Source of the DNA: a virus | Strand: one strand, 5' to 3' | Length of the DNA: 35,519 nt | IMG/VR virus record: IMGVR_UViG_3300020405_000009 | Location: 1 to 35,519 of that record | Shown here: one piece after another, positions 1 to 35,519 of the stretch | How the letters are laid out: each line of letters begins with the position of its first letter | Position numbering within the stretch: the stretch's first letter is position 1 | The notes under the pieces: generated by a model | Database searches by the model: none | Told to the model about the DNA's origin: nothing | Seen by the model: the letters and a program-made list of their open reading frames with translations, nothing else | Program-made: the position numbers and the translations under genes

Positions 1-540
1 TCTGAAAGAAGATTAGCATTCATTAGAGGTGACTTGAATGCTACCAGAGAAAATCCTGCCGCCTACAAAAAACATGTGATGCCTGTGATAGGCAAAGGCG
101 ATGCATATACTTGGTTTCATCACGGATTACTTAATGTGCAGACAGGAAATCATGATAAAGATCCAAACTTTCAAGAGCCAACATTTGAGGAATTGTATGA
201 AGAGATGTGGTTAACAGCACCAAGAGGTGATTTCTACGATGCCTACAAACTTGTTAAAAGTTGGAGAGATGCCTTACAGAAAGCATTTTGGGTAAACAAA
301 GGCAATCCAAACAAGGACAAACTTGTTGATGCTCTCAATAAGATGATAAATGATCCAGAGTCAGTGGCCGCTATAGAAAAGAAAGTGGGCAAGTATGAAT
401 GGAGAACAGGTGCAGAAGGCGACGCCGCCGTGCGAACACTGAAGTCTTTTATCACTCCAGGCGCTCTTAAGACTCTTGCAGACTTTGGAAAAAATCAATT
501 AGGATACAATGCAATCTACAAGGAAGAGTTAACCAAGTAG
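1..540 (+). CDS. C-terminal part of a possible TctC-like periplasmic solute receptor (5' truncated)
   Basis: The reading frame is open from the first base, so the gene begins upstream; a TTG at 34 is only an internal codon. The 179 visible residues contain a GDLNA segment, then PTFEEL, then a stretch with the pattern KGxPxxDKLVDALNKMINDPE and KKVGKYEW. This order resembles the C-terminal lobe of tripartite tricarboxylate transporter receptors (TctC/Bug family), where a GEVDA-like segment is followed by VPTxxELG and by PxGTPxxVVxxLNxALxxxLxDPE. That is pattern matching from memory, so the family call is tentative. If right, the protein would bind an organic acid in the host periplasm, and would be an acquired host gene. 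The stop at 538-540 abuts the next ATG with no gap, suggesting co-translation. No membrane segment is visible in this part. Alternative: an unrelated phage protein. Confidence 0.4.
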   Translation, partial: SERRLAFIRGDLNATRENPAAYKKHVMPVIGKGDAYTWFHHGLLNVQTGNHDKDPNFQEPTFEELYEEMWLTAPRGDFYDAYKLVKSWRDALQKAFWVNKGNPNKDKLVDALNKMINDPESVAAIEKKVGKYEWRTGAEGDAAVRTLKSFITPGALKTLADFGKNQLGYNAIYKEELTK

Positions 541-1125
541 ATGTATATTTTGTTTACAGGGGCACCAGGGTCAAAGTGGAGTAGTGTGGTTAAGAATATC
601 TACTGGAGTGATGACGTAGATCACACAGATTATTCTGAACAAAGAACCTACTGGCACGATGCCGATACCCCTGGACGCAAACATCTCATGCACATAGGAG
701 CCTATTGGGATCCTGGAATGGAATTTGACAACGAAGATTGGGATGGTCCTTTCTCTGGCAAAGGAAAACGTATTGTAAAGTCACACACGTTTGCCCATAA
801 CTTAGACACATTGAAAGACAAAGGATATCCAATTGTAATGGTTTACAGAAATGACTATGAATGTTTGGAGTGGTGGAAACTGTGTGGAGAGTTTGGTATC
901 ACCTATCCTAACTATCAATATTTTGAAAACCTTGATAAAATGTGGACACACATACAAAATGAAAACAAAGATACAATGCAGTTCATTAAACATAACAGCG
1001 AACGTATTACAAGAGTTAACGACAACGTTGATCTGTGTAGATTACTCGAAATAAAATTTCCAAACACAAAAGGTAGGATACATAATTACGGTCAGAAAGG
1101 TATCCAAGTTTATGTCTACAAGTAA
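541..1125 (+). CDS. Sulfotransferase-like P-loop protein
   Basis: The 194-residue protein starts with a beta-strand and a loop reading TGAPGSKWSS (residues 6-15), which fits the 5'-phosphosulfate (PAPS) binding loop of sulfotransferases. KRIVKSHTFAHNL (about 76-88) resembles the substrate-side KSH motif, and VMVYRNDYECLEWW (about 99-112) matches the 3'-phosphate binding region around Arg103. Length is short for the family (usually 250-300 residues), as is common for phage versions. The likely role is sulfate transfer to a cytosolic acceptor, but the acceptor cannot be read. It starts directly after the preceding stop and its last 14 bases overlap the 2OG oxygenase gene, so the two are probably translated together. 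A second sulfotransferase-like gene lies at 7845. Fold call is fairly safe, substrate unknown. Confidence 0.6.
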   Translation: MYILFTGAPGSKWSSVVKNIYWSDDVDHTDYSEQRTYWHDADTPGRKHLMHIGAYWDPGMEFDNEDWDGPFSGKGKRIVKSHTFAHNLDTLKDKGYPIVMVYRNDYECLEWWKLCGEFGITYPNYQYFENLDKMWTHIQNENKDTMQFIKHNSERITRVNDNVDLCRLLEIKFPNTKGRIHNYGQKGIQVYVYK

Positions 1126-1768
1126 TTGGGAAGACGCAAAAGCAAGAAGCACCTATCACTTTAACAAATGGCACTGCGACACTGACTGTGTGGAGCACCT
1201 AGGTAGATTCACAGGCGGTTGGCAAACTGAATTAGGTGCAGTGATAAATGACGCTAAACCATTGAACTGGAGCAATAGGCGAGAAGGCACTGGCAGAGAA
1301 AACGTCAACATCGATATTGAAGCCGAAGAAAACGACCTAAAGAAAGCAGGAGCAGATCCTAAGATGACCATATACAGAGGTCTGAAAGATTTTACTAAAT
1401 GTCCAACTCTACAACGAATGACCGATTACTTTGCATTAGATAAAACAAGATCAAAATTGCACATCCAATTTACAGGCGAAGTCCTTAACATGCACATTGA
1501 TAAGTTATATGACCTTGATGCAGATACAGATAAAGTTATTAGAATAATGGTCATGTTACAAGATTGGGAACCAGGACAATTTATCATATATGGAAATCAA
1601 CAATATGACAGATGGAGAGCCGGCGACATACATAAATTTGATTGGCCAAATATTCCTCACGCAACAGCAAATGCCAGTAATAAGCCAAGACCTATGTTGG
1701 TAATTACAGGTGTTGCCACAGCAAAAACTCAAGAAATACTATCAAAATCTATTCAAAAAAAGATTTAG
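1112..1768 (+). CDS. 2OG-Fe(II) oxygenase family protein (copy 1 of 7)
   Basis: The 218-residue protein carries the double-stranded beta-helix signature: HxD iron ligands at His128/Asp130 in LNMHID, a DWEPGQF turn at about 151-157, GD before the last strands, the distal iron ligand His183 in IPHATAN, and Arg193 in KPRPMLVITG to bind 2-oxoglutarate. All residues needed for Fe(II)/2OG chemistry are therefore present. The family hydroxylates or otherwise oxidises proteins, nucleic acids or small molecules; no substrate can be assigned. The C-terminal pattern FDW-x3-PHxTAN-x5-RPxLxITG is shared with the genes at 31003 and 32556, so these three form one subfamily. ATG at 1112 overlaps the sulfotransferase gene by 14 bases. 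A sigma70-like promoter for the next gene begins inside its last codons. Confidence 0.82.
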   Translation: MSTSNWEDAKARSTYHFNKWHCDTDCVEHLGRFTGGWQTELGAVINDAKPLNWSNRREGTGRENVNIDIEAEENDLKKAGADPKMTIYRGLKDFTKCPTLQRMTDYFALDKTRSKLHIQFTGEVLNMHIDKLYDLDADTDKVIRIMVMLQDWEPGQFIIYGNQQYDRWRAGDIHKFDWPNIPHATANASNKPRPMLVITGVATAKTQEILSKSIQKKI

Positions 1769-1794
1769 ACATTTTTGCATTTCTAATATATAAT
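1766..1794 (+). promoter_or_regulatory. Sigma70-like promoter, TAGACA-17-TATAAT
   Basis: TAGACA at 1766-1771 and TATAAT at 1789-1794 are separated by exactly 17 bases. Transcription would start near 1801, one base before the ATG at 1802, so the predicted mRNA is essentially leaderless. There is no Shine-Dalgarno sequence between the -10 box and the ATG. Confidence 0.5.
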
Positions 1795-1801
1795 TAGGTG
1801 C

Positions 1802-2458
1802 ATGAATAACAAAATATTTGCTGAACTTATTAATCATAGTCAAAAAGATATTTCTAAAATTACTCTGCCATACATTCAAGAAACTTTCGGAGTCAAAGTT
1901 TCACGTTGCGATAGTATAGAAAAATATGCTGAAGCAATAGACGATGCCTGTTTACACAAATACTTTTCTAAGTATTGGCAGAATGATATGAAAAAATGGA
2001 AGTATTCAGGACTAGCACTCATAGACGAAGTGAATAGTTTAAAACCTCGCGCCGTGTTAGATGTAGGCTGTGGATACAACGAATTCAAAGGCAAGATCGA
2101 TAATCTGATTGGTATTGATCCATACAACAATCTTGCAGATCATGAAATTGGAACATTGGAATATGTGACTGATAAAAAATTTGATGTAATATTGTGCTTG
2201 GGTTCTGTTAATTTTGGCAGTAGAGATAAAATTATAGCAGAGGTTTCACGTTGTGTGGATCTACTAGCAGATGGAGGCACAATGTTCTTTAGAGTCAATC
2301 CAGGACTCGCACATGACAAACCAGAAGCAGATTGGATTGAATTTTATGCTTGGAATGTGCCATTTATAATTGAACTTGCGGAAATGTTTAATTTGAAAAT
2401 ACTAGACATTAGAGACGATACCAATCAAAGAAAATATTTCATTTATAGAAAAGTATAA
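1802..2458 (+). CDS. Class I SAM-dependent methyltransferase-like protein (tandem copy A)
   Basis: The 218-residue protein has the Rossmann-type SAM-binding motif I, VLDVGCG, at about 85-91, an acidic residue at the end of strand 2 (GIDP, Asp106), a motif II-like FDVILCLGSVNFGS, and a motif III-like LLADGGTMFFRVNPG. An N-terminal region of about 70 residues precedes the fold. It is a paralogue of the next gene: both share CGYNxFK, GIDPxN, LGSxNxGS and NPG. The acceptor is unknown; small cytosolic methyltransferases of this kind act on metabolites, nucleic acids or proteins. It ends TAATG, overlapping the next start by one base, so the pair is translationally coupled. The start is the first ATG, directly downstream of a sigma70-like promoter. 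Confidence 0.68.
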   Translation: MNNKIFAELINHSQKDISKITLPYIQETFGVKVSRCDSIEKYAEAIDDACLHKYFSKYWQNDMKKWKYSGLALIDEVNSLKPRAVLDVGCGYNEFKGKIDNLIGIDPYNNLADHEIGTLEYVTDKKFDVILCLGSVNFGSRDKIIAEVSRCVDLLADGGTMFFRVNPGLAHDKPEADWIEFYAWNVPFIIELAEMFNLKILDIRDDTNQRKYFIYRKV

Positions 2459-3012
2459 TGACACAGACAGAGCAGTTCAAAAAAGAGTGGATGCCTGACT
2501 ATGATAGATTTCAGTTTAGTGGTTGGAGACTGTTACAGCAATTCAGACCCAAAGACCGTATACTGGACATAGGTTGTGGATACAATCTGTTCAAAGAAAA
2601 ACTGGGTGACCGAGTGTATGGAATTGATCCTGCCAATGATGCCGCTGATGAATTAGTCAGTTGGGAAGACTACAAACCAAAGGCAGAATTCAATGTGTAC
2701 CTTGCCTTGGGCAGTTTGAACTATGGCAGTGAAGAAGTGGTAGAAGCACAAATCAAAAAATTAGCAGATATCACTAAAAAAGGTGACAGAATTTATTGGC
2801 GTCAAAATCCTGGAACAGGTCCACACCCTTGGAAAGACAACGACGACGTAGTGTTTTATCCATGGACCATCGATAAAAACTATGAATGGGCAAAAAAGTA
2901 TGGCTTTTATGTGAAAACCTGCCATCCTGACACAGGTGATAGGATTTATGCGGAGTGGTTTAAGGGCAACGAGTACGAATACTTTGCTTTTTTGACACAG
3001 GATAAAGAGTAA
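2458..3012 (+). CDS. Class I SAM-dependent methyltransferase-like protein (tandem copy B)
   Basis: The 184-residue protein repeats the fold of its upstream neighbour without the long N-terminal extension: motif I ILDIGCG at about 35-41, GIDP with Asp57, LALGSLNYGS in the strand-4 position, and DRIYWRQNPG near strand 5. The C-terminal part, rich in Trp and Tyr (YPWTID, YEWAKKYGF), differs from copy A and may set the substrate. The tandem arrangement with one-base stop/start overlap suggests an old duplication, with either a heterodimer or two related substrates. A cytosolic methyl transfer role follows from the fold; the target is not visible. A 9-base gap separates it from the next small gene. 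Confidence 0.66.
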   Translation: MTQTEQFKKEWMPDYDRFQFSGWRLLQQFRPKDRILDIGCGYNLFKEKLGDRVYGIDPANDAADELVSWEDYKPKAEFNVYLALGSLNYGSEEVVEAQIKKLADITKKGDRIYWRQNPGTGPHPWKDNDDVVFYPWTIDKNYEWAKKYGFYVKTCHPDTGDRIYAEWFKGNEYEYFAFLTQDKE

Positions 3013-3021
3013 ATACAACAA

Positions 3022-3318
3022 ATGCAAAGAAACACAAAAAGTATATTAGAAGAATTAGGCAATATTTCATTTCGCAAGGACAAAGAAGAAGTGGTTGAAA
3101 GTCGTGCATCTCATATATTAGAAAGTGCTATAAGATTAATGGGGTATATTAGAGAAAACTTTGATCAAGACACAGCATTTAAACTTGAAAAACGGTTTCA
3201 CAGTGCATTAAAAAACATGGATGCAAGTAAATTTTCCAAAGGTGTAGCAAGAATTAAAGAGAACAAAGAAATCAAACAAAATCTCAAAACTGTAGACGGC
3301 GAATATCAAGAGGATTAA
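3022..3318 (+). CDS. Small helical phage protein of unknown function
   Basis: The 98-residue protein is charged and predicted mostly helical, with no membrane segment or cysteine motif. The opening NTKSILEELG and the later ESRASHILESAIRL and LEKRFHSALKNMD resemble a small conserved protein I recall from marine T4-like phages, but no function is known to me. It lies between the methyltransferase pair and the nucleotidyltransferase-like gene, with gaps of 9 and 2 bases, so it is probably on the same transcript as both. The first ATG of the frame is used; there is no strong ribosome site. Confidence 0.65.
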   Translation: MQRNTKSILEELGNISFRKDKEEVVESRASHILESAIRLMGYIRENFDQDTAFKLEKRFHSALKNMDASKFSKGVARIKENKEIKQNLKTVDGEYQED

Positions 3319-3320
3319 CA

Positions 3321-4535
3321 ATGATAGTCGAAGAAATTCTCAACGAATTCAAGAGAACACATCTTGAGCATATAGAAGATATCATCTTATATGACGGCTT
3401 CGAAGGAGGCAAAGCAGTTGTAGAATATTTTCGAGGACTGTTACTGACCTTGAAAGGTACCAGTTCAGAAAAAATAAGTGTGTCAGTGAAATGGGACGGG
3501 GCACCCGCTGTGGTGTGTGGTATCAATCCTGATAATGGTAAATTTTTTGTAGGCACTAAATCAGTGTTTGCTAAAAATGCCAAAGTAAATTACACAAAAA
3601 AAGATATTGCCAATAACCATGGCACTGATGATCTAGGACAAAAATTATTGAAATGTCTAGTGCATATCAAAAAGATTGGTATGTCAGGTGTGTATCAAGG
3701 AGATCTATTATTCACAGACGAAGACATTACAAGAAAAAACATTGACGGCAAACCTAATCTAACCTTTACACCTAACACTATCACATATGCTGTTCCAGAA
3801 CAATCTGAACTCGGCGAACAGATTGATAGAGCAAAGGTAGGCATTATTTTCCATACCACCTATGTTGGTGATACCTTGAAAGATATGGACGCCCAAGGAG
3901 GCGCAGACGTAAGTGGCTTTACCAAATCACCAGATGTGTTTTTTGATAATGCAACTTATAAGGATGTATCAGGTAGTGCTAAATTTACAAATGAAGAGAC
4001 TGCTGATTTTTTAGCGCAGATAGATAGACTAGAAAAACTGTTGGCCAATGTTCCGCGTAATCTAAGTAATCTGTTTGGAGCCAATCAAGACTTTGTACCG
4101 TTTTTCCAGATGTACATTAACGCAATGGTCAAACAAGGACAACTACCAGGCAACAGCAACCAATTTATCAAAGGATTTCAAAAATTTTACATTGATCGAA
4201 TGCAACAACAGATATCAGGATTAAAAGCAGAAAAGGCTTTGAAACTAAGACAAGACAAAATAAAACAAATGCCACAGTTTTTAAACAAATTAAAAGCACC
4301 TTTACAAAACATGTTGAGTTTCTACAAGCAAGTACAATCAATGAAAGGATTTGTTTTACAGAAAATGAATCAAGCCATGGCAATTGGATCTTTCCAACAG
4401 ACTGAAAACGGATTAGAAGTCACAGAGCCAGAAGGTTTTGTTGCTGTTGACAAATCTGGATCAGCAGTAAAATTAGTTGATAGATTGGGATTCTCAAGAA
4501 GAAATTTAACTGCGATCAACAAATTCAAAAAATAA
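3321..4535 (+). CDS. KxDG-motif nucleotidyltransferase / RNA-DNA ligase-like protein
   Basis: The 404-residue protein contains VSVKWDGAPAVV (Lys57-Trp-Asp-Gly60), which matches motif I of covalent nucleotidyltransferases, where the lysine is adenylated. GKFFVGTKSVFAK follows, where the motif I-adjacent arginine/lysine segment lies in ligases. GVYQGDLLF at about 131-139 could correspond to motif III. Near the C-terminus EGFVAV (371-376) and AVKLVD (382-387) fit motifs IV and V in the right order. The helical insert at about 230-350 is unusual, and motif V lies only about 20 residues from the end, so there is no C-terminal OB domain. I recall related uncharacterised proteins in marine T4-like phages. 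It could seal or cap RNA, or nucleotidylate another substrate. It ends tail-to-tail with the minus-strand glycosyltransferase, overlapping by 30 bases. Confidence 0.6.
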   Translation: MIVEEILNEFKRTHLEHIEDIILYDGFEGGKAVVEYFRGLLLTLKGTSSEKISVSVKWDGAPAVVCGINPDNGKFFVGTKSVFAKNAKVNYTKKDIANNHGTDDLGQKLLKCLVHIKKIGMSGVYQGDLLFTDEDITRKNIDGKPNLTFTPNTITYAVPEQSELGEQIDRAKVGIIFHTTYVGDTLKDMDAQGGADVSGFTKSPDVFFDNATYKDVSGSAKFTNEETADFLAQIDRLEKLLANVPRNLSNLFGANQDFVPFFQMYINAMVKQGQLPGNSNQFIKGFQKFYIDRMQQQISGLKAEKALKLRQDKIKQMPQFLNKLKAPLQNMLSFYKQVQSMKGFVLQKMNQAMAIGSFQQTENGLEVTEPEGFVAVDKSGSAVKLVDRLGFSRRNLTAINKFKK

Positions 4536-5528
4536 ATTTATTGTTGCATTAATTTGGCGTCCCAGATATTCAGTGTCAAACAATCTATCGTAATTGTGTT
4601 GTCTTAAAGATTGTGTTTGTAGATATAGGTCCTGCCAATTAATGGATCTCAACTGCTCACACAAAGTGACTATCTTATTAATCCGTGAGTCAGGATCTAT
4701 TTCCAAATCATAACTTTCATCAAAATATTGTGCAAATGTTTTAAAACCAATCTCTCTAACTTTTTGAAGATACAGATGGTTGCCGTGCACCACAAAAGGT
4801 TGTTGTGCAATAATAGGCTTCCATATTTTTTCTGTGATAAACACTTCATTGGCATTGTCATTTGTTTCAGATATTAAACTAAATTTTGTATGGTTGTATG
4901 GCAATTCGTATATGTCTTGATCCATGCCACGATAAGGATAATCTTTGCACCAAGGCAGTTCATAATTTGTATCAAGTTTTTTTGTGGGCCAATTACTGTA
5001 CAAACTATTATCTAAAATGTGCTTAGGTAGACTTCGCAACAATTTTTTCCTATGTTCACGTCCCTCTTTGTTTAGAAATAAAAAGTCATAATGTTTTTCT
5101 GAGTGATCGAACTGCAATTTATTGTGTAAATGTTTTCTATACATGTAAAACCAAAACCAACTAACGCCACCAGTCCACTTGATATGATCTATGTCATATT
5201 CAGGATAACATCTATAGTTGTTTACATTATCCAAACTCTCCCACGGAGTTGCTTTTATAAATTTGAAGCCTTGACTGTGTAGCAACTTACAACGCTTGTC
5301 TAGTTCAGCAATAAATTCACTGTTGTTGTGCAAACGGCTATTGGTGTATCTATAATCAATAATGGCTATCCTACGATCATATGAATCTAAATCATAGTTG
5401 TGCAAAGTATAATACTCTCCTGTCATGTCAAAAGTTTGATCTGGAAACGTATGCATATTGATAAAATCTTCTAGGTCTACATGAAAGCCTGTCTTCATTA
5501 TGTCCGTTAATATAAAATTTCGTTGCAT
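4506..5528 (-). CDS. Glycosyltransferase-like protein (fucosyltransferase/GT10-like C-terminal motif)
   Basis: The 340-residue protein is alone on the minus strand. Its C-terminal half has FSLISETN, then EVFITEKIWKPIIAQQPFVVHG, which matches the nucleotide-sugar binding motif of GT10-type fucosyltransferases and related families (ENS then YVTEKLWxxxxAGxxPVxxG). The N-terminal half is rich in aromatic residues and Asp (YYTLHNYDLDSYDRR, WFWFYMYR) and is not recognised. It would transfer a sugar in the cytosol to lipopolysaccharide, a virion protein or modified DNA; the acceptor is unknown. The start is the ATG at 5526-5528; the frame stays open upstream but contains no better start. It diverges from the gene at 5548 across a gap of about 19 bases and overlaps the preceding plus-strand gene tail-to-tail. 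Confidence 0.6.
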   Translation of the reverse strand: MQRNFILTDIMKTGFHVDLEDFINMHTFPDQTFDMTGEYYTLHNYDLDSYDRRIAIIDYRYTNSRLHNNSEFIAELDKRCKLLHSQGFKFIKATPWESLDNVNNYRCYPEYDIDHIKWTGGVSWFWFYMYRKHLHNKLQFDHSEKHYDFLFLNKEGREHRKKLLRSLPKHILDNSLYSNWPTKKLDTNYELPWCKDYPYRGMDQDIYELPYNHTKFSLISETNDNANEVFITEKIWKPIIAQQPFVVHGNHLYLQKVREIGFKTFAQYFDESYDLEIDPDSRINKIVTLCEQLRSINWQDLYLQTQSLRQHNYDRLFDTEYLGRQINATINLFFEFVDRS

Positions 5529-5534
5529 ATAGTC

Positions 5535-5542
5535 TATAAATA
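5535..5542 (+). promoter_or_regulatory. T4-late-like promoter TATAAATA, leaderless geometry
   Basis: This is a perfect match to the T4 late consensus TATAAATA. With T4 geometry (five bases between the motif and the start of transcription) transcription would begin exactly at the ATG at 5548. The same spacing occurs at 7834 and 21586. Confidence 0.5.
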
Positions 5543-5547
5543 TGTGT

Positions 5548-6393
5548 ATGTTAACACCTTTTTTACAGTATGTATCTGAAGGTAGAGTTGTAAGAAGGCA
5601 AAGCGATCTACAAAGATACACATTTCAGGAAATCACAGAACGTATATACCTTGCGTTTTTAACATTGACTCTATTGCAAAATTTCAAACAAACACAAGGA
5701 TTTGTACAAAATTATGCCAGAGATACATTGACATATGGCACTTTTGATAGAGTTAGAACCACATCTAATGATCTCCACAACATGTTGGCAGTGGTAGCAG
5801 GTGATCCTGAAATTACTAAAAAGTTAGCCAACAAGAATGTTGCTATGGCACTAAGACAAAGACAGACCGTGCCTGTGTTGGCTTTGAGAAGATATCTTCG
5901 TGACTTCAAAAATGCTTTTGGTTTTTTAACAAGTCTTGAAAGATCGTTAGGCATAACCAACATGGACTACAAAAATCTTCGTAGGGCCATCGCTGACTAT
6001 CCTGCTTTAGATAATAAAAGAAAAAAAGTTACCACTACAAGACTTTTGCAGGCCTTAAAGGCAAAACTGTCAGGAACGGATTTACAAAGAAAAGCACAAG
6101 AATTTGCTGACAAGCAAAAACTAGAACTAGATAATGTAATTGATGCAGAAAGAACCGTGCCTGGTGCTGAAATTACCCCTGATGAATTCACAGGTTATCG
6201 ACTGTTGACAGGTGCTGGCAATGTAAGACGTGCTAAAATTGCCGCTGACCTAGTCAAGCAAGGCAAGGCCGTGCCTGCTCCGGTTATGCAGGCCTACTCA
6301 CCTATAATCCGCATGGTGGACGACATTGTAAAAGGTGGTTATACTTTTGTAAAACTTTTCCAGAATATACATCAAAGAGCCAAAAAAAAGTAG
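5548..6393 (+). CDS. Conserved T4-like phage protein of unknown function, helical
   Basis: The protein is about 281 residues, highly basic and helical, with repeated Arg/Lys-rich segments (KNVAMALRQRQ, NKRKKVTTTRLLQALKAK, GNVRRAKIAADLVKQGK). It opens MLTPFLQYVSE, like the M-x-x-F-x-x-FL-x-E openings common in small marine T4-like phage proteins. A hydrophobic stretch at about residues 33-43 (YLAFLTLTLLQ) is too short and polar-flanked to be a clear membrane helix. No enzyme motif is visible. The ATG at 5548 is preferred over the in-frame ATG at 5542 because a TATAAATA late promoter overlaps 5542. The basic character would suit nucleic-acid or capsid association, but this is inference. Confidence 0.65.
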   Translation: MLTPFLQYVSEGRVVRRQSDLQRYTFQEITERIYLAFLTLTLLQNFKQTQGFVQNYARDTLTYGTFDRVRTTSNDLHNMLAVVAGDPEITKKLANKNVAMALRQRQTVPVLALRRYLRDFKNAFGFLTSLERSLGITNMDYKNLRRAIADYPALDNKRKKVTTTRLLQALKAKLSGTDLQRKAQEFADKQKLELDNVIDAERTVPGAEITPDEFTGYRLLTGAGNVRRAKIAADLVKQGKAVPAPVMQAYSPIIRMVDDIVKGGYTFVKLFQNIHQRAKKK

Positions 6394-6433
6394 TTTTTCT
6401 TAATAATATCGCTTAATTTACCAATATTACCAC

Positions 6434-6440
6434 TAAATAA
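6434..6440 (+). promoter_or_regulatory. Late-promoter-like TAAATAA upstream of the triple paralogue operon
   Basis: TAAATAA follows the end of the upstream gene in a 108-base gap. If used, it gives a leader of roughly 55-60 bases that includes the hairpin at 6447 and an AGGAGG ribosome site at 6489-6494. A separate TATAAT-like box at 6474-6479 has no matching -35 at normal spacing. Confidence 0.35.
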
Positions 6441-6446
6441 TAGCAA

Positions 6447-6467
6447 TTGACACCGGAGCGGTGTCAG
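6447..6467 (+). other. 5' leader hairpin TGACACC-GGAGC-GGTGTCA
   Basis: A perfect 7-base inverted repeat (6448-6454 with 6460-6466) with a 5-base loop, extended by a T-G pair, sits about 35 bases before the ATG of a gene with a very strong ribosome site. It could stabilise the mRNA 5' end or be an operator. No U-tract follows, so it is not an intrinsic terminator. Confidence 0.5.
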
Positions 6468-6501
6468 GGTCATTATAATCAGAGAAAAAGGAGGATTAAA
6501 A

Positions 6502-6906
6502 ATGGCAACTGAAAACAACACAACATTCGTGGCGGCTGACAACAGTTCTTTACTAGGTAAAGAGTTAGAGTTCATCACGATTGATGCAGGTGAGGAGTTA
6601 GCGAATCACCAAGCAAAAAACGAAACGCAGAACGCGATCGAAAACACGGTCAGAGTATACGGTAACATCGTAGGTGCTGGTCCATTGTTTGATACTAATG
6701 CGTCTAGAACATATATTGTCGAAGGAACAGACATGTTCGTTGGAGCACCAGCAAGTTCAGGTGGAACTTTTACATTCACTGAATCAGGTGCAGACGGATC
6801 ATCTGTTGGAACATTACTAGCGGCTTTAAAAGCACTTGGTACTGTCGACAGTATTGACTTAAACGATTCTGGCACAACTGCTAAGATCGAAAACTTAGAA
6901 CTGTAA
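6502..6906 (+). CDS. Probable abundant virion protein, paralogue 1 of 3
   Basis: The 134-residue acidic protein is rich in Ala, Thr, Gly and Ser, lacks Cys, and is predicted to be mostly beta-strand with one helix. It shares the pattern LEFITID...NIVGAGPLFDTNASRTYIVEGTD with the next two genes, so the three arose by tandem duplication. A textbook AGGAGG at 6489-6494 precedes the ATG by 7 bases. The codon choice is more uniform and richer in GC-ending codons than the neighbours, as expected for a highly expressed product. A terminator closes the group at 7792. A head decoration or tail tube/sheath-associated protein is plausible from composition and expression signals, but the family is not recognised. 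This copy is the most diverged of the three, with a distinct Gly/Ser-rich segment at about 85-105. Confidence 0.72.
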   Translation: MATENNTTFVAADNSSLLGKELEFITIDAGEELANHQAKNETQNAIENTVRVYGNIVGAGPLFDTNASRTYIVEGTDMFVGAPASSGGTFTFTESGADGSSVGTLLAALKALGTVDSIDLNDSGTTAKIENLEL

Positions 6907-6930
6907 TCATTAGTTAAAGGAGAATAAACA

Positions 6931-7353
6931 ATGGCTTACGACGGAACATTACCGGCAGGTGGACACGGAAATTTTGTTTCACCAAACACAGCACACGAGG
7001 CAGATGGTGTTGAAGTAGACTTCATTACTGTTGATTACATTTCAGCGATGAACGCAGAAGTTACTCACCCTCTTGCATCGGCGAACACAGCGGGTCTTCA
7101 ATTATCAATGGAAGCAATCCAAAACCAAGGTGTTAACATCTTGGGTAAAGGCGTTTTGTCAAACTCAAACACAGAACAAACTTACATGGTAAGAAGAGAC
7201 TCTTTAGATACAATTAGTTCTACAACGACAGTGGCGGCAATTCAGGCGGCAGTTAGAGCCTTGAATGCACTAACACCTGACAAAGTTACAGCAACTATAT
7301 CATCTGCAACAGCGGCTGATAGAGATATGGGTGACACTTCAGTTGGAGCGTAA
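6931..7353 (+). CDS. Probable abundant virion protein, paralogue 2 of 3
   Basis: The 140-residue protein shows the family pattern VEVDFITVDYISAMNAEV, then NILGKGVLSNSNTEQTYMVRRDSLDTI, then VRALNAL and VTATISSATA. It has an N-terminal Gly/Pro-rich lead of about 25 residues absent from copy 3. No cysteines, no signal peptide and no membrane helix are visible. AAAGGAG at 6917-6923 gives a strong ribosome site. It is 24 bases downstream of paralogue 1 and 26 bases upstream of paralogue 3, in one transcription unit. The shared core suggests one fold used in related positions of the particle. A non-structural role cannot be excluded from sequence. Confidence 0.72.
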   Translation: MAYDGTLPAGGHGNFVSPNTAHEADGVEVDFITVDYISAMNAEVTHPLASANTAGLQLSMEAIQNQGVNILGKGVLSNSNTEQTYMVRRDSLDTISSTTTVAAIQAAVRALNALTPDKVTATISSATAADRDMGDTSVGA

Positions 7354-7379
7354 TAATAGCAGAATAGGAGGAAACTAAT

Positions 7380-7763
7380 ATGCCAATAAGCAAAAACAAC
7401 TTTAGTCATGTGACTAATACTGAACTAGAAGGTGTAGAAACATCTTCCTTCACTGTGGACTTTATCAACGACATGTCTGCTGAAACTAGCGACTTATCAT
7501 CTGGATCTGCAACAGCAGGTTTAGAGGCAGTAAGAGCAGTTATTGGACAGCACATAAACATCCTTTCAGAAGGACCGTTAGTTGATTCAAACACACAGAA
7601 AACTTACACAGTTAGAACAGACTCTCTAGGTACTTTGATATCAGGTGGAACGTTACAAACGGACATCAGAGCGTTGAACGGTGCAGGTAGCGTTACAGCC
7701 ACTATCAGTAGTGCAACAGTAACAGCAACTGACATCGGTATCTTAACTGCGGCGGCTGTATAA
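7380..7763 (+). CDS. Probable abundant virion protein, paralogue 3 of 3
   Basis: The 127-residue protein is closest to paralogue 2: VETSSFTVDFINDMSAET, HINILSEGPLVDSNTQKTYTVRTDSLGTL, DIRALNGAG and VTATISSATVTATDIG line up in order. AGGAGG at 7366-7371 is followed by the ATG at 7380. The gene is followed by an intrinsic terminator about 30 bases after the stop, so the operon 6502-7763 is a closed unit. Role as for its siblings: probably structural and abundant, by inference from ribosome sites, codon use and duplication. Function unknown. Confidence 0.72.
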   Translation: MPISKNNFSHVTNTELEGVETSSFTVDFINDMSAETSDLSSGSATAGLEAVRAVIGQHINILSEGPLVDSNTQKTYTVRTDSLGTLISGGTLQTDIRALNGAGSVTATISSATVTATDIGILTAAAV

Positions 7764-7791
7764 TAATTCAGTCTTCGGTAAGTAGTTTACC

Positions 7792-7830
7792 AAAGGGCGG
7801 ATCTTTAATTAGGTTCGCCCTTTTTTCTTT
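7792..7830 (+). terminator. Intrinsic terminator after the triple paralogue operon
   Basis: GGGCGGATC (7795-7803) pairs with GGTTCGCCC (7812-7820), with two G-U pairs and an 8-base loop. Flanking AAA/TTT extends the stem, and TTTTTTCTTT follows. This is the clearest rho-independent terminator in the window. Confidence 0.85.
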
Positions 7831-7833
7831 GCG

Positions 7834-7839
7834 TAAATA
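7834..7839 (+). promoter_or_regulatory. Late-promoter-like TAAATA, leaderless geometry
   Basis: The 14-base string TAAATAATCACATG runs from this site through the start codon at 7845 and is repeated exactly at 21587-21600 before the PAAR gene. It lies directly after a terminator, so a promoter is expected here. The start of transcription predicted from T4 late geometry is the A of the ATG. Confidence 0.5.
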
Positions 7840-7844
7840 ATCAC

Positions 7845-8528
7845 ATGCCAACACATCTAGACGAAGCCATTAAAATAATCCTTAGTGCAGATTCCAAGTT
7901 ACGAGACAAAACTCCTAGGATATATCAACTGCCAAAAGAAGAACACATGCCAAAGGCATTCACAAATCTAAAACGTATGCGTTTTTTGAACCATGATGTC
8001 AGTGCAGGCAGAAACATCAAACGTTGGCTATGGCGAGATTACAATCCTGAGATAATATTACAACAGCCACCTTTTGACAAGTACGAAGATCAAAGTGAAA
8101 TATTCACACTAATAAGAAATCCAGCAGACCGTTGGTGGTCCGGTATCAAAGACATGTTTTATTTCATGCCATGGTACACTTGGTGGACGAATGAAAAAAT
8201 AATGACACAATGGCCTCACTTCACACGTGGCACGCTTAGATTACACGATGTTATGCAAGAAGTCAAACCACAACATCTTATCAAATGTGACAGCGGACTC
8301 AATGACAGAATTATTAATTTTGCAAAAAAACATGGTCTACTTTGCTATGGCAACATTCCGCACGAGCGAGCACTAAGACATTCTAAGCCTGACGTCAAAA
8401 AACTAGAAGACAAAGGAGTACAAACACTCAAAGCATGGCTACGAGACAATCCACAAAGGCAAAAACAGTTAGATGAATATCTAGAGCCTGACTGGCAATA
8501 TTGGAGCCAAGTTGAGTACCAAGACTAA
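7845..8528 (+). CDS. Sulfotransferase-family-like protein
   Basis: The 227-residue protein contains IFTLIRNPADRWWSGIKDM (about 86-104), which fits the 3'-phosphoadenosine binding motif RxPxxRxxS of sulfotransferases (Arg91, Arg96, Ser99). The C-terminal part has conserved-looking Trp/Tyr and Lys/Arg residues. The N-terminal P-loop usually seen in sulfotransferases is not obvious, so the protein may be a diverged or nonclassical member. It would transfer sulfate in the cytosol to an unknown acceptor. It begins a new transcription unit after the terminator and its stop overlaps the next start as TAATG. Confidence 0.55.
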   Translation: MPTHLDEAIKIILSADSKLRDKTPRIYQLPKEEHMPKAFTNLKRMRFLNHDVSAGRNIKRWLWRDYNPEIILQQPPFDKYEDQSEIFTLIRNPADRWWSGIKDMFYFMPWYTWWTNEKIMTQWPHFTRGTLRLHDVMQEVKPQHLIKCDSGLNDRIINFAKKHGLLCYGNIPHERALRHSKPDVKKLEDKGVQTLKAWLRDNPQRQKQLDEYLEPDWQYWSQVEYQD

Positions 8529-8998
8529 TGTACGAATTCAGAGTCCACACCCTGGTTGATATCACTGACAACGGAAATCTACAAAAAACATTTCCTTTCA
8601 AAACCAAAGCCAATGAAGTTGTACACAACAAAGAAACGCTGGCCATTGCTAAAAATCAAAACAGTAATTTTAACACCATGTTACAGTTACTCCAGATGAG
8701 AGGTAACATCACATGGGATAAATCTCCCATGAGAATAAACGATACTCTAGGCAATTCAGCATTTGGGTCAGCCTACGAAGGCAAACAGAACAGTTGGCAT
8801 TTTCAATTTTTTGTGGAGCAATTGAATGTTTACGGGGATGAATCTGTGCCCACGGCACAGTTGATTGAAGATTTCCACCTGGTGCCTGTGGTTAATTTCT
8901 GCAAAGAAACTGCCACATTTCCTACCAGTACATTTTTAACCACCGACGCACACACATTAAACACATACTTTTCCTACGCTGGTTTTCATAATAAATAG
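8528..8998 (+). CDS. Conserved marine T4-like phage protein of unknown function
   Basis: The 156-residue protein begins MYEFRVHTLVDITD, continues with KTFPFKTKANEVVHNKETLAIAKNQNSNFNTMLQLLQMRGNITW, and has a C-terminal part with HFQFFVEQ and VPVVNFCKETATF. I recall this kind of protein from T4-like cyanophages, always uncharacterised. It is probably mixed alpha/beta and soluble, with no membrane segment. The start overlaps the previous stop by one base. The stop codon lies inside an ATAAATA late-promoter-like string that may serve the next gene. It may be a virion or neck-associated protein, but nothing in the sequence proves this. Confidence 0.68.
   Translation: MYEFRVHTLVDITDNGNLQKTFPFKTKANEVVHNKETLAIAKNQNSNFNTMLQLLQMRGNITWDKSPMRINDTLGNSAFGSAYEGKQNSWHFQFFVEQLNVYGDESVPTAQLIEDFHLVPVVNFCKETATFPTSTFLTTDAHTLNTYFSYAGFHNK
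8991..8997 (+). promoter_or_regulatory. Late-promoter-like ATAAATA
   Basis: ATAAATA overlaps the stop codon of the upstream gene and lies 38 bases before the ATG at 9036. The motif class recurs in the window ahead of genes, but this single site could be chance in AT-rich DNA. Confidence 0.35.
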
Positions 8999-9035
8999 TA
9001 TTTGATTAAGGCAAAACACAAGGCTCGCAAAGGCA

Positions 9036-9341
9036 ATGGATCAGGCAAATGTACAGGCTCTAATATTCGAGGTACGAAGCCTCAAAAATGAGATAAAAAA
9101 TTATATGAGTACAACTGATTTAGAAAAAACTAACCTAGAAGCACACGTGGATCTTTGTTCTGAAAGATACAAAGGCCTACACGATAGACTGAGTGCGATT
9201 GAGGTTCGTCTAGGTAAGATGAATGAAGAAATGACAGCAGGTCATAAGAGTCAAACAAAAACTATCATTGCCACTGCCGGCACAGTGGTAGCAGGATTAC
9301 TATCAACAGTGGTTGTTATCCTGATGAAAATGCCTGGCTAA
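9036..9341 (+). CDS. Small coiled-coil protein with C-terminal membrane helix (holin/XhlA-like)
   Basis: The 101-residue protein has a long amphipathic N-terminal helix with heptad-like spacing (LIFEVRSLKNEIKNYM, HDRLSAIEVRLGKMNEEM), then a polar stretch, then one hydrophobic helix at about 79-97 (IIATAGTVVAGLLSTVVVIL) with a short C-terminal tail. This layout resembles the XhlA haemolysin family used with phage holins and similar small membrane proteins next to lysis or tail genes in marine T4-like phages. A lysis-related inner-membrane role is an inference. No signal peptidase site is visible. It is followed after 26 bases by a small soluble protein gene. Confidence 0.6.
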   Translation: MDQANVQALIFEVRSLKNEIKNYMSTTDLEKTNLEAHVDLCSERYKGLHDRLSAIEVRLGKMNEEMTAGHKSQTKTIIATAGTVVAGLLSTVVVILMKMPG

Positions 9342-9367
9342 GATAATTACAATTACCAATCCAACAT

Positions 9368-9601
9368 ATGTTTATACAAATTGCACCCAAGGTGAAAGTG
9401 TATGTGACCAAAGAACAACTAGATTTCATACGCAACCACTCTGACGCTACTTTTCGTAAAACGGATCTAGAACCACAAGAGATAGAATTAGCACAAATGT
9501 TGGCAGACAAGGCCATATTTGTACGTAAAAAACTTGACAACGATGTGCAATATGCTTTAAATAGACGCATAAGATTTGTGCGTGATGGTTTCAAAAAATA
9601 A
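9368..9601 (+). CDS. Small phage protein of unknown function
   Basis: The 77-residue protein is basic and predicted alpha/beta, opening MFIQIAPKVKVYVTKEQ and ending with the helical ALNRRIRFVRDGFKK. There are no cysteines, membrane segments or recognised motifs. The gene overlaps the next one by 17 bases in another frame, so the two are probably co-translated. I recall similar short proteins in marine T4-like phages without a function. Confidence 0.62.
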   Translation: MFIQIAPKVKVYVTKEQLDFIRNHSDATFRKTDLEPQEIELAQMLADKAIFVRKKLDNDVQYALNRRIRFVRDGFKK

Positions 9602-10088
9602 ACAAGAACTGGTAAAGCAAATAGAGGCTTATGGATTGAAGCATAAGTTGGCTGAACTCGCACGACGAGAAGAGGCTAAGAGGCCTTTTCGTCATCTACC
9701 CAAACAATTTTCCAAAGGTATTTTAATTGGCAACATAGCCATTGTCCCTAAAAAATACACAGGAACAAGATATGTGTATGTGATCGCAGACATGATGGAG
9801 GCCAAGATACTGTTTGAAGACATCAGCCTTAAACAAACTGCAATTCTTGTGGCACATCACATTGCAGAAGGCTTGCCTGCACCTGCGAACGTGATAGAGT
9901 ATGACACACATTTTGCTTCAAAACTGTTTGAAATACAAAGTTCAAAGTCCATGATTAAACTTGCTGAAAAAGAACACAACGAAGCACAGGCAGAAATATA
10001 TCAACAGCGATTGGAGGACGCACACCGTCTAGCGGACGAATACAAAGCGAAAATACAAGATATTTTCCATTCAACCTTTGAAGGCTAG
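9585..10088 (+). CDS. Phage protein of unknown function with helical C-terminus
   Basis: The 167-residue protein starts at ATG 9585 (MVSKNKQELVKQIEAYG). An in-frame TTG at 9576 and GTG at 9582 lie further inside the upstream gene and are less likely. The N-terminal third is basic and helical, the middle reads GILIGNIAIVPKKYTGTRYVYVIADM (beta-rich), and the C-terminus (KLAEKEHNEAQAEIYQQRLEDAHRLADEYKAKIQDIF) is a long amphipathic, probably coiled-coil helix. No catalytic motif is seen. Its N-terminus overlaps the previous gene by 17 bases. A structural or assembly role is possible. Confidence 0.64.
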   Translation: MVSKNKQELVKQIEAYGLKHKLAELARREEAKRPFRHLPKQFSKGILIGNIAIVPKKYTGTRYVYVIADMMEAKILFEDISLKQTAILVAHHIAEGLPAPANVIEYDTHFASKLFEIQSSKSMIKLAEKEHNEAQAEIYQQRLEDAHRLADEYKAKIQDIFHSTFEG

Positions 10089-10091
10089 ATA

Positions 10092-10098
10092 ATAAATA
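10092..10098 (+). promoter_or_regulatory. Late-promoter-like ATAAATA
   Basis: ATAAATA lies in the 17-base gap between genes and ends 7 bases before the ATG at 10106. It has near-leaderless geometry, and there is no Shine-Dalgarno sequence in the gap. Confidence 0.42.
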
Positions 10099-10105
10099 AA
10101 ACAGT

Positions 10106-10939
10106 ATGAAGAGTTTAGAACTTACAAAACCAGTTACATCAGAATCATTATTATCAGAATTTGAGTCAAGATTCAACCAAACAATGGATCTTAACAAGTT
10201 TACAAAAGAAGAATTAGAAGACACAGCAAATCATATCAGAACAAAAATACACAATATCACACAAAACACACATTTTGGACATGAATTAAAAGATGATGCT
10301 TATCAAAAAAATCAAATGATGTTGGATATTGTCAATCAGGCCATCACAGAGTACGGTGAAAAAGAAAAGTCTGCGGCGGCACAGGCCATTAGTGCCAAAG
10401 ACAAATTAGATAAAGGCTTGACTTTAGGTCAAGATGAGAAAAAATTAGTAAGTAAAATGTTAACCAAAGAAGGTGTAGAAGAACAATCAGAATTAATATT
10501 AGCGGCCAAGGACATGATGGACAAAGTTACAGGTTACTTGGAAGATCTAGCAACAATGAAAACAGAAGGTATGTTAGAACTAGCAGACAGAATCAGAGAT
10601 GAGATGGGAGCAGACAAGGCTGATGCTTTCATGCAAAAGATCCAGCCGGCAATTGAGCAGGCAGAGGCAACACTCACAACAACTAGACAAGAGTTAGATA
10701 ACGGTGTAAGAATTTTGACCGGAGAGGAAGTTGCCACTGATACCATCGGCGCAGATGACTCAATGAATATGGACACAGACCTAGACTCACTAGACTCCGA
10801 AAGCGATGAAGAGTCAGACGAGTTTGGGACCTCTGATGCTGAAGCAGGTGGCACAGAACCAGAAGGCAGAGAACAAAGAGAATCCAAAGAAGTGTTTGAA
10901 GCATCAAACAGAATCCTCGGTAAACTAGCGGGGAAATAA
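10106..10939 (+). CDS. Acidic helical phage protein, possibly head scaffold or structural
   Basis: The 277-residue protein is almost entirely helical in its first 215 residues, with long charged heptad-like runs. It then has a very acidic, Ser/Asp/Glu-rich linker (DSMNMDTDLDSLDSESDEE and following) and a short C-terminal helix (VFEASNRILGKLAGK). This architecture suits a scaffold or assembly core protein, but the T4 gp22 neighbourhood (gp20, gp21, gp23) is not here, so identity with gp22 is not supported. A late-promoter-like box precedes it and the next gene starts 4 bases after the stop with GTG. No enzyme motif is visible. Confidence 0.6.
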   Translation: MKSLELTKPVTSESLLSEFESRFNQTMDLNKFTKEELEDTANHIRTKIHNITQNTHFGHELKDDAYQKNQMMLDIVNQAITEYGEKEKSAAAQAISAKDKLDKGLTLGQDEKKLVSKMLTKEGVEEQSELILAAKDMMDKVTGYLEDLATMKTEGMLELADRIRDEMGADKADAFMQKIQPAIEQAEATLTTTRQELDNGVRILTGEEVATDTIGADDSMNMDTDLDSLDSESDEESDEFGTSDAEAGGTEPEGREQRESKEVFEASNRILGKLAGK

Positions 10940-10943
10940 TCCC

Positions 10944-11294
10944 GTGAGATTTTACGAATTTCAAAACAAAGATTTAGAGTCGGCACTGGTTAACACACTG
11001 TTGAACATGCAGGGTGATGCTAACGAAAAAGATCAGGCAACAGAAATCAGTTTTGATGCAGTGCAAAGCATTATGAACAACACAGGATATCCTGCTTTCA
11101 ATTACGATGTATTCAAACAGATGTATGATACTGGTAAAACTTTGAAGAACATGATTGCAGATTTTAACCAAGAAAAAATCGTTGTGAAAACAGACAAGGA
11201 ATCTGAAGACAATCCCGAAATGGATTTTGACAATCAAGGTAGCACAGACAAAGTTAAGCAGATGGCCAAGTCTGCAATGAAACGTAGACAGTAA
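10944..11294 (+). CDS. Small conserved T4-like phage protein of unknown function
   Basis: The 116-residue protein opens MRFYEFQN, the short motif seen at the start of many marine T4-like phage proteins. The segment AVQSIMNNTGYPAFNYDVFKQMYDTGKTLKNMIADFN resembles an uncharacterised family I recall from cyanophages. The C-terminal third is acidic, then basic (KQMAKSAMKRRQ). Start is GTG at 10944, four bases after the previous stop, with no other plausible start nearby. It is probably on the same late transcript as its upstream neighbour. Confidence 0.66.
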   Translation: MRFYEFQNKDLESALVNTLLNMQGDANEKDQATEISFDAVQSIMNNTGYPAFNYDVFKQMYDTGKTLKNMIADFNQEKIVVKTDKESEDNPEMDFDNQGSTDKVKQMAKSAMKRRQ

Positions 11295-11309
11295 ACAATA
11301 ATTATCTAC

Positions 11310-12302
11310 ATGTCTAGCAATTACATCACGGTTGATGGGATCAATCATATCAATGCTGAACTAAGCAATTATTGTAATGCCGCTTGTCCGATGTGTGCAA
11401 GATTTGACTCTGAACAAAATTTAAATAAGGACATTACCAACAACAGTCATACAACTCTCGAAGTGATCAAAAATAAAATTGGGCCAAGAGTCATCAAAAA
11501 TTTATGGCGATTTAGATCGTGCGGTAATGTTGGCGATGGCACTATGAATCCCGAGTGTGCAGAAATCTATGATTATGTGAAATCTGTCAATCAAAAAGTC
11601 GACCTATCAATTAACACAAATGGCGGAGCACGTAACAAAGAATTTTACAAAAGTTTGGCTGAAATTGGTGTGAGAGTAATTTTTTCCATTGACGGATTAG
11701 AAGACACTAATCACCTGTATAGAAGAAATGTTAAATGGAGCAAACTGTTTGAAAACGTTGAAAGTTTTATAAATGCAGGAGGTACTGCCCATTGGGATTT
11801 TTTGGTGTTCAAACACAATCAGCATCAGATAGATACCGCTGAACAGTTGAGCAAAAAGTTAGGATTTAGTAGATTCAATAAGAAAGCCACAACAAGATGG
11901 GACGACTTTGATGCAAAAGGCACATGGTTGCAAAGAGACAAAATACAAATTGATTCATATGCTCTTGAGAAACCTGAAAATAAAAAGATAATAGATGTGG
12001 ATAATAAAAGAGACGTGAAAGTAGAGCATGTTAAAGTTAAAAAAATAAAGTGCCATTCATTTTCAAATAATAACGTTGAAATATTTTTACACGCCAACGG
12101 GTATGTGACTCCATGCTGTTGGTTAGGAGATTTAAATATACATGGCCCTCAAGTGCTTAGAAAATTTTATGCAGGTGCAAATATAAATTTAAGATCATTA
12201 GAAGAAATATTAGGAGGCACTTACTTTAAATTTTTAGCACAATCTACACAAGGTAGAGTTACTGCATTAAGAACTTGTGAAAACGTATGCGGAATACAAT
12301 AA
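11310..12302 (+). CDS. Radical SAM protein with cysteine-rich C-terminus (SPASM/twitch-like)
   Basis: The 330-residue protein has the radical SAM cluster motif CxxxCxxC in YCNAACPMC (Cys22, 26, 29), preceded by a beta-strand (INAELSN). It also has the expected downstream features SINTNGGARN and VIFSIDGLEDTNHLYR. The C-terminal part has CHSF, a CC pair in GYVTPCCWLGD, and CENVCG, spaced like ligands for an auxiliary Fe-S cluster in SPASM/twitch proteins. Such enzymes often modify peptides or carry out difficult C-H chemistry; the substrate is not visible. Stop and start of the next gene overlap as TAATG, and that gene also encodes a radical SAM protein, so they are probably partners. Confidence 0.8.
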   Translation: MSSNYITVDGINHINAELSNYCNAACPMCARFDSEQNLNKDITNNSHTTLEVIKNKIGPRVIKNLWRFRSCGNVGDGTMNPECAEIYDYVKSVNQKVDLSINTNGGARNKEFYKSLAEIGVRVIFSIDGLEDTNHLYRRNVKWSKLFENVESFINAGGTAHWDFLVFKHNQHQIDTAEQLSKKLGFSRFNKKATTRWDDFDAKGTWLQRDKIQIDSYALEKPENKKIIDVDNKRDVKVEHVKVKKIKCHSFSNNNVEIFLHANGYVTPCCWLGDLNIHGPQVLRKFYAGANINLRSLEEILGGTYFKFLAQSTQGRVTALRTCENVCGIQ

Positions 12303-13582
12303 TGAGTAAGACTTATTGTGCAAAACTTTGGAATCATCAATACATTCACATGAGTGGTAGCCTTAGATATTGTTGTGCTACAATGCATGATATCATAGAT
12401 AAAAACAGCAATCGATTACACATCAATAACAACTCATTAAAAAATACTTGGAACTCCAATGATGTTAGACAAACAAGATTAAAAATGATACGTGGCGAAC
12501 CAATATCAGCCTGTGTTAAGTGTGTTGATCAAGAGGCCAGAGGTTACAAGTCTATGCGTGAAACACACAACATGGAAAAAAACTTTGCTTTGACCAAACA
12601 GGATGGTTCAGTTGATATTATGCCTACAACAATGGAATTACATCTTGGCAATCTTTGCAATCTAAAATGTAAAATGTGTGGACAACAATACTCAAACCAA
12701 ATAGGAAAAGAACTTCTTGAAATAGGAAAAGACAACAAAGATTTTCTTGATTGGGTTTATAAAGAAAGCGGTAATGTTAATATATGGACCAACAATTTAT
12801 CTGTAGAATACAGATGGTTTCAAAATCCAAAAATCAAAAACAAGTTATTTGAATACGTTTCTAAGAACATTAGGAAACTTACAGTAATTGGTGGAGAGCC
12901 AACTGTAATTCCAGAGTTTTGGGAACTGTTTGAATACTTAGAACAAAGAGATACGCTAAAAAACTTGTCTATCACTCTTACCACAAATCTTACAAATGTA
13001 AATCCTAACTTAACAAAGTGGTTACCTAAATTAAAAAAGTGGACAGTATGGGCAAGTGTTGATGGAATTGGTGAACGAACCGAATACATAAGATATCCTA
13101 GCAACTTTAAAAAAATTTGTGAAAACTTACAGTTTTATAAAAACTTATTAGGAACCAACGGTGATATTACATTAAGTCCAGCAATTCAATTATTGAACAT
13201 AGACCAGTTAGATGATATTATAAAATGGTGGTTAGAATTTAGTGATGGTAATTTTGAAAAGCAGTTTGGCATTTCCTGGATGGCACAAGTTCATTATCCA
13301 ACAATCTGTAACTATGATATATTACCTAAAGAGTATAAAGATAAGATAGCAAATAAGTTAGAACAGTCAAGTGAACAATTTAAAAAGTTTTCAACTATAA
13401 CAAAATATTACAACAACCAGATAACAAACTTAAAACAAAACATTATGTCCAACGAAAAGAAAATCCACTTTCAAAAAGCATTTATAAGATACAACGACAC
13501 ACAAGACAAACACAGAGGAAAAAATACTTGGCGAAGATTGTTGCCAGATTTAGAACAAGCCTTGACACAAAACCTTAGTTAA
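12302..13582 (+). CDS. Twitch-type radical SAM protein
   Basis: The 426-residue protein has an unusual N-terminal cysteine-rich region (Cys6, a CC pair at 24-25, CVKC at 71-74) placed before the radical SAM motif CNLKCKMC at 119-126. GGEPTVIPEFW (the GGEP motif), TLTTNLTNVNP and WASVDGIGERTEYIRYP follow in the canonical order. The frame is open further upstream, but ATG 12302 is chosen because it forms a one-base TAATG overlap with the upstream gene. Placing the auxiliary-cluster cysteines before the core resembles twitch radical SAM proteins that I recall from marine T4-like phages. The C-terminus is basic and helical. Product and substrate are unknown; coupling with the preceding radical SAM gene suggests sequential or paired modification of one target. 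Its 3' end carries a consensus promoter for the next gene. Confidence 0.8.
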   Translation: MSKTYCAKLWNHQYIHMSGSLRYCCATMHDIIDKNSNRLHINNNSLKNTWNSNDVRQTRLKMIRGEPISACVKCVDQEARGYKSMRETHNMEKNFALTKQDGSVDIMPTTMELHLGNLCNLKCKMCGQQYSNQIGKELLEIGKDNKDFLDWVYKESGNVNIWTNNLSVEYRWFQNPKIKNKLFEYVSKNIRKLTVIGGEPTVIPEFWELFEYLEQRDTLKNLSITLTTNLTNVNPNLTKWLPKLKKWTVWASVDGIGERTEYIRYPSNFKKICENLQFYKNLLGTNGDITLSPAIQLLNIDQLDDIIKWWLEFSDGNFEKQFGISWMAQVHYPTICNYDILPKEYKDKIANKLEQSSEQFKKFSTITKYYNNQITNLKQNIMSNEKKIHFQKAFIRYNDTQDKHRGKNTWRRLLPDLEQALTQNLS

Positions 13583-13590
13583 GTTATAAT
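13562..13590 (+). promoter_or_regulatory. Consensus sigma70 promoter TTGACA-17-TATAAT
   Basis: Perfect hexamers at 13562-13567 and 13585-13590 are separated by 17 bases. The -35 box lies inside the end of the upstream gene. Transcription should begin near 13597, the first base of the exonuclease ATG, so the mRNA would be leaderless. The string TATAATTAAGTAATG is similar to TATAATTAGGTGCATG at 1789. Confidence 0.72.
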
Positions 13591-13596
13591 TAAGTA

Positions 13597-14301
13597 ATGA
13601 AAATACCACCAGAAGCACTGCAAAGCAAAGGAATTGCTTATGTGCAACGCTACCAATATGATGAATTAAGTAAAGCATCTCGCAACGGTAAGCGACATTA
13701 TGAAACTCCAGATGGAAGAACTGTGCCTAGTGTTACCACTGTGCTGTCTGCCACAAAAGATATGACAGCACTCAATGCCTGGCGTAAGCGAGTAGGCGAA
13801 CAAGAAGCAAAACGCATAGCCACAGAGTCAGCCAACATTGGAACTGTGATGCATCGAAGTTTAGAGAAACATGTCAAAGGAGAAGCACGTAAACCTGGTT
13901 CAAATCTGATACAGCAAAAAGCACACACCATGGCAAATGTGATTATTGACAACGGATTGAAGGACATAACCGAAGTATGGGGATCAGAAGTTAGTCTACA
14001 CTACCCAGAACTGTACGCAGGCACGACTGACCTTGTTGCAGTGTATAAAGGTGAGCCTGCCATATGCGACTTTAAGCAGTCACGTAAACTTAAAAAGAAA
14101 GAGTGGATTGAAGACTATTTTTTGCAGTTGGTGGCTTATTCTGAAGCACACAATAAATTGTACGAAACAGATATCAAAACTGGTCGCGTGTTTATTTGCA
14201 CTCAAAACAATGAGTTTCAAACATTTGAAATTGACCGTTATGAGCACTGGACCAGTGAATGGTATAAAAAACTTGAACAATATTACAAGTTAATACTGTA
14301 A
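13597..14301 (+). CDS. PD-(D/E)XK exonuclease, MGME1/RecB-like
   Basis: The 234-residue protein carries the nuclease motifs in order: PSVTTVLSAT near 44-53, GTVMH with His86 (the GxxxH motif), Glu131 in GSEVSLHY, AGTTD with Asp145, the catalytic CDFKQSRK with Asp158 and Lys160, and DYFLQLVAYSEA with Gln177. This set matches Cas4/RecB-type and MGME1-type single-strand DNA exonucleases, and phage homologues are common in marine T4-like genomes. It would act in the cytosol in DNA recombination, end processing or host DNA breakdown. A consensus early-type promoter sits immediately upstream, in line with an early function. All catalytic residues are present. Confidence 0.85.
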   Translation: MKIPPEALQSKGIAYVQRYQYDELSKASRNGKRHYETPDGRTVPSVTTVLSATKDMTALNAWRKRVGEQEAKRIATESANIGTVMHRSLEKHVKGEARKPGSNLIQQKAHTMANVIIDNGLKDITEVWGSEVSLHYPELYAGTTDLVAVYKGEPAICDFKQSRKLKKKEWIEDYFLQLVAYSEAHNKLYETDIKTGRVFICTQNNEFQTFEIDRYEHWTSEWYKKLEQYYKLIL

Positions 14302-14307
14302 TAAATA
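14301..14307 (+). promoter_or_regulatory. Late-promoter-like ATAAATA before the tail fibre gene
   Basis: ATAAATA begins at the last base of the exonuclease stop codon and ends 8 bases before the ATG at 14316. A late promoter is expected for a virion gene following an early-type gene. Confidence 0.48.
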
Positions 14308-14315
14308 ACTGCATT

Positions 14316-15929
14316 ATGCCTATTGTTCAGATATCTAGAATACAACACAGACGCGGTTTAAAGACTGATTTACCGCAATTAGCGGCTGGAGAGTTGGGTT
14401 GGGTGGTAGACGAGCAACGTCTTTACATCGGAAACGGCACAGTGGCTGATGGTGCGCCAGCAGTTGGCAACACAGAAATAATGACTGCGGGCACTTCAAC
14501 TTTTTCAAGTGCTCTCACATACACGTACAAAGGTTACCTAGGAGATTCAACTCCAATTGTGACAGGTGCATCTGGCGATGTATCTAGAACATTACAACAA
14601 GTATTAGACGATCGTGTAAGTGTTAAAGCATTCGATGCCAAAGGCGATAACTCTACTGATGACACAGCGGCCATTCAAAGAGCACTAGACGAATTGTACA
14701 GCGACAGCACAGATCAAGATGACGTAAGATCTAGAAGAATACTATTTTTTCCAGCAGGCATTTACAAAATTACAGCCAGTTTGACCATACCACCTTTTGC
14801 TCATTTACAAGGCGAAGGTCTTGATAAAACAATAATCAGTAACACAGCAAACAGTGCCATTGCAGTAACAGAAGACGACGACGGGCAAGGGTTTGGCAGT
14901 ATAGGTGGTTCAAGTGCAACTACTCCACAACAAATTCAATTATCCAATTTAACATTCAAGACCAATGCACCTTACGGTGGCTTGTCCTTAGATTGTGTAT
15001 CTAATGTGTATATCAATCAGTGTAAAATTTTGGGAAGTTTTGATGCTGACAGTTCAAAAACTGATGACTCAAATTCTAAAGGCGTCACAGTGAGAGCACA
15101 GTCTGGATTGGCATCTTCAAATATAATTTTTAACCAATGTCAAATAACTGGATTTGCGAGACTGGTAGATATCAGTCACAACACGACCAATGTGAGATTT
15201 AACAATTGCGATTTCAGTACTGGTTACTACGGCGCCATACTTGGCGAAAGCATGGACGGATCCACAGGTGGTCTTGACATTGGACCAAGAGACATACAAT
15301 TTATCAGTTCTAATTGGAGTAGCATTTCACAACAGGCAATCTATGTGAAAGCATCTAGCACCACAACTGGCATAGGCACAAGAAATGTTATATCATACGG
15401 AAACTGGTACAGTTCCACTGTTGCAAATAACTTTGAAGGAGTAGGCAGTGTAAACGAAGTTCCTGTGATACAATATGACAACGATGAATGTAGCAGTGTC
15501 ATGGACTTCTTTGAAAGATCAGACTCGCGTAGATCTGATGGCAGTTCAGAACTTAATGCCGCTCCAGAATTGCAAGGAATAGGTATACAGACCAAAGCAA
15601 TCAAATCACAGACTCTCGCAGACAACACATCGACGGCCACCACTATCAATGAATATCCTGCTCTTAACGGAAAAGGAATTAGAATAAAATATAAAATTGT
15701 GAGAGGCACACTAGACAGAACAGGCGAATTTGTTATAAGTGCATCGACAACCGCAGTAAGTTTTGATGATACTTTCACAGAAAGCGGAAGTAGTGTAGGA
15801 GTTACACTTACCGCTGTGCTTGACGACAAAGATTCTACATCTGGTTCAGAAACTGTTGCATTTAAATTCACAACTACCAGCAGTGGTACCGACGCCACAA
15901 TTGACTATTCCACAACGATCATAGCATAA
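14316..15929 (+). CDS. Tail fibre/tailspike with pectate-lyase-type beta-helix
   Basis: The 537-residue protein starts with a phage-fibre N-terminal repeat (IQHRRGLKTDLPQLAAGELGWVVDEQRLYIGNG, residues about 9-41), the RRG...GELG...D...LYIGNG pattern of virion attachment domains. At about 100 it changes to VSVKAFDAKGDNSTDDTAAIQRALDE, the start of a pectate lyase 3/GH55-type right-handed beta-helix. That is followed by many short strands rich in Asn, Ser, Thr and Gly to about 390. The last 120 residues are beta-rich and probably form a trimerisation or receptor-binding tip. It probably recognises or cleaves a surface glycan of the host. Catalytic residues cannot be assigned reliably. A late-like promoter precedes it. 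Confidence 0.8.
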   Translation: MPIVQISRIQHRRGLKTDLPQLAAGELGWVVDEQRLYIGNGTVADGAPAVGNTEIMTAGTSTFSSALTYTYKGYLGDSTPIVTGASGDVSRTLQQVLDDRVSVKAFDAKGDNSTDDTAAIQRALDELYSDSTDQDDVRSRRILFFPAGIYKITASLTIPPFAHLQGEGLDKTIISNTANSAIAVTEDDDGQGFGSIGGSSATTPQQIQLSNLTFKTNAPYGGLSLDCVSNVYINQCKILGSFDADSSKTDDSNSKGVTVRAQSGLASSNIIFNQCQITGFARLVDISHNTTNVRFNNCDFSTGYYGAILGESMDGSTGGLDIGPRDIQFISSNWSSISQQAIYVKASSTTTGIGTRNVISYGNWYSSTVANNFEGVGSVNEVPVIQYDNDECSSVMDFFERSDSRRSDGSSELNAAPELQGIGIQTKAIKSQTLADNTSTATTINEYPALNGKGIRIKYKIVRGTLDRTGEFVISASTTAVSFDDTFTESGSSVGVTLTAVLDDKDSTSGSETVAFKFTTTSSGTDATIDYSTTIIA

Positions 15930-15937
15930 ACAACATT

Positions 15938-16618
15938 ATGTTATTATTAAACGGTTGCAGTTTTGCCGACAGGTGGGTACCTTCTCAAAATTTTCTTCAG
16001 TCCATCGATTGCTCTAAAACAATGAACATATCAATATTGGGTGGCAGTTTTCAAAGGACACTAAGAACATCAATTGAATACTGTGCGTCTTTTGGTAATC
16101 CAAAAATGGCCATCATTCCAATCACGTTGGCCAGTAGATGGGAACTAGCATTAGGTAAAGAAGATGTGATCATTGACGGCACCTGGTACAGTATGCAACA
16201 TCCTGAATATATAGATTTCGATAAATTGGACAAATCCATTTCCAAAGACAAAGTCAAACAGTTAATTGAAAATTATTATGGTGTGATTCCTAATGTGCGA
16301 TCTACTTGGGACAAGATGTTTACAGAAATTATTGCATTGGCATCTTTTTTTGAATCACAAAATATAAAATATTTGTTTTTTGATATGTGCAACAACTTTG
16401 ATCATAAACATTTAGCGGGTTATAAAGGATTTGAAAAACTAGATCTAATTAACAATAACAAAAATATTATTAATCTTTTTGAATTTTGTGGTAATAAGTT
16501 CATGTATGATACATTATCACCTGTTGAACAAAATAAAATAGATCCATACATGCATCATCATCATGCAACTGAGTATCTTGCGTTAGAAAAGTACCTAATA
16601 GACTACTTAAATCGCTAG
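15938..16618 (+). CDS. SGNH/GDSL hydrolase-like protein
   Basis: The 226-residue protein opens LLLNGCSFADRW, matching block I of a phage/bacterial SGNH-like group in which the serine lies in a GCSFT-like motif (Ser8). SILGGSFQRTLRTS at about 32-45 would be the Gly block, and DPYMHHHHATEYLALEKYLIDYL near the C-terminus fits the block V Asp-x-x-His. The fold is probably a small esterase/deacetylase-like alpha/beta protein acting on a glycan or ester, by family analogy. It lies 8 bases after the tail fibre gene, so it may be co-expressed with it and act on the same surface polymer or on fibre modification. Substrate unknown. Confidence 0.55.
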   Translation: MLLLNGCSFADRWVPSQNFLQSIDCSKTMNISILGGSFQRTLRTSIEYCASFGNPKMAIIPITLASRWELALGKEDVIIDGTWYSMQHPEYIDFDKLDKSISKDKVKQLIENYYGVIPNVRSTWDKMFTEIIALASFFESQNIKYLFFDMCNNFDHKHLAGYKGFEKLDLINNNKNIINLFEFCGNKFMYDTLSPVEQNKIDPYMHHHHATEYLALEKYLIDYLNR

Positions 16619-16621
16619 TTG

Positions 16622-16659
16622 TGATAATTAAAACCGTAGACAAAAAAGTTTTTTTATCA
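16622..16659 (+). other. AT-rich intergenic stretch with TGATAA/TTATCA hairpin
   Basis: The 192-base gap between 16618 and the nrdA start contains TGATAA (16622-16627) pairing with TTATCA (16654-16659), with an inner A6/T7 run that could close further. It could be a weak terminator after the SGNH gene. The rest of the gap is low-complexity A-rich DNA with a late-like box at 16757; no gene is supported. Confidence 0.35.
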
Positions 16660-16756
16660 TAATATTAGTATAAAATAAAAATGCAAAACGGCAACCTAGT
16701 TTTGTTCTTATGATGGTGATAAAAAAATTGAAAAAAACAACAAAACAGAAGTTTAG

Positions 16757-16763
16757 ATAAATA
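16757..16763 (+). promoter_or_regulatory. Late-promoter-like ATAAATA before nrdA
   Basis: ATAAATA overlaps an in-frame ATG at 16763, so if it is a promoter that ATG cannot be the start. The ATG at 16811, with AAAAGG five bases upstream, becomes the natural start with a leader of about 40 bases. Confidence 0.4.
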
Positions 16764-16810
16764 TGGATACACAAAAAATAAAAATCAAAACAAAAAATAT
16801 AAAAGGCATA

Positions 16811-19192
16811 ATGACAACAACCAACTCTAGTACTATTCAGGTGCAAAAAAGGGATGGTAGACTAGAACCGTTGGATATAAACAAAATTCATTTCGTCGTT
16901 GAAGAGGCGTGTGAAAATCTTCCTGGTGTGTCTGCTTCTCAAATTGAAATGAACGCCAACATACAATTCTATGATGGCATGACAACCAAAGATATTCAAA
17001 ATGTTTTAGTGAGATCTGCAAATGATCTTATCAGTTTGGAAGCACCAAACTATCAATACGCCGCGGCAAGACTGCTATCTTATGATGTGAGAAAAGAAGC
17101 ACATGGTCAATACGAATACATTCCGTTATTAAAATTAATTTTAAGAAATATTAGACTAGGTGTGTACGACAAAGGCATTGTTGAAAAATACAGCAAAACA
17201 GAATTAAAAAAATTAAACACATGGATCCGTAGAGATCGTGATTTAAGTTTCACCTATGCAGGTTTGAGACAAGTGGTAGACAAGTATCTTGTGCAGGACA
17301 GAAGCACAGGACAGATATATGAAACTCCACAGGACATGTATATGATGATCGCGGCAACGTTGTTTGCTGAATATCCAACCAAAACAAGGATGACCTATGT
17401 TAAAAAATACTATGACGCTATCAGTCAACACAAAATTAATATACCTACTCCTGTCATGTCTGGCGTTAGGACTCCTATTCGTCAGTTCGCAAGTTGTGTA
17501 CTTGTGGATTCAGACGATACATTACCTAGTATTTTCTCTAGTGACATGGCTATCGGACTCTATGTCGCACGTAGGGCCGGCATTGGAATCAATGCAGGTA
17601 GGATTAGAGGTATAAATTCTAAAATCAGAGGCGGTGAAGTTCAACACACAGGTGTTATTCCATTCCTTAAAAAGTTTGAATCAACTGTGAGATGTTGCAC
17701 ACAAAATGGTGTGCGTGGCGGAAATGCAACTGTACACTTCCCGATATGGCATCCAGAGATTGAAGATATACTTGTACTTAAAAACAACAAAGGCACAGAA
17801 GACAACAGAGTAAGACGTATGGACTATTCAATACAGATCTCTAAAATGTTTTATGAAAGATTTATTGCTGACGAAGATATCAGTTTGATATCACCTCACA
17901 TGGCTCCAGGATTGTATGATGCTTTTGGTACTGAGGATTTTGATGACTTATATTTGAAATACGAAAAAGATAAAACTATTCCTAAAAAAACTGTTAAGGC
18001 ACAAGATCTATTTTTTGATCTTTTAAAAGAGAGAGCAGAAACAGGCAGGCTTTACATCATGAATATTGATCATGCAAATTCACATAGTAGTTTCAAAGAC
18101 AAAGTATCTATGTCTAACCTATGTCAAGAAATTACATTACCTACAACTCCTATACAACATATAGATGATGAGCAAGGAGAAATTGCACTTTGTATTCTTT
18201 CCGCTGTTAATGTTGGAACCTTAAAAGATGTAGCAGAGTTAGAAAACTTATGTGATCTTAGTGTGAGAGCACTTGATCAAATTATCGATTATCAAGATTA
18301 TCCTGTGAAAGCGGCAGAAGTATCTACTAAAGCAAGAAGAAGTTTAGGTATTGGATATATTGGTTTAGCACACTATCTTGCCAAACATGGTGTACAATAC
18401 TCAGACCCTAAAGCATGGGATCTTGTAGATAGACTATCTGAAGCATTTCAATATCATTTGCTGAGAGCAAGTTGTAATCTTGCTGAAGAAAAAGGCAAAT
18501 GTGAAGGATTTGATAGAACAAAATATGCAGACGGCTTACTGCCAATTGATCACTATAAAAAAGAGATTGATGATATTGTACCGCACAAACAAAGAATGGC
18601 TTGGGAAAGTTTAAGAAAAGACATTGCCAAACACGGACTAAGACACAGTACACTATCAGCACAAATGCCTAGTGAAAGTTCTTCCGTTGTTAGTAACGAA
18701 ACCAATGGTATTGAACCACCAAGAGCATTATTGTCAATTAAGAAAAGTAAAAAAGGACCACTGAAACAGATTGTTCCAGGCTTTCCTAAATTAAAAAATG
18801 ATTATACTTTGTTATGGAACATGCCAAGTAACGAAGGTTATATAAATGTGGTTGCAATGATGCAGAAATATTTTGACCAAGCAATTAGTGGAAACTGGAG
18901 TTACAATCCATTACAATTTGAAAACAACGAAGTGCCACTATCGGTAATGGCACAGGACATGTTGAATACCTACAAGTATGGTTGGAAAACATCATATTAT
19001 CAAAACACTTATGACTTTAAAGGGGAGGAAGAAGAAGTGCAACCTGCAGGTATAGGCGCCACACAAGAAGACGAAGGTGAAGACGTTATTTTAGAGCCAG
19101 AAAATCCTAATTTATTAAATGGGGTAAATGGAGCAACTAAGATAAGTACAACCGCAGACGAAGATGGTGAGTGTGAGGCCTGCACAATTTAA
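16811..19192 (+). CDS. nrdA: Ribonucleoside-diphosphate reductase, class Ia large (alpha) subunit
   Basis: The 793-residue protein has the ATP-cone N-terminal domain (VQKRDGRLEPLDINKIHFVVEEA), then the catalytic barrel with FASCVLVDSDD (first redox cysteine), MSNLCQEITLP (the active-site Asn-Leu-Cys-x-Glu) and CILSAVNVGT (second redox cysteine). PSESSSVVSNETNGIEP and the C-terminal CEACTI with its shuttle cysteine pair follow. All catalytic elements are present and length is normal. It reduces NDPs to dNDPs in the cytosol with NrdB, supplying dNTPs for phage replication. Start is ATG 16811 with AAAAGG upstream; an upstream in-frame ATG at 16763 overlaps a late-promoter-like box and is rejected. 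nrdB follows after 11 bases. Confidence 0.95.
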   Translation: MTTTNSSTIQVQKRDGRLEPLDINKIHFVVEEACENLPGVSASQIEMNANIQFYDGMTTKDIQNVLVRSANDLISLEAPNYQYAAARLLSYDVRKEAHGQYEYIPLLKLILRNIRLGVYDKGIVEKYSKTELKKLNTWIRRDRDLSFTYAGLRQVVDKYLVQDRSTGQIYETPQDMYMMIAATLFAEYPTKTRMTYVKKYYDAISQHKINIPTPVMSGVRTPIRQFASCVLVDSDDTLPSIFSSDMAIGLYVARRAGIGINAGRIRGINSKIRGGEVQHTGVIPFLKKFESTVRCCTQNGVRGGNATVHFPIWHPEIEDILVLKNNKGTEDNRVRRMDYSIQISKMFYERFIADEDISLISPHMAPGLYDAFGTEDFDDLYLKYEKDKTIPKKTVKAQDLFFDLLKERAETGRLYIMNIDHANSHSSFKDKVSMSNLCQEITLPTTPIQHIDDEQGEIALCILSAVNVGTLKDVAELENLCDLSVRALDQIIDYQDYPVKAAEVSTKARRSLGIGYIGLAHYLAKHGVQYSDPKAWDLVDRLSEAFQYHLLRASCNLAEEKGKCEGFDRTKYADGLLPIDHYKKEIDDIVPHKQRMAWESLRKDIAKHGLRHSTLSAQMPSESSSVVSNETNGIEPPRALLSIKKSKKGPLKQIVPGFPKLKNDYTLLWNMPSNEGYINVVAMMQKYFDQAISGNWSYNPLQFENNEVPLSVMAQDMLNTYKYGWKTSYYQNTYDFKGEEEEVQPAGIGATQEDEGEDVILEPENPNLLNGVNGATKISTTADEDGECEACTI

Positions 19193-19203
19193 CTTAAATT
19201 ATT

Positions 19204-20304
19204 ATGACAAAAACTGTTTTTAACCAGAAGGATATCGATTTCACTAAACAACCAATGTTCTTTGGTGAGGATGGTGGCGTACAAAGATACGACACATTCA
19301 AGTATCCACAATTTGACAAACTTAATCAAACCATGATTGGCTATTTTTGGAGACCAGAAGAAGTAAGTTTACAAAAAGATAGATCAGACTATCAAACATT
19401 TAGGCCAGAACAGAAACACATTTTTACTTCTAATTTGAAATATCAAACATTATTAGATAGTGTACAAGGCAGAGGACCAAGTCTTATGTTTTTGCCTTAC
19501 GTATCTAATCCTGAACTAGAAGGATGTATTGTGACTTGGGATTTCTTTGAAGCAATACACTCACGTTCTTACACACACATTATTAAAAATATCTATCCAG
19601 ACCCCACTGAAGTGTTTGATACAATTCTTAACGATAAAGAAATATTGAAAAGAGCAAAGTCAGTCACAGGAGAATATGACAAGTTTGGAAAAATGGCAGA
19701 AGACTACTTTGTCAAAGGCAAAGGCGATGTATTAGATCTTAAGAAACAATTGTATTTGGCTATGATGACAGTGAACTTGTTAGAAGGTTTACGTTTCTAT
19801 ATTTCATTTGCCTGTACTTTTGCATTTGGTGAACTTAAACTTATGGAAGGGTCTGCAAAAATATTATCGTTGATTGCAAGAGATGAGGCCACACACCTTA
19901 ACTTGTCCACACACGTATTAAAAGCATGGTACAAAGGTGATGATCCTGAAATGACAAAAGCAATCAAAGGCACAGAAAAAACTGTGATACAGATGTTCAA
20001 AGACTGTGTTGAAGAAGAAAAAGCATGGGCAAAGCATTTATTCAAAGATGGATCTATTATTGGACTTAATGAAAGACTACTAGGATCGTATGTTGAATGG
20101 ACAGCAAATAAAAGATTAAAAGCATTAGGATTTGATCCATTGTATGATCAACCAGCAAATCAAAATCCGCTTCCATGGACTCAACACTGGTTAAGTTCAA
20201 AAGGTATGCAGGTGGCACCACAGGAAACAGAAGTCGAAAGTTATATAGTTGGTGGCATCAAGCAAGATGTCAAAAAAGGCCAATTCGCCAAATTTAAATT
20301 ATAA
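19204..20304 (+). CDS. nrdB: Ribonucleoside-diphosphate reductase, class Ia small (beta) subunit
   Basis: The 366-residue R2 protein keeps the diiron ligands and radical site in E. coli-like spacing: Asp85 in QTLLDSVQ, Glu116 and His119 in FFEAIHSRSYTHI with the radical Tyr123, a Glu in NLLEGLRFY, and Glu/His in ARDEATHLN. It is therefore a tyrosyl-radical class Ia subunit, not a Tyr-less variant. The C-terminal tail ends KKGQFAKFKL, which would dock on NrdA. The gene is 11 bases after nrdA and 12 bases before the cytochrome b gene, so all three are likely on one transcript. Confidence 0.95.
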   Translation: MTKTVFNQKDIDFTKQPMFFGEDGGVQRYDTFKYPQFDKLNQTMIGYFWRPEEVSLQKDRSDYQTFRPEQKHIFTSNLKYQTLLDSVQGRGPSLMFLPYVSNPELEGCIVTWDFFEAIHSRSYTHIIKNIYPDPTEVFDTILNDKEILKRAKSVTGEYDKFGKMAEDYFVKGKGDVLDLKKQLYLAMMTVNLLEGLRFYISFACTFAFGELKLMEGSAKILSLIARDEATHLNLSTHVLKAWYKGDDPEMTKAIKGTEKTVIQMFKDCVEEEKAWAKHLFKDGSIIGLNERLLGSYVEWTANKRLKALGFDPLYDQPANQNPLPWTQHWLSSKGMQVAPQETEVESYIVGGIKQDVKKGQFAKFKL

Positions 20305-20316
20305 TCTTTATTACAT

Positions 20317-21567
20317 ATGGAAAATAAAGATTACAAACCAGTCGACACAAATAAGGTAAGCAAAAACACATCACCGTTCACAGGTGCATTAGGTTGGTTA
20401 GACAACAGACTGCCGATCTTTAGAATGCTGAAGCATGAGTATTTGGACTTTCAGGTTCCAAAAAATCTCAACTATTTTTGGAGTTTTGGCGGAATACTGA
20501 TGTTCTGTTTGATAGGTTTAATTATCACAGGACTTGTTTTAGGAATGCACTATAAGCCAAGTGTCAACGAAGCATTTGATTCAGTGGAAAAAATTATGCG
20601 TGATGTCAACTATGGTTGGTTAATGCGTTATGCACATATGAATTTGGCATCCTTCTTTTTTATTGCAGTGTATCTGCACATGTTTAGAGGATTGTATTAT
20701 GGTTCTTATAAAGATCCAAGACAGTTGATGTGGATATTAGGGGTGGTAATTTATTTTCTTATGATGGCCACTGCGTTCTTAGGCTATGTGTTGCCATGGG
20801 GACAAATGAGTTATTGGGGTGCAACTGTGATCACAAGTCTATTTGGTGCGATACCATTTGTTGGTGATTCGATTGTGACCCTCCTATGGGGTGATTATTC
20901 TGTTGGTGATGCATTTCTTAATAGAGCATTTATATTGCACTGGTTGATTGCATTCTTGATTGTGGCTGTGGTGTTTTTACACGTTGTGGCTCTACACATG
21001 ACTGGCTCTAACAATCCTGCAGGTGTTGAACCCAAAGACACCAGAGACACAGTATCATTTCATCCATATGTCACAATGAAAGATATGTATGCTTTCTTAA
21101 TGTTTGTCTTGTTGTTTGCAATGGTATTGATGTACACTCCAAACATGCTTGGACATGCTGACAATTACATAGAAGCCAATCCATTAGTTACTCCTGCTCA
21201 TATTGTGCCTGAGTGGTATTTTCTTCCATGGTACGCAATTTTACGAGCAGTACCAGACAAGTTGGGTGGAGTTATAGCCATGGTGTCTGCAATCGGAATA
21301 CTGGCACTACTTCCATGGCTAGACACTAGCAAAATAAGATCAACAGTGTTCAGACCAATATGGAAACAATTCACATGGTTTTTAATTGCAGATTTCTTTT
21401 TACTGATGTACTGCGGAGCCATGCCAGCAGAAGGCATTTGGGTGATGCTGAGTAGAGTGGGCACTGTGTATTGGTTTGCATACTTCATTATTTTGGCACC
21501 TTTGGTTGGTTGGTTTGAAAAACCCACACCAGTCCCCGAAGCAATACATCTGGCACCTAAGAAATAA
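20317..21567 (+). CDS. petB: Cytochrome b of the bc1 complex (complex III), complete
   Basis: The 416-residue integral membrane protein has eight or so hydrophobic helices. The four haem ligands are at His107/His121 (MRYAHMNL...YLHMFRG) and His208/His222 (ILHWL...FLHVVALH), each pair 14 residues apart. The Qo-site PEWY motif is at 298-301, followed by [42 protein letters not shown] is the classical helix C/cd region. N- and C-terminal domains are fused in one chain, so this is bc1-type cytochrome b and not cyanobacterial b6. It has an alphaproteobacterial look. It would sit in the host inner membrane, oxidise quinol and replace or supplement the host subunit; no Rieske or c1 gene is in the window. 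It follows nrdB by 12 bases and precedes the PAAR gene by 30 bases, so it is embedded in phage DNA. It is intact, not a relic. Confidence 0.93.
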
Positions 21568-21585
21568 CAGCACATTTCTGGCACA

Positions 21586-21592
21586 ATAAATA
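21586..21592 (+). promoter_or_regulatory. Late-promoter-like ATAAATA, leaderless geometry
   Basis: ATAAATA is followed by five bases and then the ATG at 21598, exactly as at 5535 and 7834. TAAATAATCACATG is shared with 7834-7847. It separates the metabolic genes from the virion gene PAAR, where a late promoter is expected. Confidence 0.52.
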
Positions 21593-21597
21593 ATCAC

Positions 21598-21960
21598 ATG
21601 CCAGGTATTTCAAGAAACGGAGATTTAGGAGCCACAGGACACGGATGTTCAAAAGTGGCACCTGTAAGAGCAACGCAAAAGACAGTGTTTGCAAATGGTA
21701 AACCTATATTGAAAAGAGGAGATCCAATGGCACCACACGAAATTTTAGTGCCTGCCATTCCGCCAATATGTTTAAAACACAAGGCTAATTTGAAAGGTGC
21801 TGATCCCACAGTTTTTGTCACTGGTATAGGTGTAGGACGCAGAGGAGATCGTGTGGATAAAGGTAGCATGATGCAATCAAGCAAAAATGTATTTGCCAGC
21901 GGAGTTGGAGGAGCAACTGGTCCTGTTGACTCACGAAGGCCGAGAGGTAGACGTGCCTAA
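21598..21960 (+). CDS. PAAR-repeat tail spike tip protein
   Basis: The 120-residue protein begins MPGISRNGDLGATGHGCSK and shows the PAAR-type repeating layout: VFANGKPILKRGDPMAPH, then VFVTGIGVGRRGDRVDKGS, then a third strand set ending KNVFASGVGG. His and Cys residues (H15, C17, H47, C58, H61 approximately) could bind a structural metal at the apex. PAAR proteins cap the membrane-piercing central spike of contractile tails (T4 gp5.4 role) and enter the host envelope first. The C-terminus is basic (RRPRGRRA). It overlaps the next gene by 8 bases, so the two are coupled. Length is normal for a phage PAAR tip. Confidence 0.85.
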   Translation: MPGISRNGDLGATGHGCSKVAPVRATQKTVFANGKPILKRGDPMAPHEILVPAIPPICLKHKANLKGADPTVFVTGIGVGRRGDRVDKGSMMQSSKNVFASGVGGATGPVDSRRPRGRRA

Positions 21961-23185
21961 TAAAGGACTTAAAACACTTGCAGAAGCAACTCCAGACTTT
22001 TCAGATCAAGCGTTAGAAAATGCAATTAATAATTTAAAAATAGGCTGGGTAGCAAAGTCTATAGAATTAGATACAGCAATCAATGATAGCACGGTGCTTA
22101 CAGATTCACAAAAAAATGATCTAAAAGACACAATTGATAATGTGCCTCATATAAATGCAGGCAGATATCTTGGTGATTTGTTAAGGCACACCAAGTCAAT
22201 CATTGACGGTAGTATATTACCTATAGATAACACTGTGGCTAATCCAGTAGCAGGAACTTTTTTAGAAGCGTTGCAGGCAGTACAATCACTTCAAGATTTG
22301 ATTCCAACTCTTTTTGGTGTGACAGCCGCACAGAAAAATAGATCAGTCAACGATCATTTTGGCACATTGAACAGCATTTTTCTTGAAACAGAGGATAGTT
22401 CTCTTCCGGTTTTTACATCATTACAAAACGCCATCAGTTTTTTAGATAATAAATTTCAAAGTGCCCACTCTACTTTAGGAGTTTCTATTGATAATTTAAA
22501 GAACTTTGTAGTTGGCTTGTCCGGCGATTCAACAGATTTTCAAACAAGTTTGGATAACAGGGCAACTGTACTTGCCACTGCTCAAACAGATTTTAATGAC
22601 GCATTGGCTAATGAGCCATTTCTTACAAAACGTCTTGAATTAATTGCAGGCAGAGAGGCCATAAACACACAGATAAATTTAGAAAATGCAAACCTGCAAA
22701 ACATCAGAGAGTTTGAGGAAAGTCTTGTTCAATCTTTACAATACACTGGATTAGCAGATAATTCAGATTTGAGAAAATTAGTTATTAATATTTCACAAAA
22801 TGAAAATTTTAGGAGTTATTTTGAAAATTATGCAACTAGAGAATCTGGACTAAATCCTATATATAGTTCTGTGTTGAGAGATTCTGATAAAGAGTCTACT
22901 ATTGACGCTGTGTTGGCCAGTAGAGGACTTCCAGATGTGTTGGACTTTTTTGAACTTGAAGCAGTATTAAACAAAGCAAAAAAAGATTCTAGAATTGACA
23001 GTAAAGGATTCAGTGGCAACAGTGTCGAAAGTAATATCAAATCCTGCTGTGAACAGTTAGGATTGCTCACATACGGAAACGAATTCAATCAAAGTGAACG
23101 TCTTTTGAACAATCTAAATAAAAGAGATAGAGAAATTATAGCAGAAGAATTAGACCTCAATGAGGACGCAGATACTATAAGTTAG
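21953..23185 (+). CDS. Large helical protein coupled to the PAAR tip, function unknown
   Basis: The protein is 410 residues from GTG 21953, which has GAGAGG about five bases upstream and overlaps the PAAR stop by 8 bases. A TTG-initiated extension to 21887 would lie wholly inside the PAAR gene and is unlikely. The sequence is mostly helical and Asn/Asp/Ser/Leu-rich, with possible coiled coil around 170-270 (LQNAISFLDNKF, SLDNRATVLATAQTDFNDAL, INTQINLENANLQNIREFEE). A CC pair occurs in KSCCEQLG. There is no enzyme motif or membrane segment. Position after PAAR suggests a baseplate, tail or injected virion protein; the family is not recognised. It converges with the minus-strand gene at 23188. 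Confidence 0.65.
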   Translation: MPNKGLKTLAEATPDFSDQALENAINNLKIGWVAKSIELDTAINDSTVLTDSQKNDLKDTIDNVPHINAGRYLGDLLRHTKSIIDGSILPIDNTVANPVAGTFLEALQAVQSLQDLIPTLFGVTAAQKNRSVNDHFGTLNSIFLETEDSSLPVFTSLQNAISFLDNKFQSAHSTLGVSIDNLKNFVVGLSGDSTDFQTSLDNRATVLATAQTDFNDALANEPFLTKRLELIAGREAINTQINLENANLQNIREFEESLVQSLQYTGLADNSDLRKLVINISQNENFRSYFENYATRESGLNPIYSSVLRDSDKESTIDAVLASRGLPDVLDFFELEAVLNKAKKDSRIDSKGFSGNSVESNIKSCCEQLGLLTYGNEFNQSERLLNNLNKRDREIIAEELDLNEDADTIS

Positions 23186-23187
23186 TA

Positions 23188-23319
23188 TTATCTTTTTCTT
23201 CCCATGTAGTGTTTGCTAGGCTCGTAGTTCCATTTTTTTCCGTGATGTCCTCGAACATCAGCATAGAACATTCTAAGTTTTACAAGCATTTTGATGAGTG
23301 GGTTTGTGTTTACTTTCAT
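23188..23319 (-). CDS. 43-residue basic protein, unknown function
   Basis: The reading frame gives MKVNTNPLIKMLVKLRMFYA, then DVRGHHGKKWNYEPSKHYMG, then RKR. It is short, very basic and without cysteines. Its ATG overlaps the stop of the upstream minus-strand gene by one base (TAATG), a strong sign of a real coupled gene. It ends 2 bases from the convergent stop of the plus-strand gene. It may bind nucleic acid by charge; nothing more can be said. Confidence 0.55.
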   Translation of the reverse strand: MKVNTNPLIKMLVKLRMFYADVRGHHGKKWNYEPSKHYMGRKR

Positions 23320-23522
23320 TATCTTCCAAGTTTCTTCTTTCTACCATATGGTAATTTTTGGGTTTTAACGAACTCCTCCCCACCTTTCGTTATCCACTCA
23401 ATAGTTACCATTTTAGCATCAGAAGACCCTTGAAATGATCTGATTGCTTTTTTCAAAGACAAAGCCTCTATTTCTTTGACTTCTTTTCCATCATCAAATT
23501 TAAAAGTTCTCATTTTTGGCAT
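23319..23522 (-). CDS. 67-residue phage protein of unknown function
   Basis: From ATG at 23520-23522 the product is MPKMRTFKFDDGKEVKEIEA followed by a helix (LSLKKAIRSFQGSSDAK), a strand (MVTIEWITKGG) and a basic tail (QKLPYGRKKKLGR). An upstream in-frame start at 23594 would run through the promoter and is rejected. The alpha/beta layout with basic end suits a small regulatory or nucleic-acid binding protein, but the family is only vaguely familiar from marine phages. It is the first gene of a two-gene minus operon driven from the divergent promoter at 23530-23558. Confidence 0.62.
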   Translation of the reverse strand: MPKMRTFKFDDGKEVKEIEALSLKKAIRSFQGSSDAKMVTIEWITKGGEEFVKTQKLPYGRKKKLGR

Positions 23523-23529
23523 ATACTCT

Positions 23530-23572
23530 AATTTAGCACAGACTTGACACAATGTCAATATTATGCTTAAAT
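23530..23572. promoter_or_regulatory. Divergent promoter pair with back-to-back -35 boxes
   Basis: The palindrome TTGACA-CAA-TGTCAA (23544-23558) provides a -35 box for each strand. Rightward: TTGACA 23544-23549, 17 bases, TTAAAT 23567-23572, predicting a start near 23579 just before the tmRNA acceptor piece. Leftward: TTGACA (23553-23558 complement), 17 bases, TAAATT (23530-23535 complement), predicting transcription into the gene starting at 23522. Confidence 0.6.
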
Positions 23573-23579
23573 ATTCTTG

Positions 23580-23872
23580 TAGACGTTGAAACATTTGGAA
23601 TAAGCGTTAGGGACGTCGGGGCAGTACCGACCACCTCCACCAATACTAGGATGGGTGGCTTACGTAATCCCTTTCGGGGGTGAACCAGGATCGACCGATG
23701 TGTAAAGAGATGTGGAGTTTACCCAGTTGGAACGAGGTAACGGCCAGTTTTTAAATGCAAACACAAAAGCATTAGGATTTGCTGACCTAACAGTTGGCAT
23801 GTCTGAAATGAGATTAGCGGCCTAGTCCAATGATCTCGGGGTTTGGCAACACCTGGCAACAGAAGTTGCCTT
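23580..23872 (+). ncRNA. ssrA: Circularly permuted (two-piece) tmRNA
   Basis: The acceptor half comes first: GGAC, then a T arm with stem GTCGG/CCGAC (23615-23619 and 23627-23631) and loop GGCAGTA, the 3' acceptor strand CACCTCC (23632-23638), discriminator A and encoded CCA (to 23642). After a 33-base spacer comes the 5' acceptor strand GGGGGTG (23676-23682), which pairs fully with CACCTCC (one G-U), then AACCAGGATCGACC, the conserved tmRNA D-region. The tag reading frame starts at GCA 23757 and encodes 22 residues beginning ANTKALGFAD and ending EMRLAA, stop TAG 23823-23825. The -LAA end is the classic degradation signal. A GGCAAC/GTTGCC hairpin (23855-23870) ends the gene. This gene order is the permuted form known from alphaproteobacteria and some cyanobacteria. 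It would rescue stalled ribosomes with SmpB. Outer boundaries are approximate. Confidence 0.88.
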
Positions 23873-23885
23873 AATAAGTATTATT

Positions 23886-24122
23886 ATGTGGAAAGTATTC
23901 GCAATTGTTTGTATATTAGTCCAAGATCCAATGGGCATAGAGCGGCAAGACTGTCAATTGTTTCATGAGACCAAAGACAATAGATTCGAAACAGAAGAAT
24001 TGTGTTTGATACAAGCAGAGAAAAAAGCAGAAGAAATGTTTTATGGATTTACCACATACAATATTCCGTTTGAAGCCATGCAATTTGGCTGTGATCAAGA
24101 AACCCAGATACAGGAAAATTAG
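23886..24122 (+). CDS. Small protein with hydrophobic N-terminus, unknown function
   Basis: The 78-residue protein opens MWKVFAIVCILVQDPMG, a short hydrophobic start that could be a weak signal or anchor, followed by a soluble acidic part with Cys residues (QDCQLFHET, ELCLIQAEKKAEEM, FGCDQETQ). The spaced cysteines would suit disulfides if exported to the periplasm. ATG 23886 lies 14 bases after the tmRNA hairpin, without a strong ribosome site. I recall similar small proteins in marine T4-like phages, function unknown. Confidence 0.58.
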   Translation: MWKVFAIVCILVQDPMGIERQDCQLFHETKDNRFETEELCLIQAEKKAEEMFYGFTTYNIPFEAMQFGCDQETQIQEN

Positions 24123-24169
24123 TACACACTTAACTTATATTAGCACATCATAACCAACTACCTGGCACT

Positions 24170-24176
24170 TAAATAA
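24170..24176 (+). promoter_or_regulatory. Late-promoter-like TAAATAA
   Basis: TAAATAA lies in the 74-base gap before the gene at 24197, with GGAG (24187-24190) between it and the ATG. It is a weak match taken alone. Confidence 0.3.
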
Positions 24177-24196
24177 TTGTTACACTGGAGTTGATG

Positions 24197-24469
24197 ATGT
24201 TTAAATGGGCACAGAAAAGAACAAACTATTGGACAAAATGTCGAAAGAAGGCACCCAAAGTGCCTGACATCACTTGTCCTGATATTGACAAGGTGCTTGA
24301 TATCTGTGAAAAAACACTCACAAAGAAAATGACCAAAACAAAATTCAAACAGATAGAACGTATCATGGAAAGATTGAGACGTGACAACGACAGTCTGAGA
24401 GAGTCCGGTGTATATTGGCATCATACCTGTCGAGATGCAATCAGAGATCTACTGGGCAAAAAAACCTAA
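24197..24469 (+). CDS. Small basic helical phage protein of unknown function
   Basis: The protein is about 90 residues, opening MFKWAQKRTNYWTKCRKKAPKV, with later CPDIDKVLDICEKTL and a long charged helix (KFKQIERIMERLRRDNDSLRESG), ending WHHTCRDAIRDLLGKKT. Three tandem start codons occur (TTG 24191, ATG 24194, ATG 24197); 24197 is six bases after GGAG, the best spacing. The cysteines and histidine (C-x6-C...HHTC) might bind metal, but this is not a known motif. The helix suggests a coiled coil. A strong promoter begins right after the stop, so this gene ends a unit. Confidence 0.6.
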   Translation: MFKWAQKRTNYWTKCRKKAPKVPDITCPDIDKVLDICEKTLTKKMTKTKFKQIERIMERLRRDNDSLRESGVYWHHTCRDAIRDLLGKKT

Positions 24470-24471
24470 GG

Positions 24472-24500
24472 TTGACATTACACCCATCTTATGCTATAAT
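24472..24500 (+). promoter_or_regulatory. Perfect consensus sigma70 promoter TTGACA-17-TATAAT
   Basis: TTGACA 24472-24477 and TATAAT 24495-24500 are both perfect, with 17-base spacing and TATGC before the -10 box. The predicted start is near 24507, leaving a leader of about 73 bases that ends in AGGAGG upstream of ATG 24580. This is the strongest promoter in the window by consensus and points to early transcription by host polymerase. Confidence 0.88.
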
Positions 24501-24579
24501 AGTGATGTATTTGTAGACTTTGTTCTATTGTTGAACGCATCTATTGATACAACATATAGTACCATAGGAGGATTTTTAT

Positions 24580-25656
24580 ATGTCAAATGTACGAACACTT
24601 CTTGACGTTGTAGAAGAAGTCAAAAGAGAAGCACCAGAAGATGTACCTAACTGGATAAAAAGGTACGATGAAGCAAAAATTAATCTCAAAAACAAATTAG
24701 ATCAAGGCTTTACATTGCCACTTGGCACTGAAGCACATCCTTTAGAAGACTTTGCATTTAATTATTCTGTTCAACGTGACGTACGACCTGGACACGTGAT
24801 GAACATTATGAGAAAGTTTGATCCCAGAGTGTGTTGCCCTGTGTCAGCAGTAAGAAGATCAGATGGAAAAACACTCTACATTTTTGATGGACAACACAGA
24901 GCAGTCAGTCTTGCATTATTGGGATTCAAAAGCATTCCGGTTACCATTGTAGAAACTGATGAACCTGCGTTTGATGCCATTGCATTTGAAATAGTTAATG
25001 ACACAGGTATATTGAGGGCGGGCACAGAAGAAATACACAGAGTATTACTACACAGATATAAAATGGGAGAAACAGATGTTGAAGGTAGACCATGGAAAGC
25101 AAGACAGGTACAAGACGCTTTTGATACGGTTGGTATAGATTTAGAACCAAAACGTGTAAGAAAAAGTACAGGTAAATGTGGACCAAATCCTTTTTACTTT
25201 TCACATTTTGATTATGCCTATAAAGGTTTAACGATGGCTGGTAAGCAAGGCTTGTTACAGGCATTAGAAGCAATCAAAGAAACATTTCCTGATGAAGACG
25301 GTGGAGAAATCAACCAAGGCTTGTTTATTGGATTGATGAAGCAGTATGAATTATCAGCAGGTAGATTGCACAGATTACCCACTGATTGGATGAAGCAATT
25401 GTTGGCCAGTGCCAAAACAGTCTGTCCAAGTGCCACACTGATACATACCGCCTCTAAAAGACAATGGCAACATGCTAATGGTACTGGTTGGGACGCTCCG
25501 GTGGCAATGGCTCATGTATTAAAAGAAATTTATGAGCAAGAACAACCTGAAGGGTTTGAACCTAGTTTCATACCACAAGTGAAAGTTGGTATCGCTGAAC
25601 GTAACATCAGTGAAGAGTCAGAAGCACAAACTGCCTTTAGAAAATATGTCGGATGA
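24580..25656 (+). CDS. ParB/Srx-fold domain protein
   Basis: The 358-residue protein contains YIFDGQHRAVSLALLGFKSIPVTIVE (about 100-125). This matches the ParB/sulfiredoxin-like nuclease motif DGxHR (Asp103-Arg107) followed by the helix and strand typical of the N-terminal domain of ParB, including RPGHVMNIMRKFDPRVCCPVSAVRR before it. The remaining two thirds (RAGTEEIHRVLLHRYKMG, RKSTGKCGPNPFYFSHFDYAYKGL, WQHANGTGWDAPVAMAHVLKEIY) are not recognised. Proteins of this fold act as CTP/ATP hydrolases, nucleases or DNA binders. A perfect sigma70 promoter and AGGAGG at 24566-24571 suggest strong early expression, in keeping with host takeover. Function is inferred only at the fold level. Confidence 0.68.
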   Translation: MSNVRTLLDVVEEVKREAPEDVPNWIKRYDEAKINLKNKLDQGFTLPLGTEAHPLEDFAFNYSVQRDVRPGHVMNIMRKFDPRVCCPVSAVRRSDGKTLYIFDGQHRAVSLALLGFKSIPVTIVETDEPAFDAIAFEIVNDTGILRAGTEEIHRVLLHRYKMGETDVEGRPWKARQVQDAFDTVGIDLEPKRVRKSTGKCGPNPFYFSHFDYAYKGLTMAGKQGLLQALEAIKETFPDEDGGEINQGLFIGLMKQYELSAGRLHRLPTDWMKQLLASAKTVCPSATLIHTASKRQWQHANGTGWDAPVAMAHVLKEIYEQEQPEGFEPSFIPQVKVGIAERNISEESEAQTAFRKYVG

Positions 25657-25825
25657 AGTCTTCTACAAAGTAATAGTGACACAAAACAACAAAGAAGATA
25701 TCTTATATTATGGTTACATGTTTTATCAAACTGTTATGGAAGATGTTGAATTGTTGTATGAAGAAGGCGCTGATGCTGTTGAAATGGAAATGATAACTGA
25801 ACAGGAGTTCAATGAACAACTTTGA
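25646..25825 (+). CDS. Small acidic protein of unknown function
   Basis: From ATG 25646 the 59-residue product is MSDEVFYKVIVTQNNKEDIL, followed by YYGYMFYQTVMEDVELLYEEGADAV split around an acidic helix, ending EQEFNEQL. The frame is open upstream inside the ParB-like gene, but 25646 gives a sensible 11-base overlap. It overlaps the next gene by 14 bases. A small acidic early protein could be an inhibitor of a host protein or a DNA mimic; that is only inference from charge and position. Confidence 0.6.
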   Translation: MSDEVFYKVIVTQNNKEDILYYGYMFYQTVMEDVELLYEEGADAVEMEMITEQEFNEQL

Positions 25826-26339
25826 GAATCTAACAAATTTGCCTGATATAACTTTCAAATCCAAAGGCAAACCTCAATTGGCTGAATTGGCCCGTTATGT
25901 TGATCATATGAAACAAAGTTTGTTTGATGAGCAATGGAGTCATGGCACAAAGAAGCATATAAAAACTGCCATGACATTGTACATTAGATCCATGCAAAAA
26001 CAGTTGGCGCCAATGGGTGCCCACTACCGAGCGGATAACATCATTGGCAAACAACATCTAGAACATGTGATACCACAAAACAAAATAATTACGGCTTATC
26101 TGCACGACAAGATCACAGCAGAAGTGATGTTACAGATGCCTTTGTGTATGATAGATGATCCAGACAAACACATGTTTGAAGGTGACTGGCAACAGGCAGG
26201 AGACTGGCATTTTCCTTTTAGAAGATACCTATCAGCAGGATTTACAAAAACAATCAAGGATGTTACAGGCAAAGCAATAGATCTTCAAAATTACACTTTA
26301 TATGATCATTTTGACATGTTGGGGTACAAGGTTGACTAA
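25812..26339 (+). CDS. HNH-like protein of unknown function
   Basis: The 175-residue protein has QHLEHVIPQNKIITAYL at about 81-97. EHVIPQ resembles the EHxxPQ core of one group of HNH nucleases, where His coordinates the metal. No clear second histidine/asparagine pair in HNH spacing follows, although His-rich segments occur later (DPDKHMFEGDW, GDWHFPFRRY). It may therefore be a diverged or inactive HNH fold. It overlaps the upstream small gene by 14 bases and is the last gene of the early unit begun at 24580. A sigma70-like promoter starts inside its last codons. Confidence 0.5.
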   Translation: MNNFENLTNLPDITFKSKGKPQLAELARYVDHMKQSLFDEQWSHGTKKHIKTAMTLYIRSMQKQLAPMGAHYRADNIIGKQHLEHVIPQNKIITAYLHDKITAEVMLQMPLCMIDDPDKHMFEGDWQQAGDWHFPFRRYLSAGFTKTIKDVTGKAIDLQNYTLYDHFDMLGYKVD

Positions 26340-26361
26340 TTTCCATTTGTGTTATATAATG
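26332..26361 (+). promoter_or_regulatory. Sigma70-like promoter TTGACT-18-TATAAT
   Basis: TTGACT 26332-26337 overlaps the stop of the upstream gene; TATAAT lies at 26356-26361 with an 18-base spacer (or TATATA at 26354 with 16). The predicted start is near 26368. It leaves a long leader of about 136 bases before the next gene. Confidence 0.6.
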
Positions 26362-26367
26362 GTAATA

Positions 26368-26503
26368 ACAACACACATTGAGTAAATGGTGTAAATCATT
26401 TGTAACCTCAATTTGTACACCCGCCTTAGGGATTTATTTGTATGCCTAGGGGTTGTGACAGCCGTCTGGGCGAGATACATTGTTTACTCGTGTGTTAAAA
26501 ATT
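26368..26503 (+). promoter_or_regulatory. Long structured 5' leader of unknown type
   Basis: No gene fits in this stretch. It contains GGTGTA and TACACC as 6-base arms of a stem with a 25-30 base loop, two related blocks GCCTTAGGG and GCCTAGGGG, and GGGGTTGTGACAG followed by CCGTCTGGGC. The last two resemble conserved parts of the ZTP (pfl) riboswitch, but spacing does not allow the known fold. The downstream ATG at 26504 has no Shine-Dalgarno sequence. The combination of promoter, GC-richer leader and SD-less start suggests a cis-acting RNA element. Confidence 0.4.
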
Positions 26504-26947
26504 ATGAGCAAGACAAAAGAACTATTAGAAGGATTGAATCAAATCACTGCCAAGCCATCTGTACCAGATCCAATCTACACATCTGTGAGTAATCAATACG
26601 GAGAAAAAGCGGACGGTAAGCCTATCTACATCGATAGACTGTATGGTGGACTTTATGGCGATACAAAAGTTATTAACAAAGACCATACCACCTATAAAGG
26701 CAAGATACATAAACGAAGACGATTGCTTAGTAAAAAAGATATACACGGCGAGCCTTACAGTTTTTATAGTGTGTGCTATGAAACAGCAGACGGTAGATGG
26801 TTTGACAACGCAGGTTTGCCCATAGACGCACCTAAGAAACTTGAACCAGAAAAGAAAAAAACACAAGAAGAAATTGAGGAAGAACAACAACAAAAGGCAG
26901 AAATGGCCAAACGTAAAGAAGCCGCTATACTGGCAAATCTAAAATGA
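26504..26947 (+). CDS. Phage protein of unknown function with charged coiled-coil tail
   Basis: From ATG 26504 the 147-residue product starts MSKTKELLEGLNQITAKPSV. The middle has an aromatic, possibly beta-rich domain (YIDRLYGGLYGDTKVINKD, GEPYSFYSVCYETADGRWFDNAG), and the last 40 residues are a highly charged helix (KLEPEKKKTQEEIEEEQQQK and on). A TTG at 26480 in the same frame would lengthen the protein but lies within the leader; ATG is preferred. The stop overlaps the next ATG by four bases (ATGA). The family is not recognised. Confidence 0.6.
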   Translation: MSKTKELLEGLNQITAKPSVPDPIYTSVSNQYGEKADGKPIYIDRLYGGLYGDTKVINKDHTTYKGKIHKRRRLLSKKDIHGEPYSFYSVCYETADGRWFDNAGLPIDAPKKLEPEKKKTQEEIEEEQQQKAEMAKRKEAAILANLK

Positions 26948-27096
26948 CATCACTCGCAAAACTTTTAGAACCTAGCAAATACAGACTTATGGACAATGCC
27001 AAACGTATGATGGAGACTGCAAATGATCCATGGTTTAAATCATATTGGCAAAAAGTGTATGTTCATCTCTGTCAGCAATACAAAAAACTCAACTAA
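26944..27096 (+). CDS. 50-residue protein of unknown function
   Basis: The product reads MTSLAKLLEPSKYRLMDNAK, then RMMETANDPWFKSYWQKVYV, then HLCQQYKKLN. The ATG overlaps the upstream stop as ATGA, the arrangement used by real coupled genes in this genome. It is helical, basic and aromatic. It shares the transcript with the preceding gene and is followed by the structured non-coding stretch at 27097. Confidence 0.55.
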   Translation: MTSLAKLLEPSKYRLMDNAKRMMETANDPWFKSYWQKVYVHLCQQYKKLN

Positions 27097-27240
27097 ATAT
27101 TTACGTAGCGCCACATAGTGTGACGCCGGCTTTTACAACGACGCATCCGAGTACCGTTAGGGAAAGGCCTTTTATGGGAATCCAGCGCCGTGCCGTAAGC
27201 GATAACATCGCCAACAATCAACATAGTGTAGTATGGTAAA
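27097..27240 (+). ncRNA. Candidate structured RNA of unknown class
   Basis: This 150-base gap is clearly GC-richer than its surroundings and holds no convincing gene. It contains a hairpin around 27108-27126 (GCG, CACA/TGTG, CGC), the palindrome AAAGGCCTTT, and a perfect GCGAT-AAC-ATCGC hairpin (27199-27211). AGGGAAAGG, GGGAATCC and GCCGTAAGCGATAA occur in the order of cobalamin-riboswitch core boxes, but key boxes are missing. CATAGTGT occurs at both ends (27112 and 27222). It might be a small RNA, a 3' UTR element or a riboswitch-like leader. Confidence 0.35.
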
Positions 27241-27247
27241 CAAGGTA

Positions 27248-27276
27248 TTGACTCCACCGTGCTTCTATGCTACACT
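27248..27276 (+). promoter_or_regulatory. Sigma70-like promoter TTGACT-17-TACACT at the head of the 2OG island
   Basis: TTGACT 27248-27253 and TACACT 27271-27276 are spaced by 17 bases; the start would be near 27283 and TTGGAGAAG (27286-27294) gives the ribosome site for ATG 27298. TAGTGTAG (27224-27231) and CTACACTA (27270-27277) form a perfect inverted repeat that brackets the promoter and includes the -10 box. Confidence 0.6.
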
Positions 27277-27297
27277 ACATTATTATTGGAGAAGTGT

Positions 27298-28110
27298 ATG
27301 CAAGTAAAAAGAAAGTTACGACCTAGCGAAATAAATGCCAATTACGGGGATCTACCAAAAGATATAAACTCATATATCAATGACAGTGTTATGGCCAAAC
27401 AGCCAGAAATAGATCTTTGGCAGTTTATGCAGACAAGACCTGACAAGTTGTATGAAGAATGGGCATACGAAGTTGACTCGGACACCACCACAACATATGA
27501 CGCCAAACCTTTTACAAGATTAGATTTAAATAAAAAAGACTTTTTTGACTATATGAGAGATCACAAAGACACTTGTCAAAAAAAGTTTTACGAACGTAGA
27601 CCTTATCATAATGGAAGAAGTGAACTGACAGAAAACTTTCCTATGCAATGTGGTTACAACTCAGGTAACACAATCGAATACAATTGGGGATTGTATGGAA
27701 ACAGCAATGAAGAAATCAAAGAAATGTTGGGATCAAGAAAAGTTTGGGAGGATCAAATTGGAATAGATTATGACACCGCATTGATTAGATTATTGTGCTA
27801 TATGCCAGGACAAATTTTGCCATGGCACGTGGACAATCTCGGAAACTGGTGCAGAAATAACAAAAATCTTAATCCTAACATAGACACAAGAATTTGTGAT
27901 TTAGGACCTATCAAAAGATATCTAGTAATGATTACTGATTGGCATTGGGGACATGTGATACAATTTGAAAACAGTTACTTTCCTAATTACAAAAGTGGAG
28001 ATGTGTTTGATCTACCTATACCAAGGCCACACTGCTCTGCTAACATGGGAATGAGGATCAAGTTAACATGTAGTATCAGTGGTGCACAGACACACGACTA
28101 TACACAATGA
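27298..28110 (+). CDS. 2OG-Fe(II) oxygenase family protein (copy 2 of 7)
   Basis: The 270-residue protein has LLCYMPGQILPWHVDN with iron ligands His177/Asp179, then VMITDWHWGHVIQF, KSGDVFDLP, the distal His245 in RPHCSANMG, and Arg253 or Lys255 as 2OG anchor in MRIKLTCSISG. About 160 N-terminal residues precede the core and include a conserved-looking TIEYNWGLYG, also found as TTESNWGLDP in the gene at 28819. It is a complete candidate dioxygenase. Start is ATG 27298 with GGAGAAG upstream; an earlier TTG would run through the promoter. It overlaps the next oxygenase gene by four bases (ATGA), starting a six-gene coupled operon to 31719. Substrate unknown. Confidence 0.82.
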   Translation: MQVKRKLRPSEINANYGDLPKDINSYINDSVMAKQPEIDLWQFMQTRPDKLYEEWAYEVDSDTTTTYDAKPFTRLDLNKKDFFDYMRDHKDTCQKKFYERRPYHNGRSELTENFPMQCGYNSGNTIEYNWGLYGNSNEEIKEMLGSRKVWEDQIGIDYDTALIRLLCYMPGQILPWHVDNLGNWCRNNKNLNPNIDTRICDLGPIKRYLVMITDWHWGHVIQFENSYFPNYKSGDVFDLPIPRPHCSANMGMRIKLTCSISGAQTHDYTQ

Positions 28111-28829
28111 AACTAAAGCATCCAATATCAGAGACACGTCTTGATCCAAAGGACGCAGTGCCAAACGAAATATTAGAACAATATCCATGGCATTGGAATC
28201 CTATGGAACAGAATCATACAGATGCAAATCATTTTATGAAAAACATAGACTTTGATTGGAAAGGTCTAGGTGATTGGGCAATTCAACAATGCAATACACA
28301 TCTTACACCTCAAAAATATTGGCGTTTTGATTATGAACAAGATGCCATATATCATGCTAAAGAAAATGTTAACAACATGCCTATCAAGGAACAGGCATTG
28401 ATGGCATTTAAAAATAATACGCATAGTGAACACAACAGCCAATATTTTAAAATTGCCAACGAAGAATTTAAACACTGGCTAGGTCCTTTACAAGATATGT
28501 TTCCAAACTTGAAAAAAGAAAAGATGGGTATTAGTCTTTTTGTGCAACCACCAGGCCACACTATGTTTACTCACGTTGATACTTATAGTAGTTTTATTAG
28601 AAGGACAGGTGATGCCAAAGCAGACTACACTGTCTTAAGGCGTTACATGGCGTTTGTGAGAGATTGGGACTTTGGACATTTTTTCCATTATGGAAATCAT
28701 TGTTTCAGTCAATGGCGATCAGGAGACTGTTGGGATCTTGTGCCTGGCGTGTACCATGGTAGTGCTAATGCAGGAGTCAATCCTAAAATTACCATACACT
28801 GGAGTGGCGAATTGAAAGATGTTGGATAA
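28107..28829 (+). CDS. 2OG-Fe(II) oxygenase family protein (copy 3 of 7)
   Basis: The 240-residue protein has ISLFVQPPGHTMFTHVDTY with ligands His156/Asp158, then AFVRDWDFGHFFHYG, WRSGDCWDLVPGVYHGSANAG with the distal His217, and NPKITIHWSG with Lys227 in place of the usual Arg. It belongs with copies 2 and 4 in the subfamily GD-x7-H-x-SAN-x-G...K-x-T. The N-terminal 130 residues are charged and Trp-rich and may bind the substrate. ATGA overlap with copy 2 and an 11-base overlap with copy 4 imply coordinated translation. Whether Lys can anchor 2OG here is uncertain, though Lys is used by some family members. Confidence 0.8.
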   Translation: MKLKHPISETRLDPKDAVPNEILEQYPWHWNPMEQNHTDANHFMKNIDFDWKGLGDWAIQQCNTHLTPQKYWRFDYEQDAIYHAKENVNNMPIKEQALMAFKNNTHSEHNSQYFKIANEEFKHWLGPLQDMFPNLKKEKMGISLFVQPPGHTMFTHVDTYSSFIRRTGDAKADYTVLRRYMAFVRDWDFGHFFHYGNHCFSQWRSGDCWDLVPGVYHGSANAGVNPKITIHWSGELKDVG

Positions 28830-29439
28830 TCAATATTTCAAAAAATTTCTTAAAGAAAAAAATGTAGACTTGCATCAGCACATTGATATCAATAAATTAT
28901 GTAATCTAGATATTGAGCCAAGTGAATTTGAAAAATTTGCCAACAAACACAGGCAAGAAGCCACAGTAAAGTGGTATCATCCAAGACCGTTTTTAAATGC
29001 TGAAACAAATGAACAAGCCATCAATGCCAATTGGATTGGCTACAACGAGCACAATACTACAGAAAGCAATTGGGGACTAGACCCAAAGCACAACCAAACG
29101 CTGAAACAGATGATAGGCAAAGATAACTTTATTAAAATGGGAATTGATCCAAACGAAACATTATTGAGACTGTTAGAGTATATGCCTGGGCATTGTTTAC
29201 CTTTACACTACGACGGCTTTGAAGGATTCAAAAGATTATACGGCAAGGATGACAGCACTAGATTTTTTGTGGCCATAAGTGAATGGGATTGGGGTCACGT
29301 GTTACAGGTACACGATAATATAATATCTAACTGGCAACCTGGGGATACATACATTATTCCAGCAGGTGTATGTCATGCCAGTGCTAATTTTGGCATCAGT
29401 GCAAAATACACTTTGACTGTGACAGGAGTGAGAAAATGA
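28819..29439 (+). CDS. 2OG-Fe(II) oxygenase family protein (copy 4 of 7)
   Basis: The 206-residue protein has LLRLLEYMPGHCLPLHYDGF with ligands His130/Asp132, AISEWDWGHVLQVHDN, WQPGDTYIIPAGVCHASANFG with the distal His186, and Lys196 in SAKYTLTVTG. It is closest to copy 2: both have NxTxESNWGL/NTIEYNWGL and YMPG before the HxD motif. The short N-terminus makes it the most compact member. Its start overlaps copy 3 by 11 bases and its stop overlaps the aminotransferase start by four bases, so it is physically tied to sugar or amine chemistry. Confidence 0.8.
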   Translation: MLDNQYFKKFLKEKNVDLHQHIDINKLCNLDIEPSEFEKFANKHRQEATVKWYHPRPFLNAETNEQAINANWIGYNEHNTTESNWGLDPKHNQTLKQMIGKDNFIKMGIDPNETLLRLLEYMPGHCLPLHYDGFEGFKRLYGKDDSTRFFVAISEWDWGHVLQVHDNIISNWQPGDTYIIPAGVCHASANFGISAKYTLTVTGVRK

Positions 29440-30485
29440 TTTCAAATGTAGCAGGCGATAGACTATACACACAGATCAAAGAAAGATTATTGGATGCTTA
29501 TGATCATATTCACAGTACTGGCAATTGGATAGATGACAAGTACACAAATTCAGTTGAACAAAAACTTAAACTAATTACAGGCAGACGTCATGCCAAACTT
29601 GTTACCTCAGGCACAACTGCAATCCAAGTTGCTTTATTGGCGTGGGAACTGATTGATAAAAAAATTGCCTGTGTGAATTATAGTTACATTGCAAGTGCCA
29701 ATCAAGCCGCCATGCTGAATCATGTTGATTTTTTTGATGTGGATGCAAATGCACTACTTGACATTTCAACAGAATTCAATCAAGATGCAGTCATACCTGT
29801 GTCGTTGTATGGCAACACCATTGACTATGACAATTTGACCACAAGTGTAAGTACCAAGGTTGTAGTTGACTGTGCTCAAAGTCTAGGTGCCAAGTACAAA
29901 GGTAAACCAGATGGCAGTTTTGGTGACGTGTCAGTTTTTAGTTTTGCCAGAAATAAACCTGTGCCCACGGCAGGCACACATGGTGCTTTGGTTTGGGATG
30001 ACGACACAATGACTCACAAAATTGAAGCAGTATCTACTAATGGAAAATTAGGAAGAAACTCACCAATAAGTTCATTTGGCACCAACGGAACACCATATGA
30101 ATTACAAGCCGCTTGGATTGATATAGGCCTTGATCATATGGAATCATGGCAACAGAAAAGAAAACAGATACACGATTACTACCGTGATGCGTTTCATGAT
30201 GTGCCTTGTAGAATTATTGAACCAAACAAGCACTGTGAATCAAATAATCATAAATTTGCCATGGTGGTGGATAGCCGAGATGATTTATTTGATCATCTAC
30301 AAAAAAACAATATACAGGCTCTAAAACATTACACAGACAATTTTGCAAACTATTTTGGTTCTGATAAAACTTTTACTAAAACAGATTTATTGTGTAAATC
30401 AATTATAACACTTCCCAACCATGCGTGGATGACTGACGCGGAAGTAGACACAGTAGCAAACAAAGTTATAGAATTTTACAAATGA
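29436..30485 (+). CDS. DegT/DnrJ/EryC1/StrS-family PLP aminotransferase
   Basis: The 349-residue protein has VTSGTTAIQVALLAW (phosphate-binding SGTxA motif, about 56-70), VVVDCAQSLGAKYKG with the PLP-contacting Asp145 and Gln148, and FGDVSVFSFARNKPVPTAGTHGAL with Lys174 in the Schiff-base position. The order and spacing fit the sugar aminotransferase family. Such enzymes convert keto-sugars (usually nucleotide-linked) to amino-sugars. The C-terminal domain is shorter than the usual 370-390 total. It is linked by ATGA overlaps to a 2OG oxygenase before and an SDR/epimerase after, so the three probably serve one pathway. The substrate is not determined; a non-sugar amine route is possible. Confidence 0.85.
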   Translation: MISNVAGDRLYTQIKERLLDAYDHIHSTGNWIDDKYTNSVEQKLKLITGRRHAKLVTSGTTAIQVALLAWELIDKKIACVNYSYIASANQAAMLNHVDFFDVDANALLDISTEFNQDAVIPVSLYGNTIDYDNLTTSVSTKVVVDCAQSLGAKYKGKPDGSFGDVSVFSFARNKPVPTAGTHGALVWDDDTMTHKIEAVSTNGKLGRNSPISSFGTNGTPYELQAAWIDIGLDHMESWQQKRKQIHDYYRDAFHDVPCRIIEPNKHCESNNHKFAMVVDSRDDLFDHLQKNNIQALKHYTDNFANYFGSDKTFTKTDLLCKSIITLPNHAWMTDAEVDTVANKVIEFYK

Positions 30486-31018
30486 AAAAAATTGCAGTCA
30501 TAGGACACGACGGAACACTAGGATCAGAATTGATGAAACAGTCAAATACTGTGGCTGTGCCATGGATGTTTGAAAACGATCAAAAAATAATTGCTGATTG
30601 GTTTGAGTCTAATCATGACGTGGACACTGTATGGCATGTGGCAAGGACCTGTAGAAAACAAGGAACAAGACGCGACTCTGATACTTTTCTCATAGAACAA
30701 AAAGGTATGTTGGATCTAATGCAAACTAGAGCAAGACACTGTAGGTTTGTGTATGCTTCAAGCAAGATAGTATATGGTCTTGGCGGAGTAAGTGACAATC
30801 CAGAAGAAGTGTTGCCAGTTCATGATGTGGCCAAGCATTTTCTTGATAGCAAGGTGGGTATTCATAACTGTCCAGAATGGCAAAAAACCCGGCAGGTAAA
30901 CATAAATGATCTCGACACTAAGCGAGCCATATATGCCTGTACAAAATTGAGTAATGAACAAATCATACAAAAATATTGTTCCAATTACAAAATTATTAGA
31001 ATATGGGACATAGCATAG
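30482..31018 (+). CDS. Minimal NAD(P)-dependent epimerase/dehydratase-like SDR
   Basis: The 178-residue protein has the Rossmann motif GHDGTLG (residues 8-14), VDTVWHVART where extended SDRs have the strand-4 motif, FVYASSKIVYG with Ser93/Ser94, and the catalytic pair Tyr151-x3-Lys155 in YACTKLSNEQ. It stops about 20 residues after the YxxxK motif, whereas extended SDRs continue for another 100-150 residues carrying the substrate-binding domain. The next gene starts 16 bases before the stop, so the shortness looks designed and not due to cloning of an edge. RmlD/GalE-like sugar chemistry is the natural guess. It could be an active minimal form, work with a partner, or be a truncated relic. 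Confidence 0.7.
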   Translation: MKKIAVIGHDGTLGSELMKQSNTVAVPWMFENDQKIIADWFESNHDVDTVWHVARTCRKQGTRRDSDTFLIEQKGMLDLMQTRARHCRFVYASSKIVYGLGGVSDNPEEVLPVHDVAKHFLDSKVGIHNCPEWQKTRQVNINDLDTKRAIYACTKLSNEQIIQKYCSNYKIIRIWDIA

Positions 31019-31719
31019 ATTATAGAAAACTTTACCAAAAAGTTGAAACAGTTAACGATTGGCTGGATCTATTGAAGAATCCAGAGTTCAATTGGACTGA
31101 GTGTATGTTGAGTTTGTCAAATTACGAACCAGGGGATTACAGTTTTGAAAAAATAGGCAGTATAGGCGGCTCGTGGAATTTCCAGCAGGATAATTTGATA
31201 TTAAAAGCATCTCAAAGTTTAGACAATAATGATTATGCAGACAAATCAGAAATAGATTTTAAAAAACAACACAATTTTGATCACGGGTATATGGAATACG
31301 AGTCAGACCAATTGGCACACTCCATTGCCAAGGCATTGGGTTTTACAGATTACAAGGCCGCCATCAACGTACAAGAGCCTGGCAGTATCAAAAACCTACA
31401 CGCGGATTCATTGAATGGTTGGTTCAAAGATGTCGACAAATATAAGAATGTCAAGTTGGACAAGCATCTCAAACAACCAGTGGGCACCCAAGGATTGCAT
31501 CGTGTGTTTATTGCATTGACAGACTGGCAACCAGGCTGGATGTGGCAGTTTGGAGTTGATCATTGGACCAATTGGAAAAAAGGTGATGTCATTAATTTCG
31601 ATTGGCGTAACGTTCCGCACTGCACCGCAAATGCTGGTTACTCCTCGAGACCCATTTTGAAAATCACAGGCATCAGTACATTTATTGATAATAATAAGCA
31701 CTTTAATATTGCACTATAA
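31003..31719 (+). CDS. 2OG-Fe(II) oxygenase family protein (copy 5 of 7)
   Basis: The 238-residue protein has NVQEPGSIKNLHADSLNGW with ligands His133/Asp135, FIALTDWQPGWMWQFG, WKKGDVINFDWRNVPHCTANAG with the distal His206, and SSRPILKITG with Arg216 as 2OG anchor. It pairs with the gene at 32556: both share KKQHNFD/HQQHNFG, a long insert with KLxQP, TNWKKGDV and FDWR. It overlaps the SDR gene by 16 bases and ends the coupled operon that began at 27298. A TATAAATA late-promoter box overlaps its stop codon, so the next gene is transcribed separately. Substrate unknown. Confidence 0.82.
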   Translation: MGHSIDYRKLYQKVETVNDWLDLLKNPEFNWTECMLSLSNYEPGDYSFEKIGSIGGSWNFQQDNLILKASQSLDNNDYADKSEIDFKKQHNFDHGYMEYESDQLAHSIAKALGFTDYKAAINVQEPGSIKNLHADSLNGWFKDVDKYKNVKLDKHLKQPVGTQGLHRVFIALTDWQPGWMWQFGVDHWTNWKKGDVINFDWRNVPHCTANAGYSSRPILKITGISTFIDNNKHFNIAL

Positions 31720-31722
31720 ATA
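31715..31722 (+). promoter_or_regulatory. T4-late-like promoter TATAAATA
   Basis: A perfect TATAAATA overlaps the stop of the upstream gene and lies 33 bases before ATG 31756, with AGGAGA at about 31743-31748 as ribosome site. This is the best-formed late promoter plus leader in the window. Confidence 0.6.
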
Positions 31723-31755
31723 CTACGGAGTCAAAAAACCTATAGGAGACAAACT

Positions 31756-32505
31756 ATGTACAAGTTTGAAACTAAGACCAACGAAGAAGGCGTTATTGAA
31801 AACGTAATCAATCACCAACCAGAAGGATACAATCCATCAACTGGTATATATGCTTCTTCATACATTTTCCAAGGTGAATGGGAAGATGAACTTAAGGCTC
31901 TAAACTTTACTAAAAGAGGTAAAGGCTTCAAAGAAGTTGAGAAAGTTGACGCCATGAAAGGTCAAGACACTCAATACCTTTACAATTCTTTTAGAAGTGC
32001 TGATGGTAAGGACACTACTCACGATCAGTTACAAGACTTCTGGGCAGAAGAAAATCCAGCAGACTACAAAGACACTAATTCAAAACTTTCTTCACCAAAA
32101 CTGGCCGCGATCTGCGATTGGTTCCAGTGTGAGAAAACTAGAATTAGAATCTTTCAGCAACAACCAGGTGCTTATATGCAAATGCACACAGACTTTGATA
32201 ACCAAAGAGGTAACGAATACGGTGAGACTTTGAGAATCTTTGTGCAATTGACAGATCAACCAGGTGGTGCTTGGTATAGATTCAAGACTGCTGATTCAGA
32301 AGTTAGCATTAACTTACAAAAAGGTCAGTTTTTGATTTTCAATCCAGATCATACTGGACACCAAACTCAAAACTTAACTGACGTTCCAAGAAATGCTTTC
32401 ATGTTAGTTGTTAAAAGAAACGCATGGTTAGACGCTTTGACACAAAACGAGACTATGACTTTTATCAATGTAAATGAACTTGCAGAGCAAAAGAAAGCAG
32501 TTTAA
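31756..32505 (+). CDS. 2OG-Fe(II) oxygenase family protein, divergent (copy 6 of 7)
   Basis: The 249-residue protein has RIRIFQQQPGAYMQMHTDFDN with ligands His144/Asp146, IFVQLTDQPGGAWYRF, LQKGQFLIFNPDHTGHQTQN with the distal His202, and PRNAFMLVV with Arg212. It is the outlier of the seven: GQ replaces GD and TGHQTQN replaces PHxTAN, and the N-terminus opens MYKFETKTNEEGV. It has its own late-type promoter and a strong AGGAGA ribosome site, and codon use looks tuned for high expression. It therefore seems regulated apart from the upstream operon, perhaps made late in infection. A hairpin overlapping the next promoter lies 16 bases after the stop. Confidence 0.8.
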   Translation: MYKFETKTNEEGVIENVINHQPEGYNPSTGIYASSYIFQGEWEDELKALNFTKRGKGFKEVEKVDAMKGQDTQYLYNSFRSADGKDTTHDQLQDFWAEENPADYKDTNSKLSSPKLAAICDWFQCEKTRIRIFQQQPGAYMQMHTDFDNQRGNEYGETLRIFVQLTDQPGGAWYRFKTADSEVSINLQKGQFLIFNPDHTGHQTQNLTDVPRNAFMLVVKRNAWLDALTQNETMTFINVNELAEQKKAV

Positions 32506-32510
32506 ACTAC

Positions 32511-32548
32511 TTTACAGAAACGTAGCGGTGTGTTATAATACCGCTACG
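32511..32548 (+). promoter_or_regulatory. Promoter TTTACA-17-TATAAT with a palindrome centred on the -10 box
   Basis: TTTACA 32511-32516 and TATAAT 32534-32539 are 17 bases apart. CGTAGCGGT (32521-32529) and ACCGCTACG (32540-32548) are perfect 9-base inverted arms with a 10-base spacer holding the -10 box. This would suit an operator or a terminator for the upstream gene; there is no U-tract. The next ATG is at 32556. Confidence 0.62.
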
Positions 32549-32555
32549 ACAATTT

Positions 32556-33302
32556 ATGCCTGATTCATACACACAAGATAAATGGAACGCAATCAACACA
32601 GTGCAAGATTTTTTATCATTTTGTGAAGATCCGCAGTGTGATACTCAAAATTTTTTTACAAGTTTAATTGATATCAACCAAAGTAGTTTTTGGCACGCAG
32701 GCAATGTTGACTTTGACATAGACATAGAGGATTTAATATCACAGACACCTGAGATAAAAGCAAGTGAATTGTCACTAACTACCATGCATCCTGCAGAATT
32801 AAAATATCATCAACAACATAATTTTGGTAACGGATATGACAGGATAAAACCAAACGCAGACGTCTTAAAAATTGTGTCAGCATTAGGATTTAAACAAAAT
32901 GCAAGTGTTTGGGTAAACAATCAACCCCCAGGGTCGTTGATGGGTAGGCATGTAGATAGTATCAGTTGTTTCACCTATGAAAACTCTAATGAAGAACAGA
33001 TTCTTAGAATGCAATATGATAAAAAATTACGGCAACCATCTTTACTAAAACCAATTTGGAGATGTTTTGTAGCACTAGCAGATTGGCGTCCAGGACAGAT
33101 TGTAAATTTTGAACCTAATTTTTGGACCAACTGGAAAAAAGGAGATGTTGTGTTTTTTGATTGGCGACATACTCCGCATAGCACAGCAAATTGTAGTGAC
33201 CAAGCACGACCATTCTTGAAAATCACAGGAGTCATTGAAAAAGACGATTGGGTAATTGAATCCAAAACAACCAAGCCATACCAGTTTTCAATACATGAAT
33301 AA
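32556..33302 (+). CDS. 2OG-Fe(II) oxygenase family protein (copy 7 of 7)
   Basis: The 248-residue protein has VWVNNQPPGSLMGRHVDSIS with ligands His132/Asp134, FVALADWRPGQIVNFE, TNWKKGDVVFFDWRHTPHSTAN with the distal His208, and ARPFLKITG with Arg218. It is the clear sister of copy 5 (31003), sharing length, insert position and the TNWKKGDV-FDWR-PHxTAN-RPxLKITG block, and more distantly of copy 1 (1112). It has its own promoter with the overlapping palindrome. The next gene, a PP-loop ATPase, begins 8 bases before its stop, so the two form a coupled pair. Substrate unknown. Confidence 0.82.
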   Translation: MPDSYTQDKWNAINTVQDFLSFCEDPQCDTQNFFTSLIDINQSSFWHAGNVDFDIDIEDLISQTPEIKASELSLTTMHPAELKYHQQHNFGNGYDRIKPNADVLKIVSALGFKQNASVWVNNQPPGSLMGRHVDSISCFTYENSNEEQILRMQYDKKLRQPSLLKPIWRCFVALADWRPGQIVNFEPNFWTNWKKGDVVFFDWRHTPHSTANCSDQARPFLKITGVIEKDDWVIESKTTKPYQFSIHE

Positions 33303-34425
33303 CATTAATGACCAGTGGTGGTATGAAGTCAATGGACAAAGGTTTGACAACAAACTAATTGCAATAAAAAATTCTAATGAAAAAACACAGCCGGTACATT
33401 TTCATTGCCCAAAAAATTACTACACACAAGACTTCTCCAAAAAACCTACAGACACTCTGGACGTATTATTAAAACAACAAGCACAAAAAATACGCGATAC
33501 ATACAAAACTGTTAGATTATACTTCTCGGGTGGGTCAGACAGTTATCTTGTGTTGAAAACATTTATTGATAATAAAATACCAATTGACGAAATAATTTGT
33601 TTGAAAAGTGGATTAGGTGAATCAGACTTTGAAATAACAGATTATGGAATTCCATTACTCCACAAACACAAAGAGTCATTACGTCAAACTAAAATTACAA
33701 TCAGTGAGCCATCTATCAAAGATTACTATGACTATTACCACACAGGTGTTACAGACAAAAAAATTGAAATTGGTTATTTCACCTATCACTCATATCTACG
33801 ATTGCATCAACAACATGAAATATGGAACGAACAAAATATTAATTCAGAAACTGCAAACATAAGAGGCTTTGACAAACCAAAAGTAATTAAAGTAGGTGAG
33901 GACTGGTACACATATTTTGTTGATGTGGAAATTGAACCTATGGGTCATATGATAAATTTTTTCAGTATTGATCCTAACATACAGAGCAAACAAGCACACA
34001 TGCTTTTGGAAAAAATTCACACAATAAATTATGAGAAAGACACAGATATCTGGAATAATCAAAAATTTTGGAATGAAAGCATTGGCAGAAATTTCACAAA
34101 CGACTTACCCTTGAAAAATATATTTTTAGGTGCAAAAAATAATTTTGTAAACCACAACAACAATCAATTTTATTATTACAACACAAAAGAAAAATTTGCC
34201 CTCGAACATGTTAAGTCTCGTTCAAGTGATATCCTTGACATGTATGCGCATAGCCTAGATGAACTAAATCAGTATACTACAAACACATGGTGGAACAACA
34301 ATAAACCTGAATTAGGCACCATTGGTATATTTTCAGAATTTTTTTGTCTAACCAAAAAATCAGTTAAAACTGTAGACGAATTATATCCAGATGGCTTTAA
34401 AAGTCAATGGAATAGCGGTTTTTAA
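33295..34425 (+). CDS. PP-loop (N-type ATP pyrophosphatase) family protein
   Basis: From ATG 33295 (8-base overlap with the oxygenase gene) the 376-residue protein has VRLYFSGGSDSYLVLKTFID at about 73-92. SGGSDS (78-83) is the pyrophosphate-binding loop of the asparagine synthetase C-domain/QueC/GuaA superfamily. No glutaminase domain is fused, and no cysteine cluster of tRNA-thiolation enzymes is visible. The remainder is aromatic and Asn-rich. Members adenylate a carboxyl or carbonyl group so that an amine or sulfur can attack it; the substrate cannot be named. In context it may carry out an amidation or ligation step next to oxygenase chemistry. A frame extension to 33256 is less likely, since it lies within the upstream gene. 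Confidence 0.72.
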   Translation: MNNINDQWWYEVNGQRFDNKLIAIKNSNEKTQPVHFHCPKNYYTQDFSKKPTDTLDVLLKQQAQKIRDTYKTVRLYFSGGSDSYLVLKTFIDNKIPIDEIICLKSGLGESDFEITDYGIPLLHKHKESLRQTKITISEPSIKDYYDYYHTGVTDKKIEIGYFTYHSYLRLHQQHEIWNEQNINSETANIRGFDKPKVIKVGEDWYTYFVDVEIEPMGHMINFFSIDPNIQSKQAHMLLEKIHTINYEKDTDIWNNQKFWNESIGRNFTNDLPLKNIFLGAKNNFVNHNNNQFYYYNTKEKFALEHVKSRSSDILDMYAHSLDELNQYTTNTWWNNNKPELGTIGIFSEFFCLTKKSVKTVDELYPDGFKSQWNSGF

Positions 34426-34430
34426 CATAG

Positions 34431-34466
34431 TTGACGGAAATACCATTACCTGCTATAATAGTGGTA
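34431..34466 (+). promoter_or_regulatory. Promoter TTGACG-17-TATAAT with an inverted repeat around the -10 box
   Basis: TTGACG 34431-34436 and TATAAT 34454-34459 are 17 bases apart. TACCATTA (34441-34448) and TAGTGGTA (34459-34466) form an 8-pair stem with one G-U and a 10-base loop, centred at the start of the -10 box, the same geometry as at 32521-32548. Downstream, TTAGGAGGAACAACT gives a very strong ribosome site for ATG 34484. Confidence 0.72.
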
Positions 34467-34483
34467 ATTTAGGAGGAACAACT

Positions 34484-34840
34484 ATGTATAAATGTTCAGC
34501 GAAAGCACAATTAGTAATGGATCAGGTTAGAGCAAGATGTCAATCTGATACACAGACTAACAACAAGTGGACTGGTAGATCTGGAAACTACATGTATATC
34601 ATGGGCAGAGAGAATGCTGATGGTAAGGCAACAGGTGTTGTACACAAGATTTCAGAAGACGGTTCGCACAAATTATGTGGATCATTTAAAATTATGAGTG
34701 ATGGAATTATCACTAGATTCACTGGTTTGTCAAAAGCAGACTGGAATTCATTTATGAATTCTGCAGAAACAGAATACAAAGCAAAATATTCTGAGACTGC
34801 TCCAGCAGAAGAAACAACAGCAGAAAAAGTTGCTGTGTAA
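34484..34840 (+). CDS. Small highly expressed-looking protein of unknown function
   Basis: From ATG 34484, 7-8 bases after AGGAGG, the 118-residue product begins MYKCSAKAQLVMDQVRARC and has a beta-rich middle (NYMYIMGRENADGKATGVVHKI, SHKLCGSFKIMSDGIITRF). It ends in an Ala/Glu-rich tail (SETAPAEETTAEKVAV). Three cysteines in the first 70 residues might bind metal or form disulfides, but no known motif is met. A near-consensus promoter, perfect ribosome site and following hairpin make it a self-contained monocistronic unit of probable high early expression. The frame extends upstream to 34391 but that part lies in the previous gene. The family is not recognised. Confidence 0.66.
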   Translation: MYKCSAKAQLVMDQVRARCQSDTQTNNKWTGRSGNYMYIMGRENADGKATGVVHKISEDGSHKLCGSFKIMSDGIITRFTGLSKADWNSFMNSAETEYKAKYSETAPAEETTAEKVAV

Positions 34841-34850
34841 ATACAGAAAA

Positions 34851-34900
34851 GATAGCAGGTTCGCAAGTTTGCAATATTTTTCGCGGCCTGCTATCATTTA
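34851..34900 (+). terminator. Hairpin after the gene at 34484, probable terminator
   Basis: GATAGCAGG (34851-34859) pairs perfectly with CCTGCTATC (34887-34895), and inner CGC/GCG extends the fold; ATTTATTAT follows. The U-tract is poor and the loop long, so termination may be partial, allowing read-through into the hydrolase gene. Confidence 0.6.
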
Positions 34901-34902
34901 TT

Positions 34903-35519
34903 ATGCAGAAAAATACATTTAACAATCTACGTTTAATATGTTTCACAGTGGTTTTAATAACCATCGTTATTGCTTCTGCATTTTTAGTTGGCACATTTTA
35001 TCCGAACAAGTGGACTACTTTAAATATTCAAAAGGATTTTCATAAAAAAGAAGTAAAAGAAGTCATATATTTAGGTTTGGTACAACCTGAATTTGAATAC
35101 ACAGACAAAGCCAGTTTTATTACAGCAACAGGCAAGTGTATTGATTATCTTAACTTCACCACAGACAGATTGAGCAGAGTGCCCACATCCATGATTATTG
35201 CCATGGCCGGCGTTGAATCTGGTTGGGGTACCAGTAGATTTGCCAACGAAGGTAATGCACTTTTTGGTGTAAGAACTTGGGATGAAACAGTACCACAGAT
35301 CAAACCACTGGATCTACCTAATGCAGATTTTGGTGTCAAAAAATACAAAACGAAATGTGACAGTGTCAAAGACATGGTTCGTATATTGAATTCACATCCT
35401 GCCTATGAAAAATTCAGAGAAGAACGAGAAAAACAAATAGATGCAGGTAAATGGGAGTACAAGGCGTTGTTAAATGGCATAACTGCATGGAGTACCAACC
35501 CAAAATACAAAGATATTAT
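34903..35519 (+). CDS. Membrane-anchored Bax/glucosaminidase-type murein hydrolase (3' truncated)
   Basis: The reading frame opens at ATG 34903 and runs off the end of the window (205 visible residues). Residues 9-32 form one hydrophobic helix after a short basic start, an N-terminal anchor or uncleaved signal. From about 90 the sequence reads RVPTSMIIAMAGVESGWGTSRFANEGNALFGVRTWDE. This is the glucosaminidase (GH73-like)/Bax signature, with Glu105 as likely catalytic acid in VESGWG and the NxLFGxR motif. It would cleave peptidoglycan in the periplasm, for lysis or envelope remodelling. It starts 8 bases after the hairpin arm of the preceding gene, without a strong ribosome site. Confidence 0.8.
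   Translation, partial: MQKNTFNNLRLICFTVVLITIVIASAFLVGTFYPNKWTTLNIQKDFHKKEVKEVIYLGLVQPEFEYTDKASFITATGKCIDYLNFTTDRLSRVPTSMIIAMAGVESGWGTSRFANEGNALFGVRTWDETVPQIKPLDLPNADFGVKKYKTKCDSVKDMVRILNSHPAYEKFREEREKQIDAGKWEYKALLNGITAWSTNPKYKDI

Follow-up and report, generated by a model that had tools for sequence, protein, structure and literature searches.

The window analysed here is the whole 35,519-nucleotide stretch of the IMG/VR virus record IMGVR_UViG_3300020405_000009. Between positions 27298 and 31719 it carries six plus-strand open reading frames that overlap by 4, 11, 4, 4 and 16 bases, and this part of the initial annotation proved exact to the base. The six genes are as described there, but the row extends beyond 31719, with OG5, OG6 and a PP-loop protein downstream (Table 1). 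The gene identities also held, with the DegT-family aminotransferase (AT) and the core of the short-chain dehydrogenase (SDR) recognised by Pfam and the putative 2OG oxygenases by motif and fold.

Table 1. Genes of the island and the distant paralogue elsewhere in the window; oxygenase assignments are putative
Gene	Position	Strand	Features
OG1, 2OG oxygenase, 270 aa	27298..28110	+	HVD...H...K; core gene
OG2, 2OG oxygenase, 240 aa	28107..28829	+	H156xD158...H217...K227; AlphaFold pLDDT 93; core gene
OG3, 2OG oxygenase, 206 aa	28819..29439	+	H130xD132...H186...K196; core gene
AT, DegT/DnrJ/EryC1 aminotransferase, 349 aa	29436..30485	+	Pfam; K174, SFxxNK motif; exchangeable
Minimal SDR, 178 aa	30482..31018	+	GxxGxLG / YxSxK / YxxxK / invariant CRKxxxRRD / C-terminal RIWD; without substrate domain
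OG4, 2OG oxygenase, 238 aa	31003..31719	+	exchangeable
OG5, 2OG oxygenase, 249 aa	31756..32505	+	weak Pfam 2OG-FeII_Oxy_3 and Asp_Arg_Hydrox; PADLOC 2OG; best conserved in island
OG6, 2OG oxygenase, 248 aa	32556..33302	+	OG4 paralogue
PP-loop ATPase-like protein	33256..34425	+	SGGSDS; start uncertain, 33256 TTG or 33295 ATG
OG0, distant 2OG oxygenase paralogue	1112..1768	+	outside island

We place the start of OG1 at its ATG, which has GGAG upstream; an in-frame GTG at 27259 has none. GGAG or AGGAG-like sites precede OG3, AT and OG5, and a clear Shine-Dalgarno motif is absent from OG2, SDR and OG4, as would be expected if these are coupled by termination-reinitiation. Of 28 same-strand junctions elsewhere in the window only 5 overlap, and five consecutive overlaps are therefore unlikely by chance (hypergeometric probability ~0.001, calculated post hoc). 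The proposal of a coupled unit is supported, and the overlaps are retained in the closest contig, IMGVR_UViG_3300007513_002727 (L016). Relative to L016, dN/dS is 0.04-0.07 for OG1, OG2, OG3 and SDR and 0.14 for AT, with dS near saturation; the ratio was not computable for OG4. The reading frames are real, and OG1, OG2, OG3, AT and SDR are under purifying selection.

Fe(II)/2OG oxygenases of the double-stranded beta-helix (DSBH) fold are marked by an HxD/E...H facial triad and by a basic, 2OG-binding residue about 10 positions past the distal histidine. The family found here, assembled from the compared contigs, comprises 97 proteins in 19 stretches, or 91 in 17 distinct marine viral stretches once two near-identical stretches are left out. 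HxD and the distal histidine are kept in all 97, and Lys or Arg stands at H+10 in 84, including all seven window copies; the 13 exceptions all lie outside the window, two of them having R at +11 and one being cut by a contig end. Judged from these residues, usable Fe(II)/2OG sites are thus predicted for all seven oxygenases in the window, as the initial annotation supposed.

Profile searches place the family at a distance from named ones. A Pfam and PHROGs scan left OG1-OG4 and OG6 unnamed and gave OG5 weak 2OG matches only, among them Asp_Arg_Hydrox (PF05118; E=0.0017, 18.6 bits, below the curated cut-off of 22.6). With the OG5 group left out, only one of 59 scanned members reaches any Pfam 2OG family at E<=0.01, namely Asp_Arg_Hydrox, and the other 58 reach none. 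The AlphaFold model of OG2, the one oxygenase modelled, is a confidently predicted double-stranded beta-helix (pLDDT 93.1), which agrees with the expected fold. It matches known 2OG oxygenases at E ~1e-5 with modest TM scores (best whole-chain TM ~0.45-0.5). Among solved structures it matches PHD, AspH, cis-P4H, 2OG oxygenases of fungal and nucleoside-antibiotic type and also plain cupins, and the top viral matches are uncharacterised proteins from uncultured phages. These proteins are putative oxygenases by motif and fold, yet a divergent lineage. In the tree, OG1 to OG6 and further ortholog groups are each common to several contigs; the paralogues therefore predate these phages, and we rule out an origin by tandem duplication within this genome. 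A role in anti-phage defence was likewise rejected, PADLOC reporting no system and just its generic 2OG model for OG5.

The SDR matches the Pfam epimerase-type SDR core (4.5e-08) and keeps the GxxGxLG, YxSxK and YxxxK motifs as well as an invariant CRKxxxRRD loop. All nine distinct members end at RIWD after the sixth strand, and the C-terminal substrate-binding domain is missing from every one of them, which rules out a split or frameshifted gene. The structural model (pLDDT 83) matches only the cores of RmlD and threonine dehydrogenase (TDH), and we accordingly describe the protein, as modelled, as a predicted RmlD/TDH-type Rossmann core without the domain that in such enzymes normally holds the substrate. 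It is present in ten further contigs, every one of them oxygenase-bearing, and was found nowhere else.

The aminotransferase matches the Pfam family DegT/DnrJ/EryC1 (PF01041) at E=3.5e-51, its PLP lysine (K174) is invariant among aligned homologues, and its nearest solved relatives by profile are 7b0d, 8e75, QdtB and WbpE. By profile it falls in the nucleotide-sugar/cyclitol aminotransferase class, although it is not close to any of the named DegT equivalogs (WecE, PseC, ArnB, DesI), the best score being ~107 bits versus a curated 420. It adjoins an oxygenase in 9 of 11 cases; given the oxygenase density, within-island shuffling yields p=0.09, and we dropped this recurrent pairing as functional evidence. 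The PP-loop family shows a weak LarE match, with a GGxDS motif in 17 of the 18 neighbouring PP genes. A protein of the Asn_synthase family occurs separately in one related island.

For synteny we compared the window with eighteen IMG/VR contigs, two of them near-identical to a third, giving 17 distinct stretches. The exact nine-gene order recurs in one other contig, L016, which shares ~80% DNA identity with the window over OG1-OG3 and SDR. At the protein level its AT is 66% identical versus 84-87% for the neighbours, OG6 54% and PP 37%, which we take as a sign, from sequence comparison, that these genes may have been replaced. OG1-OG2-OG3 are consecutive in nine stretches, the window included, with overlapping or near-abutting junctions; in three of the nine the place of OG3 is taken by a 42-47% relative, and a further contig (L027) has the order OG2-OG3-OG1. 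The recurring modules are the OG1-OG2-OG3 core, OG5, the PP-loop enzyme and the 178-aa SDR, while AT, OG4 and OG6 are replaced in some contigs and missing from others. AT is absent from L021-L026, which have the same oxygenase core, and from L034 and L045, which have parts of it. In most closest-kin stretches the site is fixed, between p26504 and p34391/p34903, and the content variable; across the set the islands may include TctA, TctC-like, DctP, OpuAC, radical SAM and arylmalonate-decarboxylase-like proteins.

That other marine viral contigs share the cassette is supported. A fixed six-gene operon is ruled out: AT and OG4 are exchangeable and the exact six-gene order occurs in just 2 of the 17 distinct stretches. 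Of the refuting outcome named in the initial annotation, synteny unique to this contig with the genes drifting independently elsewhere, half holds: the synteny is not unique, but some genes do move independently. Pattern scans based on OG1 and AT alignments and run over 84,980 genomes, a method that reaches close relatives only, found no bacterial source.

The NrdA of the window is nearest to those of cyanophages and Pelagibacter phage Mosig, the protein at 3321-4535 is nearest to HTVC008M, the tmRNA is two-piece and of alphaproteobacterial type, and a cytochrome b is alphaproteobacterial-like. The virus is a T4-like marine phage whose host, from these features, is probably alphaproteobacterial; a search for the major capsid protein gp23 gave no signal, and its controls were likewise silent. 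As separate observations, full-length phage-borne cytochrome b is present in four contigs, TctA transporters are carried by phage contigs, and a candidate glycosyltransferase was recognised, by eye only, at 4506-5621 on the minus strand. The papers available for searching contained no description of either the cassette or a phage cytochrome b.

We tentatively read the locus as a modular, exchangeable tailoring island that acts on a host-made precursor. The coupled OG1-OG2-OG3 run would add hydroxyls to an amino-acid-, cyclitol- or sugar-like compound. The minimal SDR, whose NAD-binding and Tyr/Lys motifs are intact, could turn a hydroxyl into a ketone or reduce a ketone, and the DegT enzyme, where present, would convert the ketone to an amine, so that the three activities together might replace C-H by C-NH2. 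The PP-loop protein may use ATP to activate a carboxyl or similar group, joining or capping the product, and phages that exchange AT, OG4, OG6 or the PP-loop gene would thereby alter that product. The combination of oxygenase, DegT enzyme and SDR looks like a pathway set, as first proposed, with reactions read from enzyme class. We consider it distinctly unlikely that a phage-encoded, exchangeable relay of oxygenase, minimal SDR and DegT enzyme aminates a host metabolite at carbons that are not activated, with a previously undescribed 2OG oxygenase lineage. Against the tailoring reading stand the absence of AT from several islands that have the core or parts of it, and an SDR lacking the domain that would hold its substrate. 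Nor does the island have a constant carrier protein, glycosyltransferase or exporter.

The self-sufficient amino-sugar route that the initial annotation allowed for is not supported. Among 10 related contigs of 25-115 kb, all fragments, we found no NTP_transferase (PF00483), no Glycos_transf_2 (PF00535) and no full-length epimerase/dehydratase, the PF01370 matches being to the truncated SDR core alone. A host-made substrate is therefore likelier than a phage-made NDP-sugar, and synthesis of an NDP-sugar by the phage itself is unlikely; the searched contigs are incomplete, and host genes could supply the NDP-amino-sugar steps. These absences, and the lack of any recognised glycosyltransferase within the islands, also count against surface-glycan decoration, in which host NDP-keto-sugars would be hydroxylated or oxidised by the oxygenases and aminated by the DegT enzyme, and a sugar on the host LPS or capsule or on the virion modified for receptor masking or against superinfection. 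We hold this somewhat unlikely, and keep it because phage S-SCSM2R has a family member, the nearest cultured-phage relative of OG1, inside a glycosyltransferase-rich cluster. The AT clade is closest to nucleotide-sugar aminotransferases, the SDR resembles RmlD, the exchangeable content fits receptor-type diversity, and the glycosyltransferase candidate noted above would point the same way.

The locus might instead be a hotspot of auxiliary metabolic genes that work independently, with each oxygenase acting on its own host metabolite and the overlaps only reflecting compact phage genomes; this too we hold somewhat unlikely. The content is mixed across contigs, 2OG oxygenases are common as pelagiphage auxiliary genes (PMC11561400), and the solute-binding proteins and TctA alongside (TctA, TctC-like, DctP, OpuAC) fit such a collection equally; the adjacency of AT to oxygenases, which is not above chance, also speaks for it. 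It accounts poorly for the ordered, tightly joined OG1-OG2-OG3 run in nine stretches and for a minimal SDR found solely with these oxygenases. Hydroxylation of tRNA, DNA or phage structural proteins, with a further contribution from the PP-loop enzyme, is improbable. AspH/PHD and ALKBH8 are oxygenases that modify macromolecules, tRNA modification often involves PP-loop enzymes, and this reading agrees with the PHD and AspH fold matches, a weak ALKBH8 profile match (E=2e-4, ~80 residues) and the weak LarE match, but we saw no nucleic-acid-binding domain, noticed no TET/JBP or phage DNA-hypermodification genes, and the DegT enzyme and SDR would stay unexplained.

Returning to the tailoring island, marine T4-like phages are known to bear 2OG oxygenases, and a defined set (OG1-OG2-OG3, SDR, OG5 and the PP-loop enzyme) makes the question of their purpose directly testable. 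Among characterised enzymes, the PF05118/PHD/cis-P4H group shares the DSBH fold, the HxD...H motif and the basic H+10, with a weak profile link (OG5 as above; Mosig_00081 E=1.8e-4), but here six paralogues stand in tandem in one island. The phrog_61 2OG-Fe(II) oxygenases of cyanophages and pelagiphages are of the same enzyme class and setting, but the window proteins match none of them; auxiliary 2OG oxygenases of pelagiphages have been described (PMC11561400). The RmlD and GalE-like threonine dehydrogenase SDRs share the Rossmann core, GxxGxxG and YxxxK, whereas the minimal SDR ends after the sixth strand, at 178 aa, and has a unique CRKxxxRRD loop.

Such islands are already known in T4-like marine phages. 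That of Pelagibacter phage Mosig EXVC030M (MT647606, genes 74-97) likewise has overlapping genes, a DegT aminotransferase homologous to AT (E=2e-64) and an Asp_Arg_Hydrox-type oxygenase. It differs in having radical SAM, nitroreductase and carbamoyltransferase genes and a 242-aa epimerase in place of the minimal SDR, and in lacking the OG1-OG2-OG3 core and, within genes 74-97, any PP-loop relative. Synechococcus phage S-SCSM2R (PQ898602, genes 302-310) carries an oxygenase of the present family (E=1e-30) along with a DegT fragment, but this oxygenase is the only one there and lies amid glycosyltransferases and an inosamine amidinotransferase, with a radical SAM gene. The novelty lies in the tandem arrangement of a divergent oxygenase lineage, in the minimal SDR and in the modular way in which they are exchanged: a whole lineage is linked to a single dehydrogenase core and traded as a cassette.

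The bc1-complex cytochrome b borne by this phage contig is possibly of greater interest than the oxygenase island. The gene, with nrdB directly 5' of it, encodes a full-length protein of 416 aa that matches alphaproteobacterial solved structures and keeps the PEWY motif. Copies with 83-84% identity to it occur in three other viral contigs (L052, L053 and G002:C1:19742-20989); among the phage records of the searched collection, no counterpart was found, bar one partial Helicobacter match.

One conserved flank of the island is a gene for a Bax/FlgJ-like glucosaminidase domain protein, with an N-terminal membrane segment. Outside the island lie two mutually overlapping radical SAM genes, a tmRNA and, dispersed, several enzymes called by eye, for which the sole profile support is a weak CmoB/UbiG match (window 1802-2458).

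Features of the window and of other viral stretches (L and G handles; L054, Pelagibacter phage Mosig)
Feature	Location	Strand	Support
Cytochrome b	window 20317-21567	+	E about 1e-135
Two-piece tmRNA, alphaproteobacterial type	window 23540-23916	+	Rfam RF01849, 108 bits; ARAGORN tmRNA*
Radical SAM genes	window 11310-12302, 12287-13582		
Sulfotransferase-like, tandem methyltransferases, possible glycosyltransferase	window 541-1125, 7845-8528, 1802-3012, 4506-5621 (-)		by eye
Bax/FlgJ-like	window 34903-35517 (cut by window end)		
GCS(F/Y)-type SGNH-hydrolase-like	L030:9303-10334; window 15938-16618; L054:7280-8020		by eye
TctA permeases/adjoining secreted proteins	L032:5721-7010, 7107-7982; L045:4948-6273, 6372-7241; L034:709-1560; G001:C1:24251-25513; G015; G017		
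DctP binding protein, within islands	L023:12138		
OpuAC binding protein, within islands	L027:9426		

Phage contigs also bear TctA permeases, some adjoined by secreted proteins that by eye resemble solute-binding proteins and had no match in Pfam. In both L030 and Mosig, DegT aminotransferase genes are close to the SGNH-hydrolase-like proteins.
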